Positions 1 to 64,000 of a stretch of DNA of 64,000 bases are shown in pieces; positions within the stretch are counted from its first letter, which is position 1; each line of letters starts with the position of its first letter. The notes beneath the pieces are model-generated. The model did not search any database and had not been told where the DNA came from. It saw only the letters and a list, made by a program, of their open reading frames with translations. The stretch spans positions 1 to 64,000 of IMG/VR virus record IMGVR_UViG_3300046706_000011, one strand, 5' to 3'. The DNA comes from a virus. The position numbers and the translations under genes were made by a program.

Positions 1-80
1 CCCGCCCGGGCCGACCGGGGGGCGCCCCGGGCGGCCCGGCCTGGCCGACCAGCGGTAGGCCACTGGGCGGCGCGGGCAGC

Positions 81-104
81 AAAAAAGGCACCCGAAGGTG
101 CCTT
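81..104 (-). terminator. Rho-independent terminator of the repressor gene
   Basis: An 8-bp perfect stem (AAGGCACC at 85-92, GGTGCCTT at 97-104, CGAA loop) adjoins a run of six A at 81-86. Read on the minus strand this is a hairpin followed by T6. It lies about 110 bases downstream of the minus-strand repressor stop, so it probably ends that transcript. Confidence 0.75.
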
Positions 105-216
105 CCATGCCGGCCGGCCCGTCGCCGTCCCGGTGTTCGCCGGCCGGGCGGCCCTGGCGCACGTCCGGTACGCCAGGGACCGCGGGCGCCCGGTCGCCGA
201 CCGGGCGCGCGGCCGG

Positions 217-1197
217 TCAGGTCCGGCACATGAACCACACGACCCGGCCCAACACGATGCCCGTCTCCGGGCTGAACCTGACGGCGCGGCCGACGGCGCG
301 CCCTTCCTGGACGACCATGCAGCCGGAGCGCCACATCCCGAGGACCAGCGCCACGGGGTCGCGCTCCGCCGAGAACACGTAGCTGCGGCCCTCCACGAGG
401 TCCCTCTGCTCCGGATCGACCACGACCTGGCTGCCCGCCCCGTCCTCGACGTCGAGGACCAGGGTCTCGTCCGAGACGTCGCGGAACCGATGCCACCCGA
501 GGACCACGGTGTCGTCCTCCAGCTTGCGGAGCCGCGCGGCGGGCAGTTTCTTCAGACCGGACACGTTGAGCCTCCCCCTGGCCACATCCGCCGCAGCGGC
601 GCGCGACAGGACGGGGACATCCCGCCCATCGTCGTTCGGGGGGAAACTTACCCTGGACGCCATGGTGCCGAGAAGCCGTTTCTCGACCTCGCTTCTGGGG
701 ATACCCCGCTTGGCAAGTGGACCGACGAGGTACCTCACGGTCGAGACATCGAAGTAATCCTTCTTGTAATCGTCCTCCAGGTACTGGTAGGAGCTGGTCT
801 TTTGCAGGCCGGTCTCGGCGGCCATCTGCCTGAGCGAGAGCCGGGGGAACCCCTCCTTGTCCCAGACGCTCTCCCGCATTTCCTTCAACGCGACCGAGGC
901 CGGCCCCCGGACGCCCCGCGCCTTCCTGGCGCGACGCTGGGCGGATGCCGCCCGTTCGGCGGCCTCGGCCCCCCCTGCCTCGGCTCCCCCGTCCCCGGCC
1001 GGCCCGGGCGTCGGGTCCGCCGCGTCCTCCGGGTGCTCCGGGTCGTCCGGGTGCGCGGACCGGGGTCCCCCGGCCATGGCCCTGGGGTCCCCGGCCATCG
1101 GCGGCCGGCGGCCGGCGGGCCGGGCGGCGGCGCGGTTGACGGGGCGGTTGACGGGGTGCCGGCCGGGTTCCGGCCGGGGCTGACGCTGAACCACCAT
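217..1197 (-). CDS. CI/LexA-like phage repressor
   Basis: A predicted DNA-binding protein of 326 residues, probably the immunity repressor. A low-complexity Pro/Arg/Ala-rich N-terminal third precedes a helix-turn-helix-like stretch around residues 120-150 (LSLRQMAAETGLQKTSSYQY). The C-terminal third resembles the S24 peptidase fold of CI and LexA (VVVDPEQRDLVEGRSYVF, then a final IVLGRVVWF). The Ser nucleophile context of self-cleaving repressors (xGDSMEP) is not evident, so auto-cleavage is doubtful. The ATG at 1197 is chosen because GAGGGAT lies nine bases upstream on the minus strand; an ATG at 1248 would add 17 residues. It diverges from the early replication operon, and its gene is followed by an intrinsic terminator. 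Confidence 0.6.
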   Translation of the reverse strand: MVVQRQPRPEPGRHPVNRPVNRAAARPAGRRPPMAGDPRAMAGGPRSAHPDDPEHPEDAADPTPGPAGDGGAEAGGAEAAERAASAQRRARKARGVRGPASVALKEMRESVWDKEGFPRLSLRQMAAETGLQKTSSYQYLEDDYKKDYFDVSTVRYLVGPLAKRGIPRSEVEKRLLGTMASRVSFPPNDDGRDVPVLSRAAAADVARGRLNVSGLKKLPAARLRKLEDDTVVLGWHRFRDVSDETLVLDVEDGAGSQVVVDPEQRDLVEGRSYVFSAERDPVALVLGMWRSGCMVVQEGRAVGRAVRFSPETGIVLGRVVWFMCRT

Positions 1198-1246
1198 CTT
1201 TGCTATCCCTCTTGACACTGGGCCTTGTTGCGGACCAACCTGCGGC

Positions 1247-1276
1247 ATGCACGGTTTCTCCGTTTGTCATGCACGG
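1247..1276. promoter_or_regulatory. Direct repeat, candidate repressor site
   Basis: ATGCACGG occurs at 1247-1254 and 1269-1276, 22 bases apart or about two helical turns, just upstream of the repressor gene. Helically phased repeats next to a phage repressor suggest operator half-sites. There is no independent proof. Confidence 0.35.
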
Positions 1277-1343
1277 CTTCGGCGTCCGGTCCGGCGCCAT
1301 GCCCCGAGCCCCTGGATCGACCATCGCCGGGCCGGCGCGCCGG

Positions 1344-1380
1344 GTTCCGGGACAATCCCGGAACTCACGGCGGGGATAAT
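1344..1380 (+). promoter_or_regulatory. Inverted repeat with -10-like box, candidate early operator
   Basis: A perfect inverted repeat with 9-bp arms (GTTCCGGGA at 1344-1352, TCCCGGAAC at 1356-1364, CAA centre) lies 10 bases before GATAAT (1375-1380), a plausible -10 box. A good -35 was not found. Its place between the divergent repressor and the early operon fits an immunity operator. The rest of 1277-1694 holds no convincing gene; a second near-palindrome (GGGCCGG..CCGGTCCC) is at about 1419-1436. Confidence 0.4.
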
Positions 1381-1694
1381 GCTGGTCGAACCGGAATTCC
1401 GTCAACCAAAATCCCACGGGCCGGAAACCGGTCCCGCGCAACAGTTTGCCAATGAAGGACGGTTCCACCGAAGGTTTCAAGGCGCCTGGGCGGGAGCCCG
1501 TGTCCTTGGGAAGGACTTGGAAGACTTCATGGAAACACCCGGCCCAGCGGAAGTGCTCGCCAAGGCTTTGCCGGGGGCCGCCCCAACTGAAGCCGGGGTT
1601 GCGTCCCCGAGAACATCTTCCCCTCTAGATTATTCGGCATTCCTCATCTTCCGGGCGGCGCGGGGCGCTTCCCGGAGTTCTGGCGAAGGACTGG

Positions 1695-2231
1695 ATGACG
1701 GGAATTGGGATAGCGAAACACCATGCGGGCTCCTCCGCGGCGAAAACGGGTTGCCGCCGGGGCGCCGGGGCGGCGGCCGGCGGCGAGGCCCGGCTCCAGG
1801 CGGACTGGGCCGCCTTCCTGGCGCGCGCCCTGCCGCCCGACGCGGTCCACCACCATTCGCCGGGCGAGGGCCGGCGGGGCTGGCGGGCGCAGGCGGCGCT
1901 GAAGTCGAGCGGGTTCACGACCGGCTGGCCCGACAGCGAGATCGTCTGGCGGGGCCGGGTGTTCTTCCTGGAGCTGAAGGCGCCGGGCCGCAGGCCGACC
2001 GAGTCGCAACGGGCCTGCCATGCCAAATTGCTCGCGGCCGGTGCCGAAGTAGCAGTTGGAACAACCCTGGATGAACTGTATGGTCACGTGGCCCGCTGGG
2101 GAATTCCCCTGGCGATGACGGTGGAGGAATACCGGAGGCCGCGGACGGCCTCGCGGATGACGTTGGAGGAGTTCCGCGCGTTGGGGATGGCGCCGGGACT
2201 TCGGACTCGAACCGGAAAACGACGGAGATGA
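1695..2231 (+). CDS. VRR-NUC family nuclease
   Basis: A 178-residue protein with the VRR-NUC (PD-(D/E)XK) pattern: HHHSPGEGRRGWRAQA around residues 52-67, PD at 79-80 within GFTTGWPDSEI, ELK at 93-95 and Q at 105. Phage VRR-NUC proteins act as structure-specific or Holliday-junction-type nucleases and usually sit beside replication genes, as here next to dnaB. AAGGA lies four bases before the ATG. The first ~30 residues are poorly conserved-looking, so a later start is possible. The Arg/Lys-rich tail (RTRTGKRRR) could bind DNA. Confidence 0.75.
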   Translation: MTGIGIAKHHAGSSAAKTGCRRGAGAAAGGEARLQADWAAFLARALPPDAVHHHSPGEGRRGWRAQAALKSSGFTTGWPDSEIVWRGRVFFLELKAPGRRPTESQRACHAKLLAAGAEVAVGTTLDELYGHVARWGIPLAMTVEEYRRPRTASRMTLEEFRALGMAPGLRTRTGKRRR

Positions 2232-2347
2232 GACGGAATGGCACCCGAGACAGGGCGCGGTCGCGCGCCTACCACCTTTTTGCGCCAAGACGCGCGCACG
2301 GTTTTCCCGTATACCCCCGGTCCGGACGAGACGCGCGGGAGGGGGCG

Positions 2348-3784
2348 ATGATCGAGAACGTTATCCGGTTCCCGGCCCAGGCCCGGGAGGTCCCGCACAA
2401 CATCGAGGCCGAGCACGGCGTGCTGGGCGCGATCCTGGCCGGCAACCGGGCCTACGAGCGGGTCGGCGGCTTCCTGCGGCCGGACCACTTCTACGACCCG
2501 GTCCACGGCCGCATCTACGCGGCGGCGGCGGCGGTGATCGACCGGGGCGGGGTGGCCGACCCGGTGACGCTCCGGGGGGCGTTCCGCGACGACCCGGCGC
2601 TCGCGGCGGTCGGCGGGGCGGGCTACCTCGCGGACCTCGCGGCCAGCGTGGTGAGCGTGCGCAACGCCGAGCACTACGGCCGGCTCGTCGTGGACTGCGC
2701 GATGCGGCGCGAGCTGATCGAGGCCGGGCTGGACCTGATCGCGCGGGCGTCCTCGGCGTCGCCGGACGACGCCGGGGCCGGGGCGCGGGGCGTGGTCGAG
2801 GAGACCGAGTCCCGGCTGTTCGGGCTGGCCGAGGACGGGGCGGCGGGCGGCGGGCCGCGCCCGGTCGCCGAGTTCGTGGACGCGCACGTGAAGAACGTCT
2901 ACGCGGCGCAGGACGCGCCGGACGGGATCGTCGGCCTGCGCACCGGCCTGATCGACCTGGACCGCGAGCTGCGCGGACTGAAGCCCGGCGCCCTGGTCAT
3001 CATCGCGGGAAGACCTTCGATGGGAAAAACCGCGTTGGCGCTAAATGTCGCGCATCAGGTCGCGAAGGACGGCGGGTCGCCCCTGTTCGTCAGCGAGGAG
3101 ATGCCGGGCGAGGAACTGGCCGCCCGCCTGGTCGCGGACCTGACCGGCATCCCGGTGCAGGAGCAGTTCTCGCGCCTGACGCCGGAGCAGTTCCGCCAGG
3201 TCGAGGACGCGCGCCACCAGCTCTCCGGGTCGGGCCTCTGGATCGACGACACGCCGTCGCTGACCATCGCCCGGCTGCGCACCGTCGCCCGCCGGCACAA
3301 GCGCCGGCACGGCCTGTCGGCCCTGTTCGTGGACTACCTCCAGCTCCTCCACGGCGGCGGGAAGCACGAGAACCGGGTCCAGGAGATCAGCACCATCAGC
3401 CGGGGGCTGAAGGAGATCGCCAAGGAACTGCACGTCCCGGTCATCGCCCTGTCGCAGTTGTCGCGGGCGGTCGAGAGCCGGGAGGACAAGCGGCCCATGC
3501 TCTCGGACCTTCGCGAGTCCGGCTCAATCGAGCAAGACGCCGACATCGTGGTCTTCCCGTACCGCGCGGAATACTACGTCGCCCGCCAGGAGCCGGTCCG
3601 CGGCGCCAACCAACGCGACGAGGACTTCGCGGAGAAGCGCCAGCAGTGGATCAACCTCCTGGAGGAGGTCTCCGGGACCGCCGAGATCATCATCGCCAAG
3701 TTCCGGCAGGGCAGCGCCACCTCGGTCAAGGTGGCGTTCGACGGTGCCAGGACGAAGTTCTCCGACCTCTACCGGGATCGCTGA
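2348..3784 (+). CDS. dnaB: Replicative DNA helicase DnaB
   Basis: A 478-residue DnaB-family hexameric helicase that would unwind DNA at the element's replication fork. The N-terminal DnaB domain begins with PHNIEAEHGVLGAIL. The RecA-like domain carries Walker A (GRPSMGKTAL) near residue 220, Walker B (ALFVDYLQL) near residue 326 and the LSDLRESGSIEQDADIV segment near 380-400. The ATG at 2348 follows GGAGG with correct spacing. Length is normal for the family. A helicase without an initiator in view suggests that the origin and initiator are elsewhere, or that the adjacent DUF1376-like proteins help load it. Confidence 0.95.
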   Translation: MIENVIRFPAQAREVPHNIEAEHGVLGAILAGNRAYERVGGFLRPDHFYDPVHGRIYAAAAAVIDRGGVADPVTLRGAFRDDPALAAVGGAGYLADLAASVVSVRNAEHYGRLVVDCAMRRELIEAGLDLIARASSASPDDAGAGARGVVEETESRLFGLAEDGAAGGGPRPVAEFVDAHVKNVYAAQDAPDGIVGLRTGLIDLDRELRGLKPGALVIIAGRPSMGKTALALNVAHQVAKDGGSPLFVSEEMPGEELAARLVADLTGIPVQEQFSRLTPEQFRQVEDARHQLSGSGLWIDDTPSLTIARLRTVARRHKRRHGLSALFVDYLQLLHGGGKHENRVQEISTISRGLKEIAKELHVPVIALSQLSRAVESREDKRPMLSDLRESGSIEQDADIVVFPYRAEYYVARQEPVRGANQRDEDFAEKRQQWINLLEEVSGTAEIIIAKFRQGSATSVKVAFDGARTKFSDLYRDR

Positions 3785-3871
3785 CGTGACCGCCGCGGCG
3801 CCCAGGGCATCGAGCATGAGACAGGACGGCCAGACGGCGCCGCGCCCCACGATACGCCTTGAAGAAACGAA

Positions 3872-3926
3872 GTTTCCGTGTGAGACTCAAACGGAAACGG
3901 GCGGGGTGCTGACAACACCCCGCCCG
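3872..3926. terminator. Two adjoining hairpins after dnaB
   Basis: Two perfect inverted repeats share an edge: GTTTCCGT/ACGGAAAC (3872-3879, 3891-3898) and CGGGCGGGGTG/CACCCCGCCCG (3898-3908, 3916-3926, 7-base loop). No T-run follows, so this is not a textbook terminator, but the 11-bp GC stem could end or stabilise the dnaB transcript. The rest of the 320-base gap 3785-4106 shows no gene. Confidence 0.45.
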
Positions 3927-4106
3927 CCCGACCATCGAATGGGTCGATGGTTGACCACAGCGGACGGCACGACAAAGAGCACCCGCCATAGCGATACACG
4001 CTCTCATGATCGCAGGTCCGGACCGGGATTTCAAGGGGGTCCGTTCGACCCCCCGGAAGAATTCCGCGACGGGCTTGGTGCCGTCCGCTCCGAACCGGAG
4101 CACGAC

Positions 4107-4436
4107 ATGCGCACCCAAGATCCCAAGACCCCCCAAATCTCCCAGGACATCCAAGGCGACGGCGTCGAGACAGAGTACTCCCCGGCCCGGATGACGCGGC
4201 TGACCCGGAACCTGGACAACGTCCAGGCCCTCGCGTACCTCCGGCTCCTGGACCACATCGTCATCGCGGGCGGGTGGCTGCGCGACGACGCCGCCGAGCT
4301 GGCCCGCGTTTCCCGGTGTCCCGAGCGGGAGTGGCCCAGGGTCAAGGCGGCCCTGCTCCGTCGCGGCCTGCTCAGGCTGGGGCGCGACGGCGTCACCTAC
4401 GGGCACCGGCACCCGTTCCGGGGGGGTGCGCGATGA
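4107..4436 (+). CDS. DUF1376-like (YdaU-type) replication protein, short
   Basis: A 109-residue protein. Residues 35-90 (LDNVQALAYLRLLDHIVIAGG, then DDAAELARVSRC and a VKAALLRRGLLR helix) follow the DUF1376/YdaU pattern, in which a short winged-helix-like domain precedes replication or helicase-loading functions in phages. It starts at an ATG after GGAG (4096-4100). Its stop overlaps the next start in ATGA, so the two genes are translationally coupled. It appears to be a stand-alone version of the domain at the N-terminus of the next gene. Assignment rests on pattern recognition. Confidence 0.55.
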   Translation: MRTQDPKTPQISQDIQGDGVETEYSPARMTRLTRNLDNVQALAYLRLLDHIVIAGGWLRDDAAELARVSRCPEREWPRVKAALLRRGLLRLGRDGVTYGHRHPFRGGAR

Positions 4437-5722
4437 GCCGGGCGATCCCAGACCCGACCGGCGTCCCCGACGATCGGTATCCGCGCATCCGGAAGACCGC
4501 GACCCTCCACGTCCAGTACTGCCCGAAGGACCTTATGGCGACGGGCCGGAAGGTTGATCCGCAGTCCGACTTCGCCTACCGCCTCGTCCTGGACATGATC
4601 TTCCTGACCGGCGACCGGGTCCCCGACGACGACCATTACCTGGCCGAGGTGACGCGGCGCAGCGTCGCCAAGTGGCGCAAGGCCAAGGCGGTGCTGCTCC
4701 GGTGGGACCTCCTGAGGATCGAGGGCGGCCGGATCACCAGCGGCGAGGCGTTGGAGCGGCTGGACCGGCTGGAGATCCAGATCGGCCAGAAGTCCCGCGC
4801 CGGCTTGGCCTCGGCCGAGGTCCGCGAGGCCGCGCGCCAGTCCGGCCGCGAGCCCGAACACGGTTTCGATGCGAATTCCGATGCGGATTTTTATCGGAAT
4901 TCTGAGGACAACCCATTGGAAAACAACGAAACACGTTCAACGGCTGAACCAACGAACTATAAACTAAGAAAAGAAGATGATGATAATAACCGCGGGCGCG
5001 CGCGCGAGGCGGAGGAAGAGGCGGGGTGCCCCGTGGCCGAGCCCGCGCCGGAGGCTGTCCCGGAGCCTGCCCAGGAGGCTGCCCCGAGCGCCGCGCCGAC
5101 CCCGGCCGAACCACCGGTCGCCCCCGCCGCCGCCGAACCCTTCGTCCCGCCTCCCAAGCCGCCCCGGATGGACCCGAACGTCTGGGCACTCATCCAGTCC
5201 CTGACGGACGCCGTGGTCGAGGCCTACGGCGAGGAGGTCGGCGGCTGGGCACGCAAATTCAACGACGCGACCGATGAATACCACGCCTCCGCGCTGCTCA
5301 AGACGGCGGGCGAGCTGGGGCTCGGGACCGGCGAGGCCATCGACAGGGTACGCGAGCACCTGAGGCGGAAGTGCCGGGACTACGCGGCGGAGGGGCACGA
5401 GGCCCCGACCGCGCTCAAGTGGCTCTCCAAGAGCGCCGCCGGGGATCTCAGGTCCCTCGCCAAGGCACGCGACAAGGCCGCCAAGGGGTTCGGCGGGAGC
5501 TTCGGGAACGGCTCGGGCAGGAACGGGAACGGCGGCGAGCCGGGGGCGCACACGGTCGTCCAGAAGGCCTGGGAGCACGCGGTCAGCAATCTCGCCCGGA
5601 AGCACAGGTTCGCCGAGGTCCGGCAGATCGAGGCGGAGGCGAAGGCCAACGGCGACGCCGCCGCGAACGCCCTGGCCGACCGGCTGGTGGAGGCCGCGCT
5701 GGGAAAAAGGCGGGCGGCGTGA
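4433..5722 (+). CDS. DUF1376-like phage replication protein
   Basis: A 429-residue protein. Residues about 35-110 (FAYRLVLDMIFLTGDRVPDDD, EVTRRSVAKWRKAKAVLLRW) resemble the DUF1376 domain of phage replication proteins. A Pro/Ala-rich linker follows around residues 200-240. The C-terminal half is helical and charged (WARKFNDATDEYHASALLK; RKHRFAEVRQIEAEAKANG). A probable role is helicase loading or origin binding next to DnaB; this is inference. The middle (residues about 160-190) is encoded by a strikingly AT-rich repeat found again at 22450-22552 and 57126-57180. The ATG overlaps the upstream stop. Confidence 0.6.
   Translation: MSRAIPDPTGVPDDRYPRIRKTATLHVQYCPKDLMATGRKVDPQSDFAYRLVLDMIFLTGDRVPDDDHYLAEVTRRSVAKWRKAKAVLLRWDLLRIEGGRITSGEALERLDRLEIQIGQKSRAGLASAEVREAARQSGREPEHGFDANSDADFYRNSEDNPLENNETRSTAEPTNYKLRKEDDDNNRGRAREAEEEAGCPVAEPAPEAVPEPAQEAAPSAAPTPAEPPVAPAAAEPFVPPPKPPRMDPNVWALIQSLTDAVVEAYGEEVGGWARKFNDATDEYHASALLKTAGELGLGTGEAIDRVREHLRRKCRDYAAEGHEAPTALKWLSKSAAGDLRSLAKARDKAAKGFGGSFGNGSGRNGNGGEPGAHTVVQKAWEHAVSNLARKHRFAEVRQIEAEAKANGDAAANALADRLVEAALGKRRAA
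4913..5003 (+). repeat. Dispersed palindromic element, copy A
   Basis: This is an AT-rich patch inside a GC-rich coding region. Its core runs from CCATTGG (4913-4919) through AACAACGAAAC and CACGTTCAACGGCTG to about 4950. A tail with GAACTATAAACTA and GAAGATGATGATAATAACC is shared with copy B. It is read in frame as the peptide PLENNETRSTAEP, nearly the same peptide that copy C adds to the methyltransferase at 57123. Confidence 0.7.
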
Positions 5723-5809
5723 CCGGCGCCGCGTGAACAAAGAAAACACGACCGGGTCGCGGCCGGCCGGTGTGGGCCGGCCGCGCGGGGAAAGGGGGAA
5801 GACAGCCTC

Positions 5810-6505
5810 ATGGTGCAGACACTGGAGTTCGACGACGTGGCGAAGAAGCGGCGTGTATGGGGTGCCAAGACCCGGGCGAAGCAGCGCAAGGCCGAGGCCC
5901 CGCCGTCCCAGGACCTGGGGACCCCCGAGCAGTGGGCCAAGAAGTTCGGCGCGGCCACGATCGACGAGGCGGGCAAGATCCGCCACGAGGTCCTGCGCGC
6001 GCTGGAGATCGAGCCGCGGCTGCTGGTGGGCGAGACGCGCAAGGCCCAGGGGATGGGCGCCCGGAACCGCGCGGAGAACCCGCTCGACGCGCTGTACCTG
6101 CGCGGCCTGCTCGGGAACCTCTCGGACCCGCGCTCGCGGGCCTCGGCCCTGCGCCGCCGCCGGGCGGGCCAGCGCCTGCGGGTGACCCACGACGGGGCGG
6201 GCATCGCCCAGAAGACCACGGTCAACCTCAGCGCGGCGGGCGGGGGCGGCGGCGGGCGCGACCAGACCGACCGGGAGGCCGAGACCGAGATGGTGTACTA
6301 CCGGATGCTGAAGGCCTGCGGGCGGACGTGGGCGCTGGTCCGCGACGTATGCTGCGACCTCCAGGCCCCGGCCGAGAACGCGGTCGTGCTCGGCCAGCTC
6401 ATCGCGGGCCTGGACCTGCTGTCGGTGTACCTCCGCCTGCGCGACGATGACGATGACGAGGTTGCGGGGGCGCCGCCGGCCCCGGAGCGGGCTTCGGTGC
6501 GATGA
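5810..6505 (+). CDS. Unknown early protein
   Basis: A 231-residue protein I do not recognise. AGGGGGAA lies nine bases before the ATG. The N-terminus is basic (KKRRVWGAKTRAKQRKAEA). A middle stretch is rich in Arg (SRASALRRRRAGQRLRV), then comes a Gly run (GGGGGGRD) and a helical acidic C-terminus (LRLRDDDDDE). It is the last gene of the early plus-strand operon after the DUF1376 pair, so a role in replication, recombination or small-terminase-like DNA binding is possible but unsupported. The gap 5723-5809 before it has only the ribosome-binding site. Confidence 0.55.
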   Translation: MVQTLEFDDVAKKRRVWGAKTRAKQRKAEAPPSQDLGTPEQWAKKFGAATIDEAGKIRHEVLRALEIEPRLLVGETRKAQGMGARNRAENPLDALYLRGLLGNLSDPRSRASALRRRRAGQRLRVTHDGAGIAQKTTVNLSAAGGGGGGRDQTDREAETEMVYYRMLKACGRTWALVRDVCCDLQAPAENAVVLGQLIAGLDLLSVYLRLRDDDDDEVAGAPPAPERASVR

Positions 6506-6631
6506 CCGGAACCTTCGGCGGTCCGCTGGAGCGTGGCCCGACGCGGGCGTGGCCTTGACCGGCAGCGGTCGCGGCGGTAGAACAGGGTCCCGTTTTTTTA
6601 GACATCGTGAAAGGCGGGGATCAAGGCCGGC

Positions 6632-6659
6632 GGACGGACCCAGCGTATCGGGTCCGTCC
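6632..6659. terminator. Bidirectional hairpin between convergent genes
   Basis: A perfect inverted repeat with 10-bp arms (GGACGGACCC at 6632-6641, GGGTCCGTCC at 6650-6659, 8-base loop) lies between the end of the early operon and the end of the convergent minus-strand zinc-ribbon gene. A T7 run at about 6592-6598 follows the early operon. The stem is suited to terminate both transcripts. Confidence 0.5.
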
Positions 6660-6751
6660 CTGCCCGCGCGGTTTCCTTGGCGCGGGTGTCGTCAAAGGTC
6701 GGCGTCGATGGCGTTCCAGTATTCATCGATGCAGGTTTCGCTCCCTTTCTG

Positions 6752-6946
6752 TCACTCATCGACATCACTATCGACTTTCTCAAACGCCCAGAACCCGCCC
6801 TCGTTCTCGTTTTCGTCATAATACGCTTTGAGGTTAGCGCCACAGTTCTGGCAAACAGCGGCCTTGTTGTGTTCGTGCTCCCTGAACCAATCCTCCGCAT
6901 CAACGCCTGAGTCTTCTTCGCAGACTGGACAGTATGAACCCGGCAT
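6752..6946 (-). CDS. Small zinc-ribbon-like protein
   Basis: A 64-residue acidic protein with two Cys pairs: CPVC at residues 6-9 and CQNC at about 32-35, fitting a zinc ribbon. The sequence between them has HEH. The remaining C-terminus is acidic (DENENEGG, DSDVDE). It follows the resolvase gene by 17 bases on the same strand and is probably co-transcribed. Base composition is lower in GC than in the early operon, consistent with acquisition together with the recombinase. Function unknown. Confidence 0.6.
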   Translation of the reverse strand: MPGSYCPVCEEDSGVDAEDWFREHEHNKAAVCQNCGANLKAYYDENENEGGFWAFEKVDSDVDE

Positions 6947-6963
6947 GATCCGCTCGCTTTCTG

Positions 6964-7584
6964 TCAGTCTTGTTTCGGGGTTACATCCATCTCAAGCTCA
7001 TCCGGCAGTGTCGCCATGACGGCCATGATGGCGTCCTTGTAGTTATAGATCGTAGTCGGCGCGACCCCGACCATTCTCGCCGTATAGCTGCGGCTCTTTC
7101 CTGACTTCATCAGAACCGCTGCTTGTCTAAGTCTGCCGTCATCCATGACCGGCGTGCGACCGAATTTCTGCCCGCGCTGACGAGCGGAAGCTATGCCCGC
7201 CCTGGTCCGCTCCACAATCATATCTCGCTCGAACTGAGCCAGGGAGCCGAGGAAGTGCAGCAGCAAATTGCCAATAGGCGTTGTGGTGTCCATTCCTTCA
7301 GTGAGGCTTTTGAACCCGACGCCGATCTTCCGCAAATCCTCGATTAGTTCCAGCAATTCGATCAGTGACCTTGCGAAGTGGTCCAACTTGAACACGACGA
7401 CCACATCGCCGGATCGCAGGGTTCTGAGCATCTGTGTCAATCCTGGGCGCTTCTGCCTGGACTGATATCCGGTCATGACATCGGTGAAGATATTCTTTTC
7501 TTCCACGCCATCAGCCTTCAACGCATCGGTTTGCGAGTCCAGCCTTTGGTCGGTTGTGGAAACCCTCACGTACCCAAACTTCAT
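6964..7584 (-). CDS. Serine recombinase (resolvase/invertase family)
   Basis: A 206-residue small serine recombinase. The N-terminal catalytic domain has YVRVSTTDQ with the nucleophile Ser9. The conserved E-helix region follows (ERDMIVERTRAGIASARQRG), and a C-terminal helix-turn-helix is around residues 165-185 (ARMVGVAPTTIYNY). In place of the usual KLDRLxR motif it has KLDHFAR, so the Arg equivalent to gamma-delta resolvase Arg68 is His69 while Asp68 and Arg72 remain. This may weaken catalysis. The length matches Tn3-type resolvases and invertases, not large phage integrases. It probably belongs to the cargo segment. Confidence 0.85.
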   Translation of the reverse strand: MKFGYVRVSTTDQRLDSQTDALKADGVEEKNIFTDVMTGYQSRQKRPGLTQMLRTLRSGDVVVVFKLDHFARSLIELLELIEDLRKIGVGFKSLTEGMDTTTPIGNLLLHFLGSLAQFERDMIVERTRAGIASARQRGQKFGRTPVMDDGRLRQAAVLMKSGKSRSYTARMVGVAPTTIYNYKDAIMAVMATLPDELEMDVTPKQD

Positions 7585-7607
7585 GTCTCATCCAAGTGTC
7601 AATTCAC

Positions 7608-7704
7608 TGAAGCACTATGACACATGCCCGTGCGGAGATCAACATTTTTGAAGCACTTTTTGAACGGTATTTTGTTGACGGGGCACCGTAGCTATGGCAA
7701 TATG
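7608..7704. promoter_or_regulatory. Candidate res-like site and promoter upstream of the recombinase
   Basis: TGAAGCACT is repeated at 7608-7616 and 7649-7657, 41 bases apart, directly upstream of the minus-strand recombinase, where resolvases place their res subsites. On the plus strand TTGACG (7675-7680) is followed after 17 bases by CAATAT, a weak -10. The region is AT-rich. Both readings are tentative. Confidence 0.3.
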
Positions 7705-7825
7705 CTTATCAAGGGTTGGGGATCGCGGCACGAAAATGGCTTTGGTTGTATTTTAGTGCGGAACATTCGCCAACCCCTTTGATGAACACCCAATAGACGC
7801 CCGGCTGCGGGCATAGGAGAACGGC

Positions 7826-8020
7826 GTGGCGACTTGCGAACCGACAACGATGACCGCCTGGGGCCTCCTGGGAGGCATCCTAGGGATGGCGGCGATCATC
7901 CTGGTGTCGGCGGTGCTGTCGAACCTGGGCCTTCTGATCTGGGTTCGCGTGACGATCATGCTGGCAGAGCGCCGCCGGCAATCATCTTCGTCTAAACGAA
8001 ACATCGACACGAGCCTGTAA
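7826..8020 (+). CDS. Small membrane protein
   Basis: A 64-residue protein starting at GTG, with AGGAGA seven bases upstream. A single hydrophobic stretch of about 30 residues (from AWGLLGGILGMAAIILVSAV through LSNLGLLIWVRV) predicts one or two membrane helices. The tail is basic and Ser-rich (ERRRQSSSSKRN). No family recognised. It is the first of a set of short plus-strand cargo genes between the recombinase and the TnpB element. Confidence 0.55.
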   Translation: MATCEPTTMTAWGLLGGILGMAAIILVSAVLSNLGLLIWVRVTIMLAERRRQSSSSKRNIDTSL

Positions 8021-8049
8021 ACCAAACGCCCGTATAAACCGAGGATGAC

Positions 8050-8349
8050 ATGACCGATCTCAATGATACGCTGTTCTTTCTCGCTTCGGCGCTCACCGGC
8101 AAGACCGATCGGGAGGTATTCGCTTCAATCCATGAACGCAGCGTTAATTCGCTCGTAGATGGGCAGGAGTTTTACCTTCCGGATGGAGGGTACTCCCGTA
8201 TCGTCGTCAGCGCCTTCTCTGGGAAGGCGTTTCTCACTGACAATAGTCGGGAAGCCGTCAAAGAGGCATGGGGGAGATGTCGGGAACTGATTTCTGATTT
8301 GGAAGAGCAGGTACGCCAAGCCAGAGGCGACGAGCCTACGGTCGGCTAA
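8050..8349 (+). CDS. Unknown small cargo protein
   Basis: A 99-residue soluble acidic protein. The ATG follows GAGGAT at a proper distance. The sequence is a mix of helices and strands with the C-terminal helix SDLEEQVRQARGDE. No family recognised. It lies 29 bases after the small membrane protein and probably shares its transcript. Confidence 0.55.
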   Translation: MTDLNDTLFFLASALTGKTDREVFASIHERSVNSLVDGQEFYLPDGGYSRIVVSAFSGKAFLTDNSREAVKEAWGRCRELISDLEEQVRQARGDEPTVG

Positions 8350-8375
8350 CTGACAGAAACCGCCCGGAGGATGAC

Positions 8376-8480
8376 GTGCTGATAGAAGTTGGCAAGACCT
8401 ACACAGCCCAGAACCAGGGCGCGACCACCACGCCACAGGCCATCACCGTGGAAGTCGTATGGGTGGACGGGGAGCTTTAG
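8376..8480 (+). CDS. Short gene, probably cut by the TnpB element
   Basis: A 34-codon frame with a strong ribosome-binding site (GGAGG at 8366-8370) and GTG start. It encodes a beta-rich peptide (LIEVGKTYTAQNQGATTTPQ, then TVEVVWVDGEL) and stops at once where the TnpB-element sequence seems to begin. The peptide looks like the N-terminus of a longer protein, so it may be a stump made by insertion. The missing part was not found beyond the element. Confidence 0.45.
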   Translation: MLIEVGKTYTAQNQGATTTPQAITVEVVWVDGEL

Positions 8481-8515
8481 CTAGCTTCCAAAACTCTACG
8501 AGAAAGTGCGCGAAG

Positions 8516-8692
8516 CTACCCGTCACACACACTTTCGCCATTCGCATCAAGGAAGCCTTTTTCGATGCAGTGCGTGCGCAGCAGGAACTCAACAAGGCTG
8601 GTCAGCGTTCGCCCCTCCGCCCTGGCCGCGCGCCCAGCCGCTTCCTTAACCGCAGGATCGAGCCGAGTATTGAAAGTGGCGGATCGAACCAT
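8516..8692 (-). CDS. Ribbon-helix-helix protein divergent from tnpB
   Basis: A 58-residue protein matching the ribbon-helix-helix pattern: strand ATFNTRLDPAVKE, then helices AAGRAARAEGR and LTSLVEFLLRTH. The ATG at 8692 follows AAGGAG on the minus strand; a longer start at 8755 would cross the palindrome. It is divergent from tnpB with a perfect palindrome between them, the classic arrangement for autorepression. It may regulate tnpB, or be an orphan antitoxin; no toxin gene is adjacent. Confidence 0.65.
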   Translation of the reverse strand: MVRSATFNTRLDPAVKEAAGRAARAEGRTLTSLVEFLLRTHCIEKGFLDANGESVCDG

Positions 8693-8708
8693 GGTTTTTC
8701 TCCTTGAA

Positions 8709-8729
8709 TGTAACGCGATTAGCGTTACA
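8709..8729. promoter_or_regulatory. Palindromic operator between the RHH gene and tnpB
   Basis: A perfect inverted repeat TGTAACGC-GATTA-GCGTTACA lies in the 46-base divergent intergenic space. Its size and position fit a dimeric ribbon-helix-helix operator that would control both genes. Binding by the adjacent protein is inferred from position. Confidence 0.6.
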
Positions 8730-8738
8730 TATAGTGCC

Positions 8739-9950
8739 ATGATGCTCGCACACAAGATCCGCCTCGACCCAACGCCTTCCCAATTGCCCTACTTCGCTAA
8801 GGCAGCCGGGACGGCTCGGTTCGCATACAATTGGGCCTTGGCGGAATGGCAGCGGCAATACAAGGCTGAAGAGAAGCCCAGCGCCAATAAGTTGAAGGCC
8901 AAGTGGAACGAGGTTCGGCGCACGGAATTTCCTTGGAGCCTGGAAACGACGAAGTGCGCAGGCTCTCAGGCCATCATGAACCTTGGGAAAGCCTTCGATA
9001 ACTTCTTCCGTGACATGAAGAAGCCGAAGGGCCAGCGCAAGGCTCAATACCCTCAGTTCAAGCGCAAGGGCCAGCACGACTCCTTCGCGCTGTGGAATGA
9101 CCAGTTCAAGGCCGAAGGCAAGCGCATCCGCATCCCCAACCTCGGCTGGGTGAAGATGCGCGAGGCGCTTCGGTTCACTGGCAAGATCATGTCCGCGACC
9201 ATCTGCCGTGTCGCGGATTGGTGGTTCGTCAGCATCATGGTCGATACCGTCGTCATCCCGCCCGCCCGCGAAAACCAAGCGGCGTCGGTCGGGGTTGACC
9301 TGGGAGTGTCGGCGCTGGCAACCTTGAGCACGGGAGAGACGATCGTCGGGCCGAAGCCGCTCCGCGCGCTGGGAAAGCGGATGCGCCGCTTGAACAAGTC
9401 CCTGTCCCGCAAGGTCAAGGGTTCGGCGAACTTCAGGAAGGCCAAGCGGAAGCTTGGTCGGCTGCACTACCGGATTGGCTGCATCCGCAACGATGCCCTG
9501 CACAAGCTGACCACGGGGCTGACCCGGACCTATACACGGATCGGCATCGAGGACCTGAACGTGGCTGGCATGGTGCAGAACCGCAGTCTGGCCCGGTCGA
9601 TCAGCGATCAGGCGTTCGGTGAGTTCCGGCGGCAGGTCGAATACAAAGCCATCCGCGACCAGTCGGAAATCGTTGTTGCGCACCGGTTCTTTCCGTCCAG
9701 CAAGACGTGCTCCGACTGTGGCCACGTCATGCCGAAGTTGCCGCTTAAGGTTCGCGAATGGGTGTGTCCGTCCTGCGGAACCATCCATGACCGCGACAAA
9801 AACGCGGCCATCAATCTCGACCCCAATCACGCCGCTGGCTTGGCGGTAAAAGTCTGTGGAGCGGGAAGCTCTGGCGATGGGTTCGCGCCCGTCGTGAAAC
9901 TGCCCGCCGTGAAGCAGAAACCGAAATCGCGCACATGTGCGCACGTTTAG
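8739..9950 (+). CDS. tnpB: TnpB RNA-guided nuclease of the IS200/IS605 group
   Basis: A 403-residue TnpB, full length. RuvC catalytic acids are present: Asp187 (VGVDLGVSAL), Glu271 (GIEDLNVAG) and Asp353 (HDRDKNAAIN). The zinc finger has CSDC at 324-327 and CPSC at 343-346. The N-terminal helix-turn-helix-like region starts AHKIRLDPTPSQLPYF. TnpB proteins are omega-RNA-guided DNA nucleases that help the element persist at its site. All key residues are intact, so it is expected to be active. Two adjacent ATG codons (8739, 8742) are possible starts; no strong Shine-Dalgarno is visible. Confidence 0.95.
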   Translation: MMLAHKIRLDPTPSQLPYFAKAAGTARFAYNWALAEWQRQYKAEEKPSANKLKAKWNEVRRTEFPWSLETTKCAGSQAIMNLGKAFDNFFRDMKKPKGQRKAQYPQFKRKGQHDSFALWNDQFKAEGKRIRIPNLGWVKMREALRFTGKIMSATICRVADWWFVSIMVDTVVIPPARENQAASVGVDLGVSALATLSTGETIVGPKPLRALGKRMRRLNKSLSRKVKGSANFRKAKRKLGRLHYRIGCIRNDALHKLTTGLTRTYTRIGIEDLNVAGMVQNRSLARSISDQAFGEFRRQVEYKAIRDQSEIVVAHRFFPSSKTCSDCGHVMPKLPLKVREWVCPSCGTIHDRDKNAAINLDPNHAAGLAVKVCGAGSSGDGFAPVVKLPAVKQKPKSRTCAHV

Positions 9951-9965
9951 GAAAGCAGACGCACT

Positions 9966-10166
9966 ATGCTCGCAAATCTATCCATCGAAGTTGAGATAAC
10001 AGGCGGTGCCGACATCCATCAAGCCATTCAAGACGCCGTGTCTCTGGCGAACAGGCTGACCCTTTGTGTCAAGATCGCCCCTAACGGTATCGGGATGATG
10101 ATTTGCCCTGGCGATGACCCGGACCAACTCATTCTTGAATGGGAGTCCGAAGTTGCTGCTGCCTAA
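9966..10166 (+). CDS. Unknown small protein
   Basis: A 66-residue protein (MLANLSIEVEITGGADIHQA, ending LILEWESEVAAA) just after tnpB. A purine-rich AGGAAAG lies 10 bases before the ATG, slightly far. It resembles no family I know. It may be cargo of the interrupted segment or overlap the right end of the TnpB element. Confidence 0.4.
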   Translation: MLANLSIEVEITGGADIHQAIQDAVSLANRLTLCVKIAPNGIGMMICPGDDPDQLILEWESEVAAA

Positions 10167-10200
10167 TCGAAAACCGCCCGATTGATGGGAGCGGCTACCG

Positions 10201-10323
10201 GTGATCGCCATTGACGTCGTCATCGAAGATGATTTCGACCTGCCGATAATGAAGCCAGAAACAGCACTCTCCAAATCGGGAGAGGGCACGGCCCATGAAC
10301 AGGGAGATGGGATGCATGAGTAA
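10201..10323 (+). CDS. Very short acidic protein
   Basis: A 40-codon frame with a GTG start, GGGAG nine bases upstream, encoding IAIDVVIEDDFDLPIMKPE and an acidic tail. The ribosome-binding site and composition support translation, but the size makes it uncertain. It lies 34 bases after the preceding small gene on the same strand. Confidence 0.35.
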   Translation: MIAIDVVIEDDFDLPIMKPETALSKSGEGTAHEQGDGMHE

Positions 10324-10367
10324 AAAGCGTCTCATTTCCTTGGGCCTTCCTGAAAGGCGTTTCAGAC

Positions 10368-10850
10368 ATGAATGGATTCAGAACTCGAACCAGGTGTCAA
10401 TTGGAAATTCGTCTCGCGGACCTCATGAGCGCAAGTACCACGCGCCGGGACGAACGGGAGATTGCGCGGGTCAGCGCGGAACTCGCGACCCTGATCCACC
10501 CGTCCCTGGGCCGGTTCTTTGAGCGGCTGGTCGCCGGGCTGGACGATCCTGCGACCTCCACGCAGGCGATCCGACATATCGACGCCCACTGCCCCCTGAA
10601 CAACGCGGGCCTCTTGCGCTTGCTGGCTGAAGCCGACGGCCTCGACCCTGCCGAGGGAAATCGCCAGCGGCTCTCCGCCGTCCTGTGCCGGCTAATGGAT
10701 GCCGTCCCCGGCGTGACCGTCCCACTTCCCATAGAAGGACCGGTGTCGGATCGTCTCGACGAGCTTTCCGAGCTGTACCTGGAAGCGAAGATCTCCGGAA
10801 AGCTTCTCGACCCGGCCGTGGTCGCACGCTTCCAGGAACTCACGTCTTGA
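10368..10850 (+). CDS. Unknown protein
   Basis: Up to 160 residues; the start is uncertain (10368 or the ATG at 10425, neither with a clear ribosome-binding site). The body is helical: ERARVSAELATL-type segments, then SLGRFFERLVAGLDDP, NNAGLLRLLAEADGL, and a C-terminal LDPAVVARFQELTS. It is the last plus-strand gene before the long minus-strand early operon. No family recognised. Confidence 0.5.
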   Translation: MNGFRTRTRCQLEIRLADLMSASTTRRDEREIARVSAELATLIHPSLGRFFERLVAGLDDPATSTQAIRHIDAHCPLNNAGLLRLLAEADGLDPAEGNRQRLSAVLCRLMDAVPGVTVPLPIEGPVSDRLDELSELYLEAKISGKLLDPAVVARFQELTS

Positions 10851-10923
10851 CCGCCGCACAACGCCCGGTTCCAGGCAGTCAGCCAAATCCCTGAGTAGCC
10901 AGAGGATCGAACCGGGTCCCGCG

Positions 10924-11397
10924 TCAAGGCTTCCCCTTGGCGGTCCGCGCCGCCGCGATCTGGCACCAGGACAGCTTCTTCTCCCCGTGATAGGGCCGCG
11001 CCAGCCCCCGGCGGATCATCTCCCGGCCCACGTCCGTCCCGTCCGGCGTGACGACGCGGGCCAGGGCGCGGCCGGCGTACTTGTCGTGATGGACGTCGAA
11101 CAGCAGGACGCGGGGATCGGCGATGAGCGAGCGCATCGCCTCCGACGCCTGCGCGGCCAAGGCCTTCTCCCCCTCGCACTTCCCGTTCTTCTCCGGCGTG
11201 TCGATGCCGTCGATGCGGATCGCGACCTCGACGGACTGGTCGAGCCACGTCGCCACCCGGACCTCCAGCGTGTCGCCGTCGCGGACCTTGGTCACCTCGG
11301 CGGCGAAGGGGCCGTCCATGCGGGTTGCTGGAAGCGCCTGGGATGCGGTCAGGGTGAAAACCGCTGCGGCAGCTAGGGTCGGTGTCATGGCACGCAT
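10924..11397 (-). CDS. Secreted thermonuclease-like (SNase) protein
   Basis: A 157-residue staphylococcal-nuclease-fold protein. A signal peptide (MTPTLAAAAVFTLTASQALP) precedes the SNase domain: VRDGDTLEVRVATW, then IRIDGIDTPEKNGKCEGEKA, VLLFDVHHDKYAGRALARVV and GREMIRRGLARPYHGEK. The conserved Asp, Arg and Glu sites are recognisable. It would degrade DNA in the periplasm or outside the cell. AGGAGG lies upstream of the ATG at 11397. Its 5' end is duplicated upstream of the methyltransferase (12431-12510). Confidence 0.85.
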   Translation of the reverse strand: MRAMTPTLAAAAVFTLTASQALPATRMDGPFAAEVTKVRDGDTLEVRVATWLDQSVEVAIRIDGIDTPEKNGKCEGEKALAAQASEAMRSLIADPRVLLFDVHHDKYAGRALARVVTPDGTDVGREMIRRGLARPYHGEKKLSWCQIAAARTAKGKP

Positions 11398-11415
11398 GGG
11401 CGGCCTCCTGAAGCG
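11312..11415 (-). repeat. Duplicated nuclease leader, intact copy
   Basis: The DNA for the nuclease ribosome-binding site and signal peptide is repeated, with about 25 bases missing and several changes, at 12431-12510. Shared blocks include CATGGGCGGCCTCCTGAAGC (11395 and 12490) and CCGTCCATGCGGGT (11312 and 12431). The methyltransferase gene lies exactly between the two copies, suggesting recombination between or insertion at the leader. Confidence 0.65.
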
Positions 11416-11459
11416 ATGTCCATTTTCTCGACCACAAATGAGGTCGAGAAAATGGACAT
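11416..11459. promoter_or_regulatory. Perfect 18-bp-arm palindrome
   Basis: ATGTCCATTTTCTCGACC (11416-11433) and its exact reverse complement (11442-11459) flank an 8-base loop in the 79-base gap between the methyltransferase stop and the nuclease start. No T-run follows on either strand. It could be an mRNA stem separating the two cistrons, a large operator or a recombination site. Confidence 0.75.
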
Positions 11460-11476
11460 GGGTTGGGACATGTTCC

Positions 11477-12424
11477 TCATGACGTTTCCCCTTCGGTTGG
11501 ATCTTGTCGCATGGCGCGAATTATTTCGGCGGCAACCTGCGGGCAGATGCTGTTGCCCAGCGCCTTCAGCTTGGCGACCCGGTCGGGGACGCGCGTTTCG
11601 AGGAGCGGGATCGTTTCGGGGCGCACTCCAGCCATTCCGGCGGATAGCCTTGCATCCAGGCCACGAACCGGGGCGAGAGCGACCCGCCTTGCCTTTCCGT
11701 CGCGCCCGGCGATCCATCCGGCATCGTCCCAGAAGCCGCCTGCGCCGGGAGCGGCGTCCCGCCCGCCCCGAAGGCCATGTTCGGCCCGCCCTTCTCGCCG
11801 TCGGATGCTCGCGGTGTTGACCACATCGCCCGGATCGTCGCCGTTGGCAAGTCGTCGTCCCCTGGGGAGCGCGTCAGAGGGTTTGACCCCTTGTGATCCG
11901 ATGCCGTCGGAGTGGGCCATGTTGACAGCGGCGATCCAGACCCGGTCGCGGCGGTGGGGCGCGTCGATGGCACAAGCCGGAACAACAAACGCCCGTGCGC
12001 TGTAACCAGCGGTTTCCAAATCAAGCAACATTCCGTCGAGCGCCATGCCGACGATGTTAGCAACGTTCTCGACAGCGACAGCAGCGGGTCGGCACGATGC
12101 AACAAGGCGAGCCATTTCCGGCCAGAGGTGGCGGTCATCCGCTGTGCCGCGCCGCCGTCCTCCGACCGAGAAGGGTTGGCAGGGCGGGCTTCCGGTCCAG
12201 ATCGGCTCGTCGTCCGGCACTCCGGCGAGGCGGCAGGCGCGCGCCCAGCCCCCGATGCCGGCGAAGAAATGGCACTGGCCGTATCCAGCAAGGTCATCAG
12301 GCTGTACTGACCGGACATCGCGTTCATCAACGTCTCCCGGCGGGAGGTGGCCCGCTTCGATAAGGTTGCGCAGCCAATCCGCGCAGTAGCTTTCGTTCTC
12401 GTTATAGTAGGCGGGCCGGGCCAT
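11477..12424 (-). CDS. DNA (cytosine-5) methyltransferase
   Basis: A 315-residue C5-cytosine methyltransferase. Motif I is FFAGIGGWARA (residues 53-63), motif IV GSPPCQPFSVGG with catalytic Cys82, motif VI VAVENV (116-121), motif VIII-like HRRDRVWIA, and motifs IX-X at the C-terminus (LGNSICPQVAAEIIRAM). A variable target-recognition region lies near residues 190-270. No restriction partner is adjacent, so it probably protects phage DNA from host restriction. The ATG at 12424 overlaps the stop of a truncated nuclease leader peptide (TGATG), which may couple translation. Confidence 0.9.
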   Translation of the reverse strand: MARPAYYNENESYCADWLRNLIEAGHLPPGDVDERDVRSVQPDDLAGYGQCHFFAGIGGWARACRLAGVPDDEPIWTGSPPCQPFSVGGRRRGTADDRHLWPEMARLVASCRPAAVAVENVANIVGMALDGMLLDLETAGYSARAFVVPACAIDAPHRRDRVWIAAVNMAHSDGIGSQGVKPSDALPRGRRLANGDDPGDVVNTASIRRREGRAEHGLRGGRDAAPGAGGFWDDAGWIAGRDGKARRVALAPVRGLDARLSAGMAGVRPETIPLLETRVPDRVAKLKALGNSICPQVAAEIIRAMRQDPTEGETS

Positions 12425-12492
12425 CACGCGCCGTCCATGCGGGTGGCGGGAAGGGCTTGGGATCGCGCCGGGGCAGTGGCCTCGCGTCGCAT
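12424..12492 (-). pseudogene. Truncated copy of the nuclease signal peptide
   Basis: A 22-codon frame (SQALPATRMDG near its end) matches the signal peptide of the nuclease at 10924-11397 and keeps its AGGAGG ribosome-binding site. It stops at TGA overlapping the methyltransferase ATG. It is a remnant of a leader duplication and may now act as a leader peptide for translational coupling. Confidence 0.6.
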
Positions 12493-12593
12493 GGGCGGCC
12501 TCCTGAAGCGGTTCCTGGCGGTGTTCAACGGAAGACCCCGGCGGGCAGGTCGGTGCGTCGGCACCCCTGCGAGGCCATGCACAGCGCAACCGG

Positions 12594-13139
12594 TCACGGC
12601 GGGGCGTCGCGGGCGGCGTCCGCCATCCCGGCGGCGATCCTCCGGGACACCGCGCGGACGAGCGCGGCGCCGCCGACGACCAGGGCCAGCGCCGCGACCG
12701 CGAGGGTCCCCGCCACGCCGAGCGAGGCCGCGAGCCAGTCCACGGTGCGCTCGATGGCGAAGACGGCGCCGGCGCCAGCGAAGACGAAGGTGGCAGCCTT
12801 CGTGGAGATCGCGAGGCATCGGCGCCAGGGCATCGGCGGCGGGGCCGGGGGCGGCGCTTGGATACCGGTCGCGTCCGGGTCGTCGGCGGGGGCCGGGGCC
12901 ACCAGGAGCAGGTCGCCCGGCTGGCTGTCGTAGACGAACGGCCCGGACCTCCAGGTCACGGCGCCGGGGGCGACGGCGACGACGACGCCCTGTTCCCCGC
13001 CGGACTCCTGGACGATGTCGCCGGGCCGGTGCGGTTCCGGGGCGTCCCGGAACTCCCGGCGGCTCGCGCACCGTCCCGCCAGGACGGCCACCTCCGCGCA
13101 CTTGTCCCGCCAAGCCTCGATGTTGTCCAGGTTGTCCAA
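12594..13139 (-). CDS. Membrane-anchored early protein, unknown
   Basis: A 181-residue protein starting at TTG (AAGGGAAGG just upstream). The N-terminal half is soluble (DNIEAWRDKCAEVAVLAGRC). Beta segments follow (GVVVAVAPGAVTWRSGPFVY). The C-terminal part has two probable membrane helices (AATFVFAGAGAVFAIE; LGVAGTLAVAALALVVGGAA). No family recognised. It is in the minus-strand run of small early genes, many linked by stop/start overlaps. The gap 12493-12593 holds only the upstream part of the leader duplication. Confidence 0.6.
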   Translation of the reverse strand: MDNLDNIEAWRDKCAEVAVLAGRCASRREFRDAPEPHRPGDIVQESGGEQGVVVAVAPGAVTWRSGPFVYDSQPGDLLLVAPAPADDPDATGIQAPPPAPPPMPWRRCLAISTKAATFVFAGAGAVFAIERTVDWLAASLGVAGTLAVAALALVVGGAALVRAVSRRIAAGMADAARDAPP

Positions 13140-13161
13140 GCGCCTTCCCTTTCAGGTTTGG

Positions 13162-13371
13162 TCAATCGAACCATAGATACCCGTCGTCCCGCATGAAGAT
13201 CCATCCGGGTCCGTCGGGGTCCTTGCCGCTGGCGCAGACCGCCGTCCCGTCGTGCAGGCCCCAGACGGTCAACGGGGGATCGGCCCGCACGGACAGGGCG
13301 GCCAGCTCGAAGCGGTGCCGGCGGTGCAGGGCGAGGTATTCGCCCTCGGTCAGCGGGACCTTCAGCGCCAC
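13162..13371 (-). CDS. Unknown small early protein
   Basis: A 69-residue protein with a GTG start overlapping the end of the upstream gene. It has strand-rich segments (FELAALSVRADPPLTVWGLH, then GPGWIFMRDDGYLWFD). The compact aromatic-rich C-terminus looks like a folded domain. No family recognised. Overlap with the zincin-like gene implies co-translation. Confidence 0.55.
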   Translation of the reverse strand: MALKVPLTEGEYLALHRRHRFELAALSVRADPPLTVWGLHDGTAVCASGKDPDGPGWIFMRDDGYLWFD

Positions 13372-13820
13372 GGGGAGGCTTCCAGCAGGGCCAACGCCTT
13401 GTCGCGCAGCCGGTACCAGTGCACGTGGGGGGACGTCGCCGTCATCGGGAGCACGCCCCTCAGGAAGGCCTGGAACGCCTGCGCCAGCGCCTCCTCGTGC
13501 GCGGTGGAGTCGGGGGCCTTGCGACCGTGCGCCAGCGCCCACAGGACCCCGGACGGGCGCCCGGACACTTCCTGCTCGACGAAGGAGTGCGCGAACTCGT
13601 GCTCGAAGCAGTACGCCATCGGGTCCGGGTAGCCGAGCCGGGCGGCGAGCGCGGCGTAGTCCGCCCCCCCGTCCGGGTAGGCGCCCCAGCCGGAGCCGTC
13701 CGGGAACTGCGTCCAGGCCCAGGCGCCGTAGTGGCGGACCTCGCAGAAGGTCAGGCGGACGGTCCGCAGCGGCGGCTCGCCCGTGTCCAGGGTGACGATG
13801 CGGGGGGCGGTCCCGTCCAT
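13362..13820 (-). CDS. Zincin-like protein with an HExxH motif
   Basis: A 152-residue protein. FEHEFAHSFVEQE around residues 72-84 contains HEFAH, the HExxH signature of zinc metallopeptidases, with a further acidic helix (STAHEEALAQAFQAFL) downstream that could supply a third ligand. The N-terminal half is strand-rich (TVRLTFCEVRHYGAWAW). No signal peptide, so it would act in the cytoplasm. A role in countering host defence or processing a phage protein is conjecture. HExxH can occur by chance. Confidence 0.55.
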   Translation of the reverse strand: MDGTAPRIVTLDTGEPPLRTVRLTFCEVRHYGAWAWTQFPDGSGWGAYPDGGADYAALAARLGYPDPMAYCFEHEFAHSFVEQEVSGRPSGVLWALAHGRKAPDSTAHEEALAQAFQAFLRGVLPMTATSPHVHWYRLRDKALALLEASPWR

Positions 13821-13832
13821 GGCCCGGCCCGC

Positions 13833-14087
13833 CTAGGCCGCGCCCCGGGCGGCGCCCTCGGCGAACCGCGCCAGCTCGCCCGCGAGGTCTTCCATGCGCC
13901 GGTAGTCCTGTTCGGTGGGATCGCCGTCGCCCTCGGCCGCGCCCATCATCCCGGCCAGCAGGGCGGTCGCCCCGGCATAGAACGCGCGGCGGCATTCCTG
14001 CACCTGGACCGGGGAGGCGTCGCGGGGGACGACCGAGCGGCGGTAGCTCGCCCAGAAGTCGGCGATGGTCCGGGGATCTTCAGTCAT
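13833..14087 (-). CDS. Unknown small early protein
   Basis: An 84-residue helical protein (TIADFWASYRRSVVPRDASP, QVQECRRAFYAGATALLAGM, EDLAGELARFAEG). The ATG at 14087 is favoured over upstream frame extension because the upstream residues are low-complexity. I have a sense that WASYRRSV...QECRRAFYAGA is a recurring phage or plasmid type of small protein, but I cannot name a family. Confidence 0.6.
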   Translation of the reverse strand: MTEDPRTIADFWASYRRSVVPRDASPVQVQECRRAFYAGATALLAGMMGAAEGDGDPTEQDYRRMEDLAGELARFAEGAARGAA

Positions 14088-14122
14088 GGCGTTTGGTCCT
14101 CTCTCGGGAAGGGACGGTTCAC

Positions 14123-14599
14123 TTACAGGATGCCCGGCAGGGCGGGACCGAACTCCCGGACCCGCCGCGCGTCGCGCTGGGCCTGGAGGGTCGCCCGCCG
14201 GCCCTCGGCATGGTGTTCCCTGTCGTGGAAAAGGTGTTCGCGTTGGCACAGCGCCTTCAGGTTCGGCCGGTCCCCCGGCACCCCGTTGTTGGTCGGGTCG
14301 TGGTCGAGGTGGGCGATGGTCAGGACGATCCGGCAGAACGTGCCCCAGGGCATCTCGCTCCCGCGCACCGCCCCCAGGCGCCTGCCCGTGTCAGCGTCGT
14401 ACACGTCGCCCCCGGCGACGTCGATCCAGTGCGCGAAGTCCGGTCCCTTGACACGCAGGACCGTGGCCCCGTTGGGCGCCCCGCACTGCTCGCAACGGTG
14501 GCCGGCGCGCTCCAGCACCTCGTCGCGGATCGCGCGCCGTTCCCTCGACGTGATCGAGCCACCGGGATAGCGTCGCATGTTCTCGGGCTTGATCGGCAT
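14123..14599 (-). CDS. HNH endonuclease
   Basis: A 158-residue HNH nuclease. A zinc-binding CEQCG near residue 35 pairs with a later cysteine (CQREH). The HNH core is TIAHLDHDPTNN around residues 95-106, followed by NLKALCQREHLFHDREHH. The ATG at 14599 has GAGGGTGAGG just upstream. In the early region it may be a homing-type or host-DNA-degrading nuclease; no adjacent terminase, so packaging HNH is less likely. Confidence 0.85.
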   Translation of the reverse strand: MPIKPENMRRYPGGSITSRERRAIRDEVLERAGHRCEQCGAPNGATVLRVKGPDFAHWIDVAGGDVYDADTGRRLGAVRGSEMPWGTFCRIVLTIAHLDHDPTNNGVPGDRPNLKALCQREHLFHDREHHAEGRRATLQAQRDARRVREFGPALPGIL

Positions 14600-14603
14600 G
14601 TCC

Positions 14604-15128
14604 TCACCCTCCCCAGTCACTGACCATGTCCCGCGCCCTAGCCCGGAGCGTCCTGAGAGCCGCCGACCGGGTCGAGAACGCCACCCGCGCGACCAGCGCC
14701 GCCAGCGCGCAGAGCCGGTCGGTCCGCCAGCCGTCCCAGCCGCGCCGGCTGGCCGGGACCGACCGGGGGTCGCGGGGCGGCGACCAGGATGCCAGCGCCG
14801 TGCGGGCGAGGAGCACCGTGCGGCGGTCCTCCGGGTCGTTCGTGGCGGTCCGGGCGACGTCGTCCAGCAGGTCGATCATCCGGCACATCCGGGCGATGGC
14901 GGCCGGGACCTCGCGAAGTCCGGACTCCAGGTTGCTCAGCGTCGCCACCGGGGTGCGCAGGTCCGCGACGACCTCGCTGTGGTGGACGTAGCCGCGGGCC
15001 TTGCGCCAGGAGCGGAACTCGCACCGGGACATGGCGCCGGGCGGGGCGTCCAGGTCCGGCCTACCGGACGTGGGCATTGGCGTACCGCTGGTCCGCCATG
15101 GGACGTTCGGGACGGCCTGGGCGGTCAC
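14604..15128 (-). CDS. Helix-turn-helix-like early protein
   Basis: A 174-residue protein. A GTG start at 15128 overlaps the previous stop in GTGA; ATG codons at 15077 and 15032 are alternatives. Residues about 35-85 (EFRSWRKARGYVHHSEVVAD, then PVATLSNLESGLREVPAAIA) resemble an XRE-type helix-turn-helix, and the C-terminus is helical and Arg-rich. It could be a transcriptional regulator of the early region. Family assignment is weak. Confidence 0.5.
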   Translation of the reverse strand: MTAQAVPNVPWRTSGTPMPTSGRPDLDAPPGAMSRCEFRSWRKARGYVHHSEVVADLRTPVATLSNLESGLREVPAAIARMCRMIDLLDDVARTATNDPEDRRTVLLARTALASWSPPRDPRSVPASRRGWDGWRTDRLCALAALVARVAFSTRSAALRTLRARARDMVSDWGG

Positions 15129-15625
15129 GTGCCGCCCCCGTGCCGGGAGTCCGCGCCGCCCGCGCCGACCGGTCCGGTCTGGGCGTCCGGGGCGGGGGCG
15201 GGTCCGGCCGGCCGCTGGTCCGCCCTGGCCGACCGCTGGTCCGCCAGGGGCCGCCCGGCGGGGACGCCGTCCGTCGCGCCCTCCGGGACGACGCCGAGTT
15301 CGAGCAGCCGGCCCGCGACCGCGTCGGACTGGGTCTCCAGGAAGCGCCGGCACACGGCCAGGATCTCGTCGCGGAACTCGGCCCAGGCCTCCGACCCGAA
15401 GGCGTCGGCGGTGCCGGGGAGGCCGGCCTGGACATACTCCTGGAGGCGGTTCGGGGCGTGCACCGTCACGGGCACGTTGCCGACCGGGCTCGTCGAGACC
15501 ACGGAGACCGACAGGAAGGCCTCCGGCGTGAGGGACAGCGTCTCGACGAGTCGGTCGCGCTCGGCCCGGAGCAGGTCGGACGCGCGGGCGAGGCCGTTCA
15601 CGGTCTCTAGGTCCTTGATGTACAT
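15125..15625 (-). CDS. Unknown early protein
   Basis: A 166-residue protein starting at ATG after AGGAAGG. The N-terminal half is helical with a strand-rich section (RLVETLSLTPEAFLSVSVVS, VPVTVHAPNRLQEYV), then a helix (EAWAEFRDEILAVCRRFLET). The C-terminal tail is low-complexity and contains the doubled ADQR motif, reflecting the DNA repeat CCGCTGGTCCGCC found at about 15084, 15208 and 15231. No family recognised. Confidence 0.55.
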   Translation of the reverse strand: MYIKDLETVNGLARASDLLRAERDRLVETLSLTPEAFLSVSVVSTSPVGNVPVTVHAPNRLQEYVQAGLPGTADAFGSEAWAEFRDEILAVCRRFLETQSDAVAGRLLELGVVPEGATDGVPAGRPLADQRSARADQRPAGPAPAPDAQTGPVGAGGADSRHGGGT

Positions 15626-15706
15626 GATGCCTTCCTGGTTACTCGTTGGGTTCGCAAGGGGTTGTCGGCCGGGTTCGGGCCGGGTTCGGGCCTTGCCGGC
15701 GCCGGT

Positions 15707-15883
15707 TCAGGCGAGGCCGGCCAGCGTCCGCAGGACCGCGGCGGCGGTGCGCAGGGCCAGGACCAGGAGGCACCACAGGCCGAGCGCGAGGACGACCGCG
15801 ACGGCGAACCGCGTCCGCCTTGGCCAGCGCCGCTCCCCCCGCCGCCCGCCCTGCGGACCTCGGCGGCAGCGGATCGGGTCCAT
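15707..15883 (-). CDS. Small single-pass membrane protein
   Basis: A 58-residue protein. A basic N-terminus (RCRRGPQGGRRGERRWPRRT) is followed by one hydrophobic helix (FAVAVVLALGLWCLLVLAL) and a short hydrophobic tail. The ATG at 15883 is preceded by GGGAAG. Basic-then-hydrophobic layout predicts N-in topology. Function unknown; small early membrane proteins of phages often alter the envelope or act in superinfection exclusion. 15626-15706 holds no feature. Confidence 0.55.
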   Translation of the reverse strand: MDPIRCRRGPQGGRRGERRWPRRTRFAVAVVLALGLWCLLVLALRTAAAVLRTLAGLA

Positions 15884-15899
15884 GGCCGGCGCTTCCCGG

Positions 15900-16181
15900 T
15901 CAAAGGTTCAGGCTGGACAGGTAGCGCCGCGCGGCCTCGAAGCGCCCGCGCCGGTCCAGGACGCAGAGGCCGTCGTGGAACCGGACCCGGCCCGCCAGGA
16001 TCGCCCGGTCGATGCCGGTCCCGCCGCGCGCCGCCGCCCGGCCGTGCAGGGCGCCGGCCAGGGCGCACGCCCGCAGGCGCCGGCACCGCCCGGCCACGGG
16101 CTCGAACACGTGGCGCATGGGGTCCCCCGCGACCGCGTGGGGGGCGGGGGCCTGGGCCGTCTGCTCAATGGCTGGTCGCAC
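15900..16181 (-). CDS. Unknown small early protein
   Basis: A 93-residue protein, GTG start inside the end of the upstream gene (16165-16413); the ATG at 16118 is an alternative. Cys- and Arg-rich middle (GRCRRLRACALAGALHGRAA), then ILAGRVRFHDGLCVLDRRG and YLSSLNL at the end. No family recognised. Confidence 0.5.
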   Translation of the reverse strand: MRPAIEQTAQAPAPHAVAGDPMRHVFEPVAGRCRRLRACALAGALHGRAAARGGTGIDRAILAGRVRFHDGLCVLDRRGRFEAARRYLSSLNL

Positions 16182-16413
16182 GGGGCGTCTCCTGGCTTGG
16201 CTGGTATTGCAGGGCGGCCAGAACGCCGAGGCAATAGGTCTCGGCGATGTACCGCTCGTCATGGCAAGTGTCCTCGAGCGCCAGTCCGCGGCACCGGAAC
16301 TGCACCGTGAACCGCCCGCCGTCCGGCACGATCCGGCCCACGGGGACCTCCCCGAAGTGGACCGCCCAGACCCCGTCGCCCTGGGCGACGAAGTATGCGC
16401 CGGGGGGCCTCAC
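16165..16413 (-). CDS. Unknown small early protein
   Basis: An 82-residue protein starting at GTG in a GTGA overlap. It is strand-rich (YFVAQGDGVWAVHFGEVPVG, then RFTVQFRCRGLALED) and ends in a helix (ERYIAETYCLGVLAALQY). Its compact fold and overlaps with both neighbours support a real gene. No family recognised. Confidence 0.55.
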   Translation of the reverse strand: MRPPGAYFVAQGDGVWAVHFGEVPVGRIVPDGGRFTVQFRCRGLALEDTCHDERYIAETYCLGVLAALQYQPSQETPRATSH

Positions 16414-16799
16414 GACGGCCCTTCCGCTTGGTGGCGGCAGCGGTGCCAGTTGAGCCGGATGAATTGGTACAGGTCGATCCGCCGCTTCTCGTAGCTGGTG
16501 CCGTCGAGGATGACGACGCGGGACGGCTCGACGGCCACCAGCTTGCCCGGCCCGATCCCGGGCGCGTAGACCGCCGGGTCGCCGCTCCGGAACTCGCGGT
16601 AGAAGTCCTTCCCGTCGATCCGGCCGAAGATCAGGAGTTCCCGGTCCGCCCGGATGACGGCGTGGAACCGGCCGACCGGCCGGCCCCGGCGGAACTGCCC
16701 CGAGATGGTGCGGGACCGCGGCGCGATGTCGGTCAGGCTGCGCCCGCCGGCCTCGACCGTGACCGTCCCGCAGACCGGGCACTGCGGCTCCTGGATCAC
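16410..16799 (-). CDS. Unknown protein with an N-terminal CPVC
   Basis: A 129-residue protein, GTG start overlapping the DUF6197 stop. It begins with CPVCGT, a possible half zinc-knuckle, then beta-rich segments (RFHAVIRADRELLIFGRIDG, GIGPGKLVAVEPSRVVILDG) and a C-terminal helix (IDLYQFIRLNWHRC). Whether the single Cys pair binds metal with the later Cys/His is unclear. Unknown function. Confidence 0.55.
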   Translation of the reverse strand: MIQEPQCPVCGTVTVEAGGRSLTDIAPRSRTISGQFRRGRPVGRFHAVIRADRELLIFGRIDGKDFYREFRSGDPAVYAPGIGPGKLVAVEPSRVVILDGTSYEKRRIDLYQFIRLNWHRCRHQAEGPS

Positions 16800-17308
16800 A
16801 GCCTGGGCACCCCGCAGGGCGCGCCCGTGCCGGCGGGGCGGGCGGCCCGGCGCGGGACCGGCGCCCCGATGGCCTTCGCCGCCACCGCGAACAGGGCGCG
16901 GACGTCCTCCTTGCCGACGTCCGGGTCGTCGTTGAAGAAGGCGATGCTGCCGTGGCCGGACCATTCCGCCACGACCTCCTCCACCGTCCGGGTCGCCGCC
17001 CGGAAGGCTGTGAGCGCCGCCGGGTCGGACGCCGGGTAGGGGTACCGGTCCGTGTCGTCGTAGCGCCAGTCCTCCAGGCCCCACAGGTCCGACGCGGCGC
17101 GCAGCAGGAACCCGACCGCGCAGAACCGGCACGCCCGTGGGCTCCGCCAGCTCGCGATGTCGCCGTCCGGGAACCGCGCGAAGCAGCCCTGCGAGAAGCC
17201 GTGCCGCCGGGTCAGGTCCACCGCGCGGACCAGGAGGTCCCGGGCGCGCCGTGCGGCCTCGGCATCGGAGGCCGCGGCATCGACGGCCTCGACGGGGCGG
17301 GCGGTCAT
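16796..17308 (-). CDS. DUF6197 family protein
   Basis: A 170-residue protein matching the DUF6197 pattern: helix ARRARDLLVRAVDLTRRHGF, then QGCFARFPDG, the signature CRFCAVGFLLRAAS near residues 60-75 and a C-terminal helix followed by FNDDPDVGKEDVRALFAVAA. The function of the family is unknown; it is common in actinobacterial and proteobacterial phages and plasmids. ATG in an ATGA overlap with the preceding stop. Confidence 0.7.
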   Translation of the reverse strand: MTARPVEAVDAAASDAEAARRARDLLVRAVDLTRRHGFSQGCFARFPDGDIASWRSPRACRFCAVGFLLRAASDLWGLEDWRYDDTDRYPYPASDPAALTAFRAATRTVEEVVAEWSGHGSIAFFNDDPDVGKEDVRALFAVAAKAIGAPVPRRAARPAGTGAPCGVPRL

Positions 17309-17679
17309 CGGGACGACTCCTTGGAAACGAGGGGAACGGAAGGGACGAAGGGGGCCGGGCGGCGGCCCGGCGGGGGGCGGAACGGGTCGTGAGGCGCGAG
17401 GAACGCCTCGATCCGGCCCTCGAACCGGTCCGCGACCGGGCCGGTCCCGCCCGCCCGGGCCGATGAGAGCCACTGGGCGAGGCGCCGCGCGCCGGGGTGC
17501 CAGACCGTGTCGTCGTGGGCCGACAGTTGCTCGCGGGCCACCGCGACGACCTCCTCGGCCGCCGCCAGGGAGCCGACCTCGTCCGCCATCAGGCGATACC
17601 GGGACACCAGCATCCCACGGACCAAGTCGAGGTAGACGACGGGTTCCATGGCGGCGCGGACGGGAGCCGCGGGGGTCAT
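17305..17679 (-). CDS. Unknown early protein
   Basis: A 124-residue, mostly helical protein (YLDLVRGMLVSRYRLMADEV, SLAAAEEVVAVAREQLSAHD, ARRLAQWLSSARAG), ending in a Pro-rich tail. The ATG overlaps the upstream stop (ATGA) and its own stop overlaps the DUF6197 start, so three genes are coupled. No family recognised. Confidence 0.55.
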   Translation of the reverse strand: MTPAAPVRAAMEPVVYLDLVRGMLVSRYRLMADEVGSLAAAEEVVAVAREQLSAHDDTVWHPGARRLAQWLSSARAGGTGPVADRFEGRIEAFLAPHDPFRPPPGRRPAPFVPSVPLVSKESSR

Positions 17680-17975
17680 GCCGACACCGCCCGGCGTGCG
17701 CCGGCTCGCGCCGGGAACAGGGCCAGGACGCTGCGGTGGACCTCCACGAGCGCGCCGTCCGGGGCTTCCATCCCGCGGGCCGGGCCGGGCGTCCGGTAGC
17801 GCAGGAAGGCGCCGCCGTCCGCCGTCGTCGAGTCCACCTCGACGTAGCCGGTGGACCGCAGGACGACCGCCGTGTTCGGCGGGAAGTCGAAGGTCTCGTT
17901 GCTGCAAGGCTGCGCCAGCACGGCGCAGTGCCAGTCGCGGGGAAGGTCTCGGGTCTCAAGGACCTGGGTGGCCAT
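17676..17975 (-). CDS. Unknown early protein after the CRISPR-like unit
   Basis: A 99-residue protein (ATQVLETRDLPRDWHCAVLA, FDFPPNTAVVLRSTGYVEV). It starts at ATG after CGGAGA. It is strand-rich and probably small and globular. It is the first gene downstream, on the minus strand, of the two CRISPR-like repeats, with only 31 bases between. Confidence 0.55.
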   Translation of the reverse strand: MATQVLETRDLPRDWHCAVLAQPCSNETFDFPPNTAVVLRSTGYVEVDSTTADGGAFLRYRTPGPARGMEAPDGALVEVHRSVLALFPARAGARRAVSA

Positions 17976-18006
17976 GGTCGTGTCTCCGGTTCGGGGGATG
18001 TTGTTT

Positions 18007-18097
18007 GTTTCAACCCACGCACCCGTCGGGGTGCGACTGACGTGATGGGCACCTGGGAGGGGGCCGTTTCAACCCACGCGCCCGTGAAGGGCGCGAC
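18007..18097 (-). CRISPR. Two-repeat, one-spacer CRISPR-like mini-array of type I-C appearance
   Basis: Two repeat units, 31 bases (18007-18037) and 32 bases (18066-18097), begin GTTTCAACCCACGC and end GCGAC, the reverse complement of the type I-C repeat family (GTCGC...GCGTGGATTGAAAC). A 28-base spacer lies at 18038-18065. Each repeat folds: GCACCC/GGGTGC in one, GCGCCC/GGGCGC in the other, a compensatory change that keeps the stem. On the minus strand the unit has the normal repeat orientation and is co-directional with the early operon. No cas gene is in the window, so host machinery would be needed. The spacer is shorter than the 33-36 bases usual for I-C. Confidence 0.7.
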
Positions 18098-18124
18098 TGT
18101 CTAGGGATGCCCCGCCCCGACCTG

Positions 18125-18445
18125 CTAGGCCGCGACCGGGACGAGGTCCCGGAGCCGTTCCAGCTTCGCCTCCACCGCCCCGGCGAAGTCGCGCTCGCCG
18201 TCCCGCCACCCGTGCACGCCCCGGTCCTCCAGCGCGCGTTCCGCCACCGCCTCAAGGTCCGTCGCCTTGTCCACCGAGTATTCGCCCTCAGCGACCGAGT
18301 ACCCGATCTCGTACCGAACGAAACGGCCCGTCCTGTGCGAGTACTCGACCAAGTCGAGCCTCAGCGTCACCCGGTTCATTACCATGTCCATCCGCAGTTC
18401 CGCGAAGAGTTCTTCTGTTCCAAGGAACGCGATTACGTCCGTCAT
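18125..18445 (-). CDS. First gene of the minus-strand early operon, unknown
   Basis: A 106-residue protein (DVIAFLGTEELFAELRMDMV, NRVTLRLDLVEYSHRTGRFV, YSVDKATDLEAVAERALED). The fold looks alpha/beta with an amphipathic C-terminal helix. The ATG at 18445 is chosen because AGGAAA precedes it and the strong promoter ends upstream. As first gene behind a regulated promoter it may itself be a regulator; no DNA-binding motif is obvious. Confidence 0.6.
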   Translation of the reverse strand: MTDVIAFLGTEELFAELRMDMVMNRVTLRLDLVEYSHRTGRFVRYEIGYSVAEGEYSVDKATDLEAVAERALEDRGVHGWRDGERDFAGAVEAKLERLRDLVPVAA

Positions 18446-18456
18446 TTTCCTGATTT

Positions 18457-18511
18457 CCTCATTGGTGCCGACCAATGAGGGAAGTGTACTTTTCATTGAA
18501 AACAAGGTCAA
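18457..18511 (-). promoter_or_regulatory. Sigma70-like promoter with palindromic operator
   Basis: On the minus strand TTGACC (18511-18506), 17 bases, then TACACT (18488-18483), a near-consensus promoter. A perfect inverted repeat CCTCATTGGT-GCCG-ACCAATGAGG (18457-18480) covers the expected start site and reaches the ribosome-binding region. It can act as an operator and may also fold in the 5' UTR. It probably drives the early operon from 18445 downwards, including the CRISPR-like unit. Confidence 0.7.
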
Positions 18512-18766
18512 ACGGAAAAACCGTTCGTTAACCATTTTTCCGCGACGCCCGGACGTTCGCCGGGCATTCGTCCGGCATTCGAGGCGCATCCCAGGGACCG
18601 GCGCGGCCATCGATCCCCTTGGCCACATAATCCGTTGCGTCCGCCCGCCCCCGGCGTATCCTCAGTCGCGCGGCTTCCCCTTCACCTTGGCTGCACCAAA
18701 GCTTCCCGGCGTCGGTCCCTCGGCGCCGGGGAGCCCCCCGCCAGGGCCGGCGGGTGCCGGACACGG

Positions 18767-18792
18767 AAAAGGCGGGACCCTTCGGCCCCGCC
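18767..18792 (-). terminator. Intrinsic terminator of the TraK-L-M-like operon
   Basis: On the minus strand GGCGGGGCC...GGTCCCGCC forms a stem (18792-18771) followed by TTTT (18770-18767), 42 bases after the TraM-like stop. The rest of 18512-18766 shows no convincing gene. Confidence 0.6.
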
Positions 18793-18833
18793 CCACATCC
18801 ACCGCACGCACCGCTCGTGGACGGTTTTCCCGT

Positions 18834-19379
18834 TCAGCCCGGCGGCCCGGCCCGCTCGATCCACAAAGGCACGTTGCAGCCGCGCCAGCCCGAGGCATCG
18901 ACCACGGACGCCCGGCCGCATCCCCGTAGCGCCGCGACCGGGTCGTTGTACCGCATCAGGCGAAGCCACACGGCGCCCGCCGCCGGGTCGGCCCCCAGGG
19001 CGTCCCGAAGGCCGTCGGCGACCGCCGCCGTCTCAACCGCGCCCGCGCGCCAGCCCATCGCGTACCCGGCCCCCGCCGACGCGGCCATCCCGGACACCAG
19101 CACGCCCGCCGCCGCCAGCGCCGACCGCCACGCCAGGCGGGACGTGCGCCGCTCGACCATGCCCTCGGCCGCCGCGCCGATGGCCCGCGCCGAGCGCTCG
19201 ACCAGCGCCGCCTCGCCCTCCGGCGTCAGCCCGCGCGCCCCCGCCGCGACCGCCGCCCGGGCCGCCTGCGCCGCGTCGTGGACCGCGAGGAGCACCGCGA
19301 ACAGGGGGCGGTCGTCCCGCACCCCCGCCTGCCGGCACATCTCCCGGAATCCGCCGTCCGGATCGCTCAGGGCAGCCAT
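18834..19379 (-). CDS. TraM-like membrane protein of the transfer region
   Basis: A 181-residue protein with one probable membrane helix near residues 85-110 (LAWRSALAAAGVLVSGMAAS plus AGAGYAMG) between a soluble N-terminal helical part (PLFAVLLAVHDAAQAARAA) and a Cys-containing C-terminus (GCGRASVVDASGWRGCNVPL). Its position after a TraK-like and a ParA-type TraL-like gene, divergent from the relaxase, matches traM of IncP plasmids. Sequence similarity was not tested. The start overlaps the end of the upstream gene. Confidence 0.5.
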   Translation of the reverse strand: MAALSDPDGGFREMCRQAGVRDDRPLFAVLLAVHDAAQAARAAVAAGARGLTPEGEAALVERSARAIGAAAEGMVERRTSRLAWRSALAAAGVLVSGMAASAGAGYAMGWRAGAVETAAVADGLRDALGADPAAGAVWLRLMRYNDPVAALRGCGRASVVDASGWRGCNVPLWIERAGPPG

Positions 19380-20170
19380 CCCGAGATCCCCAGCGTCCGG
19401 ATGTTGCGATCCAGGTCATCGAGCCAGTCCTCGGCCATGAACGACTGGACCGGGTCAAGGGGGTCCGGACCCAGGCCCGACGCGGCGTCGTGGATGCTCA
19501 GCCCGTGCTCCCGGACCTCGTCCATGCAGGCCAGCCGGGTCAGCAGGAAGGACTTCGCGCCGGCCTCGACCATCGCGCGGAACCCACGGTCGTTCATCGT
19601 TCCCTCGAACGCCCCGGCAACGGTCCTGCCGTCACGGATCACGCCCTCGTTGAGGACCAGGAGCAGCCTCTTGGGATTGAAGTACCCGGCTTCCCAGATC
19701 GACACGCAGTGCCGAAGGTCCTCCGACTCCGGACCCAGGACGTAGATCGCCAAGGGCTCGATCCCGCGCCTGGAGCAGAACTCGACCAGCTTGAGGTCGC
19801 GCCCGTACTCCAGGAGCACCCGGTCGCCGCCGCCAAGGTCGAGCACCGCCGAGCGCTTCTCCTTCACCATCGCGTTCAGGACGGAGGACAGCCACGCCTT
19901 CACGTCGGGAAGTTCCTCGCTCGACGGCGAGACGGCATCCGGGAACAGGTCGGACAGCGTCCGCGACCGGGCATCGCCGTCCGCCACGATCACCGGGCGG
20001 CCCGCCGCCATGGCCCGCCACGCCAGCTCGGCCAGCAGCGTGGACTTGCCGCCGAACCCGCGCCCCAGGCCGACTGCCAGGACGGGCGCGGGGGACGGGA
20101 CCGTGGACTTCCCCGCCGCTTGGCCGCCGGAGGTCCCGGCCGCCGCTTCAAGGACATCGTTCTTCGCCAT
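19367..20170 (-). CDS. ParA/MinD-type ATPase, TraL/StbB-like
   Basis: A 267-residue P-loop ATPase. A deviant Walker A (GLGRGFGGKSTLLAELAWRA) is near residues 34-53; a Walker B-like stretch (SAVLDLGGGDRVLLEY) is near 105-120. It lacks the partner ParB and centromere repeats expected of a partition system. Together with a TraK-like protein upstream and a membrane protein downstream it fits the IncP TraL or R388 StbB type, which assists conjugative DNA processing and plasmid positioning. ATG preceded by GGGGAA. Confidence 0.65.
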   Translation of the reverse strand: MAKNDVLEAAAGTSGGQAAGKSTVPSPAPVLAVGLGRGFGGKSTLLAELAWRAMAAGRPVIVADGDARSRTLSDLFPDAVSPSSEELPDVKAWLSSVLNAMVKEKRSAVLDLGGGDRVLLEYGRDLKLVEFCSRRGIEPLAIYVLGPESEDLRHCVSIWEAGYFNPKRLLLVLNEGVIRDGRTVAGAFEGTMNDRGFRAMVEAGAKSFLLTRLACMDEVREHGLSIHDAASGLGPDPLDPVQSFMAEDWLDDLDRNIRTLGISGWLP

Positions 20171-20183
20171 GCTAATTTTCCCC

Positions 20184-20636
20184 TTACTTCCTCGATGATC
20201 GTCTGTTCAGCTCGGCCCGCATCCGGGCCAGGGCGTCGTGGGCGGACTCACCCTCCGCCGAGGGCGCCGGCCGGTCCGGTTCCCGGGCGTCCGGGAGAGT
20301 GTCCAGCGAAGGCCCGACGAGCGAGGCATCGCCGCCCCGTTGAACCGAAGCCTTCCTCGCCTTCCTCGCCGCGCGCTTGGCGTGCTCCTTCTGAACCCGC
20401 CACCATGTCACCCGAAGCCGATCGCCGGACGGCGACTTGCCCTTGGTGTCCACGAGGCCGCCTTCCCGGAACTTCTCGGCCAGCATGTCCCAGTTCGGGC
20501 GGCGGTCCTCCACCAGCGCCGCGAACTCGTCATGATTGTCCAGGAACCATTGCGACACCGGGGAGCGCCTGGAACCCCCCTCGCGAAGGACCGACCGGAT
20601 CTTGCCAAGCACGTCGGGTTTGCCATTCTCCGTCAC
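20184..20636 (-). CDS. TraK/StbC-like oriT-region DNA-binding protein
   Basis: A 150-residue basic protein. The N-terminal domain (SPVSQWFLDNHDEFAALVED, PNWDMLAEKFREGGLVDTKG, LRVTWWRVQKEHAKRAARKA) looks like the short helical DNA-binding domain found in proteins encoded beside TraL/StbB-type ATPases. The C-terminus is low-complexity. A GTG start follows AAGGGGG. IncP TraK binds and wraps oriT; here oriT would be about 2 kb away beyond the pentapeptide genes. Assignment is by context and pattern. Confidence 0.5.
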   Translation of the reverse strand: MTENGKPDVLGKIRSVLREGGSRRSPVSQWFLDNHDEFAALVEDRRPNWDMLAEKFREGGLVDTKGKSPSGDRLRVTWWRVQKEHAKRAARKARKASVQRGGDASLVGPSLDTLPDAREPDRPAPSAEGESAHDALARMRAELNRRSSRK

Positions 20637-20694
20637 CGTCGCCCCCTTGTTTCATCGGGCATTTTCAATTCCTCGTCACTGGGTGAATCCTCGG

Positions 20695-21267
20695 TCATGG
20701 GGTTGTTAAATACGGCTGGTCGATCGCACCATTCAGGTTGGCACCCCTCAGGTCCGCGGCCCCCACGTCGGCCAGCCGCATCTTGGAGCCATCCAGCTTG
20801 GCGCCCCTCAGCTTGGCGCCCCCCAGGTTTGCGAGCGTCAGGTCGCACCCCCTTAGGTCGGAGAGCGTCAGGTTGGCGCCCGTCAGGTTTGCGTCCTTCA
20901 GATTGGCCATCCTCAGGTCAGCGCCCGTCAGGTCCGCACCGCCCAGGTTGACAAGCTGCAGGTTGGCACGCTGCAGGCAGGCGTCCGTCAGGTCCGCACG
21001 CCGAAGGTCCACGTTCATCAGGTCCGCGCCCTCAAGAACCGCATCCGTCAGGTCGGCACGCCGCAGGTCGGCGCTACACAGGTCGGCACACCTCAGGTCG
21101 GCCCGCCGAAGGTCCGCGCCCCTCAGCTTGGCCAGCCTCAGATTGGCACGCATCCCATACGGGTCGGCTGCCAGCCAGCGTGCGTGCCGGGCCAGGATGT
21201 CGGCCAGCGGCTCCCCATCATGCTTCACGCCAGTCATGCGCCGGATCATCCGGATCATTTCAGTCAC
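20695..21267 (-). CDS. Pentapeptide-repeat protein 1
   Basis: A 190-residue protein. From about residue 40 on it is almost all A(D/N)LXX repeats ([20 protein letters not shown] and so on, about 25 units), which form a right-handed quadrilateral beta-helix. The N-terminal ILARHARWLAADPYGMRANL is shared with the third copy; the C-terminus (NLNGAIDQPYLTTP) is shared with both others. Such proteins (MfpA, Qnr, AlbG) can mimic DNA and protect gyrase. GTG start with GAGGAGG six bases before. First of a tandem triplication. Confidence 0.9.
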   Translation of the reverse strand: MTEMIRMIRRMTGVKHDGEPLADILARHARWLAADPYGMRANLRLAKLRGADLRRADLRCADLCSADLRRADLTDAVLEGADLMNVDLRRADLTDACLQRANLQLVNLGGADLTGADLRMANLKDANLTGANLTLSDLRGCDLTLANLGGAKLRGAKLDGSKMRLADVGAADLRGANLNGAIDQPYLTTP

Positions 21268-21280
21268 CTAAAATTCCTCC

Positions 21281-21682
21281 TCACGGGATGATGGAAGCCG
21301 GCGCGTCGATCGCGCCCTCCAGGTTGGCGCCCCTCAGGTCTGCCAACTCCAGCTTGGCGCCCATCAGGTTGACATACCGCAAGTCCGCACCCCTCAGGTC
21401 GGAACGCCGCAGGTCGGTGCCCCTCAGGTCGGAACGACGAAGGTCCGCACCCCTCAGGTTGGCCCGCTTCAGGTTGGAATTCCTCATGTCCGCGCCCCCC
21501 ATGGTGGCACACCACAGGTCTGCACCCGACAGGTCGGCGTCGCTCAGGTCCGCGCCGGACAGGTTGGCGCAGGGCAGGGCGGCACCCTTCAGGTTGGCAG
21601 ACCTCAGGTCGGCCCCCCTCAGGTTGGCCAGCGGCTCCCCTTTGTGCGTCATGCCGGCGATGGCTTCGGTCTTTTCGGTCAT
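21281..21682 (-). CDS. Pentapeptide-repeat protein 2
   Basis: A 133-residue pentapeptide-repeat protein ([40 protein letters not shown]). It ends in [14 protein letters not shown], nearly the same tail as the third copy. The N-terminus is shorter and lacks the VLARHALW segment. GAGGAG lies upstream of the ATG. DNA similarity at its 5' and 3' ends to the next gene shows a tandem duplication. Confidence 0.9.
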   Translation of the reverse strand: MTEKTEAIAGMTHKGEPLANLRGADLRSANLKGAALPCANLSGADLSDADLSGADLWCATMGGADMRNSNLKRANLRGADLRRSDLRGTDLRRSDLRGADLRYVNLMGAKLELADLRGANLEGAIDAPASIIP

Positions 21683-21696
21683 TTCCAACTCCTCGG

Positions 21697-22122
21697 TCAC
21701 GAGGTCGTGGAAGTCGGCGCGTCGATCGCGCCTTCCAGCTTGGCGCCCCTCAGGTCTGCGTCCGTCAGATTGGCCCGCCGCAGGTCGGCACCCCTCAGGT
21801 ACGCGCCCCCTAGGTCGGCCCCCGACAGGTCCGCTCCCGTCAGGTCCGCACCGCCCAGGTTGGCGTTCCTCATGTCGGCTCTCCGCAGGTCCGCGCCCCT
21901 CAGGTCGGCGTAGGGCAGGACTGCGCCCCTCAGGCCCGCCAACCTCAGATCCGCGCCGGACAGGTCTGCGTGGGGCAGGGCGGCGCCTCTCAGATCCGCC
22001 AGCCTCAGGTCGGCGCCGGACAGGTCGGCACGCCGGCCCTTCGGGTCGCCGGCTATCCAAAGTGCATGCCGGGCCAGGACCTCGGTGATCATCGGGTTCG
22101 TCCGGATGGCTGCGCTGGTCAT
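21697..22122 (-). CDS. Pentapeptide-repeat protein 3
   Basis: A 141-residue pentapeptide-repeat protein. N-terminal [20 protein letters not shown], then about 20 A(D/N)LXX units, then [14 protein letters not shown]. First gene of the minus-strand operon that continues through the other two copies to the TraK-L-M-like genes, and next to the probable oriT region. A role in shielding the element's DNA or protecting gyrase on entry is inference from the family. Confidence 0.9.
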
Positions 22123-22449
22123 GTCGTCGTCTCCGTCCGTTGCGTCTCATTGCTTCCTTGAAACAGACAATAACGCAGCCGTATCACGTCATCAACATAA
22201 AAAGACCATTGGTTAAAAATCCGTATCACATAATATATGCAAAGTTATGTATACGTTATTCGGAGTCAACACGCCGCACCCGGTCGATACACGCCCGTCG
22301 CGGTGCCGCTGCAATTCCGCCTCAACGGCATCTCGCTTCCGTATCGGCTCCGTACCGGTCCCGTATCGAAGACGCGGCCGAAGCAAGCCGAAGCGCAGGC
22401 CCAGGCCCCAGGCGACGACGCAAGCCCAAGGCCGAGCCGCCCTCGCGCG

Positions 22450-22552
22450 CACACGCGGTTATTATCATCATCTTCTTTTTATAGTTTATAGTTCGTTGCC
22501 TCAGCCGTTGGTACAGCCGTTGAACGGGTTTCGTTGTTTATCAACGGTTTAG
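22450..22552 (-). repeat. Dispersed palindromic element, copy B
   Basis: Inverted relative to copy A. On the minus strand it runs GCTAAACCGTTGATAAACAA, then CGAAACCCGTTCAACGGCTG, then a tail with AACTATAAACTATAAAAAG and a GATGATGATAATAACCGCG block as in copy A. CCGTTGA/TCAACGG arms (22541-22547 and 22517-22523) form the palindrome. Its reading in the frame of copy A is interrupted by a stop (TAA after NYKL), so here it is not coding. Confidence 0.7.
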
Positions 22553-22682
22553 CGCTCAAGAACCGATAATTTCCGTGACGATTTTCCGAGCGTTTTTCGA
22601 TGCGTTTCTTGATCGAAACGCCGGATCGGACAAGGCGGACCGGGGTTGGAGCGGGGGGGGTCGGGATGGGAAGCCGAGGTGT

Positions 22683-22709
22683 GGGAAAAAGGGGTAGAGG
22701 AGGGTAGGG
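22683..22709 (+). other. Putative G-quadruplex motif
   Basis: Four G-tracts with short loops: GGG (22683), GGGG (22691), GGG (22702), GGG (22707), inside a 60-base polypurine run with an earlier G8 tract near 22653. It lies about 110 bases upstream of the relaxase promoter. G-quadruplex folding on one strand is plausible; function unknown. Confidence 0.45.
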
Positions 22710-22806
22710 AACAAGATAAAGCCCCCCTCGGCGGGGTGCCAAGCCCCTGCCGGGGCTCGCGGTCCGGGCCTCGGCGGCGGGGCGGGGCGGGGGTTTTGCC
22801 GAGGCA

Positions 22807-22855
22807 ATCCAGGGGTTGCCTGGATACCGGAAGTGGGCTACATTGTAGTTCGTTT
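22807..22855 (+). promoter_or_regulatory. Relaxase-operon promoter with regulon operator and inverted repeat
   Basis: TTGCCT (22816-22821), 17 bases, TACATT (22839-22844) is a good sigma70-like promoter. The operator GGGCTACATTGTAGTTC (22836-22852) covers the -10 box and shares its left arm with four other promoters in the conjugation block. A perfect inverted repeat ATCCAGG-GGTTG-CCTGGAT (22807-22825) overlaps the -35; on the minus strand it reads TATCCAGGC, faintly like the IncP nic consensus, so it is also an oriT candidate. Confidence 0.65.
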
Positions 22856-22917
22856 TGAACGTCCCGCCGCCCCTTTCACCGACCATCCCACCGACCATCG
22901 CGAGGATCAGCGTCCCG

Positions 22918-24930
22918 ATGCCCATCAGCACGCTCCATGACCGGCGCCTCCAGGCCGAGCGGGACTTCCGGCTGCGGTTCGCGCGGGGCGGGGAGGCCTC
23001 GACCCGGGACGCGGGCCGGGGGCGGGTCCTGGGCGGAGGCTGGGGGACGGCGGGGGCGATCTCCCGGCCGGCACCGGTCGCGGCCACCGCAGCGCCGGCC
23101 ACCATAGCGCCGGCCCCTGTGCGCCGTGCCGGTCCGGGGGCTGGGCGGCCCGGGGGCGTCGGCCTGGACGCCGCGTCGGGGATCACGACGACGGGCCGGA
23201 CGACGCGGGGCGTCCTGCTCAAGCCCCCGGCGCCGTGGAAGCAGGCGGTGACGGTCAAGGCCTCGTACAAGGAACGCAAGGGGACCGGGGCGGAGACGGC
23301 GCGTCGGTTCCGGGCCGCGCTGTCGCGCCAGGGAAAGTACAACACGCGGGAGGACCGGGAGAGCGCGCGGGGCGGGACCGAGCCGGTCGAGGCGTTCACG
23401 GCGCGGGACGACGGCGTCGAGATCGGGGCCGCGACGGCGGCGTGGGTCGAGGACCGGCGGTACTGGAAGCTGATCGTGAGCCCCGAGCGCGGGCGTGACC
23501 TGCGGGACATGAAGGGCTACGTCCGCGACCTGATGGCCCAGGTCCAGCAGGACGTCCTGTATCCCTCCGAGCTTCGCCGGGGCCGGGAGGTCGAGTGGGT
23601 CGCGGCGGTCCATGACGACACGGACCATCCCCACGCGCACATCCTGATGCGCGGCCGGCTCGGCGACAAGGACCTCGGCCTGCGCCCGGACTACGTCGCG
23701 CACGGCATCCGGGCTCGGGCGGCGGAGGTCGCGACGCGGGAGCTTGGGCCGAGGACGGGCCTGGACGCGCCCGCGATGGGCGTCGAGGAACTTCGGGAGT
23801 TCGCGGCCCGGGACCCCGAGACGGGACCGGCGGCCGGGCTCGGCGCGATCCCCGAGGGCATCCCGCTCCCTGAGATGGACAGCCGGTTCCGCGCGGCCGG
23901 CTGGCGGGTCCGGGTCACGCTGGACACGGCCGCGCGGGACCGGGTCGCCGTGCTGCGCGAAGACCTGCGGGGAATGAAGGTGGGCGCGAAGATGAACCGG
24001 GAGACCGGCGAGCTGACGCTCTACGCGGGGACCTACATGGGCGCGCAACTGGTCGGCCGGATCGTCGGGAACGGGTACGCCGACATCGTCCGCCCCGCGG
24101 GGGCTGCGGCGAAGGCGCGCGGGCTGGAGATGGCGGACGGGGTGTGGGCGTCCTTCGAGGCGAAGGGCGACGACGACCGGTTCGGCCGCCTGGGCGCGGC
24201 CGGGGTCGTGTTCACGCGGGCCGACGAGCGGCGCATCCTGGAGCCCGGCGCGGACGTGGAGGCCGAGACCGACCGGGCGGTGTTCCGGGCGAACGAATGG
24301 CACAACCATTACCACCCGGAAAGCTTCCTGGGGGCGGGGGCGGCGGAGCGGGGGGACGGACAGCCCGAGGCGGGCTGGGTCCTCAGGGTCCACGCGGGCG
24401 AGGCCGCCGGGGACGTCGTGAAGCTCCTGGGCGTCGTTGACATGCAGTACCGGGTCGTGCCCGGCGGGTCCGTCGATGCGGACGGCCGCCCGGTCGATGC
24501 CGTGGTGGTCTACGCGGGACCCATGGACGCGGCGAACGAGATCGTGGACGCGCTGGAGATCGCGGTTGGGAACCGGCTGGAGAGCCCGGCCGGGGACGGG
24601 TCGGCGCATCGGTTCCTGGACGGGATCGACGGCCGGTACGTCCCGCACAGCATCGCGGAGGGTCAGTTCTCGGACCGCTGGGTCAACGGCGTCCCGCTGC
24701 TGAGCGGGTGGGAGGACTCGGTCGGGTTCCTCGGCGAGGATGCCGTCCTGGACGAAGCCGCCGGGATGCTCGCGGAAATGGACGGGGCGGCGTTCCACGG
24801 CGGGCACGACGACGGCGCCTCGGTCGGCCTGGACGACGCCGACCCCTCGGACCTTGGCCTGCCCGACCCGTGGGAACGGGCCGGCGGGGGAATTCATGAA
24901 ACCCATGCGTGGGAGGGACTGGAACTGTGA
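22918..24930 (+). CDS. Conjugative relaxase (MobP, RlxS-type)
   Basis: A 670-residue relaxase that would nick oriT and pilot the strand into the recipient. After a low-complexity N-terminus, residues about 180-245 carry the relaxase core: YWKLIVSPERGRDLRDMKGY, then VAAVHDDTDHPHAHILMRG with the three-His metal motif. The downstream part has the long helical layout of the RlxS/DUF3363 relaxases of alphaproteobacteria. The ATG at 22918 follows GAGGA; TTG at 22855 would add 21 residues. First gene of the plus-strand transfer operon, driven by the operator-controlled promoter just upstream. Confidence 0.85.
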   Translation: MPISTLHDRRLQAERDFRLRFARGGEASTRDAGRGRVLGGGWGTAGAISRPAPVAATAAPATIAPAPVRRAGPGAGRPGGVGLDAASGITTTGRTTRGVLLKPPAPWKQAVTVKASYKERKGTGAETARRFRAALSRQGKYNTREDRESARGGTEPVEAFTARDDGVEIGAATAAWVEDRRYWKLIVSPERGRDLRDMKGYVRDLMAQVQQDVLYPSELRRGREVEWVAAVHDDTDHPHAHILMRGRLGDKDLGLRPDYVAHGIRARAAEVATRELGPRTGLDAPAMGVEELREFAARDPETGPAAGLGAIPEGIPLPEMDSRFRAAGWRVRVTLDTAARDRVAVLREDLRGMKVGAKMNRETGELTLYAGTYMGAQLVGRIVGNGYADIVRPAGAAAKARGLEMADGVWASFEAKGDDDRFGRLGAAGVVFTRADERRILEPGADVEAETDRAVFRANEWHNHYHPESFLGAGAAERGDGQPEAGWVLRVHAGEAAGDVVKLLGVVDMQYRVVPGGSVDADGRPVDAVVVYAGPMDAANEIVDALEIAVGNRLESPAGDGSAHRFLDGIDGRYVPHSIAEGQFSDRWVNGVPLLSGWEDSVGFLGEDAVLDEAAGMLAEMDGAAFHGGHDDGASVGLDDADPSDLGLPDPWERAGGGIHETHAWEGLEL

Positions 24931-25160
24931 ATTTCGATCCGTTCTTCGGCTACTCGGAAACGACGGCCTTCGCGGCGGCGGGCGGGGCGGTGGCCCTCCT
25001 GTTCGCGCTTCGGTTCGGCGTTCCCGGCCTTTACCGGTCGGTCGTTCGCCGAGCCCGGCGGCGGCGGCACCCGGAGCTTGACCCCGGCTCCCCGTGGGCG
25101 ACGCGGCGGGATCGGGAACGCTACGGCCTGCGCCCGGCGACGCGCTGGTGGAAGCCGTGA
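24927..25160 (+). CDS. Membrane-anchor half of a split coupling protein (proposed)
   Basis: A 77-residue protein, GTG overlapping the relaxase stop. One hydrophobic helix (ETTAFAAAGGAVALLFALRF), then a basic segment and SPWATRRDRERYGLRPATRW. The WATRRD...GL segment is typical of the linker between the membrane anchor and the first nucleotide-binding strand of VirD4/TraG proteins. The next gene begins at the point where VirD4 would continue and lacks any membrane helix. I therefore read this as the anchor domain encoded as a separate cistron. Confidence 0.6.
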   Translation: MNFDPFFGYSETTAFAAAGGAVALLFALRFGVPGLYRSVVRRARRRRHPELDPGSPWATRRDRERYGLRPATRWWKP

Positions 25161-26674
25161 GGCCGGGCGGCGGCATCGTGATCGGCGAGGACCCGGACGA
25201 CGGGGAGCTGCTGATCGACAAGAGCCAGGACCACGTCCTGGTCGAGGGGCCGAGCGGGACGGGCAAGACGACCTCGTTCTTCATCCCGACGCTGGCGCGG
25301 ACCTGGGTCGGCTCCGCCGTCGTCCACCTGCGGATGAAGGACCTGTACCTGATGCTCCAGGGGACCCGGAAATGGCGCCACAACCTGATCCTCGCGCCGT
25401 CCGAGCCGTGGTCGGTCCGCTACAATCCGTTCGCGGAGATCGGCACGGGGGCGGACGCCGTGACCGACTGCCAGAACATCGCGCACATGCTGCCCCACGG
25501 CGGGAAGATCAGCGCTCGGGACCCGATCTGGGACACGAACTCGGTCGGGTTGGTGTCGGCGATGATCCTGTTCCTGCTGAACTTCGCCGAGGACGACCGG
25601 AAGAACTTCTCCGGCCTGATCGAGCTTCACGAGCAGCGCATGGAGGGGGCGCAGCGGATGATGCGCAACCTGCATCCCGACCCGTGGGTGCGGAACTTCA
25701 TCGACTACGGCGCGCGCAAGATCTACCAGAACGAGAACGCGCGGTACGCGGACAGCATCGTGGCGACGATCGACGGCTACCTTGAGGCGTTCAACAACCC
25801 GATGGTCAGCGACATCACCCGCGAGAGCGAGTTCCGGATCGCCGACCTCGTGTGCGGGCCGCACCCGGTGGCGCTGTGGCTCTACCTTCCCCCCCACCAT
25901 AGCGACCGTCTGGCGCCGCTGGCCCGGATCGTCACGTCCCAGGTCCTCAAGAAACTGATGGCGGACGACCTCGCCTCGGGGGAACTCAACGTCGATGGGG
26001 TGCGCCGGGAATGGCCGATGCTGTTCTGCCTGGACGAGATGAACCGCATGGGGGTGTTGTCCGAGGTCGAGGGGGCCTACGCCGACATGCGGAACTCGGC
26101 GTGCCGGGTCATGGCCGGGACGCAGTCGATCCCGGTCCTGACCGACCCGAGGATGTACGGTCCCAACTCATTGATCGCGTCGCAGAGCAAGCGGGTGATC
26201 CTGAAACCCAAGGGCCTGGCCGAGGCGCGCAACGCCTCGGCGATGCTGCCGCTCGTGAAGAAGCGCCAGTACTCGGCGTCCGAGAACTTCGGCACGGTCG
26301 AGGAGCGCCGGGGCAGCGGCCTGACGGAAAGCTTGGCGGACCGTCCCCTGATGCGACCCGACGAGATCCTGGCGATGCCGGTCGAGAAGGTGATCGTCCC
26401 GGGGTTCGACAAGCCCTTGTTCGTCAACCGCCCGTCCTGGGGCCACTGGAAGGACCTGCTCGATCCGGTGCCGACGCGCTTGTGGCCCGACCTGCACGTA
26501 CCGTTCCTGCCGGTCCGGGCGGACGGGGCCTACCTGGACCTTCCGAAGCGGACGCTGGGGGCCAACCCGTGGCACGGGGTCCGGCATCCGGTCGAGGGGG
26601 AGCCGGTGACCGTGGACGTGGGCCTGGACGGCGGGGCCGAGACGGGCAGATCGCCCGAGCTTATTTCACTTTGA
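25157..26674 (+). CDS. Type IV coupling protein VirD4/TraG, cytoplasmic domain
   Basis: A 505-residue ATPase that would bring the relaxosome to the secretion channel. Walker A is VEGPSGTGKTTSF near residues 29-41 and Walker B MLFCLDEMNRMG near 286-297. SLIASQSKRVILKPK and a C-terminal domain follow. It starts at GTG in a GTGA overlap with the small anchor gene and has no N-terminal membrane helices, which VirD4 proteins normally carry. The chain restarts directly at GGGIVIGEDPDDGELLI, the first strand after the usual anchor linker. Confidence 0.9.
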   Translation: MRPGGGIVIGEDPDDGELLIDKSQDHVLVEGPSGTGKTTSFFIPTLARTWVGSAVVHLRMKDLYLMLQGTRKWRHNLILAPSEPWSVRYNPFAEIGTGADAVTDCQNIAHMLPHGGKISARDPIWDTNSVGLVSAMILFLLNFAEDDRKNFSGLIELHEQRMEGAQRMMRNLHPDPWVRNFIDYGARKIYQNENARYADSIVATIDGYLEAFNNPMVSDITRESEFRIADLVCGPHPVALWLYLPPHHSDRLAPLARIVTSQVLKKLMADDLASGELNVDGVRREWPMLFCLDEMNRMGVLSEVEGAYADMRNSACRVMAGTQSIPVLTDPRMYGPNSLIASQSKRVILKPKGLAEARNASAMLPLVKKRQYSASENFGTVEERRGSGLTESLADRPLMRPDEILAMPVEKVIVPGFDKPLFVNRPSWGHWKDLLDPVPTRLWPDLHVPFLPVRADGAYLDLPKRTLGANPWHGVRHPVEGEPVTVDVGLDGGAETGRSPELISL

Positions 26675-26685
26675 CGAGGTACGCG

Positions 26686-27060
26686 ATGAGGAAGGAACGG
26701 AAAGAGGAGCGCACGGTGTCGTTCTTCGCGGGCGACCTGGAGTGGCTTGACCGGCAGGCGGCTCGGCGGAAGGCCGGGCGGAGCGCCCTGCTCGCCGAGA
26801 TGATCGCGGCGGCGCGGGGCGAGGCGGTCGAGGACGACGCGCTGAAGATGGTGGTGGAGCGCCTTGGCCGGGTGGAGGCGATGGTGAAGTCCCTGGCCGG
26901 GATCGCGGTCGGGCTCGACCGCCACGCCCGGCGCACGCGGGCGATGGTGTCGCTGGACCAGCAGGTGGCGATCCTGGGCGAGGCGGCGCGGCCCAGGACG
27001 CTGGAACAATTGAAGCTGAGAACCGAGCAACTTGAGGAGGGATACATCCGTGAGATTTAG
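26686..27060 (+). CDS. Small DNA-binding-like protein in the transfer operon (RHH/MobC-type?)
   Basis: A 124-residue basic protein. The N-terminal part (RTVSFFAGDLEWLDRQAARR, then KAGRSALLAEMIAAARGE) has the strand-helix-helix form of ribbon-helix-helix proteins. The rest is a coiled-coil-like helix (MVVERLGRVEAMVKSLAGIA). GAGG precedes the ATG by seven bases. Between virD4 and trbB it could be a TraJ/MobC-like relaxosome component or the repressor of the operator palindromes described here. The choice is open. Confidence 0.55.
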   Translation: MRKERKEERTVSFFAGDLEWLDRQAARRKAGRSALLAEMIAAARGEAVEDDALKMVVERLGRVEAMVKSLAGIAVGLDRHARRTRAMVSLDQQVAILGEAARPRTLEQLKLRTEQLEEGYIREI

Positions 27061-28027
27061 CCAAACAGCCCGTGCGACGACGTTCAACCTGCTCCTCAAG
27101 CTTCTGGGGAGCGAGATCGTCGGCCACATGACGGACCCGCTGGTCGAGGACATCTTCCTGAACTCCAACGGGGCCGGGTTCGTCCGGTACGCCGGCAAGA
27201 AAACCAAGCTGGGAGTGAGCGTCGATGGCGAGGCGATGAGCCTGATCATCGGCTATGCCGGGACCCTGGTCGGGATGACGGCGGACGGGGTCGCCCGGTT
27301 CGCGGTGGACGGCAAGCTGCCGAGCGGGCAGCGGTTCCACGGGGTCGTCCCGCCCCGCGCGGCCCAGGGTCCGTACATCGTCATGCGAAACCCGCCGCGC
27401 ACGATCCACACGCTGGGCAGCTATGTCGATCAGGGGGTCATGACGGCGGCGGTGGCGGACCAGCTCCGGAGTGACGTGGACGATGCGAAGACCATCGTGA
27501 TCGGGGGCGTCACGGGGGCGGGCAAGACCTCCCTGATGACCTGCCTCGTCAACACGGGCGCGGCGCGGGAAGCGCGCATCGTGCTGCTGGAGGACGCCGA
27601 GGAAGTCAACGTGGACGCCGTCGAGGATCGCATCGTCAAGTCCACGCTGGGCGGGACCATGGACGAGCTGGCCTACGACGCGCTCCGGGAACGGCCCGAG
27701 CGTATCTACATCGGCGAGGTTCGCGACCGGGCCATGAAGACGTGGCTTGAGGTCGTCGGCACGGGGCATCCGGGCTCGATGGTCACGCTCCACGCGGGCA
27801 GCCCGAGGGGTGTGATGGCCAGGGCCGAGCAGCTCGTCTCCGAGGCCGTGGTGGACGTCGCGGGCCAGCGCCCGGTGCTGTGCGACACCATCGACCGGGT
27901 CGTGGTCGTGGCGCTGGGCCGGGACGGGAAGCGCCGCGTGCCGGGCGTCTACGCGCCGGCCGGGCATAAGGACGGCCGCTATGAAATTCGCACTGTCGCG
28001 GGGGACGAAGGTTGTGCTACAACTTAG
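27050..28027 (+). CDS. trbB: TrbB/VirB11 secretion ATPase
   Basis: A 325-residue hexameric ATPase at the base of the type IV secretion system. Walker A GGVTGAGKTSL near residues 148-158, followed by VLLEDAEEVNV and the VirB11-type RPERIYIGEVRDRA and GHPGSMVTLHAGSP motifs. GTG start after GAGGAGGG, overlapping the upstream stop. Its 3' end contains the promoter for trbC. It opens a set in the Ti-plasmid order trbB-C-D-E-J-K-L-F-G-I. Confidence 0.92.
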   Translation: MRFSQTARATTFNLLLKLLGSEIVGHMTDPLVEDIFLNSNGAGFVRYAGKKTKLGVSVDGEAMSLIIGYAGTLVGMTADGVARFAVDGKLPSGQRFHGVVPPRAAQGPYIVMRNPPRTIHTLGSYVDQGVMTAAVADQLRSDVDDAKTIVIGGVTGAGKTSLMTCLVNTGAAREARIVLLEDAEEVNVDAVEDRIVKSTLGGTMDELAYDALRERPERIYIGEVRDRAMKTWLEVVGTGHPGSMVTLHAGSPRGVMARAEQLVSEAVVDVAGQRPVLCDTIDRVVVVALGRDGKRRVPGVYAPAGHKDGRYEIRTVAGDEGCATT

Positions 28028-28045
28028 CGGGCTACAATGTAGCCC
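28011..28045 (+). promoter_or_regulatory. trbC promoter with the most perfect regulon operator
   Basis: GTTGTG (28011-28016), 16 bases, TACAAT (28033-28038). The 17-bp GGGCTACAATGTAGCCC (28029-28045) is a perfect palindrome about its central A and covers the -10 box. It straddles the end of trbB (stop at 28025-28027), giving trbC and downstream pilus genes their own regulated start. Confidence 0.75.
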
Positions 28046-28079
28046 ATTCCACGCAACACCCTGGAACGAGGATTTCGAC

Positions 28080-28418
28080 ATGCGGAACCTATCCAAGCTC
28101 CGTCACCGCGAGGCCCTGGCCTGGACCTTCGCCCTGTGCCTGTTCGCGCTGTGGAGCGACCCGGCCTGGGCGCAGGTCGGCGGCGAGATACCCGGCGGGA
28201 CGTACCTGATCTCGATGATGGACACGATCGTGTCCTTCATCCGGATGAACCTGGGTCCGATCGTGGTCGTCCTCGTCGTGTTCGCGGGGGTGTTCGGGTG
28301 CGCCGCGGGCGACTGGAACCGCGGCATGGGCCGGGTCGTCATGGGCCTCGTCGCCGGGGCGTTCATCGCCGGCTCGACGCTGTGGTGGCCGTGGGTCAAG
28401 ACGTGGTTCACGGCATGA
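28080..28418 (+). CDS. trbC: TrbC/VirB2 pilin
   Basis: A 112-residue prepilin. The signal peptide (EALAWTFALCLFALWSDPAW, cleavage after AQ) precedes two hydrophobic helices (IVVVLVVFAGVFGCAAG; RVVMGLVAGAFIAGSTLWWP), the VirB2/TrbC layout. It would form the conjugative pilus after processing. GAGGA lies seven bases before the ATG, and the stop overlaps trbD (ATGA). Confidence 0.85.
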   Translation: MRNLSKLRHREALAWTFALCLFALWSDPAWAQVGGEIPGGTYLISMMDTIVSFIRMNLGPIVVVLVVFAGVFGCAAGDWNRGMGRVVMGLVAGAFIAGSTLWWPWVKTWFTA

Positions 28419-28708
28419 TCCGGGACGGCAGCATCCAGATCCTGGGTGCCGGCACCCTGCCCTACGTCTGGGGCGGGGTGCGGTTCTCGGTGTGGACGTT
28501 CCTGGCGCTCTGGGTCGTGGGCGCCGGGGCGGTCCAGCTCTACCTGACGCCGTTCGGGATGCTGAGGGGGCTGTCCGGGATCTTCGTGGTCGGGTCCATG
28601 GTCTGGTTCCTGGGCTGGGTCATGACCCAGAGGAACCCCTTCTTCCCGGAGGTCTTCGCGACGTGGCTCTGGCGCACGGTGCGCCGGGCGCATTCACTGA
28701 AGAGCTGA
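28415..28708 (+). CDS. trbD: TrbD/VirB3 inner-membrane protein
   Basis: A 97-residue protein with two membrane helices (WTFLALWVVGAGAVQLYLTP; SGIFVVGSMVWFLGWVMTQ), as in VirB3/TrbD. It sits between pilin and TrbE, the fixed position of this component. The start overlaps the trbC stop. The C-terminus PEVFATWLWRTVRRAHSLKS is basic and cytoplasmic. Confidence 0.85.
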   Translation: MIRDGSIQILGAGTLPYVWGGVRFSVWTFLALWVVGAGAVQLYLTPFGMLRGLSGIFVVGSMVWFLGWVMTQRNPFFPEVFATWLWRTVRRAHSLKS

Positions 28709-28721
28709 GAGGATCTGAGAG

Positions 28722-31241
28722 TTGGGCGTCATCGCAGCGATGAGGGACATGCTCGCCGGAGGCGACTGGTACTTCTGGGACGAGTTGCCGTGGTCGAGCG
28801 GGATCGAGACGGGGGACGGCCCGTGCCGGGTCGTCGAGTGCCGGAACCGGTCCTGGATGTCGTGCCTGAGGCTCGACCCGCCGGACCTGGAGTGCGGGAC
28901 GGAGGCGGACCGCCTGCGCCACGCGCTGCTCTTCCACGGCGCCCTGCGGGCCTTGGGCGGCGGGCACGTGGTCTGGATCGACGAGCACCACGACCCGGAG
29001 CGACCCTACCCGGCGGCGAAGCCGGCGAACCCGGCGGCGCGGCGGTTCGAGGAAGCGCGGGACCGGACCTACGGCGAGGTCGTCGGGCACTGGCGCTCGA
29101 CCCACTACCTGACGGTCCAGTGGCGCAAGCCGCCGCAGTGGATCGAGAAGCTGTCCCGGCTGGTCCTCGTGGCGCACCCCGGGGACCGTGCCCGGGACTA
29201 CGGGCCGGCCTTCCAGGCGTTCAACGACCGGGTCGCGGGACTGGAGGGGCAGCTCGCCTTCCTCGGCGCGAAGGTGCTGGAGGGGGACGGCCTCGCGGCC
29301 TACCTGCACGACACGGTCAGCCGGGTCCGGCAGCCGGTGAGGTTCGGCAACTGGCAGGACTGGATCTCGCCGCAACTGGTGGACATGCCGATCAACGCCA
29401 TGGAGCGGGACGACGGCGGGGCGCTGACCATCGGCGTCGGGGACGACAAGGAATACGTCGTCCCGGTCACGGTCCACAGCTACCCGGCGGGCGTCGATGC
29501 CGGGATACTCGACGGGACGGAGGACTTCGCCGGGGTGGCGTCACTGCCGATCACATACCGCCGCGTCACCCGGATCGCGATCCAGGCGAAGACCGAGGCG
29601 GTCAAGGACATGGCCGCGTTGCGCCGCAAGGCGGAGATGACCCGCCAGAACCTCCTGCGGACGACCCTCCAGCAGTTCTACCCGAACGCGCCCCAACGCC
29701 TGAACTACGAGGCCGACCACGCCGCGCAGGAGGTCGAGGAATGGCTCAAGGACCTTGCGCGGGGCAAGACGCTGCGGTGCCAGAACACGACGACCTTCCT
29801 CGTCTACCACCGGGACGCGGGGGTCGCGATGGAACAGGCGAGGATGATCCTGATGCACCTCCGGGAGACCGCGGGGCTCGTGGCCCAGGTCGGGCGGCTC
29901 GGCGCGCTGGAGAGCTTCCTGGGGACGGTGCCGGGCAACAGCGACCACGACTTCGTCCGGCCCTACACGAACACCTTGGCGAGCGGCGGTCTGGCGCCGC
30001 TGTCGAACACCTGGGGCGGGCGGCGGCACGACCCGGTGCTCAAGGGTCCGCCGCTCCTGGTCGGCACGACGAACGAGTCGATCCGGCACCACGTCGTCCT
30101 GTCGCCCGAGGGCGACGGCATGGCGAGCCACGCGGTCATCACCGGCCCGTCCGGGTCGGGCAAGACGGCCGCCATCAACGAAATGTGCTTCGGTTTCCTG
30201 AAGTACCGGGGCACGCGGGTATTCCGGATCGACAAGGGGCGGTCGGCCTACGTCTCGACCCTGTGCGCCGGGGGGACGATCATCGACCCGGTGCTGTCCG
30301 GCGAGGGTTTCCAGCCCCTGCGTTTCATCGCGGACTGGAAGGAGCGGGTCTGGGCGAAGGCATGGCTGACAGCCTACGTCCGGATGCGCGACCCGGCGCT
30401 GGCCAACGACCCGGCGGTGGACGCGGCGATCAAGGACACGCTGGAGTGCCTGGGCAAGGCGCTCGACCCGGACGACCTGGACATGTCGGCGTTCGTCAAC
30501 GCGCTGTCCCATCCGGGGTTGCAGGCGGCCCTTCGTCCCCTGACCCGCGACGGTTCGCTGGGCTACGTGTTCGACGCCATCGACCGCCGGTCCTACGACG
30601 CCGACTGGACCAGCGTCGAGCTGGACGAGCTGGTCGAGGACGAGGAGGTCGCCGGGCCGCTGATGGCGTACCTGTGGCACATGATCCGGCGGCTGTGCCA
30701 CCGGGACCGCCCGATGCTGATCCCCATCGACGAGGCGTGGATGGCGATGAAGGGACCGTTCAAGGACATGCTGAACAAGGGGATGAGGACGTTCCGGCGG
30801 GAGAACGCGCGGGTCGTGTTCGCGTCGCAGAGTGCGGTGGACATCGCGTCGAGCGAGCTGGCGGGGATCATCGTGAACTCGTGCTCGCTGAAGATGGTCT
30901 TCCCGGACAGCGCGATCGCCTCCCCCGAGGTCGCGGCGGCGTACATGGTCCTCCAGGTCCGCCCCCAGTGGATGGATCGGCTGAACTACCGGTTCCAGGG
31001 CGGGGAGCCCCGTTTCTGCCTCGTGATGCAGGACGGGGGCGCGCGGTTCATGCACTTCGACATGGAGGAGGAGACCGACCCGGAGGCGTTCTGGATGTGC
31101 TGCGCGACCAACAGCGGGGCGGTGGCCGACGCGCTGCGCGTCCGGGACATGGGAGGTTCGTTCCTGGACGACTGGCTCGGCGAGAAGGTGCACGGCAAAC
31201 GGGCGCGGCCTCCGGTCCCGGCCCTGGCGGCAGCCGAATGA
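28722..31241 (+). CDS. trbE: TrbE/VirB4 secretion ATPase
   Basis: An 839-residue ATPase that energises pilus assembly and substrate transfer. Walker A VITGPSGSGKTAAINEM near residues 470-486; Walker B MLIPIDEAWMAM near 664-675; SQSAVDIASSELAGIIVNSC follows. Length is typical. Start at TTG 28722 is supported by GAGAGGAT eight bases before; ATG 28740 is an alternative six codons later. Confidence 0.93.
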   Translation: MGVIAAMRDMLAGGDWYFWDELPWSSGIETGDGPCRVVECRNRSWMSCLRLDPPDLECGTEADRLRHALLFHGALRALGGGHVVWIDEHHDPERPYPAAKPANPAARRFEEARDRTYGEVVGHWRSTHYLTVQWRKPPQWIEKLSRLVLVAHPGDRARDYGPAFQAFNDRVAGLEGQLAFLGAKVLEGDGLAAYLHDTVSRVRQPVRFGNWQDWISPQLVDMPINAMERDDGGALTIGVGDDKEYVVPVTVHSYPAGVDAGILDGTEDFAGVASLPITYRRVTRIAIQAKTEAVKDMAALRRKAEMTRQNLLRTTLQQFYPNAPQRLNYEADHAAQEVEEWLKDLARGKTLRCQNTTTFLVYHRDAGVAMEQARMILMHLRETAGLVAQVGRLGALESFLGTVPGNSDHDFVRPYTNTLASGGLAPLSNTWGGRRHDPVLKGPPLLVGTTNESIRHHVVLSPEGDGMASHAVITGPSGSGKTAAINEMCFGFLKYRGTRVFRIDKGRSAYVSTLCAGGTIIDPVLSGEGFQPLRFIADWKERVWAKAWLTAYVRMRDPALANDPAVDAAIKDTLECLGKALDPDDLDMSAFVNALSHPGLQAALRPLTRDGSLGYVFDAIDRRSYDADWTSVELDELVEDEEVAGPLMAYLWHMIRRLCHRDRPMLIPIDEAWMAMKGPFKDMLNKGMRTFRRENARVVFASQSAVDIASSELAGIIVNSCSLKMVFPDSAIASPEVAAAYMVLQVRPQWMDRLNYRFQGGEPRFCLVMQDGGARFMHFDMEEETDPEAFWMCCATNSGAVADALRVRDMGGSFLDDWLGEKVHGKRARPPVPALAAAE

Positions 31242-31528
31242 GGGGGTCGGAATACCTTGCGCTGCGCGTCGCGGCCTGCACCGCGGTGATGGCGCTGGGC
31301 GGCGGCTTCGTGTTCGCGGTGGCGCGCTGGGTCCTGCCGTGGCTGATGGGTCGGGTTTCGCAGGCGTATCCGGGACCGCTCGCGGCGTTCGCCGGGATCG
31401 TGTTCGGGATGGGGGTGATTGTCCTTGTGAGTCATGGACTTCGGGTGATAGTGGGCTATACTCTACTACGCATCGACCGGCTGGCGGACGGCGGGTCGCG
31501 GATCACCGACGAGGATGGGGGGGATTGA
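31238..31528 (+). CDS. Small two-helix membrane protein after trbE
   Basis: A 96-residue protein, ATG overlapping the trbE stop. Two membrane helices (CTAVMALGGGFVFAVARWVL; LAAFAGIVFGMGVIVLVSHG) and a charged tail. Not a standard Trb component; it sits between trbE and trbJ where Ti-type operons usually have nothing. The regulon promoter for the following gene lies inside its 3' half. Function unknown. Confidence 0.6.
   Translation: MRGSEYLALRVAACTAVMALGGGFVFAVARWVLPWLMGRVSQAYPGPLAAFAGIVFGMGVIVLVSHGLRVIVGYTLLRIDRLADGGSRITDEDGGD
31435..31469 (+). promoter_or_regulatory. Internal regulon promoter upstream of the second small membrane gene
   Basis: TGGACT (31435-31440), 16 bases, TATACT (31457-31462). 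GGGCTATACTCTACTAC (31453-31469) is a weaker copy of the shared operator; its left arm GGGCTA is intact. It lies within the preceding coding region. Confidence 0.5.
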
Positions 31529-31529
31529 C

Positions 31530-31877
31530 ATGGATTGGCAGAAAATCAAGGCAACGGCTGGAGCCGTGACGGGGTCGGTTTGGCGGAATGGCCGCAATGT
31601 CCTGGCGTTTGCCGGCGCGGTATCCATCGGGGTCGATGCCTTGGTGCGTTCACAATTGGACGTGGCAACGGTCCCGTCGGTAACAATCGAACTAGGCAAA
31701 TTCCTGGAGCTGAAGTACCAGATCGTGGCGATCACCTTGATTCCGTTGTTGGCGTTGATTGCGTTGTTGGCGTTCATTTCCATTACGCGCGGGTTCTGGG
31801 ATGGGTTCATCGCCTTCACCGAGTCCACCGCATGGGACGCAACGAAGTGCGCGTTGGCGAAGCGGTTCCGCCGGTGA
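31530..31877 (+). CDS. Small membrane protein between trbE and trbJ
   Basis: A 115-residue protein with probable helices near residues 22-38 (NVLAFAGAVSIGVDALV) and 65-90 (QIVAITLIPLLALIALLAFI). The DNA is AT-richer than its neighbours, which suggests later acquisition. It has its own operator-controlled promoter about 60 bases upstream. No family recognised; entry exclusion or fertility control are possible roles. Confidence 0.6.
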   Translation: MDWQKIKATAGAVTGSVWRNGRNVLAFAGAVSIGVDALVRSQLDVATVPSVTIELGKFLELKYQIVAITLIPLLALIALLAFISITRGFWDGFIAFTESTAWDATKCALAKRFRR

Positions 31878-33193
31878 CGACGGTTTCGCGCCTTGCCGCG
31901 GCGCTCATCGCGGGGACGGTCCTCGCCGGGAGCGGCCCCGCCCTGGCACAGTTCCGGGTCGGCGGGCTCGTCCCGGTCGGAGCCGAGGACGTGGCCGCCA
32001 TCGACGCGGCGCTGGACGAGATGCGGAGCGCCGGATGGACGGCGGAGGAAATGGACATCCGGCTTCGTCGGGAAGGCTACGTGCTGGACCGGGCGGTCCT
32101 GGACGGCGACGTGGCCGTGGCGGACGGCCGGGTCCGGGGCATGGTCGCCGAGGTGGCCGGCGCCGGGGACCCGGCGGGCGGGGACCCGGCGGGCGGGGAC
32201 GGCCGGGCGCCGAACCGGCAGCCGACCCCCTTCGAGCGCGGACTCGCGGGCGTCGCGGGCAACGTCGGGAACACCGACGAGGAAATCCTGCGGGCGATGC
32301 AGGGCGGGAACTCCCAGCTCTGGGCGCGGATGACCGGCATCCTGTCGGGACGCTCGGTCACGAACCGGGCCAACCAAGTGATCGACGGAGCGACCGGTGC
32401 CGCCACGCGCCCGATCCGGGAAGCCGGCGACGCCGCCGTGAACACCGTCATGCAGCCGATCGAGGACACCGTTGACACCGCCGCCCAGTCGGCCATGTGT
32501 TCCCTCGGCTCCGCCGCCCTGGGGGCTGCCGCCTCGCTCGTCAGCGCCGTGTTCAGCGGGGGCAAGGCCACGTACGGCGCCCAGGTCGCGCAATGGCTGA
32601 CGGGGATCAGCAGTCAAGTCTGCCTGGGCCAGCAGCTCGCGGTGCAGAAGCGCATGGTGGCGCTCCAGCAGCGCATGGTGGCGCCAATCGGACGTAACGT
32701 GGTCGGTCAGGCGGGCGGCGTCAGCGGCGTGGTGCTGGATTCCATCGGCCTCCTCGACGCGGAAGAGGTCGCCAGGGGCTACCAGGACGGCGCCAGCGCC
32801 GACCTCGCCCCCGGCGCCTCCCTGGCGATGCAGCGCCTCCTTCGCGCCCGGACGGATCAGGCGCGGCGTGCCGCGCTGGAGACGGCGGCGCTCAACGTCG
32901 CGGCGGAGCGGGCCTATTCGGATATGGCCGACCGGGCGCTCGACCTGAGCCAGTCGGCCCGGGGACAGACCTCGGCCGTCCAGGCGCTGGCCCAGTTGCA
33001 GCGGGCCAATGAGGGGGCGGCGGCGGCGCGGCATTCTTCCCAGATGGCCTTCAGCAACGCGGCCCTGGTAGCGGAAGAGGAGGACCGCGCGAGCGAGCGC
33101 CTTGCCGCCGCCCGCCGGGCGCGGTTCTATTCGGGCCTCGGCCCGTCCGGCAGCCAGGAAGCGGCGGCGCCGGGTTTCAACCTTTTCCAGTGA
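31874..33193 (+). CDS. trbJ: TrbJ/VirB5-like minor pilus protein
   Basis: A 439-residue exported protein, GTG in a GTGA overlap. A signal peptide (RLAAALIAGTVLAGSGPALA) is followed by a Gly/Ala-rich region, a helical core with paired Cys, and long C-terminal helices (ALETAALNVAAERAYSDMAD; SSQMAFSNAALVAEEEDRAS) like TrbJ/VirB5. It is longer than the usual ~250 residues. Its ending ARRARFYSGLG is echoed in the next small protein. Assignment relies on operon position plus layout. Confidence 0.6.
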   Translation: MTTVSRLAAALIAGTVLAGSGPALAQFRVGGLVPVGAEDVAAIDAALDEMRSAGWTAEEMDIRLRREGYVLDRAVLDGDVAVADGRVRGMVAEVAGAGDPAGGDPAGGDGRAPNRQPTPFERGLAGVAGNVGNTDEEILRAMQGGNSQLWARMTGILSGRSVTNRANQVIDGATGAATRPIREAGDAAVNTVMQPIEDTVDTAAQSAMCSLGSAALGAAASLVSAVFSGGKATYGAQVAQWLTGISSQVCLGQQLAVQKRMVALQQRMVAPIGRNVVGQAGGVSGVVLDSIGLLDAEEVARGYQDGASADLAPGASLAMQRLLRARTDQARRAALETAALNVAAERAYSDMADRALDLSQSARGQTSAVQALAQLQRANEGAAAARHSSQMAFSNAALVAEEEDRASERLAAARRARFYSGLGPSGSQEAAAPGFNLFQ

Positions 33194-33202
33194 GGAGTCG
33201 TC

Positions 33203-33469
33203 ATGCGTGTTCGAACATGGGTCTTTGCGGCCGGTCTAGCCTTCTCTGGCATCTCGCCGGCCCTGGCCGGGGACCGGGATGTCCGGGAGCCGGCGCGGGA
33301 ACGCGCGGCGCAGGCGGACCGGGCGGCGGACGCGCTGCCGGACCGGGAAGCGCGGGACGACGCGGAGGACCGCCGCGTCCTGGCCAACCGGGCTCGGTTC
33401 TACCAGGGCCTCGGCCGGCTTCGGGGCGGCGGGCGGCGGATCGACCCGTTCCCCGCCCGGGGGAACTGA
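33203..33469 (+). CDS. TrbK-position exported small protein
   Basis: An 88-residue protein with a signal peptide (TWVFAAGLAFSGISPALAG) and a charged helical remainder ending LANRARFYQGLGRLRGGGRR. In Ti-type operons this place is held by TrbK, the entry-exclusion lipoprotein, but there is no lipobox Cys. The shared RARFYxGLG motif with the end of TrbJ suggests a duplicated tail or a shared contact site. GAGGAG precedes the ATG. Confidence 0.55.
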   Translation: MRVRTWVFAAGLAFSGISPALAGDRDVREPARERAAQADRAADALPDREARDDAEDRRVLANRARFYQGLGRLRGGGRRIDPFPARGN

Positions 33470-33472
33470 CCC

Positions 33473-34744
33473 GTGGACGAGTTGCCGGGGTTCACGCTGA
33501 CCCCCGACCTCGGGTCCGGGGTCGGGAGCGCGGCGGCGGCCAGCCTCGACGCCATCGACCACGCCTACCTCATGGTCCAGGACCTGCTCAACGCCGGGTT
33601 CCCGTACCTGGAGGGCGTGGTCTGGGCCTTGTTCGGGATGGCGGCCGGCTGGGCGGTGCTGGTGGGCGTCATCGACGTGGCGTCGGGCGGGAGCAACCCG
33701 GTCGCCCTGGTCACCGGGGCCTTCCTGCGCCTGGGGATCTTCGTGTGGCTGGCGGGGGTGTGGAAGACCTTCATCGACGCGGTCGGCAACTTCGCGCTCG
33801 ACCTGGGCGTCCGGATCAGCGGATCGACGGTGCCGCGCGACCAACTGATGGTGCCGAGCCGCCTGTTCGCGCAGGGAAACGAGCAGGCCGCGAAGGTGAT
33901 GGCGGCGAAGGACGCGCTGTGCGACGCCTGGAAGAGCTGCCTCATGACGTTCGGCGACCAGCTCCTGCTGGAGATCATCGCCATCGCGATCTGGGTGATG
34001 TTCGGGGTCCTGGTCCTGGCCATGGTCATGGCCGCGCTGTGGCTGAAGAAGGCCGGGCTGTTCAGCTTCCTGTTCCTGCCGGCGAGCCAAGTGAAGGCGA
34101 CGGCGTTCCTGGCCGAGGGGTCCATCGCCGGGGTGTTCCAGGCGTTCATGTGGCTGGTCTTCATAACCTTGGTCGCGGGATGGGGGACCCAGGTCCTGGG
34201 GCTCCTGGCGCTGCCGGAGCACCCGGACGCGGCGAGCCTCGTCCCGGCGGTGCTGGTGGTGTCGTTCATGGCGGTGATGGCGTGGCAGTCCCGGAGCTAC
34301 GCCTCGGGGCTGGTCTCGGGGGTCCCTCGGATCGGCGGCGAGGCGGTGACGGCGGCGGCGCGCAACGCGCTGGGCTGGGCGACCGGAGGGACGGCCATCG
34401 CGTCGCGCATGGAGTCCGTCGCCCATCGCGAGCGAAACAGCGTCCTGGGCGCGGCGCGGGACGGCTTCTCGGCCGCCCGCAGCCTCCCGGGCCGGGCGAT
34501 GCAGGCGACGCGGGGCCGGGCGGCGGGGGCCGCTCCGGGTGGTGCACGGGCAGGAACGGCGGCGGCGCGGACCACGTCCCCCGGCGGTGGCGGAGGCAGC
34601 GCCTGGAACAACGGGCCGACGCCGAAGCAACAGCTTGCCGCCCGGCACCGGGGCGTTGACATCTCCGGGATGTCGCGGGGACAGGCGTCGCAGGCCCTGC
34701 ATCGTCAGGGGAACATGGACCAGAGCTGGTACGAGGGGAAGTAA
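33473..34744 (+). CDS. trbL: TrbL/VirB6 channel protein
   Basis: A 423-residue polytopic membrane protein with about six helices (GVVWALFGMAAGWAVLVGVI; IIAIAIWVMFGVLVLAMVMA; AFMWLVFITLVAGWGTQVLG; SLVPAVLVVSFMAVMAWQSR) and a Gly/Ala-rich cytoplasmic tail, the TrbL layout. It forms part of the inner-membrane translocation complex. GTG start directly after the preceding stop. Confidence 0.85.
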   Translation: MDELPGFTLTPDLGSGVGSAAAASLDAIDHAYLMVQDLLNAGFPYLEGVVWALFGMAAGWAVLVGVIDVASGGSNPVALVTGAFLRLGIFVWLAGVWKTFIDAVGNFALDLGVRISGSTVPRDQLMVPSRLFAQGNEQAAKVMAAKDALCDAWKSCLMTFGDQLLLEIIAIAIWVMFGVLVLAMVMAALWLKKAGLFSFLFLPASQVKATAFLAEGSIAGVFQAFMWLVFITLVAGWGTQVLGLLALPEHPDAASLVPAVLVVSFMAVMAWQSRSYASGLVSGVPRIGGEAVTAAARNALGWATGGTAIASRMESVAHRERNSVLGAARDGFSAARSLPGRAMQATRGRAAGAAPGGARAGTAAARTTSPGGGGGSAWNNGPTPKQQLAARHRGVDISGMSRGQASQALHRQGNMDQSWYEGK

Positions 34745-34746
34745 CC

Positions 34747-35457
34747 ATGGGCATGCCGAAGATCGTCACGCTGTTGACCAACCGCCTGCGCCTGGACCGC
34801 CCCCGGCGCGTCTTCTCGGTGCGCGCCGACGAAGTCCGCTCGACCCGCAGCGTCGGGCGGATGTGGATGGCGGCGGGCCTCGTGTTCGCCTACCTCTACG
34901 TGGACGAGCGCCATGCGCACCAGGAAACCCTGTCGCGGGCGCAACCCGTGCTGGTGTCGGTCCTGGGGCCGGACAGCCGCCCGGTGGCGACGTTCGCCGC
35001 GGACCACATGGCGGACGACGGATGGGTCTCGGTCGCCAAGGCGGTCGCGGCGCAGCACGTCGTCCGGATGCGCGAGATGACGAACCCGATCGACGTGTCG
35101 CTGGCCCGGCTGGACGAAGGGCGGTACTTCGTGAAAGACGCCGCCGCCGCGAAATACGCGCGCTTCGTCGGCTCGCACCCCTACGACGACCTGGCGAAGC
35201 GCCGCCTGAACCGCCAGGTCCGGCTGGAGGAGGTCGGGCCGTCGCTGGAGTCCAGCCAGTCCCCGTCGTCCCGGCGGCTGCGGGTCATCGTCCAGTGGCC
35301 GGAGCGGACCTGGAGCGGGACCAAGCTGGAGCAGCAGGCGACGCGCGTCGGCTGGGTGGACGTCGAGCGGGTGGACCGCGTGCCGCCGGATTACCGGAAG
35401 GCCAACCCGCTGGGGATCTTCGTGGTCGATTACGACACGGACACGCCCACGGGCTGA
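34747..35457 (+). CDS. trbF: TrbF/VirB8 assembly factor
   Basis: A 236-residue bitopic protein. Short cytoplasmic N-terminus, one helix near residues 38-56 (VGRMWMAAGLVFAYLYV), then a periplasmic domain (VSVAKAVAAQHVVRMREMTN; RRLRVIVQWPERTWSG; NPLGIFVVDYDTD). The YxxNPxGIxVxDY-type ending is typical of TrbF. Starts two bases after the trbL stop. Confidence 0.88.
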   Translation: MGMPKIVTLLTNRLRLDRPRRVFSVRADEVRSTRSVGRMWMAAGLVFAYLYVDERHAHQETLSRAQPVLVSVLGPDSRPVATFAADHMADDGWVSVAKAVAAQHVVRMREMTNPIDVSLARLDEGRYFVKDAAAAKYARFVGSHPYDDLAKRRLNRQVRLEEVGPSLESSQSPSSRRLRVIVQWPERTWSGTKLEQQATRVGWVDVERVDRVPPDYRKANPLGIFVVDYDTDTPTG

Positions 35458-35497
35458 TTGCGCCGGCCCGCTGAGCGGGCTATAATGTACTACACTT
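35458..35497 (+). promoter_or_regulatory. trbG promoter with regulon operator
   Basis: TTGCGC (35458-35463), 17 bases, TATAAT (35481-35486), nearly consensus. Operator copy GGGCTATAATGTACTAC (35477-35493). The spacer also holds the perfect hairpin GCCCGCT-G-AGCGGGC (35466-35480), which may stop read-through from trbF or bind a second protein. Confidence 0.75.
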
Positions 35498-35515
35498 TCA
35501 AAGGCGGGACGGAAC

Positions 35516-36526
35516 GTGAAGAAACCCCTGGTTCTGATGACGGCCGGGTTGCTCGGGGCCTGCGCGTCGGGCTCGACCGCGCCGCCGCCGCTGGTGACCT
35601 ACGTCCCGGCGATCCCGATCCCCCTGGCCCAGCCGGCGGCCCAGGCGGGCGCGGCGGGACCCCCGGCGACCCTGGTGAACCCCATCCCGACCCCGGAGCC
35701 GACCCGCTACAAGAGCCACGAGGCGGCGACGGCGGCGGCATCGCGCGCGGCGGTCGTCGATGCCCGCAGCGGGACGTTCGAGGGCGAGACCCTGAACTAC
35801 CTGTACCGGACGGGGCAGCGGTACAAGCTGGTGCTCGACGCGCCGAGCCACGAGGAATGGCAGGACGCCGGGGTGACCCAACTGTTCCTGGGACCGGGCG
35901 ACGGGTCCGAGCCGGGGGTCTTCTTCGACGATCCGACGTGGTTCACGCAGGAGAAGCTGGCGAGCGGGATCGACCAGACCTCGATGCGGGCCAAGCGGGA
36001 CCGGGCCCGGCAGGTCAGCGACGGCAAGTACCAGACCATCGTGACCCTCAAGTGCTGGAAGCCGGGCGCGGTGACGAACGCCTCGGTCACGACGCCGCAG
36101 CGCCCATACCTGCTCCGGCTCCACTGCGCGACGCGCAAGGGGACCGGGGGCTACAACGCCACGGTCCAGTTCACCAGCGTCGGGGAGCAGGGCGTGCCCC
36201 CGGCCGAGGCCTTCGCGTCGGCCGAGGCGCCTGTCCCGGCCGGGTCGGGCCCGGTCGTGAAGGACACGGGCTACGCCGTGAGCGGTCCCGCCGAGTTCCG
36301 GCCGAGGGAATGGGCGGCGTGGAACGACGGGGCGGACACCCACGTCCGCCCGCCGGACTCGATACGGACCCGTCCGGTCCCGATGCTGCCGCCCGCGTCG
36401 CAGTTCGGCGTGGACCCGCAGACCGGCGAGTATTTCATCCGGGGGCTGCCGGCCGAGATCCGGTTCCCGTGGGGGCCGGAGCAACAGGTCGTCGTGAGAA
36501 GGACCACCCAGGGAGAACCGCCGTGA
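35516..36526 (+). CDS. trbG: TrbG/VirB9 outer-membrane complex protein (lipoprotein)
   Basis: A 336-residue protein. The lipobox LLGAC (Cys near residue 16) marks a lipoprotein, unusual for VirB9/TrbG and possibly standing in for the missing TrbH/VirB7. The middle shows the VirB9 beta-domain (QRYKLVLDAPSHEEWQDAGV; YQTIVTLKCWKPG; PYLLRLHCATRKG). Its C-terminal domain ends with EIRFPWGPEQQVVVRR. GTG start behind its own promoter; the stop overlaps the next start. Confidence 0.82.
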   Translation: MKKPLVLMTAGLLGACASGSTAPPPLVTYVPAIPIPLAQPAAQAGAAGPPATLVNPIPTPEPTRYKSHEAATAAASRAAVVDARSGTFEGETLNYLYRTGQRYKLVLDAPSHEEWQDAGVTQLFLGPGDGSEPGVFFDDPTWFTQEKLASGIDQTSMRAKRDRARQVSDGKYQTIVTLKCWKPGAVTNASVTTPQRPYLLRLHCATRKGTGGYNATVQFTSVGEQGVPPAEAFASAEAPVPAGSGPVVKDTGYAVSGPAEFRPREWAAWNDGADTHVRPPDSIRTRPVPMLPPASQFGVDPQTGEYFIRGLPAEIRFPWGPEQQVVVRRTTQGEPP

Positions 36527-37794
36527 ACGACACCGACAGGGAAGACGCCGTGACCAAGGGCTCGGCACCGCTGGAGCGCCGGAAGCGGGGCGGGTGGGGC
36601 AGCGTGGTCAACCTGAAGGGGGTCGGCCTGATCGGGGCCGTCCTCGCCACCGGAGGCGTGGGCCTGTGGGCGGCCTGGGGCGTCCACGGGGAGGAGGAGC
36701 CGAAGACGGTGGAAGCGAAGATCAATTCCGTGCCGTTCAACGCGGCGACCGCCCGTCCGATGCTGCCGCCCCCGATGGCGACCTCGGCGGAACCGGGGGC
36801 GTTGCCCCCCGCCGCCGGCCGCCCGGAGGACCGAGGGGGAGGGCGCGCGCCGCCGCCGCCCAAGCCGCCGCCGCCGCCCGTCCCGCGCCAGAACCGCCCG
36901 AAGTCCCTGGTGGCGGCGCCGGGGAACTGGGGGTCCGGGGCCACGCAGGCGACGGCGGTCTCACAGGCCCAGGCCGGGCGGGCGCGGGGTCGAGGCATGG
37001 ACGACGACGGGAACGACGACGGGGCCGCGATGGGATATTCCGGCGACGGCGAGGGAATGGACGACGGGGACGGTCACGGCGGCAGCCTGCGGTCCGAGCG
37101 GCGGCCAAGCGCCCCGGAGCGCGGGCGGGCCGGAAAGGAGCGGTTCTTCCGGGGCGAAGGGATGGGCGGGACGGCGCTCGACGTCCCCGGCGAGCTTCTT
37201 CCCGAGGTGGGCGGCTGCGTCCTGAAATCGGAGGAGTTCATCCCGGTCCAGGCCGAGCGGTTCACCAGCACCGCGCTGCCGGGCCGCATCCGGGTCCGCA
37301 TCCCGCAGCCGGTCATGGGCCAGCACTTCCTCGGGAACGGGCGGGTCGAGGCGTGCGAGGCGATCCCGGCGTTCTCGACGATGTCGCTGGCGATCAACAC
37401 GGCCGGGACGGCGCGCGGCGACACGCGGGTCCAGGCCTGCGCGCTGCGCCTGGACCTGAACGGCGGGGGGCGGCGGGTCCTGGGTTGCCAGCCGTCCCAC
37501 GGCGGGGATGGGGCCGGCGGCATCGAGGCCGGGGTGGACTACGACCTGACCGGCCTGGGGGCGGCGATCCTGCTCGATGCGACGATGTCGGTCATAAATT
37601 CGCTCGGGGACCTGATCGCGGGCATTCCGGGCATCGCGCTCCAGGTCGGCGGCGAGCGGGTGGGTGCGATGGGAGACGAGATCATCCGGCAGGAGTTCGA
37701 GCGCCCCCCGACACTAACGATAGAGGCTGGTGCGTTGTTCGGAATTCAGCTAAATGCTGACCTGTCAATGCCACTGCGCAGGCGAGTCCGCTGA
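36523..37794 (+). CDS. trbI: TrbI/VirB10 core-complex protein
   Basis: A 423-residue envelope-spanning protein. One inner-membrane helix (GVGLIGAVLATGGVGLWAAW), a Pro-rich segment (PPPPKPPPPPVPRQNRP), an acidic Gly/Asp linker and the VirB10 C-terminal barrel (VLKSEEFIPVQAERFTSTAL; GRIRVRIPQPVMGQHFLGNG; GALFGIQLNADLSMPL). GTG start in GTGA overlap. There is no TrbH gene between G and I. Confidence 0.88.
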   Translation: MNDTDREDAVTKGSAPLERRKRGGWGSVVNLKGVGLIGAVLATGGVGLWAAWGVHGEEEPKTVEAKINSVPFNAATARPMLPPPMATSAEPGALPPAAGRPEDRGGGRAPPPPKPPPPPVPRQNRPKSLVAAPGNWGSGATQATAVSQAQAGRARGRGMDDDGNDDGAAMGYSGDGEGMDDGDGHGGSLRSERRPSAPERGRAGKERFFRGEGMGGTALDVPGELLPEVGGCVLKSEEFIPVQAERFTSTALPGRIRVRIPQPVMGQHFLGNGRVEACEAIPAFSTMSLAINTAGTARGDTRVQACALRLDLNGGGRRVLGCQPSHGGDGAGGIEAGVDYDLTGLGAAILLDATMSVINSLGDLIAGIPGIALQVGGERVGAMGDEIIRQEFERPPTLTIEAGALFGIQLNADLSMPLRRRVR

Positions 37795-38142
37795 ATGCCC
37801 CGGAGAACCGGAAAGATCACCGCCGATACGTCGTTCACGGGATTGCCGAGGGAGATGATCGACGCCGCCCTTGAGATTGCGGACAAGGAGTGGACCTACC
37901 CGAAATATGTATACGCGGACGCCATCCAGGAGTTGATCGACCGGCTGGACCGGGGCGAGGTGATCCAATGGCCCGCGTCTCGACCGAACACGGGGAAGAG
38001 GCCCTACCATGTCCGGATCGATGTCGGGCTGATCAATCGGCTTCGTGAGACGTGCGAGAAACACAACGTCCGAAAGAACATCTTCTTCCTGGTTGCGCTG
38101 CGGGAGCACCTGAACCGCAACGGGTACCGCTTCGAGACTTGA
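37795..38142 (+). CDS. Small tandem ribbon-helix-helix-like protein
   Basis: A 115-residue basic protein, ATG next to the trbI stop. Two similar halves (TGLPREMIDAALEIADKEWT; VRIDVGLINRLRETCEKHNV) each look like strand-helix-helix units (LINRL...NIFFLVALREHLNRNG). A DNA-binding dimer-in-one is a reasonable guess, making it a candidate for the protein that binds the five transfer-region palindromes. No direct family match claimed. Confidence 0.5.
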   Translation: MPRRTGKITADTSFTGLPREMIDAALEIADKEWTYPKYVYADAIQELIDRLDRGEVIQWPASRPNTGKRPYHVRIDVGLINRLRETCEKHNVRKNIFFLVALREHLNRNGYRFET

Positions 38143-38167
38143 CCGGGACCGGTCGCCCCTGAGCGGT

Positions 38168-38383
38168 TCAGCCCGGCCCGGGGCGGACCGCGAGACGGCG
38201 TCGGATGCGGCGGGGGGGCCGGTTCTCCCACCGGTCGAGCCAGCCGTCCACCGCGACGCCGACCCGGAAGGACAGCAGGCACACCAGCGCCGCCATGCCG
38301 GCGTCGATGCCGGGCCTCAGGGACGGATCGACCTTCCAGGCCGTGCCGGCGACGGCGAGGGCGAACACCAAGACCAAATACAT
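38168..38383 (-). CDS. Small membrane protein, opposite strand
   Basis: A 71-residue protein with two hydrophobic helices (YLVLVFALAVAGTAWKV; AGMAALVCLLSFRVGVAVDG) and an Arg-rich tail. The ATG follows AGGAG. It is the only minus-strand gene inside the conjugation block and diverges from the promoter at 38415. The palindromic operator there may regulate it too. Function unknown. Confidence 0.55.
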   Translation of the reverse strand: MYLVLVFALAVAGTAWKVDPSLRPGIDAGMAALVCLLSFRVGVAVDGWLDRWENRPPRRIRRRLAVRPGPG

Positions 38384-38414
38384 AACGGCTCTCCTAAGGT
38401 CATATATCGAACGT

Positions 38415-38450
38415 TTGCGGTGGCGTTCAAACTGGAGTACAATGTAACCC
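38415..38450 (+). promoter_or_regulatory. Regulon promoter downstream of the trb operon
   Basis: TTGCGG (38415-38420), 17 bases, TACAAT (38438-38443). Operator copy GGAGTACAATGTAACCC (38434-38450), with the right arm better conserved. It drives the plus-strand genes from 38490; the palindrome also faces the minus-strand small membrane gene. Confidence 0.7.
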
Positions 38451-38489
38451 ACGGCGGGCCGGCGGGCGAACGAAATCCCTCGCGCAGGG

Positions 38490-38675
38490 GTGGACACAAA
38501 GTTGCCGCATTTGCTAAGGGAAGACGGATCGGAAGAATATTCGGTGACGGAGGAAGAAATGGTCCTGAATGGACGCCAATTGAGAAGACTTTTCAACACA
38601 GACGGTATAGTTGGAAACCTGTCCGGACCGGGCGAATTCAGGACCGGGAACCTCGGAGGCCTGCGGCATGGCTGA
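38490..38675 (+). CDS. Short acidic protein behind the regulon promoter
   Basis: A 61-codon GTG-started frame (DTKLPHLLREDGSEEYSVTE). It begins about 45 bases after the promoter -10 and overlaps the start of the next gene. No clear Shine-Dalgarno, so translation is uncertain. No family recognised. Confidence 0.35.
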   Translation: MDTKLPHLLREDGSEEYSVTEEEMVLNGRQLRRLFNTDGIVGNLSGPGEFRTGNLGGLRHG

Positions 38676-39357
38676 CGACGCGCCGGGAGGCGACCCGTTC
38701 GAGGACGGCGACGACGGGGGGTACATCCGGATCGAGGGCAGGGTCCCCAGCGTGGAGGACCGCGAGAAGATCGGGGCGGCGGCGGCGGCCATGGGAATGA
38801 GCAAGTGGCGCTTCGTCGGCCTCGCGGCGCTGGAACGGGCGACCGGGACGAGCCTGGACCCGGCCCGCCTTGAGCACGTCCTGGCGATCCAGGAATACGT
38901 CGAGGTCACCGGCCGAGCGCTGGTCCGGGGACTTGATGCCGTCCGGCGCGAGCTGGCGCTGTCCTCGACCGTCAGCGCCGGGCAGCACGACAAGATCCAC
39001 GTCCGGCTGGGGCGGGCGCTGGACGCGCTTGAGGACGCGCGCCAACAGCTCGACGCATCGATGGCCGCGCACGCCCGCACCCAGGAGCTGCTTCTCGGGA
39101 AGGAGACCCTGGTCGCGAAGCAGGCGCAGCACAACGGCGACCTGCTGGAGATCCTGCTGGAACGCCTGCCGAAGGCTGGCATCCCCGAGGCGGGGGGGCG
39201 GTATTCCTCGGCGCTGGCATCCACCGCCAGCCGCTTGGCGGAGCTCGTGAAGCAGTCGGACGGGAACTTCCGGCCTGCCTCGGCGGCGAGGTCGGACGAC
39301 GGGGCCGACGGGTGCGTGGGTTGCCCGATGGCGACGCTGTCAACAACCGCCAGCTAA
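38668..39357 (+). CDS. Coiled-coil protein, possible relaxosome/MobC-like accessory
   Basis: A 229-residue protein. The N-terminal acidic stretch precedes GYIRIEGRVPSVEDREKIGA and AAAAMGMSKWRFVGLAALER, reminiscent of a ribbon-helix-helix or MobC fold. The remainder is one long helix (DARQQLDASMAAHARTQELL and following), probably coiled coil. Placed after the trb operon under the same operator, it may aid DNA processing or regulation. Function inferred only from context. Confidence 0.5.
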   Translation: MADDAPGGDPFEDGDDGGYIRIEGRVPSVEDREKIGAAAAAMGMSKWRFVGLAALERATGTSLDPARLEHVLAIQEYVEVTGRALVRGLDAVRRELALSSTVSAGQHDKIHVRLGRALDALEDARQQLDASMAAHARTQELLLGKETLVAKQAQHNGDLLEILLERLPKAGIPEAGGRYSSALASTASRLAELVKQSDGNFRPASAARSDDGADGCVGCPMATLSTTAS

Positions 39358-39416
39358 AGCAGGCGGCTTGTGAACTGAACCGTCGCGCACCTTTGCGCAC
39401 AAATTAGAAGGCAGCC

Positions 39417-40049
39417 ATGGAAGACATCGCCCAAGAAAAGAAGCCGAGGCGGGGCCGGCGTCGGGGCCGCGTGGCCGACCCTGGGGGTCCGGGGGACGAT
39501 GCCAAGACCACGCAGACCACGACGATGCCGCGCTCCTTCTACTACGGCTTCGTCGTGCCCTACCTCGCCAAGAGGGCCGAGGCGGGGCTGCCGTCCACTT
39601 GGAACTGGCTGTCGATCGAGGCCGTGAGGCAGTTCATCGAGGACGACGACGGGGAGCCGGGGCCGGCTCCCGAGGCCGTCCACAACACGGACCGGCGGTT
39701 CGCGACCCTGGAGCACGGCGGCGTGGCGCGCACGGTCTCGGAGTGGTCCAAGGTCCGGGGCATCCCCCGCCAGAAGATCCTCGCCCGGATGTCCCGGGGC
39801 TGGACCAGCGCCCAGGTGCTCGGCCTGGAGGAGGCGCCGACCCAGGCGAGGACGCTCACCGTCAACGGGGAGCGGGGCACCCTCGCGCACTGGACGAGCC
39901 GGTATCCGGTCAGTGCCGATCAGGTCAAGTATCGGCTCCGGCACGGCTGGAGCGACGAGGACGCGGTCCTGACGCCCCCCGGCGAACCCAGGGGGACGCG
40001 GGCGGCGTGGTCGCCGGCCGACATCAAGGCCTCCGGGGACGGCGCCTAG
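39417..40049 (+). CDS. Protein with two repeated HTH-like units
   Basis: A 210-residue protein. A basic N-terminus (KKPRRGRRRGRVADP) precedes two related segments near residues 102-135 (TVSEWSKVRGIPRQKILARM) and 150-185 (TLAHWTSRYPVSADQVKYRL), each ending in GW(T/S)xxxV. This WxxxxxIxxxxxxxRxxxGW pattern is a small helix-turn-helix seen in phage and homing-endonuclease-associated proteins. It ends the plus-strand block and overlaps the convergent lysis cassette by four bases. Probably DNA-binding. Confidence 0.6.
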   Translation: MEDIAQEKKPRRGRRRGRVADPGGPGDDAKTTQTTTMPRSFYYGFVVPYLAKRAEAGLPSTWNWLSIEAVRQFIEDDDGEPGPAPEAVHNTDRRFATLEHGGVARTVSEWSKVRGIPRQKILARMSRGWTSAQVLGLEEAPTQARTLTVNGERGTLAHWTSRYPVSADQVKYRLRHGWSDEDAVLTPPGEPRGTRAAWSPADIKASGDGA

Positions 40050-40255
40050 TCGTCCGAGTTCAGGATGCGGGTGTTCTCCTCGATCCGGCGCGTGAACCGC
40101 TCAAGGTCCTTCGCGGTGGGCTGGCGCCCCTCCTCCTGCATCGTCTCCAGTTCCCGCCGCCATTCGTCGTAGGAGCGCTTCGCGTGCGGGTAGGCCTTCA
40201 GCGCGGCGATGGTCAGGTCCATGGCGCCGAGGATCAGGGCGACGGGGACGGTCAT
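40046..40255 (-). CDS. Small protein at the end of the lysis cassette
   Basis: A 69-residue protein (VPVALILGAMDLTIAALKAY, then SYDEWRRELETMQEEGRQPT and KDLERFTRRIEENTRILNS). A weak N-terminal hydrophobic stretch is followed by charged helices. The ATG overlaps the lipoprotein stop. It resembles short phage proteins at the end of lysis operons, but no family is named. Confidence 0.55.
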   Translation of the reverse strand: MTVPVALILGAMDLTIAALKAYPHAKRSYDEWRRELETMQEEGRQPTAKDLERFTRRIEENTRILNSDD

Positions 40256-40713
40256 GGGGCGGGTTCCTTCTCCGGGCCGTTCTCCGGGCCGTCCTCCAGG
40301 TCGGCGACGACCTTGGCCTCCAGGTCGGCGCGCAGGCTGTCCAGCTCCTCGGTCACGCTCGCCAGGAAAGCGTCGTCGCCCTGGTCGAGCGCCATGTCCC
40401 CGAGTTCCTTCCAGCCGAGCGCCTCGTCGTTGACGCCCCTCAGGTCCAGGACGACCGCCCGGCACCGGGACTGGAGGGCCTTGGGCTTGCGCGAGCAGTC
40501 GCGCCGGTACTCCGCCGCGGCGGCGAGGGCGGCGTCGTAGGCGGCGACCGCCGTGTACCACGACTCGCGCGGGGTCCGCGGGGCCGGCGGGGCGGCGGCG
40601 CAGCCGGCCACCAGCAGGAAGACGGCGCAGGCGACGGCCAGGGCGAGCAGCGCCCACGGGGCGCTTCGGTCGGGCTCTCTCACGGGGGCCTCCGGGTTCG
40701 GGCGGGACGGCAT
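40252..40713 (-). CDS. Lipoprotein, spanin-like candidate
   Basis: A 153-residue protein. A hydrophobic leader (ALLALAVACAVFLLVAGCAA) contains a lipobox with Cys near residue 38. A Pro-rich patch and a helical periplasmic part (DDAFLASVTEELDSLRADLE) follow. Its place directly after the endolysin suggests an outer-membrane spanin or single-protein spanin, although no C-terminal membrane helix is present. ATG in overlap with both neighbours. Confidence 0.55.
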   Translation of the reverse strand: MPSRPNPEAPVREPDRSAPWALLALAVACAVFLLVAGCAAAPPAPRTPRESWYTAVAAYDAALAAAAEYRRDCSRKPKALQSRCRAVVLDLRGVNDEALGWKELGDMALDQGDDAFLASVTEELDSLRADLEAKVVADLEDGPENGPEKEPAP

Positions 40714-41528
40714 CAATACTCCGGATAGTCCGGGTAGGCCGGGCGAGGCGGCGGGTACGGCGACCGGTTGCGCGTGAAGTAGGCCGCGAGGTAGGCGGTG
40801 CCGGTGGACGCGAGGGACGCGAAGAAGATCGCGGTCTCGGCGTCCATGGGGGTCTCGGGCATCCACTTGTCCCACAGGGCCTTGGCGACCCACGCGACCG
40901 GGACGCCCGCGAGGCCGCCCAGCGGGATGGCCTTGACCTTGCGCGTGGGCTCCGACGACGGCTGGTCCACGAGCGGCGGGACCGGGCGCTCCCCGGTCAC
41001 GGGGTCCGATGCGGCCACGGCCGGTGACGGTGAGGGGGCCGGGGCCGGCACCCCGGGGACCGGCCGCGGGGCGGGGCGGGGCGGGGCCTCGTTCGACCCG
41101 CCGTAGGCCGCGTTGACCGCCGTCAGGATGGTCTCGTTGTCGTAGGGCACCGACCCGCACTCGACGCGGATCATCGCCGTGACGAGGGCGGCGAGCACGG
41201 ACGGGTTCTCCAGGTCGAGCGCGTCCTCGGCGGCGACGCCGAGCGCCGCGCAGACGCTGGAGACGTAGGCCCCGGTGTCGTTGTCGTCCTCCGGCGGCGC
41301 CCACCGGGAGACGATGCCCTGGACGGTGCACAGCTTGTATTTCCGGTGGTAGGTCAGCAGGTTCCGGGCGCCGGCCCGGATGCCGTGGTGCGCATCGACG
41401 AAGGACAGGAACTCGGCGTCGGCCTGGACCGGGGAGAGACCCTGCCAGCGGTCGGATGACTTCCTCAGGTTGAGCGGGTTCTGATTCCTTATACCCCTAG
41501 GGATGCCCTTGGTCTGGTATGCTTTCAA
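40713..41528 (-). CDS. Endolysin (P5-type lytic enzyme) with C-terminal membrane segment
   Basis: A 271-residue protein. The N-terminal domain GIRNQNPLNLRKSSDRWQGL, FLSFVDAHHGIRAGARNLLT and VSRWAPPEDDNDTGAYVSSV matches phage virion/endolysin proteins of the structural-protein-P5 type that cut peptidoglycan. A Pro/Ala linker leads to a C-terminal region with a hydrophobic helix (DAETAIFFASLASTGTAYLA). TTG start with GGAGG eight bases before; the stop overlaps the spanin-like gene. Confidence 0.75.
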   Translation of the reverse strand: MKAYQTKGIPRGIRNQNPLNLRKSSDRWQGLSPVQADAEFLSFVDAHHGIRAGARNLLTYHRKYKLCTVQGIVSRWAPPEDDNDTGAYVSSVCAALGVAAEDALDLENPSVLAALVTAMIRVECGSVPYDNETILTAVNAAYGGSNEAPPRPAPRPVPGVPAPAPSPSPAVAASDPVTGERPVPPLVDQPSSEPTRKVKAIPLGGLAGVPVAWVAKALWDKWMPETPMDAETAIFFASLASTGTAYLAAYFTRNRSPYPPPRPAYPDYPEY

Positions 41529-42037
41529 CGGACGTACCTCCGGAGCCCGATGCCGTCCGCCCTTCGGTCGATGAGGAAGGGCACGTCGGGCGGGTCCACG
41601 ATGATGGGGAAGATCCTTTGCAGCGGGTTGCACGCGAAGGTCATGCGGATGCGGTAGGCTCCCGCGCCGTCATGGAGGTCGGGGGGCACCGGGATCGAGA
41701 CCCGCCACGTCATGACCTTCCCGATGTTGGACGCGGGCTCGGGCGGGTGGACGGCGCTCGCGAGCTGCGTGATGTAGCCGTCGATGATCCACCGGTAGGA
41801 GAAGCCGTCGCACAGCCTGAGGCGCCGGCCCGTCCACTCGACCAGGACCGTGGCGGCGCCGTCGTCGCGGACATCGACCGAGATGGCGCGGCCCACCATG
41901 TTCTCGATGGGGGGCTCGTCGTCGGCGGCCCAGGCCGCGAACAGCACCGCCAGCCCCGCGAGGGCGGCGAACAGCAGCGGGGCGAGGACCTGGAACCGGC
42001 GTTCCGCGTACCCGATGCCCCTGGGACAAGCGGTCAT
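41525..42037 (-). CDS. Lysis-cassette membrane protein, paralogue 1
   Basis: A 170-residue protein with one N-terminal membrane helix (FQVLAPLLFAALAGLAVLFA) and an extracytoplasmic beta-rich domain (TVLVEWTGRRLRLCDGFSYR; YRIRMTFACNPLQRIFPIIV; DPPDVPFLIDR). It is clearly paralogous to the next gene; DNA around the shared CNPLQRIFPI segment is nearly identical. TTGA overlap with the endolysin. Unknown role, probably envelope-associated. Confidence 0.65.
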   Translation of the reverse strand: MTACPRGIGYAERRFQVLAPLLFAALAGLAVLFAAWAADDEPPIENMVGRAISVDVRDDGAATVLVEWTGRRLRLCDGFSYRWIIDGYITQLASAVHPPEPASNIGKVMTWRVSIPVPPDLHDGAGAYRIRMTFACNPLQRIFPIIVDPPDVPFLIDRRADGIGLRRYVR

Positions 42038-42603
42038 CGCGGTCGGCTCGACCGGTCGATCGCGAACGGCACGTCGGGCGGGTCGATGACGATGGGGAAG
42101 ATCCTTTGCAGCGGGTTGCACGTGTACTCGACGTGGACCCGGTAGACGCCGACGTCATGGAAGTCCTTCGGGACGGTTATGGGGACCCTCCACCGGATGA
42201 CCTGCCCGATCTCGCCGACTTGGGGCGGCGGGTACTGGATGTCCGGCAGGGGGGTTATGTACCCGTCGATGATCCACCGGACGGAGTTTCCGTGGCAGAG
42301 GCGCCGCCGGATCGCCATCCACTCGACGACCAGCCTGGCCGAGCCGTCCGGGGCGACCTCGGCGGAGACGACCTTGCCGGTCATGTTCTCCACGGGCGGG
42401 CTGGAGTCGAGCGCCCAGTAGGCGAACAGGCCGGAGAGCATCGCGAAGGCGCTGAGCAGCAGCGGGGCAAGGAACCGGAAGCGATGCTCGCCCCGGCCCA
42501 GGACCGGGACGTCCTTCGCCTCGGCCGGGGGATCGCCCGCGGGCAAGCCGGCGGGATGGGTGGGAAGGTCGGCGGGATGGGTGTGACCGGTTGGATCGCT
42601 CAT
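42034..42603 (-). CDS. Lysis-cassette membrane protein, paralogue 2
   Basis: A 189-residue protein: Pro/His-rich cytoplasmic N-terminus, one helix (FLAPLLLSAFAMLSGLFAYW), then the same domain as paralogue 1 (LCHGNSVRWIIDGYITPLPD; YTCNPLQRIFPIVIDPPDVP). Two conserved Cys may form a disulfide. Overlaps neighbours by ATGA on both sides. The tandem pair suggests recent duplication within the cassette. Confidence 0.65.
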   Translation of the reverse strand: MSDPTGHTHPADLPTHPAGLPAGDPPAEAKDVPVLGRGEHRFRFLAPLLLSAFAMLSGLFAYWALDSSPPVENMTGKVVSAEVAPDGSARLVVEWMAIRRRLCHGNSVRWIIDGYITPLPDIQYPPPQVGEIGQVIRWRVPITVPKDFHDVGVYRVHVEYTCNPLQRIFPIVIDPPDVPFAIDRSSRPR

Positions 42604-42944
42604 GGCATCGGGGCTCCCTTGAACAGCAGGGTGACGAGGCTCCCGAGGAACAGGGTGACCAGGACGCCCAACGGCGCCAGCATGTAGGTCTCGATCCTCT
42701 GGAACCGCTTCTCGGACGAGTCGCCGATCTCCCGGAGCTCCTTGTCGTAGTGCTCGCGGATCGCCTTGATCTCGCGGTCGTACTGCTCGCGGATCGCCCG
42801 GCAGTCCCGCTCGTTCTGGTCCCGGCAGGACTTGAGGTCGGCCTCGGCCCGCCGCTCGATCTCCTTCATCCGCCATTGGAGGAGGGAGAACTCGGCGGGT
42901 GACCCGGGGGATATCCCGGACCGGTCGTCGTCTCGGTCTGGCAT
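42600..42944 (-). CDS. Coiled-coil membrane protein, holin candidate
   Basis: A 114-residue protein. A charged coiled coil (EIERRAEADLKSCRDQNERD, then EQYDREIKAIREHYDKELRE) precedes one membrane helix (MLAPLGVLVTLFLGSLVTLL) and a short tail. First gene of the lysis cassette. Phage proteins of this shape are often annotated as holin-like, but a single helix after a coiled coil is not decisive. Confidence 0.6.
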   Translation of the reverse strand: MPDRDDDRSGISPGSPAEFSLLQWRMKEIERRAEADLKSCRDQNERDCRAIREQYDREIKAIREHYDKELREIGDSSEKRFQRIETYMLAPLGVLVTLFLGSLVTLLFKGAPMP

Positions 42945-43017
42945 GGCGCTCTCCGGCCGCGGGGGTGCCCGCGGCCCTCGTGTTCGTCGGGTTGGGACGG
43001 TCCCGCCCGGCCGCCGG

Positions 43018-46000
43018 CTAGGCGACGGTGACCGTCCCGATGGCGTTGCCCAGGACGCAGCCGAACGCCGTCCCGGCCACCAGCTCGATCCGGAAGGTCT
43101 CCCCCGGGTCGGCCGCGGCGTCGGAGGAAACCTGGACGGGGATGTTGACGACCGTGTCGGACGACCCGAACGACACCGTCTGGTCCACGGCGGTATAGTC
43201 GGCGCCGGGGGTCGCGGCATGGGCGACGGTCCGGAAGCGCACCGAGCAGGCGCCGGCCCCGGCCTTGGTGACCGGGACCGTCACGGTGCCCCCCTCCGCC
43301 GCGGACAGCGCGGCCGGGATGCCGACGAGCGGCGGGGGCTCCTCCGGCGGGGGCGCGGCGTAGGCGAGGTTCCCCGACCGCGGGGCGGCGTCGGCGTCGG
43401 GCAGCGCGGCGGTCCACTGGCGGACCGCCTGGACGAGGAGGCTCGCGGGGTTGGCCCCGGTCGGCTCGCCCGCCCCGATGCGCAGCGACGTGACCGTGAG
43501 CGGCGAGGCCGCGCCCGCGACGCCGACCGGGGTCTCGCCCCGCTTGGCGCCCGCGTCGAACAGGGCGAACCGGGCGGCGTGGTCCACGACCAGGAGCGCG
43601 GTGTGCGGGGCGCCCCGGACGTTGGCCCCGCCGACCAGGGTCGGCAGGTCCGCTCCCGCGGTGTGGAGGCGGGCGAGGACCACGCCGCCCTCCACGTTGA
43701 CGACGTCGTTGTCCACGCCGCCGCTGGGGATGTCCTTGGACTGGAAGACGCGCTGGACCGTGGGCACGTCGCGCAGCCGGGCGAACCGGATGCCGAGGCT
43801 GTAGGTCCGCCGCTGGAACCACGTCCCGGTCGCGCGCAGGACGTCGGCGGCGCGCACGGTCTTGGCGGTCGCCCCCGGCGCGGGCACGATGGGCGAGCTG
43901 TACCCGGCGCCCGGCTCGACCTGGAGGTGGGCGACGTCGATGCCCGGCGGTTCGGACGGGGCGCCGAACTCCGCCGTGAAGTCGCCGGAGAACTCGTTCC
44001 CCGCCGCGACCGCGGCGGGGTTGCCCAGGGCGTCGGAGGGGAACAGCTCGATCTCGGCCCCGACCCCGGCCGACCCCGCCTGGGCGCGGTCCATGGAGAC
44101 CGTGTACCATCCGGGAAGGATCGGGTCGGCCTCGACGGCGGCGACGGTGCCGGTGTCGGACAGCACGACCGACCCGGCCCCGGACAGGCCGTAGACGGCC
44201 AGCATCCAGACGTTGTCGATGCCCTTGGTGCGCAGGGTCCAGTACGGGAGGCCGCCGACCGGCCGGACGATGGCCGAGAGCGTGAACTCCCCGGTCGGCA
44301 TGTCGCTGTTCGACGCGGACAGCGCGAGCGTCATCTTGTGCGCGGTCGCGGTCCCGTCGATGCGCCAGCGCAGGGACCGGGTCCCGGTCGGGACCGCCGT
44401 CGCGGTGTCCAGGGCCTTGGTCGATGCCGTCGCGACGAAGCCGGGATCGACGCCGTCGTACAGGCGCTGCTCGGCGGCGGCCGGCTCGACCAGGAGTCCC
44501 GACGCGGCGGGGGTGAGGAAGTGGTGGCGGGGGGCGTTGGCCGCGACCGCCACCCAGGCCCCGGCGGCGTTCCGGGCGCGGGCGGCGCCGCCGCGGGTCA
44601 GGGACCACTCGGCGGGGAGGGCGGCGCCGAACGTGTTCGCCACCGCCGCGACGGGTTCCTGACGGGCGGCGCGCCGCAGCGTGACGGCGCAGCGGCGCGG
44701 CCCCAGCACGGCCCCGGCCGGTCCGATCAGGTCGATGAAGAACGTCCGGTCCGCGGCCGTGGAGCGGGAGGCCAGCGCGACGTCGATCCGCGCCGCGTAG
44801 GACCCCGGCGCGAAGGTGACGGCGCCCCGCGCGCCGACGTAATCGACCCCGGCGACGGCGGTGGCGTCCACGGTGCGCCAGGAGACGCCGGGGCCGGTCG
44901 GCACCCCGGTCAGGCCGACGACCAGCGCGACGGTGGTCTCGGACGGCGGGACGGCGCGGGTCGGCTGGATGTCCAGGGCCGGCCGCACCACCTCCCGCCC
45001 CGCGGCGGACAGGTCGGTCGAGAACACCCGGGCCTCCGGGCCGGACAGGGACCGACGCCAGTACTTGAGCCGCCGGAGGACCACGGCCCCGGCGTTCGCG
45101 CCGGACGGCTCCGCGCCGATCCGCAGGGCCGACAGGCTCGACGGGACGGCCCCGGCGCTGTCGGTGGCGAGCACCGTCCCGTCGCTCACGAGCCGGAACT
45201 CGTCGGGTCCGGCGACGACGACGACGGTCCGTTCCGAGCGCACGGCGGGGGACGGCCCGCTGAGTTGCGCCGAGAGGTTGACCTGCCCCGCCGCCGCCCC
45301 CGCGGTCGCGGCGGTGAAGGTCAGGCCGGTGGGTTCCTGGCGCAGGTCCAGCAGGTCCGGGCCGAAGCCGCTCAGGATGGCGGTCGGGGCGTCCGACAGG
45401 GGGGTGTACTGGAGGCCGAAGGTCTTCGCCCCCGGCCCCAGCCAGTCCGGGGCGCAGGCCAGCGCGTCGGGCGCGCGGGTGACGGCGACCGTCCCGTCGG
45501 TGAGGATCGGCGAGGTGCAGTCCGGGCCGATCTCGGCGCCGAGGTAGGCGACCAGGATGCCCGACGTCCCGTCGCCCGCGTGGCTGCGCGTCCCGGACGC
45601 CGGCAGGAGCAGGAGGTTGCAGGCCGGGGCGGTGGTCCCGGCTTGGTAGGCCATGGTCATGCGCAGTTCCCAGAACCCGTCCCGGTCGGGCTCCAGGGAC
45701 GCCGCGACCCGGCTTCCGCCGGGCGTCGCGGCCCCGCCCCCGGCGGTCGTGAACAGGACGGTGGCGGTGGTGTTGGTCCGGTCGGTCAGGATGAACAGGC
45801 CGGTCTCGTACTGGGGGCCGAAGAACCGGAAGACGAACCGGAAGCTGACGGTCGCGTTGTCGCCGATCGGCGACATCAGCGCGGAACCGGAGGGCAGGCC
45901 GAAGCCGTGCTCCGCGGCGGCGGTCGTCGGGACGATCCGGGTGGCCCCGAGCCCGAACGGCGTCTGGACGGCGGGGTCGGTGCCGGCTGTGGCGGCGACC

Positions 46001-46290
46001 GGGGCGATCCCGACCGTGCCGTCCGCCGCGCGGGAGCGGTGGACGAGCTGGGTGCGGGCCTGGGACTCGACCAGGGTCCCCAGGTAGTCGAAGGACGTCG
46101 GGTGCGTGTAGGGCCGCGGGACGTTGGCGGCGAAGGACGCCCAACGCCCGTCCCCGCCGCGCCCGAGCGCCGGCCCGGCCCGCGACAGCGTCCACTCCAG
46201 GGGCACGGTCCCGTCCGCGAACCAGTCCTCGTCGGCGGGCGGCACGGTCGCGGCGGTCGGGAGCGACCCGATGAACAGCCAGGGCGTCAT
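43018..46290 (-). CDS. Large tail-fibre/adhesin protein with Calx-beta-like domain
   Basis: A 1090-residue virion protein. It opens with TPWLFIGSLPTAATVPPADE. Several beta-sandwich (LamG-like) modules follow, visible in recurring segments of the type ARFALFDAGAKRGET and TVTSLRIGAGEPTGANPASL. Calx-beta-like units are seen near residues 480-545 (VDATAVAGVDYVGARGAVTF) and at the C-terminus (FRTVAHAATPGADYTAVDQT). These bind carbohydrate or calcium in other adhesins. Position after a tail fibre and before lysis suggests a receptor-binding role. Confidence 0.7.
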   Translation of the reverse strand: MTPWLFIGSLPTAATVPPADEDWFADGTVPLEWTLSRAGPALGRGGDGRWASFAANVPRPYTHPTSFDYLGTLVESQARTQLVHRSRAADGTVGIAPVAATAGTDPAVQTPFGLGATRIVPTTAAAEHGFGLPSGSALMSPIGDNATVSFRFVFRFFGPQYETGLFILTDRTNTTATVLFTTAGGGAATPGGSRVAASLEPDRDGFWELRMTMAYQAGTTAPACNLLLLPASGTRSHAGDGTSGILVAYLGAEIGPDCTSPILTDGTVAVTRAPDALACAPDWLGPGAKTFGLQYTPLSDAPTAILSGFGPDLLDLRQEPTGLTFTAATAGAAAGQVNLSAQLSGPSPAVRSERTVVVVAGPDEFRLVSDGTVLATDSAGAVPSSLSALRIGAEPSGANAGAVVLRRLKYWRRSLSGPEARVFSTDLSAAGREVVRPALDIQPTRAVPPSETTVALVVGLTGVPTGPGVSWRTVDATAVAGVDYVGARGAVTFAPGSYAARIDVALASRSTAADRTFFIDLIGPAGAVLGPRRCAVTLRRAARQEPVAAVANTFGAALPAEWSLTRGGAARARNAAGAWVAVAANAPRHHFLTPAASGLLVEPAAAEQRLYDGVDPGFVATASTKALDTATAVPTGTRSLRWRIDGTATAHKMTLALSASNSDMPTGEFTLSAIVRPVGGLPYWTLRTKGIDNVWMLAVYGLSGAGSVVLSDTGTVAAVEADPILPGWYTVSMDRAQAGSAGVGAEIELFPSDALGNPAAVAAGNEFSGDFTAEFGAPSEPPGIDVAHLQVEPGAGYSSPIVPAPGATAKTVRAADVLRATGTWFQRRTYSLGIRFARLRDVPTVQRVFQSKDIPSGGVDNDVVNVEGGVVLARLHTAGADLPTLVGGANVRGAPHTALLVVDHAARFALFDAGAKRGETPVGVAGAASPLTVTSLRIGAGEPTGANPASLLVQAVRQWTAALPDADAAPRSGNLAYAAPPPEEPPPLVGIPAALSAAEGGTVTVPVTKAGAGACSVRFRTVAHAATPGADYTAVDQTVSFGSSDTVVNIPVQVSSDAAADPGETFRIELVAGTAFGCVLGNAIGTVTVA

Positions 46291-46293
46291 CGG

Positions 46294-47748
46294 TCACGCC
46301 GTCCGGTAGTAGATGGCGAACGCAAGGTCGGCGCAGTCGGCGGACGGGTTGGACAGGGTCAGGGACAGCTCGCTGCCGGCCGGGGTCGGGATGACCTGGG
46401 AGACCACGGCCTCGCCCGGCGTGGCGGAGGCGGTCCCCGCCAGCCCGCCCGCGCCCTGGGCGTCGGAACCGACGACCACGCCGCCGGCCCGGACCTGGAA
46501 GGCGACGGTGCCGGACGCGGTCCGGGTCCGCACGCTGGTGACGGCGACGTCGGCGGGCGTGCCGAGGACGAGGACGTAGTCCTTGGCCTCCGGGCTCCCG
46601 ACGAGCCCGGGGACCACCCCCGGCAGGCCGAGGATGCGCCGCCCGTTGGTCTCCAGGTCGTTGCCGAGCCGGGGCGCGGGGTCCTGCACGAGGGCCGCGA
46701 GGCCGGCGGGCGGGACGTCGGAGCCGCGCCACGTCCCGTCGTCGGAGCGCCGGAGGTACTGGCCGGGGGTGGCGTCGGCGGACAGGACGCCCGCGAGGTC
46801 GGACAGGGCGGGCGGGCGGAACGTGACGCTGTAGGAGGTGCCGTCCGCCGACAGCGTGGTGGCGAAGCGGGCGGCCTCCAGGGACAGGGTCCGGAACTGG
46901 AGGTCGGCGCCGGACTTCTGGCGGAAGAGCTGGACCGCGCCGGTCCCGACGTTGGACGCGGTGTTGGCCTCGCCGCCGGGGGTCCCGGCCCCCGTGGCGC
47001 TGACGACGACGTCGTTGGCGTCCTGGGTGACGGTGATGCCGACGCCGGGCCGGATGCCGCGGAACTCCAGGTTGGCGCCGGACTTGCGCGCGAACACGCC
47101 GACCGAGGTGCCCGACCCGGCGTTGGAGGCGGTGTTGGCCTCGCCCGGCGCGGGGACGGTGATCGTCACGTCGTCCGGGTTCTCGGCGATGCTCACCGAG
47201 CCGTTGGCCTTGAGGCGGCGGAACTCCAGGGTCGAGCCGTTCCGCTGCTTGAAGACCGTGGCGCCGCCCGTGCCGACGTTGGCCCCGTCCACCGACCCGC
47301 CCCCGGCCGCGCCCGGCCCCCAGCTCCCGTCCGCGAACCGGGTCAGCACCTGCCCGTTCGACGCGCCCGACACGGCGACGTCCTGGAGGTCGTCGAGCAG
47401 CCGGACGCCGCCGCCGGTCGAGGGGATGTCGGCGTCGATCTCCTGGATCGCGCGGGCGATGACGAGGACGGCGTCCACGTCGCCCGGCTCCGGGACCGGA
47501 TAGCCGCGCAGGGGCGTGAAGCTGGTCGTGATCCAGTAGGACGCCCCCGCCCGCGTGACGCCCTGGTACGGCGCGGAGAGCACGACCTCGGTGTCGGACG
47601 GGACGGAGGCGACCGTGTACGAGGCCCGCTCGCCCGACAGGACGAGCATGGCGCCGGGCTCGACGGCGGCCGTCCAGGCGGTCCCGTCGCCCCGGACCGT
47701 CGAGGAGTTGCTGGTGACCGAGACGGTGCCGGCGCGGTATTGCATCAA
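46294..47748 (-). CDS. Tail fibre protein with triple internal repeat
   Basis: A 484-residue protein. N-terminal attachment part (MQYRAGTVSVTSNSSTVRGD; TTSFTPLRGYPVPEPGDVDA). The centre has three copies of a unit (EANTASN.G.G, then a FxxKSGAxLxFRxI type segment at about residues 168, 212 and 262), as in trimeric phage fibres. The C-terminal knob is beta-rich. Two adjacent ATG codons may serve as start. Confidence 0.7.
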   Translation of the reverse strand: MMQYRAGTVSVTSNSSTVRGDGTAWTAAVEPGAMLVLSGERASYTVASVPSDTEVVLSAPYQGVTRAGASYWITTSFTPLRGYPVPEPGDVDAVLVIARAIQEIDADIPSTGGGVRLLDDLQDVAVSGASNGQVLTRFADGSWGPGAAGGGSVDGANVGTGGATVFKQRNGSTLEFRRLKANGSVSIAENPDDVTITVPAPGEANTASNAGSGTSVGVFARKSGANLEFRGIRPGVGITVTQDANDVVVSATGAGTPGGEANTASNVGTGAVQLFRQKSGADLQFRTLSLEAARFATTLSADGTSYSVTFRPPALSDLAGVLSADATPGQYLRRSDDGTWRGSDVPPAGLAALVQDPAPRLGNDLETNGRRILGLPGVVPGLVGSPEAKDYVLVLGTPADVAVTSVRTRTASGTVAFQVRAGGVVVGSDAQGAGGLAGTASATPGEAVVSQVIPTPAGSELSLTLSNPSADCADLAFAIYYRTA

Positions 47749-47803
47749 ATCACTCCGGACAGGGGGAGGCCCGCCCCGGGGAGCGGGTCCGGGATGGGGG
47801 AGG

Positions 47804-48247
47804 TCACGCCTTCGGGGGCTCCGGGGGCGGCGTGCCGATGCCGTCGAGGACCGCGGCGGCCTGGGCCACGGCGGCGTCGATGGCGGCGGCGCCGGGGGCG
47901 GCGCGCACCTGGGCCTTGGCCGCGACGCTGACCTGCTCGACGGCGGCGGCGACCTGCTGCCACTGGCGGTTCATGTCCAGCCACAGGGCGGCGAGGTCCC
48001 CGGCGGTCGGCGCCGTGGCGCCGGTCTCCGCCGCGAGGTAGGGGAAGCGGTCCATGTCGATGGGGGTCCCGGCGGCCTGGGCGGCGAGGTAGGCTTCCGC
48101 CTCGGCGCGCTTGTCCGCGTAGATCTGGTGCTTGCCGGGGGTCGCGAACCGGGCGCGGGTGCGGTCGGCGGCTTGGTCGATGGCGACCTCGCCGCGGTGG
48201 CGCAGCAGGGCGAGGTTCTTGGCGGCGACGATGCGGGACAGGGTCAC
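47804..48247 (-). CDS. Tail-fibre-associated protein (DUF4376-like)
   Basis: A 147-residue helical protein (ARFATPGKHQIYADKRAEAE; MDRFPYLAAETGATAPTAGD; LAALWLDMNRQWQQVAAAVE). The YxxKxxEA...YP.L..E.G..G.....A..V...WW pattern matches DUF4376-type phage proteins encoded beside tail fibres, thought to aid fibre assembly. Stop/start overlap with the preceding gene. Confidence 0.65.
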   Translation of the reverse strand: MTLSRIVAAKNLALLRHRGEVAIDQAADRTRARFATPGKHQIYADKRAEAEAYLAAQAAGTPIDMDRFPYLAAETGATAPTAGDLAALWLDMNRQWQQVAAAVEQVSVAAKAQVRAAPGAAAIDAAVAQAAAVLDGIGTPPPEPPKA

Positions 48248-48705
48248 GTCGCGGTGATCTCCACGCGATAGGGCAGGAACGGGAAGTGCCGGACCTCGAC
48301 CACGTAGGTGCCCGGATCGGCGGCGGCGAACACGAAGCCGCCGCCCTCGACCTCCTGGACGGTCGTCTCGACCAGCGGGTCCGGGGCGTCGATGACGATC
48401 GTGCAGGGATCGGGCAGGCCGGTCAGGACGGACTCGTCCACGCCGCCCGCCTCGACGGCGGCCTTGGAGACCTGGACCTGCATCGCGGGGCGGTCGAGCA
48501 CGGCCAGCCGCCCGGCGAGCGTCCCGACGTAGTGGAGGTCCGGGTCGGCGGCCCGATCGATGATGGCGTGCTCCTCCCCGCCCCAGACGGCGAGGTTGGC
48601 GGCGAGCTGCGCGTCGAGCATGTCCGTCCCGCCGGAGATCCCGCCGGCCGACACGACGAGCCCGCTGTCGATGCGGTAGACGGCGAAGGGGACGGCCCCG
48701 GTCAA
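48244..48705 (-). CDS. Small tail-tip accessory protein
   Basis: A 153-residue protein, TTG start in a TTGA overlap with the J-like gene. Strand-rich (VPFAVYRIDSGLVVSAGGIS; TIVIDAPDPLVETTVQEVEG; VEVRHFPFLPYRVEITAT). It resembles small proteins found between J and the fibres in lambda-like phages of alphaproteobacteria. No named family. Confidence 0.55.
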   Translation of the reverse strand: MTGAVPFAVYRIDSGLVVSAGGISGGTDMLDAQLAANLAVWGGEEHAIIDRAADPDLHYVGTLAGRLAVLDRPAMQVQVSKAAVEAGGVDESVLTGLPDPCTIVIDAPDPLVETTVQEVEGGGFVFAAADPGTYVVEVRHFPFLPYRVEITAT

Positions 48706-51700
48706 CGCTTGTACTCCACGACGGTGATGGTGGCGCCCGCCACCGTCGTCCAGACGCTTCCGGTGTCGAGCTTCTGGTAGATGAAGGTGGTCGTGCTGCC
48801 GGCGGGGCGGTTGGTGACGGCTTGGTCCATGATGACGGTGCCGGACGCGCCGGAGGCGACGGCGATCTGCGCCCCGTTGGCGACGATGCGGACGGACTCC
48901 ACGGTGATGTTCGGGGTCGCGACCAGCCCGTTGGCGATGACGTGCATGGGGCCGCCCGTGGTGCTGACCATGGCGACGGCCCCGGACCGGGAATAGGCCA
49001 TGGCCGTGACGGCCCCGGCGCGGATCTTGCCGGTGCTGACGGCCTCGCCGTTGATGTTGAACTCGCCGACGATGTTGACGCCCAGCCCGTTGGCGGTCAG
49101 CACCTCCTGGCCGAAGCGGTTCCGGACGTAGAGGCCGTCGAGGTCGAGGTTCGGCGTCTGGCTGATCTGCCCGACGATCACGCGGTCGATGCCGTTCGCG
49201 TCGATGAAGAGGAAGCGGCGCCAGCCCGCCCGCCCGCCCTGGATGTGCAGGTGGCCGTAGCCCGGCATGACCTGCCCGACGATGACGTCGTCGGCCTGGA
49301 TGGTCCCGCCCCACAGCTTGTCGAAGGCCATGTTTATGATGTGGCCGTCGTGCAGGACGGCGTTGGCGATGTGCGCCCCGTTGATGGTGGCGGTGCCGAT
49401 CTGGGCGCTGTTGGTGATGAGCGTCCCGGTGCTCAGTTCCCGCGCGCTGATGGTGTTGGCCTGGATGCGGTTGGCGTGGACCGTGCCGGTCCGGATGGTG
49501 TCCCCGTCGATCACGGTCAGGCCGAAGTGGCAGTACAGGAAGACGCCGCCCGCGTAGTAGCCCACGACGACGTTGCTGGGGGATGCCTGGACGGCCGGGT
49601 CGGTCGTCGCGGCGATGCCCCCGGCGCCGGGATACCAGTAGAGGTACAGGAGCGGGCCGGTGAACTGGGCGCTGCCGGCGACGATGCCCTCCGTCGCGTT
49701 GCCGGTCCCGGCGTCGTTCGGATAGGTCGCGAAGCCGGCCGACCACGCGACGGTGTTGGTCTCCTTGCGGGCCTCGAACTGGATGCCGACGAAATCGACG
49801 GCCCGGCTCCCGACGGCGAGGCTGTTGGCGCGGATGCTCCCGGTCGCGATGGTGCCGCCGTTGATCTTGGTGTTGTCGCCGCCGAAGCGCCAGCTCGCCA
49901 GCGTCGTCCCGCCGGATATGGCGATCCGGCCGGGGTCGATCTGGGTGGTGCCGGCGTTGATGGCCAGCGCCGGGTCGCCGCCGCCCTGGACGATCTGCGA
50001 CAGTTGCCGCCCGTCCACGGTGACCGAGCCCGAGAGCACCGAGCCCGCCCGGATCTTGGAGGCGTCGAGGCTCGCGATCTTGGCGTCGTCGATCGTGCCG
50101 TCCTTGATGAAGGCGTTGGATATGCTGAGTTCCTGGTAGTCGGCTTCCTCGACCTTGCGGGCGCGGCCCAGGACGCCGCCGGTCGTCGATGCCGGGTAGA
50201 AGCCCGATCGGTTCCCGGAGCGGTCCACCGCGCGTATCCAGTACCAGCGGGTCTCCCCGGCCGGCATTCCCTCGCGGGCGAAGGTGGTCCCGGGCGCATG
50301 GGCGACGAGTCCGGACTGCGCGCGGTCGTCGGCCGGCGCCTCCCAGACCTCCATGTGGCTGAAGTCGGGGGCCGGGTGCCGGGCCCATTGGAGCCAGACG
50401 GTCCGGAAGCTGGAGACCGCGGCCAGCGTCTCGGGGGTGGCCGGGGCCTCGGTGTCGCCGCCGATGGTGATGGAGACCGGGTCGCTGTAGGGCGAGGCGT
50501 TCGAGATGTTGTCCGTGGCGCGGACCTTGACCGAGTAGGTCGCCCCCGCGTCCACGACCCACTCGTAGGCCGGCTGGTCGGCGAGGTAGTAGACATAGTC
50601 GCCGCCGGCCTGGGCGATGGCGACGCCGTACTGGAGGAAGTCGCCCTCGGTGTTCGCGTTCCAGGTGGCGCGCAGCCGGTACGTCGGGGTGCCGTCCGGG
50701 CCGACCGTCGCGGAGGTCGTGAGCGCGATGCCGGTCGGGACGGCGGGCGGGATGAAGTCGGGCGGCTTGACACCGCCCACGGCGACCCGGAACTCGGCCG
50801 AGACGTTGAGCCCGGTCTTGCCGAAGCTGTCGTAGGCCGCGACGCGGACGAACCGGACGGAGGACTCCGGGACCCGGACCACGGCGTAGGTGCTGTCGCC
50901 CTCGTAGGCCAGGGTCGCGGGGCCGGGGGCGTATCCCGTGGCCTCGCCGAGCCACACCAGGGTGCCGGCGTAGTCCAGGTCCCCGGGGCGGTCGAAGCTG
51001 ACGAAGATGCTCCCGACGCCGGGCAGGATCTGGAGGTTGGTCGGCTGCGCGGGCGCCGGGTTGCTGACGTCGAGGTCGGCGGGGCGCGAGTAGTTTCCCC
51101 ACTTGTCGCGCATCAGCACTTCGAACCGGAAGGCCCGGTAGGGTCCCCCGGCGGACCGGGCGTTCTTCTCGAAGGTGAAGGCGTAGCGGGTCTCGTTCGT
51201 GTGGTCGGTGAAGACGAGCGCCCCGGAGGGGCCGTAGACCCGGACCTCGAAGTCCCGGAAGATCGCGTCGAGGTACCCGGCGCCGGCCGCCGGTTCCTGG
51301 CCGACCGGGTAGGCGCCGCGGATCGCGGTCGCGCGCCACACGAAGACGGGGTCGCGCCCGCCGAAGACGGTGTCGTTGCCCTGGCCCTCAAGCTCAAGCC
51401 CGGTCGGGCGCAGCAGGGTGATGGGGGACTCGTTGAGGATGTCCACCCGGAGGATGGCGGGCAGGCTCATGGAGCCCGCGAAGTTGACCGCCAGGACGTG
51501 GAAGGTGTAGGAGCCGGCGCCCTCGCCGTAGATCGTCGCGGTGGTCGAGGGGTTCTCGGGAAGGGCCTGCCACGCGCCGAGGTTCTTCTGCCAGCGGACG
51601 ACGTAGCCGCGCACGAAGGGGTCGGGGGAACCGGTCCAGGTGACCTGGAGGGCGTCGGTGAAGCCGGTCGGGGTCGAGATGTACTCGCGGGTGACGTTGA

Positions 51701-53609
51701 CGTCGGAGGGCGGCGCGACGACGCCGGGGTTCGGCAGGCGGGTGAACGGGGGGCGCTCGAACTGGATGCCCTGCTCGACGCGGGCGTACTTGGTCGGGTC
51801 GTGGATGATGGCGCTGACCGAGAACTCCAGGTCGTCGTCTTCCTTGATGCCCAGGATCTTGAACGGCCTCGGGGCGAGGAGCGTGGAGGTGACGATCCAG
51901 CTCGACTCGGGGAGGGGTGCGGCGCTGAAAGCCGGCGATACCGTCAGGCTCTCGTGGGTGCCGGGTCCGAGCGCGACGTTGCGGGTCTCGACCGTGCCGT
52001 TCGGCAGGGTCGCCATCAGCTTGTAGCTGCTGCCCGCCTCGATGGGGAAGGGCGCGTCGAGCCGGACGACGGACGGGCTGGCGCTGACGACCTTGCCGCC
52101 CGAGCGGAGGTTGGCGTAGTCGGGGTCCGCGACCGCCGCGACGGTGCCGGGATTGACGTTCAGGTGGTTGAGCGAGCACTTGTACCCAAGTCCCTCCGAC
52201 TGGGTCTTCTCGGTGTCGAGCGTCCACTTGCCGAGCCGGTGGGCCTGCCCGCGCGAGGTGCAGGCGAAGGCGTTGATCTCGACGGGGTTCCAGCCGTAGC
52301 GCTCGATGCCGTCGGCGTCCTCGACGGTCTCGATGCTCTGCTCGTAGCTCGCCTCCTTGTCGAGGTAGCTGACCAGGGCGACCGTGTGGCGGGCCTTGAG
52401 CGCCGCGCCCGTGTACTCGAAGCCGTCCACGGTGTCGGCCTGGGAGACCAGGACGTCCGGGTCGCGCGGCATGTCGGCGACGACCGAGACGGCCCCGGCG
52501 CTCCAGTAGGTCATGGCGCGGAAGCTGGAGGCCAGCGCGTTGATGACCGAGTACGCCTCGGTCCGGGAATTCAGGACGAAGTTCGCGGAGAAGCGGGGCT
52601 CGAACCCGCCGAACCCGTCCGGGACGCGCTCGGTGCAGTAGCGCGAGATCTCGTAGAGCGCCCACTTGTCCACCTGCGAGTCCTGCATCCCCGCGCCGGC
52701 CGGGTGGGTGAGGAGGTGGTAGTAGAGCCACGCCGGGTCGTCGGTCCACTGCCGCTTGAAGGCGCCGTCCCAGAAGGACGACAGGTAGGTGCGCGTCTCG
52801 CCGTCCAGGATGGTCGGGACGCGGACGATCCAGCCCTTCCAGTCGTACGCGCGGCTGGGCACGTTGTTGCCGAACAGCTCGCCGTCCACCTGGACGCCGA
52901 CGAGCGCGGTGCGCCGGTAGGTCAGCGCGAGGTCCACCAGCTCCGTGAAGCTGTCGAAGTTCAGCGTGTTCTGCTCGGTGGCGAGCGTGCTGTCGGGGGT
53001 CAGGCGCCAGACCTGGACGTCCCAGGGGCCGGCGCCGCCGAGCGGGAGGCGGTAGGACTCCTGGTACGCCCCCATGTTCTTGCCGTCGATGGCCTGGGGG
53101 TAGTCGGTCCAGGAGGCGGTCGGGGTGACGCGGCGGATGCGGACGACGAAATCGACGCGGCTGCCGTTGGTGTCGCCCGTGACGGTGTCCTGCCGGAAGA
53201 TCGACGGCAGGCCGACCGTGACCCGCACGGCGTTGGCGTCGAGGTTGCTGATGCGGCGGGTGACGGCGAAGGCGGCGCCGGCCTTGACGGTGACGCCGAC
53301 CGAATGGGGGGTCTCGACCGCCGGGAAGCCCCGGACCCAGTCCTGGTCGGACGTGCCCGTCCGCTGCTCCCACGAGACGCCGGTGAAGTTGAAGCTGCCG
53401 TCGATGTTCTGGAGCGGGGTCCGGTCGAAGAAGATCGACTTGGCACCGTTGGCGAGCCCGACGCACTCGCCCTCGCAGATCGCGTCGAGGATGCGCGCGG
53501 TGGCCTTCGACCGGAGGGTGTTCGCGGCCTCGATCGGAGTTCTTGGCGCCGTGCTTCCGCTCGACGACGACCCGCCCTTGGCGCCGTGGATGCGGTAGCC
53601 GTCCGTCAT
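48702..53609 (-). CDS. Tail tip attachment protein, lambda gpJ-like
   Basis: A 1635-residue central tail-tip protein. The gpJ signature is at the N-terminus (PIEAANTLRSKATARILDAI, then CEGECVGLANGAKSIFFDRT; LQNIDGSFNFTGVSWEQRTG). A tail-hub region leads to FnIII-like modules (PPSDVNVTREYISTPTG; PAQPTNLQILPGVGSIFVSF) and a C-terminal helix/beta region with repeated IxAxTIxAxxLxxGT-type units. It would contact the receptor and set host range. Confidence 0.9.
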   Translation of the reverse strand: MTDGYRIHGAKGGSSSSGSTAPRTPIEAANTLRSKATARILDAICEGECVGLANGAKSIFFDRTPLQNIDGSFNFTGVSWEQRTGTSDQDWVRGFPAVETPHSVGVTVKAGAAFAVTRRISNLDANAVRVTVGLPSIFRQDTVTGDTNGSRVDFVVRIRRVTPTASWTDYPQAIDGKNMGAYQESYRLPLGGAGPWDVQVWRLTPDSTLATEQNTLNFDSFTELVDLALTYRRTALVGVQVDGELFGNNVPSRAYDWKGWIVRVPTILDGETRTYLSSFWDGAFKRQWTDDPAWLYYHLLTHPAGAGMQDSQVDKWALYEISRYCTERVPDGFGGFEPRFSANFVLNSRTEAYSVINALASSFRAMTYWSAGAVSVVADMPRDPDVLVSQADTVDGFEYTGAALKARHTVALVSYLDKEASYEQSIETVEDADGIERYGWNPVEINAFACTSRGQAHRLGKWTLDTEKTQSEGLGYKCSLNHLNVNPGTVAAVADPDYANLRSGGKVVSASPSVVRLDAPFPIEAGSSYKLMATLPNGTVETRNVALGPGTHESLTVSPAFSAAPLPESSWIVTSTLLAPRPFKILGIKEDDDLEFSVSAIIHDPTKYARVEQGIQFERPPFTRLPNPGVVAPPSDVNVTREYISTPTGFTDALQVTWTGSPDPFVRGYVVRWQKNLGAWQALPENPSTTATIYGEGAGSYTFHVLAVNFAGSMSLPAILRVDILNESPITLLRPTGLELEGQGNDTVFGGRDPVFVWRATAIRGAYPVGQEPAAGAGYLDAIFRDFEVRVYGPSGALVFTDHTNETRYAFTFEKNARSAGGPYRAFRFEVLMRDKWGNYSRPADLDVSNPAPAQPTNLQILPGVGSIFVSFDRPGDLDYAGTLVWLGEATGYAPGPATLAYEGDSTYAVVRVPESSVRFVRVAAYDSFGKTGLNVSAEFRVAVGGVKPPDFIPPAVPTGIALTTSATVGPDGTPTYRLRATWNANTEGDFLQYGVAIAQAGGDYVYYLADQPAYEWVVDAGATYSVKVRATDNISNASPYSDPVSITIGGDTEAPATPETLAAVSSFRTVWLQWARHPAPDFSHMEVWEAPADDRAQSGLVAHAPGTTFAREGMPAGETRWYWIRAVDRSGNRSGFYPASTTGGVLGRARKVEEADYQELSISNAFIKDGTIDDAKIASLDASKIRAGSVLSGSVTVDGRQLSQIVQGGGDPALAINAGTTQIDPGRIAISGGTTLASWRFGGDNTKINGGTIATGSIRANSLAVGSRAVDFVGIQFEARKETNTVAWSAGFATYPNDAGTGNATEGIVAGSAQFTGPLLYLYWYPGAGGIAATTDPAVQASPSNVVVGYYAGGVFLYCHFGLTVIDGDTIRTGTVHANRIQANTISARELSTGTLITNSAQIGTATINGAHIANAVLHDGHIINMAFDKLWGGTIQADDVIVGQVMPGYGHLHIQGGRAGWRRFLFIDANGIDRVIVGQISQTPNLDLDGLYVRNRFGQEVLTANGLGVNIVGEFNINGEAVSTGKIRAGAVTAMAYSRSGAVAMVSTTGGPMHVIANGLVATPNITVESVRIVANGAQIAVASGASGTVIMDQAVTNRPAGSTTTFIYQKLDTGSVWTTVAGATITVVEYKR

Positions 53610-54235
53610 ACCGGCATCTTCTCGGTGTAGATGCCGGCGCTGATCACCAATCCGCCCACCAGCATCCTCCCGCCCACGATGGGAATGGGGTTGCCCTGGA
53701 GGGTGGTGTTGACCTGCCCGCCGAGGAGGAAGGAGGGCCGGTCCTCGGGACGCTCATACCCGCTCAGGCTGGGCGTCTTGGGGATCGGCGTCAGGAGCTG
53801 GGCGATGCCCCCGAAGGTGAGGGCAGCCCCGAACAGGGCGACGGTGCCCCAGGAGAGCGAGGAGAAGACGCCGCCGGTGAGGCCCGCGATGGCGCCGAAC
53901 GTGCCGCCCGACGCGATGGCCGCGACCGAGATCAGGGCGATGCCGAGGATGGTCTTTCCCAGGCCGCTGCGCTTGCGGCCCGTGACGGTCGGGACGATGT
54001 GGACGGGCCTTCCCGGCGGCAGTTGGAAAGCCAGCAGGTCCTCGGTCAGCCTCTCGCCGGTCCTCGCGGCGCCGACGACGATGCGGTAGGCGCCCTTGGC
54101 GAGTTCGGCGCGGAAGCCGGGCAGGTTGGCGGCCAGCGCGCGGACGACCTCCTGGACGGACGAGGCTTCGAACGAGAAGGGTCCCTTGAACCGGGACCGG
54201 AGGCGGCCGTGCAGGAAGACCCGTCGAAGCGTCAT
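53606..54235 (-). CDS. Tail assembly protein, lambda gpI-like
   Basis: A 209-residue protein. N-terminal beta-grasp part (RRVFLHGRLRSRFKGPFSFE; SVQEVVRALAANLPGFRAEL), then two hydrophobic Gly-rich stretches (TILGIALISVAAIASGGTFG; WGTVALFGAALTFGGIAQLL), as in gpI. It ends with NPIPIVGGRMLVGGLVISAG. Overlap with the gpJ start (ATGA) and order K-I-J match lambda. Confidence 0.85.
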   Translation of the reverse strand: MTLRRVFLHGRLRSRFKGPFSFEASSVQEVVRALAANLPGFRAELAKGAYRIVVGAARTGERLTEDLLAFQLPPGRPVHIVPTVTGRKRSGLGKTILGIALISVAAIASGGTFGAIAGLTGGVFSSLSWGTVALFGAALTFGGIAQLLTPIPKTPSLSGYERPEDRPSFLLGGQVNTTLQGNPIPIVGGRMLVGGLVISAGIYTEKMPV

Positions 54236-54243
54236 CGGGACCC

Positions 54244-55044
54244 TTACCCTTCGTAACGGAGGTAGTTCGTGACGTACTCAAGCCACGGCGCGGCGGGCTC
54301 GCGGCGGGACAGGCGGCGGCGCAGGTGGTGAAGTATTGTCCCGTCCCCAAGGTAGACGCCGCCGTGGTTGGTGACCGGGGCCTGGACCTGGGCGAGGAAC
54401 ACGTCGCCCGCGCGCAGCTCGTCGCGCCCGATGGGGCGGAACCCGGCGGCGGCGAAGTTCTCCAGGTACAGGTTCTTGGGCACCAGGGGGTTCCCCGCGT
54501 CGTCCCGGTCGGTCCACCATGCGAAGTCGCGCGGGAAGTCGGGCAGGGCGACGGGGGCGCCGAACGCCTGGGCGACGATGCCGAACTCGTCGGCCCGGTA
54601 GAAGTCCCGGATCAGGGAATAGCAGTCGAGGATGCCGTGGACGAAGGGGCGCCCGACCAGAGGCGCCACGGGGATGCCGTCCCCCCACCACAGGACGGTC
54701 TCGTGGCTGAGTTTGTCAATAACCGTAACCAGCCCCCAGGGGCAAGACATTTGTGCCTGCTGGGCCATGTCGGCGGCGGACGGGCCGGCGAGCAGGGGAC
54801 CGTCCTGGGGGTCGAAGTCGCCCGCGGCCAGCGCGTGGGAGTGGATGACGGCCCTGACTTCGCCCCGGTAGCGGTCCTCGTCGGCGGTGGCGATCGCGAA
54901 CGCCTCGGTGGGCTCGGGGTGGACGTTGTCGAGCGGGACGTACTCCCCGTCCTCGATGACGATGCCGACCGACTCCCGCGGCGCCTCGATCTCGGCATGG
55001 TGGCGGGCGGCGGCGGACGCGGCCGGGAAGATGGCGTCGAACAT
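54244..55044 (-). CDS. Tail tip protein with JAMM and NlpC/P60 domains, lambda gpK-like
   Basis: A 266-residue protein. The N-terminal JAMM-type motif is ESVGIVIEDG and HSHALAAGDFDPQDG (HxH...D). The C-terminal NlpC/P60 peptidase has Cys in LDCYSLIRDFYR near residue 130 and His in NHGGVYLGDGTILHH near 225. gpK proteins cut peptidoglycan or shape the tail tip at entry. The ATG at 55044 is preferred over an upstream one. Its expected upstream neighbour gpL is 3 kb away, separated by the accessory cassette. Confidence 0.88.
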   Translation of the reverse strand: MFDAIFPAASAAARHHAEIEAPRESVGIVIEDGEYVPLDNVHPEPTEAFAIATADEDRYRGEVRAVIHSHALAAGDFDPQDGPLLAGPSAADMAQQAQMSCPWGLVTVIDKLSHETVLWWGDGIPVAPLVGRPFVHGILDCYSLIRDFYRADEFGIVAQAFGAPVALPDFPRDFAWWTDRDDAGNPLVPKNLYLENFAAAGFRPIGRDELRAGDVFLAQVQAPVTNHGGVYLGDGTILHHLRRRLSRREPAAPWLEYVTNYLRYEG

Positions 55045-55099
55045 GGCGGGCTTTCTGGCTGCCGGTGGGTGATACCCCTTTATCCTCCGGGGCGTGGGC

Positions 55100-55126
55100 A
55101 AAAAAAACGGGTTTTCCGTGAAAAAA
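55100..55126 (-). terminator. Weak terminator-like hairpin upstream of gpK
   Basis: On the minus strand ACGG-AAAAC-CCGT is followed by T8 (55107-55100). The 4-bp stem is weak. It would act on minus-strand transcripts reading through the accessory cassette towards gpK, possibly a leftover edge of the insert. Confidence 0.3.
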
Positions 55127-55130
55127 GTCC

Positions 55131-55186
55131 TTGGCGCTTCGACATTGTGGGGGTAACGTCCATTTGTTCATTGATTCATTGAACAA
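55131..55186 (+). promoter_or_regulatory. Promoter and palindrome of the accessory cassette
   Basis: TTGGCG (55131-55136), 17 bases, TAACGT (55154-55159). An inverted repeat TTGTTCA/TGAACAA (55164-55170, 55180-55186) with an internal doubled TTCATTGA lies at the expected start site. The XRE-type protein of the same cassette is a candidate binder. Confidence 0.55.
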
Positions 55187-55207
55187 TCTGTACCCAGGAG
55201 AAACACG

Positions 55208-55708
55208 ATGAAGACGGCCACCGCAGCATCTTCCGCCCCGAACAGGCTCATCGCCCCCGCCCTGGCCGCCTGCCTTCTGGCCGCGTGCCAGCCCCCTGCC
55301 GAGCGGGTCGCCACCACCCAGGACACCGTCACCCTCGACGGCGTGACCATGCACTCCATCGCGTCCCCGCCCCCGGCCGGCGAAGGGCTGACCGGGGCCG
55401 CCGCCGGGACCCTGCTCTCGGCGCTGACGCCCCCCGCCGTCGCCGCCGCGCTGCCCCCGTCGGACATCCCTCTTGTCCAGCGTGCCTTGATCCGCGCCCA
55501 CTCGGCGTCGCCGGGAGAGCGCATCGAATGGAGCAACGGCGACACCGGCAACCACGGCGCGGTGATCCCGTCCGCGATGTTCCGCGACGGCTCCGGCGGC
55601 CCCTGCCGCGCGGTCGTCCACCTAGCCCATGTGGCGGGGCGCGAGCTGTGGGGCGACGCGACGGCGTGCCGGCAGCCGGACGGGACCTGGGCGCGGGGGC
55701 TGTCGTGA
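55208..55708 (+). CDS. Lipoprotein of the surface-antigen (RT0821-like) type
   Basis: A 166-residue lipoprotein: leader LIAPALAACLLAACQPP with lipobox LLAAC. The C-terminal part (IEWSNGDTGNHGAVIPSAMF; PCRAVVHLAHVAGRELWG; ACRQPDGTWARG) resembles the RT0821/Lpp0805 surface-antigen domain of proteobacterial outer-membrane lipoproteins. AGGAG precedes the ATG. As a prophage accessory gene it may modify the lysogen surface or block superinfection; this is inference. Confidence 0.7.
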   Translation: MKTATAASSAPNRLIAPALAACLLAACQPPAERVATTQDTVTLDGVTMHSIASPPPAGEGLTGAAAGTLLSALTPPAVAAALPPSDIPLVQRALIRAHSASPGERIEWSNGDTGNHGAVIPSAMFRDGSGGPCRAVVHLAHVAGRELWGDATACRQPDGTWARGLS

Positions 55709-55770
55709 CCGCCCCGGCGCCCAGGCCCTTGCGAACGTCCAGACAAACATCCATGCAGGGAAACGCAGCC

Positions 55771-55941
55771 ATGATCGACATATTCATCGGCAAGCTCGCG
55801 GAGATCGTCACCGGCCTCCTGTGGGCGATCCTGGCGGTCGCCGCGGCTTGGCTCCTGGCGCGATGGCTCCTGGCCCCCGACTACGTGGCCCTGGTCGCTG
55901 CCGACGCGGTGAGGGGTTCGTTCGTCGGGGTCGGGCGTTGA
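55771..55941 (+). CDS. Small membrane protein of the accessory cassette
   Basis: A 56-residue protein with one long hydrophobic helix (IFIGKLAEIVTGLLWAILAV followed by AAAWLLARWLLA). GGGAAA precedes ATG 55771; ATG 55753 is an upstream alternative. Function unknown; it follows the lipoprotein by 62 bases. Confidence 0.5.
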   Translation: MIDIFIGKLAEIVTGLLWAILAVAAAWLLARWLLAPDYVALVAADAVRGSFVGVGR

Positions 55942-55961
55942 CCGCGCATCGCCGCGGGATC

Positions 55962-55977
55962 GGGGGCTCCGGCCCCC
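55962..55977 (+). terminator. Short GC hairpin inside the accessory cassette
   Basis: GGGGGC-TCCG-GCCCCC, a perfect 6-bp stem with a tetraloop, followed by TTCCC. It lies 21 bases after the small membrane gene and may partly stop or stabilise the transcript. Confidence 0.35.
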
Positions 55978-56045
55978 TTCCCACGGGAGGAACAAACGAA
56001 TTTCCCGTTCACAAACGCCCTCGGGCCTCCCACGGAGAAAATCTG

Positions 56046-56360
56046 GTGACGCACATTCCACGGTACGACGACGAGATCCCGGACGCGGCGACGGCGCTGT
56101 CCAACCTGCTGTCGCGGGTCGAGTCCGAGGTCTGCGACCCGGCCGCCTACGGCTTCCGGATCGAGGACCCGGAGCATCCCTGGCACAGGGACGTGATGGA
56201 GGCGCGCGACGCCCTGTACAAGGCCGAGCGCGACCGGGACCGGAAACGATCCGGCCTGGACGAGACCGTCGATTGGGCGGGACGGGTGATGATGGCGGCC
56301 ACGGGACTGCTCGCCGGGATGCTCCTCGGCGGGATCGTGAACGCGATGATGGCGGGCTGA
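56046..56360 (+). CDS. Membrane-anchored accessory protein
   Basis: A 104-residue protein with soluble N-terminus (PDAATALSNLLSRVESEVCD; EARDALYKAERDRDRKRSG) and a C-terminal membrane helix (VMMAATGLLAGMLLGGIVNA). GTG start eight bases after GGAGA. Tail-anchored topology is likely. No family recognised. Confidence 0.55.
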   Translation: MTHIPRYDDEIPDAATALSNLLSRVESEVCDPAAYGFRIEDPEHPWHRDVMEARDALYKAERDRDRKRSGLDETVDWAGRVMMAATGLLAGMLLGGIVNAMMAG

Positions 56361-56370
56361 GGGGGAAGAC

Positions 56371-56553
56371 ATGACGGGAATGGCACGGGTTCGCTCGGCC
56401 GCCGCGTATTGGCGGGCTCGGGCGCTGGAGCACCTGGACCGCATCGAGAAGTTCAGGTTGGATGAGACGACCGAGGACTATCACAACGGCGAGGCCGCGT
56501 TCTGCCTCGCCAACGCCGAACGGCTTGAGCGGATGGGGGACGGGAGTCGATGA
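56371..56553 (+). CDS. Short helical accessory protein
   Basis: A 60-residue protein (ARVRSAAAYWRARALEHLDR; EAAFCLANAERLERMGDGSR) rich in Ala, Arg and Glu, probably a helical hairpin. GGGGGAAG precedes the ATG. Overlaps the next gene by four bases. Confidence 0.5.
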   Translation: MTGMARVRSAAAYWRARALEHLDRIEKFRLDETTEDYHNGEAAFCLANAERLERMGDGSR

Positions 56554-56936
56554 GACGGATCGCGATCGCCGCCCTGGTCCTGGCCGCGTGGCCGGGACCG
56601 GGAACCGCCGCCCCGCGCGAGAGCCTGGGCAAGGAGGCCTACCGGTGCCTCACCAAGGGGGAGGCCGTCGATATCATGGAGGAGACGGGGAAGCTGATGG
56701 TCCTGCTCGACCGCGAGATCCCGAGGGCGCGGCGGACGGAGCGGGCGGCGGTGCGCCGGGAGATCGAGGGCGCGTGCCTGGAGTCCGGCGCCGAGGCCGA
56801 CTGGTGCCGCAGGATCGTGCTCGGGGGCGACGCCGCCCTGGAGCGCCGCGCGTGCCTGGAGGACGGCCTGGACCCGGACTCCTGCGGGACCGTTTCCCAT
56901 TCGGGGACGCCGGGCGAGGAGGAGGTTCCGCGATGA
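56550..56936 (+). CDS. Exported four-helix-like protein with cysteines
   Basis: A 128-residue protein with signal peptide (IAIAALVLAAWPGPGTAAPR). The mature part holds several Cys (YRCLTKG; GACLESGAEADWCRR; RRACLEDGLDPDSCG), which suggests a disulfide-stabilised periplasmic helical domain. No family recognised. ATGA overlaps on both sides make it part of the accessory operon. Confidence 0.55.
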   Translation: MRRIAIAALVLAAWPGPGTAAPRESLGKEAYRCLTKGEAVDIMEETGKLMVLLDREIPRARRTERAAVRREIEGACLESGAEADWCRRIVLGGDAALERRACLEDGLDPDSCGTVSHSGTPGEEEVPR

Positions 56937-57130
56937 CATCGACGTGGACGGCGGACGACGTGGTGACGCTCCGGCGGATGCACCACTGGACCCAGGAGGA
57001 CCTTGCGGCGGTGTCCGGGTACAGCACCAAGACCATCGTCGCGTTCGAGACCGACCGCAGGACCATTCAGAAACGGCACGAGATCCTGTTCGGCTTCCTC
57101 CAGAGATTTGGACCGCTTTGTGATGGCTAA
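56933..57130 (+). CDS. XRE-family helix-turn-helix regulator
   Basis: A 65-residue protein consisting only of an XRE domain (DDVVTLRRMHHWTQEDLAAV; SGYSTKTIVAFETDRRTIQK). The recognition helix begins at YSTKTIVAFE. It is a probable regulator of the cassette promoter at 55131 or of the methyltransferase gene that overlaps its end. Confidence 0.75.
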   Translation: MTSTWTADDVVTLRRMHHWTQEDLAAVSGYSTKTIVAFETDRRTIQKRHEILFGFLQRFGPLCDG

Positions 57131-58058
57131 ACCATTGGAAAACAACGAAACCGTTTCAACGGCTGTTCCCCAGCCGTTGGTCCGGCCGGACCCACGGGCA
57201 TACCGGCGAACCATGGACGATGATGACCAGGACCTCTTCCCCGGCATGTCCACCGCACCGGCCCTGGGGCTGCCGGCCGATGGTGACATTGTTCACTCCG
57301 ACGCCTTGGATATCCTGGCGGGGCTCGCCGCGGGGACTGCATCCCTCATCGTCACGGACCCGCCTTACGGAATTGCCTACCACTCAAACTACTATAGGGG
57401 AAGAAACCCGCATGCGCCCATCTCGCAGGATTGGGATTTCCAGATCGGCGCCTTCTTTGCGGAGGCCTCCCGTGCCCTTGTCGATGGCGGGGCCATCTAC
57501 CTGTTCACTCGCTGGGATGTATACCCGTTGTGGTATAAGGAAATTCCAAAGGCCCTCTCCTTGAAGAATGCCATCGTCTGGAAGAAAGACAACTGGTCGA
57601 GCGGCGATCTGTACGGCAACTTTGGCAATCAGTATGAAATCGTCATGTTCTTGACCAAGGGGCGGCACAGCCTGCGCGGCAAGCGATGGCCGAATATCTG
57701 GGAGTTTCCGCGTATCCCCGCCAAACGACTGAGAATGCCGGCGGAGAAGCCGGTCGGCCTGTACGAACGCGCCATCCTGTCATCCAGCGACAAGGGGGAC
57801 TTGGTCGTGGACCCGTTCTGCGGCTCCGGGACGGCGGCCGAGGCCGCCCGCCGAGCAGGCCGGCGCTTTCTCCTCGGTGACATCGACCCGAAGATGGTCA
57901 GCATGGCGCGGGAACGTGTCGGTCTCTCCACCCCGACGGTCCAGGACGAACCGGGACGCAAGGCGCCGCCATGCCCGGTATTCTCGGTGGAACCGCCCGA
58001 TATCTCGCTATGGGGGTTGCATCCGGAAGATGTTCTGCACTCGCGAACGGGGCGGTGA
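57123..58058 (+). CDS. DNA methyltransferase (N6-adenine or N4-cytosine)
   Basis: A 311-residue beta-class amino-methyltransferase. Catalytic motif IV is TDPPYGIAYHSN near residues 78-89; the SAM-binding motif I is DLVVDPFCGSGTAAEAARRA near residues 225-244. A methyltransferase without a nuclease partner would protect DNA or act in regulation. The first ~25 residues (PLENNETVSTAVPQP) are supplied by dispersed-element copy C; the ATG at 57213 is the likely original start. The overlapping stop of the XRE gene couples expression. Confidence 0.85.
   Translation: MAKPLENNETVSTAVPQPLVRPDPRAYRRTMDDDDQDLFPGMSTAPALGLPADGDIVHSDALDILAGLAAGTASLIVTDPPYGIAYHSNYYRGRNPHAPISQDWDFQIGAFFAEASRALVDGGAIYLFTRWDVYPLWYKEIPKALSLKNAIVWKKDNWSSGDLYGNFGNQYEIVMFLTKGRHSLRGKRWPNIWEFPRIPAKRLRMPAEKPVGLYERAILSSSDKGDLVVDPFCGSGTAAEAARRAGRRFLLGDIDPKMVSMARERVGLSTPTVQDEPGRKAPPCPVFSVEPPDISLWGLHPEDVLHSRTGR
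57126..57180 (+). repeat. Dispersed palindromic element, copy C
   Basis: The sequence GCTAAACCATTGGAAAACAA, CGAAACCGTTTCAACGGCTG and TTCCCCAGCCGTTGG matches copies A and B at about 80% over ~50 bases. Here CAACGGCTG-TTCCC-CAGCCGTTG is a perfect 9-bp-arm palindrome. It forms the 5' end of the methyltransferase reading frame. Confidence 0.7.
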
Positions 58059-58108
58059 AACGCGACGGGCTCCATCAAGCGGGGGAGGAGCGGGAACCCT
58101 CGATAGGG

Positions 58109-58813
58109 TTACGACTTTCCGCTACCGATACCTGGGAAGCCTCCGTACGGAAGTGGTATAGCCCCGAACCGCTTGCGGCAATCCGAAAGGCGTTTCCCGC
58201 ACCGATCCTGGGCGGGGTCGCCAGTCGGGTTGCCGTTCGGCAGGAACATGGCGGCGCCGGCGTAGGGACAGGCATGTGGATCGGATGAATAGGTGAAGCT
58301 ACCACCGTTCCAAAAGCGGTACCTCCATGGGCAGTGGTTCTTGGTCGCGACCCGGCCCGGTATCTGGCGGCCCTGCTGGTCGAGGTCGGCGGCCAGCTCC
58401 CACCGGATCATCGTCTTGTTCTGGAGGACCTTGCGCTCGATGCGGAAGATGTCGGGCGGGAAGTGCTGGTTCGGGTCGGCCTGGGGCTGGCCGTCGAGGT
58501 ACTTGACGAAGGTCCGCCAGCGGATCACCCGCGCGCCGCGCAGGTCGTCGAAGGACACGACCGCCGCCGCGATGAGCACGTCCTTGGCGACGGTCAGGGT
58601 CGGGGTCGGCAGCGAGCCCTGGGCGGCCTTCTCGAAGCCGTCCGCGTCGATCGGCAACGGGATGTATTGCTGTCCCTTCCAGCGCACGGCTTGGCCGTCC
58701 AGGGTTCCGGGGACGTAGTTCAGGACGCCGCCCCCGATGCTGGTCATGTCGATTTGATAGAGCCGGATCTCGGCGCCGGGGTCGAGGCGTTGGATGTCTG
58801 CGGCGATGGGCAT
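58109..58813 (-). CDS. Minor tail protein, lambda gpL-like
   Basis: A 234-residue protein. N-terminal ADIQRLDPGAEIRLYQIDMT; the C-terminal region carries four Cys (NHCPWRYR, HACPYAG, DRCGKRLSDC) that bind an iron-sulfur cluster in gpL of lambda. It lies downstream of the gpM-like gene as in lambda. The next gene in the lambda order (K) is displaced by the accessory cassette, whose last gene converges on this one. Confidence 0.88.
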   Translation of the reverse strand: MPIAADIQRLDPGAEIRLYQIDMTSIGGGVLNYVPGTLDGQAVRWKGQQYIPLPIDADGFEKAAQGSLPTPTLTVAKDVLIAAAVVSFDDLRGARVIRWRTFVKYLDGQPQADPNQHFPPDIFRIERKVLQNKTMIRWELAADLDQQGRQIPGRVATKNHCPWRYRFWNGGSFTYSSDPHACPYAGAAMFLPNGNPTGDPAQDRCGKRLSDCRKRFGAIPLPYGGFPGIGSGKS

Positions 58814-58820
58814 GGTGGGC

Positions 58821-59177
58821 TTAGGTTCCGAGGTCGTGGACTTGTTCGAGGGAGGCGTCGATGTCCCAGCGGCCTGGCACGTCCTTGACCGGCGACCACG
58901 AGTACTGCGGGCACACCCACTTCTGGGCGGTCGAGTAGCCGGTGGGGACCCACCAGAACCACGTGACGCCCTGGTGGGTCGCGAAGAAGTTCCGCAGCGT
59001 CTGCATCTCCTGGGTGGAGCGCGCCCGCCACTGGACGGAGACCTTGGTGGTGAGGGCGTTCAGGCCGTCCAGGGATCGCAGGCTGTAGCCGTCCTGGAAC
59101 GAGACGACCCGGCGACGCGGCTCCTCCTGGAACGAGGGGCTGTAGGCCATCGGGATTGAGGGAAGGGTCAGCGCCAT
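58821..59177 (-). CDS. Minor tail protein, lambda gpM-like
   Basis: A 118-residue protein (SFQEEPRRRVVSFQDGYSLR; MQTLRNFFATHQGVTWFWWV; LEQVHDLGT). The phage_min_tail (gpM) pattern of short strands and the W-rich centre is evident. Between tape measure and gpL, as expected. Needed for tail-tip completion. Confidence 0.85.
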   Translation of the reverse strand: MALTLPSIPMAYSPSFQEEPRRRVVSFQDGYSLRSLDGLNALTTKVSVQWRARSTQEMQTLRNFFATHQGVTWFWWVPTGYSTAQKWVCPQYSWSPVKDVPGRWDIDASLEQVHDLGT

Positions 59178-59198
59178 GGATTGATCTACCGTATTTTA

Positions 59199-62100
59199 TT
59201 AGGAATTGCTTAAAAGGCCACCGTTCCTACGCTCCTTAATCAGCTTATCGTTCATCGCCTGCTCGATCTGGCGCGCGATGGCCCGGCCCTGGCGCTCGGC
59301 GGCGCCCTGGTCCATGCCCTGCTGGGCGGTGACGTTCACGGTGATGTTGTTGGTCGCCCCGCCTCCGCCGGCCGGCGCGAGGTTGGCCATCTGGCCCGGC
59401 GTGAACACCCCCTCGCCCTTCTTCAGCACGGCGGGGACCTCGTTGCCGGCGAGCCCGCCCGCGTGGTATCGGATCAGAGACGACACCGACGGCATGGGCC
59501 GGAGACCGGGGACCTCGCGCCCGACGACCCCGCCGGCATGGAACGAGGGGATGGCGCGAAGCGGCCCGCCCTCGACGCCGATGATCCCGCCCCCGTGCTT
59601 CTGCGACATCATCATGCCGCCGCCCATCACCGCCGCGTTGGCGGCGAACATGCCCCCGCCGCCGCCGAACATCATGGCCAGGGGTTGGATGATCGCCATC
59701 CGGATCGCCATGCGCGCGAGGTCGGCCGCGATGGACTTCGCCATGTCCGCGAACGCCTCCCGCGCGGACTTCGCCCCCGTGACGATGTCCACGAGCGCGT
59801 CCTCGAAGTGCATCAGCCCGCCGTAGGCCGCCTGCCGCATCGCCTCGTTGCCGGTCATCATCGAGTTGGCGAGCTGGTCGAGCGAGTCGTTCATGCGGGA
59901 CAGGCGGTCGGCCGACACCGCGGTGTCGCCGGCAAGCCGGATCTGGCTCTGGCTCAGTTCGTCGGTCGCCGCCCCGTTGGCCGCGATGAGTTCGTTCTCC
60001 TTCTGGATCTCGGCCATGCGGCGGAGCCGTTCCTCGCCGAACAGGCTCATCGCCTCCATCTGCCGGTTGGTGCCCTCGACCTCCAGTTGGCCGAGGCGGA
60101 TGCGATCCTCGGACTCGCGGGTCCAGTCCCCCATGGCGCGATCGCCCGCGGAGGCGACGAACTGCCGGCCCCGGTCGCTCTCCGGGTCGGCGCCCTGGCC
60201 GAGCAGGTCCTGCCGCGCCCCGGCCTCGGCCAGGGCGCGGATGCGAGCCTCGCCCACCTTATCGTAGGCGGCCCGCACCTCGTCGAGGGAACCAACGTAG
60301 CGTCGGTTGGCCGCGACTTCGCCCGCGATGCGCTCGTCCTGGGCGGCCTCGCGCCGCTTCTCGATCAGTTCCTCCAGGCTCCGGACGGCGGCTTGGTCGG
60401 AGGAGATCCCGAGGTCGGCCGCCATGCGGCGGGCCTCGATGGCGTCCTTCTCGCGGTTGACGGCGTCCACGCCCTGGTCGTGGGCGGCGGCGAGTTCCAG
60501 GACCGCCTTGGTATCCTCGCGCAGGCCGAACTTCGCGGCCTCGAACTTCGTCGCCTTCTGGACGTCGTAGAGGGTCCCGACCAAGCCCTCCAGCGCGGCC
60601 TTCTGGTCCTTGGTCAGCTTCTCGGAGAAGCCGTGGACCTTGTTCATGATCTCCTGGGACCGCGTCGCCTGCTCGACGGCGCTGGCCGTGCCCCCGTAGG
60701 CGGAGGCGAGCTGGCGCTGCGCGTCGATGGACTGCCCGAGTTCTCGGCTCTTTTCCCCGAAGGTGTCCTGGGGCGTCCGGCCGGTCTTGTTCTGCTGGCG
60801 GATGCGGTACTGGAGCCCCGCCCGCTCCCCGCGCTGCTCGACGATCTTCTGGTCCGCCGCGCTCAGCGGTGCGTCCGGGCCGTAGCCCCGTTCGCGCCGG
60901 AGGTCGCCGATCGCGTCCTCGCGGCCCGCCTTGACCGCGGCGGCGACCGACTTGATGCCGCCGACGCCGGCCTGCCGAGCCACCGCGCGGGTCTGGATGA
61001 CCTCGTCCTCAAGCTGCTTCTGGGCCTGGAGGTCGAGGTCGGAAAGCGCCTTTCTTCCCTGCATCATGAACGGCAGGTTCTCGGGCCGGGGACCCGGCCT
61101 GTTGCCGGCGGCGACCTGGGCCGGGAACTGGGCGAGCGCCGCGATGCGCTCCGGCCCCTGCGTGGTCGCCTGGATCTGCGACGCCATGGCGTTGGAGTCG
61201 ATCTCGCGCTGCTGGCTCGCGACCTTGAGCTGGATCGCCTCCAGTTCCTCAGCGCGGTTGTGCGCGGCCACCAAGGCGTAGATGGCCGACGCGGCGCGAC
61301 CCGTGATGTCGATCCCGGCCTCCAGGACCTTGTTGCGCGCGTCCTGGGCGTCCTTCTCGTCCTGGACCGCGTCGGTGCCCTTCTTGTGGGCCTCGGCCAT
61401 CCGGTTGGACAGCTCGATCTCGGAGCGCAGCGTCTGGAGGATCGGGCCGGCCGACAGCATGTCGCGCGCCGCGTTGAGCTGCCGGTAGGACTCGCGAAGC
61501 TTGTCCACGTCCTCGGGCAGCATCTGGCCCTCGGGCAGGCGCTGCTTGCCGGCCACTTCCCCCTGCATGCGCGAGATGTCGCCGCGCAGGGCGTCGTTGC
61601 CGGGATCGGCCCGGAGCTTCGCCTGGGTCTCCTCGATCCGGACGTTCAGGTCCGCGATCTCCTTCTTGGTCTGCTCGGAGACGCGGAACTCAAGCGGCTT
61701 GGTCTGGGAGATGATCTCAAGCTCGCGCTTGACCCCGACCATCGCCTCCTTGCTGGACTGGAACTGCCGCCCGAGCCTTTCCTGGCCCTCGATCTGTTTC
61801 CGGATCTCGGCGGTCTGCTTCTCCAGTTCCTTGGTGGACCGCTGCTGGTCGGTGAGCGCGTCGGCGGCGGGCGAGGCCGCGCCGCTCCCGCCCAGGGCCT
61901 TCTCGGCGGCCTTGCGGCGTTCCTCGGCCTCGCGGATCTGCCGTTCGACCTGGGCGGTGTTGTACATCGCCGCCCGGCTGTCCTCCTGGGTCGGCCCGAA
62001 GGTGGACTGCCCGCCAGGCGAGGCGCGCCGCTCGACGGACGCCTCGGACTCCATCAGGGCGCGGCGCTGCGCCAGCTCTTTCTCAAGCTCCGCCTGGACA

Positions 62101-63695
62101 TCCCTGGACGAGTCCACGATGGCCTTTGCCCGGTCCACCGCCGCCTTCTTCTCGTCGCCGGAGGCCGACGCGATCTGCCGATGGAGCTGCTCGATGTCGG
62201 CGAGCGACTTGGCGTGCCCCTTGGCGGTGGCGTCAACCGCCTGGAGGCCCTTGTTGGTCTGGACCAACGCGAGGACGCCGGCCGCCAGGGCGGCGGCGAG
62301 GGCGAGCAGGGGATGGCCTGCGAGGGCGACGCCGAGGCTGGCCAGCGAGGTCGCAAGGCCGCCGATCGCGCCGACGACACCGATCACCCAGCCGGCCAGC
62401 TTGATGGCGATGAGCCCCTCGACCACCAGCATGACGGTCTGGATGTTCTCGGCGAGGACCTTGAATGCCGCCACGAGGTTCTCGACGGCGGTCTTGAGCA
62501 TGCCGCCCAGTTCCTCCGAGAGCTTGCGGCCCTCGATCCCGTTGAGGAAGCGCGCAAGGTCCTGGGCGCCCTCTGCGGCGGCCTTGAGGAAACCCGCCTC
62601 CGAGACGCGGTTCTTGAACTCATCGAAGGCGTTGGACAGCCGGTTGAACGCCGCCCCGGCCCCGTCCAGCGCCCCGGTGAGCGGGAACTTCTCGGCCACG
62701 GCCCGACCGAAGGTGTCGAAGAACGCGCGCGCGGAGACCTGCCCCTGGTCCATCGCCTTGCCGAGCTGCTCGACGCTCATGCCCATGGCGCGGGCGGCGA
62801 GGTTGACCGCCCCCGGAAGCTGCTCCCCGAGCTGTTCCTTCAGCTCCCCAGCCTGGACGGTGCCGCGGCTGGCGATCTGGGCCAGGGCCAGGAACGCCCG
62901 GCTCGCGTCTTCCGGGCTCTTGCCCAGCACGGACATCGCCTGGGCCACCGCGAAGAACGTGTCCTTGGCCTTGGCCATGTCCACGTTGGACCCCGCCACC
63001 GCCGCCGTGAAGCCGACATACTGCTTGCCGGTCGAGAGCAGGTTGAGGCCGAGGCGCTGGCTCTCGGCGCGCAGGCGCTCCATCTCCTGGGCGCCCTTGG
63101 CGCTTGACCCGGTGGCGACGTCGAGCCCGGTCCGAAGGCTCTGGAAGGCCATGCCGACCTGGGCGACGTCCCGCACCAGGACGCCGGCCCCGATTCCGGC
63201 CAGGACGCCTTTGAGCGACACGACGGAATCCTCAAGGCGTCCAAAGGCATTCCGCAGGTTGTTGACGTGCTGGACGGCGCCGGAGGTGTCCAGGTTCAGC
63301 CTGGGGACGGACGTGGCGGCATCCGCGCCGCTGGTCCTCGGCGGGCGGGGCGCCGTGAGGACCCGCGCGGCGTCGGCCCGCCTCTCGGTGGCGCGGCTCT
63401 CGGCGTTCAGGGCTTCCTGCCGGGCGGCCGACTCCCGCCGCACCGCGTCCGTCTTGCGCTGCTCGGCCTGCTCGACGGAACGCGCCTCCGCCTCGGCCGC
63501 GCGGCTGGCCTGCCCGGCGCCGGGCGCCGGGTCCGGCCGGCGCATGGGGCGGATCGCGTTCAGCTTCTCGACCGCCGCCACGGCCGCCTCGGCGCGGGCC
63601 TTGATGGCGTCGAGCGCACCCTGGACCATGCGGGACCCCGTCAGCGCTCGCGAGGAGTCGATGACGATCTGAAGGGTCTCTTGCCTATCGGCCAT
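59199..63695 (-). CDS. Tape-measure protein
   Basis: A 1498-residue protein, which by the usual rule of about 1.5 angstroms per residue implies a tail near 220 nm. The N-terminal part holds the phage tape-measure domain (FQSLRTGLDVATGSSAKGAQ; GSNVDMAKAKDTFFAVAQAM; LKEQLGEQLPGAVNLAARAM). Membrane-like Ala/Val segments lie near residues 425-480, and long helices follow. The C-terminal region is lambda-gpH-like (MEDALVDIVTGAKSAREAF-type, then HGGGIIGVEGGPLRAIPSFH). Overlaps the upstream chaperone gene. Confidence 0.93.
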   Translation of the reverse strand: MADRQETLQIVIDSSRALTGSRMVQGALDAIKARAEAAVAAVEKLNAIRPMRRPDPAPGAGQASRAAEAEARSVEQAEQRKTDAVRRESAARQEALNAESRATERRADAARVLTAPRPPRTSGADAATSVPRLNLDTSGAVQHVNNLRNAFGRLEDSVVSLKGVLAGIGAGVLVRDVAQVGMAFQSLRTGLDVATGSSAKGAQEMERLRAESQRLGLNLLSTGKQYVGFTAAVAGSNVDMAKAKDTFFAVAQAMSVLGKSPEDASRAFLALAQIASRGTVQAGELKEQLGEQLPGAVNLAARAMGMSVEQLGKAMDQGQVSARAFFDTFGRAVAEKFPLTGALDGAGAAFNRLSNAFDEFKNRVSEAGFLKAAAEGAQDLARFLNGIEGRKLSEELGGMLKTAVENLVAAFKVLAENIQTVMLVVEGLIAIKLAGWVIGVVGAIGGLATSLASLGVALAGHPLLALAAALAAGVLALVQTNKGLQAVDATAKGHAKSLADIEQLHRQIASASGDEKKAAVDRAKAIVDSSRDVQAELEKELAQRRALMESEASVERRASPGGQSTFGPTQEDSRAAMYNTAQVERQIREAEERRKAAEKALGGSGAASPAADALTDQQRSTKELEKQTAEIRKQIEGQERLGRQFQSSKEAMVGVKRELEIISQTKPLEFRVSEQTKKEIADLNVRIEETQAKLRADPGNDALRGDISRMQGEVAGKQRLPEGQMLPEDVDKLRESYRQLNAARDMLSAGPILQTLRSEIELSNRMAEAHKKGTDAVQDEKDAQDARNKVLEAGIDITGRAASAIYALVAAHNRAEELEAIQLKVASQQREIDSNAMASQIQATTQGPERIAALAQFPAQVAAGNRPGPRPENLPFMMQGRKALSDLDLQAQKQLEDEVIQTRAVARQAGVGGIKSVAAAVKAGREDAIGDLRRERGYGPDAPLSAADQKIVEQRGERAGLQYRIRQQNKTGRTPQDTFGEKSRELGQSIDAQRQLASAYGGTASAVEQATRSQEIMNKVHGFSEKLTKDQKAALEGLVGTLYDVQKATKFEAAKFGLREDTKAVLELAAAHDQGVDAVNREKDAIEARRMAADLGISSDQAAVRSLEELIEKRREAAQDERIAGEVAANRRYVGSLDEVRAAYDKVGEARIRALAEAGARQDLLGQGADPESDRGRQFVASAGDRAMGDWTRESEDRIRLGQLEVEGTNRQMEAMSLFGEERLRRMAEIQKENELIAANGAATDELSQSQIRLAGDTAVSADRLSRMNDSLDQLANSMMTGNEAMRQAAYGGLMHFEDALVDIVTGAKSAREAFADMAKSIAADLARMAIRMAIIQPLAMMFGGGGGMFAANAAVMGGGMMMSQKHGGGIIGVEGGPLRAIPSFHAGGVVGREVPGLRPMPSVSSLIRYHAGGLAGNEVPAVLKKGEGVFTPGQMANLAPAGGGGATNNITVNVTAQQGMDQGAAERQGRAIARQIEQAMNDKLIKERRNGGLLSNS

Positions 63696-64000
63696 CGGCG
63701 GCCTCCTGTGTGGGCGGGTCCGGGGGCGGCGGGGCCTCGCCGCGGCCGGTCGGGCGGACCCTCATGAGCGCGGCCTTCAGGTTCTCGGCGAGGGCGGCCC
63801 TGTCGTCCGTCGTCTTGGCGGGCCTCCGGAGCAGGTCGTCGAGCCTCGGGAAGTGCTTGGCGTCGCAGCGCTGCATGTACGCGCCGTGCCACGCGGCCCA
63901 CAGGTCCCTCTCGCGCGCGGCCCCCTCGGCATCGACGTGGGCCTCGACGCAGATGCGCGTCTCGTTCGGGGTGAGGGACCAGAACGCGCCGGGCTGGATG
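63685..64000 (-). CDS. Tail assembly chaperone, C-terminal part (runs off the window)
   Basis: At least 104 residues; the start lies beyond 64000. The sequence PGAFWSLTPNETRICVEAHV, then ERDLWAAWHGAYMQRCDAKH resembles the small tail-assembly chaperones that precede tape-measure genes, in which FW.LTP.E and AWH.A are recurrent. The tail QEAADGR overlaps the tape-measure start by 11 bases. Lambda makes G and GT by frameshifting here; whether that occurs cannot be seen. Confidence 0.7.
   Translation of the reverse strand, partial: IQPGAFWSLTPNETRICVEAHVDAEGAARERDLWAAWHGAYMQRCDAKHFPRLDDLLRRPAKTTDDRAALAENLKAALMRVRPTGRGEAPPPPDPPTQEAADGR

Follow-up and report, generated by a model that had tools for sequence, protein, structure and literature searches.

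Three pentapeptide-repeat genes ahead of a transfer gene set

We analysed a stretch of 64,000 nucleotides (hereafter the window), which is part of the 90,506-bp IMG/VR record IMGVR_UViG_3300046706_000011. At 20695-22122 the window holds three adjacent genes for pentapeptide-repeat proteins, here designated P1, P2 and P3 in the direction in which they are read. On the same strand they are followed by three genes that we call TraK-, TraL- and TraM-like, and across a divergent intergenic region stands a relaxase gene with further conjugation genes behind it. The features to which we refer below are as follows.

21697..22122, - strand: P1, pentapeptide-repeat gene; 141 aa, 20 repeats, N-terminal tag, tail GAIDAP
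21281..21682, - strand: P2, pentapeptide-repeat gene; 133 aa, 21 repeats, GEPLA and then the repeats, tail GAIDAP
20695..21267, - strand: P3, pentapeptide-repeat gene; 190 aa, 28 repeats, GTG start, both N-terminal tags, tail GAIDQP
20184..20636, - strand: TraK-like gene (named by position); 35-44% identity to the gene preceding TraL on Skermanella plasmids, no family match
19367..20170, - strand: TraL-like P-loop protein; 62-72% identity to homologues on Skermanella and Roseomonas-group replicons
18834..19379, - strand: TraM-like gene (named by position); no family match
22123..22854, no strand: divergent intergenic region, candidate oriT/promoter; lower GC, skew change
22855..24930, + strand: MOBP relaxase, RlxS/DUF3363 type; start codon uncertain
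25094..26674, + strand: TraG-type coupling protein; profile matches
27032..28027, + strand: TrbB-type ATPase; belongs to the ensuing series of Trb-type transfer genes

A preliminary description of this DNA had placed three adjacent pentapeptide-repeat genes here, and this is borne out by the open reading frames, by the matches of P1, P2 and P3 to the Pfam Pentapeptide model (PF00805; E 1e-36 to 1e-42) and by the repeats themselves, which form unbroken runs of 20, 21 and 28 pentapeptides of the A(D/N)LXX type, where membership of the superfamily calls for at least 8 contiguous ones. Across the 69 repeats of the three proteins the inward position i is L in 64, M in 4 and V in 1, and the inward position i-2 is A in 59 of the 69, while the outward positions i+1 and i+2 are highly variable. 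The GC content at third codon positions is 82-86% in the three genes. Because the inward positions are near-invariant and the outward ones free, we read the fold as constrained and not as a product of chance: P1-P3 are constrained genes, not the chance frame of a DNA repeat.

The genes are closely packed. Gaps of 14 bp and 13 bp separate P1 from P2 and P2 from P3, P3 lies 58 bp from the TraK-like gene, 13 bp separate the TraK-like from the TraL-like gene, and the TraL-like and TraM-like genes overlap by 13 bp. It had been proposed in the preliminary description that P1-P3 form one operon with the TraK-L-M-like genes, and with gaps of 13-58 bp ahead of the overlap a single transcript across all of them is plausible, judging from the spacing. 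The same description set the genes beside the transfer origin. Here the gene order fits, and on that basis P1-P3 likely adjoin the origin, but the DNA itself gave no matching signal in 22123-22900: neither an RP4-like nor a MOBQ nic core was recognised in this interval, and a search of it for 11-mers shared with relaxase plasmids (pSR-1 and those of Xanthomonas and Phycisphaera) returned two chance-like matches only and no convincing shared motif. For the early expression on entry that the description also raised, P1-P3 would have to lie on the side of nic that is first to enter the recipient.

The TraK-, TraL- and TraM-like proteins had no match to Pfam, NCBIfam or PHROGs models at E 1e-3, and the names TraK-like and TraM-like therefore rest on position. 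The TraL-like protein carries the P-loop GRGFGGKST and is weakly matched by FtsY and MipZ profiles. In the IncP plasmids RK2/RP4 the operon encodes TraK, TraL and TraM in that order and is divergent from the relaxase and coupling-protein genes. The genes of the window resemble this operon in number, in order, in their divergence from the relaxase and coupling protein and in the P-loop of the TraL-like protein; they differ from it in that no family model matches them and in that pentapeptide genes sit ahead of traK.

Family membership, duplication and distribution

Judged by their profile matches (about E 3e-33 for P1, 3e-27 for P2 and 1e-50 for P3), the three proteins belong to phrog_7713, a widespread phage-type pentapeptide family. 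The best-matching stretch starts inside the N-terminal tag for P1 and P3, at profile positions 5 and 7, and at profile position 28 for P2, which is tagless. A tag of the form H..W[LIV]....G.RA[DN]L directly before the repeats is common in viral contigs. Like P1-P3, the phage proteins of phrog_7713 type are small, carry the N-terminal H..W tag followed by A(D/N)Lxx repeats and in some cases are encoded in tandem clusters; for instance, clusters of the same build, with a repeated tag and short tails, comprise three consecutive genes in one viral contig (L150) and four in another (L173). There are differences as well. Many of the viral relatives carry 60-130 residues past the repeats, whereas P1-P3 stop 10-15 residues after them, and P1-P3 stand ahead of conjugation genes and not of phage early genes.

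A Salmonella record contains a P22-like element in which one member of the family adjoins the genes for Ral anti-restriction and superinfection exclusion, with anti-RecBCD genes further on. Of the phage neighbours of the family (72 proteins), those shown with a named match are for the most part DNA-metabolism and early genes; no preferred neighbour family was found among the 72 proteins, the HNH endonuclease families being the most frequent at 4/72 at most. We also note an expanded pentapeptide repertoire in a Skermanella aerolata genome (L100), which holds 62 stretches matching P1, many of them in open frames of ~410-560 codons.

The preliminary description attributed the trio to tandem duplication, citing N- and C-terminal tags in common. 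The tags exist, with a distribution that differs from the one described. The N-terminal tag reads VLARHALW in P1 and ILARHARW in P3 and is absent in P2; outside the repeats, P1 and P3 have the segment ARHA.W.A.DP.G.R in common, and P2 and P3 have GEPLA and its surroundings in common. The C-terminal tail is exactly GAIDAP in P1 and P2 and becomes GAIDQP in P3. In shuffle tests on the non-repeat ends (2000 shuffles per pair), the similarity of the N-termini was equalled in 0/2000 shuffles for P1-P3 and for P2-P3 and in 604/2000, which is not significant, for P1-P2; for the C-terminal tails the corresponding counts were 2/2000 (P1-P2), 10/2000 (P1-P3) and 26/2000 (P2-P3). The motif GAI[DN] near the C-terminus occurred in 0/160 other pentapeptide ORFs checked. 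Since bit scores within the trio (~99-116) do not exceed that of P1 against a P22-like relative (112), the case for duplication rests on the tags. With these and the shuffle tests, local tandem duplication is supported as the origin of the three genes, much as had been suggested; P2, whose N-terminal tag is missing, has the look of a copy shortened by ~20 codons.

Is the linkage to the TraK-L-M-like genes conserved? Beyond the close TraL-like homologues listed above, more distant ones occur in many Acetobacteraceae genomes, and we gathered ~95 distinct TraL-like loci with flanks of up to 5-10 kb, shorter at contig ends. Matches to P1-P3 at E 1e-5 were found at none of them (0/~95), while as a control the search recovers the three genes of the window and unrelated pentapeptide genes at ~35% identity. 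In most close relatives TraK is the first gene of the operon. We therefore reject a conserved linkage, this being a search of controlled sensitivity, and the remark in the preliminary description that the linkage was not a known arrangement agrees with our finding no other case. Pentapeptide genes on other plasmids adjoined an annotated relaxase in 0/10 inspected neighbourhoods, a small sample, and no relatives of the relaxase, coupling protein or TraL-like protein of the window were found in the viral contigs searched.

On Skermanella rosea pSR-1 (L093, L342) the TraK-L-M-like operon is likewise divergent from a relaxase-TraG-TrbB series, with ~20 kb of unrelated genes between the two. Because pSR-1 has these other genes there, the stretch from TraK to the relaxase can take up cargo, which suggests that it is an insertion site. 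From this single instance of the arrangement, P1-P3 are best read as an insertion on the lineage of this element.

Fold, charge and possible roles

AlphaFold2 models, made of P1, predict a regular solenoid with strands at five-residue steps and pLDDT >90 in most of the repeat core. A helix at the N-terminus is predicted with low confidence and none at the C-terminus; a 4-residue helix in one model falls inside the repeats. Foldseek searches with the P1 model returned pentapeptide proteins broadly, headed by Nostoc and designed solenoids, with MfpA and QnrB1 lower in the list, and since the TM-scores are mostly low, they speak for the fold class and not for a particular relative. The models thus support a square right-handed beta-solenoid for P1.

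Qnr, MfpA, AlbG and EfsQnr have this right-handed square beta-solenoid of pentapeptides too (PMC8145042). The gyrase-protecting pentapeptide proteins are electronegative, have ~8 coils and form dimers through C-terminal helices, and several have protruding loops (PMC8145042; PMC10886550). P1-P3 differ from them on each count. The net charges of P1, P2 and P3 are 0, 0 and +2 against -6 for QnrB1 as a yardstick, no face of the solenoids is more negative than -2, and acidic residues at i-1 are offset by arginines at i+1. There are 5-7 coils and no protruding loops in the repeats, no C-terminal dimer helix is seen in the P1 models, each of the three proteins stops 10 residues past its last repeat block, and the Qnr/MfpA family models score P1-P3 at ~20-50 bits where their cut-offs are 240-500. 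The preliminary description had proposed that the proteins may mimic DNA and shield gyrase, with a DNA-like charge distribution as the feature to look for; such a distribution is not seen in the net charges and the face charges of the three proteins, and with charge, architecture and family scores all against it we disfavour this proposal. The case is a warning that the repeat pattern by itself is insufficient ground for DNA mimicry.

What, then, might the proteins do? Most pentapeptide-repeat proteins have no known biochemical function (PMC8145042), and P1-P3 form a small set, located in a transfer operon, that resembles the gyrase-binding members in neither charge nor architecture. We tentatively favour, as the most probable of the readings considered here, the view that P1-P3 are duplicated accessory cargo of phage type, made together with TraK-L-M, whose products are neutral solenoids that may bind a host protein. 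Three phage-type genes, locally duplicated, would now form the start of a conserved traK-L-M-like operon beside the relaxase, and would be expressed with it. Each product would be a small and rigid square solenoid, probably monomeric and capped by a short N-terminal segment, which might bind a host protein as a scaffold or decoy. We count towards host binding the anti-restriction and superinfection-exclusion neighbours in the P22-like element and the predominance of DNA-metabolism and early genes around the phage relatives. Because they are absent from ~95 other copies of the transfer gene set, P1-P3 are probably accessory, and would be cargo of the mobile element and not a required part of the transfer machine.

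Alternatively, P1-P3 might be neutral or selfish cargo that hitch-hikes and folds but serves neither transfer nor the entry of the element. We regard this as unlikely, although it survives best among the alternatives: the placement is a one-off among the ~95 TraL-like loci, and copies would be easily acquired where possible hosts hold large repertoires, such as the 62 stretches of the S. aerolata genome, but all three frames are intact, the inward positions are strongly constrained and GC3 is high.

More doubtful is an anti-defence role, in which the proteins would bind and block a defence system of the recipient as the element enters. The P22-like element, where a family member lies near genes for anti-restriction, superinfection exclusion and anti-RecBCD, would be in keeping with such a role, as would the position of P1-P3 as the first gene group on one side of the relaxase. 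However, neither P1 nor P3 had a PADLOC match, and our literature search found no paper linking pentapeptide repeats to plasmid leading regions or to phage anti-defence. We are more sceptical still of a bolder version, in which a neutral, monomeric set of phage-type solenoids was recruited as an anti-host module and is expressed together with the relaxosome genes of what would be a conjugative phage-plasmid; if true, it would provide a conjugation-associated host-interaction protein that is no DNA mimic.

We give little credence to the idea that P1-P3 are accessory parts of the relaxosome that act with TraK-L-M at the transfer origin, since for all the tight packing of these genes P1-P3 are missing from ~95 loci with the same module, and in most close relatives it is TraK that starts the operon. 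Least likely, and in our view hardly credible, are Qnr/MfpA-like DNA mimics that bind gyrase and shield incoming or supercoiling-sensitive DNA, for which the common fold class and a weak resemblance to MfpA and QnrB1 in sequence and fold are what any pentapeptide protein would be expected to give, and against which stand the charges, the coil number, the lack of loops and of a C-terminal helix, and the low family scores described above.

The element that carries the genes

The conjugation genes occupy window positions 22855-37794 on the + strand and include matches to the relaxase, TraG, TrbB, TrbL, VirB8, CagX and TrbI; a weak AAA/P-loop match was seen in a protein of the record placed like a VirB4-type ATPase. 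The record also carries a lambda-like tail module, on the - strand at 48702-63695 of the window and continuing to ~68 kb of the record (L011), with genes for tail tip J, tail assembly, minor tail proteins (L, M), tape measure, tail terminator, neck and head-tail adaptor. Among the ORFs of the record that were scanned, none was recognised as a terminase, portal or major capsid gene. One tail gene has its best plasmid relatives on Azospirillum megaplasmids and on rhizobial and Methylobacterium plasmids of 115-119 kb; of the 562 plasmid records with that tail gene, only 6 are typed as conjugative. The element may be a conjugative phage-plasmid; alternatively, a chimeric contig or assembly possibly joins the conjugation and tail modules.

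Past the head-tail adaptor lie very large ORFs, all on the - strand (8658-12635 of L011, and 6008-10795 and 3031-4599 of L348), which have laminin-G/concanavalin-like, cellulase-like and tail-spike matches and perhaps encode surface-degrading fibres. A DnaB-type replicative helicase is encoded at 2228-3784 (+) of the window, and the product of 4274-5722 (+) weakly matches a primosomal protein, which suggests that the element carries replication functions.

Several minor features of the window may be recorded as well. At 18007-18097 there are two CRISPR-like repeats (GTTTCAACCCACGC[A/G]CCCGT...), 59 nt apart, which would be a one-spacer remnant or a mini-array, with no cas genes recognised nearby. 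An IS605 OrfB/TnpB-type protein with a Cas12f1-like TNB domain is encoded at 8565-9950 (+), and 10924-11397 (-) encodes a staphylococcal-nuclease-like protein that PADLOC matches weakly (SNc+LTD model).
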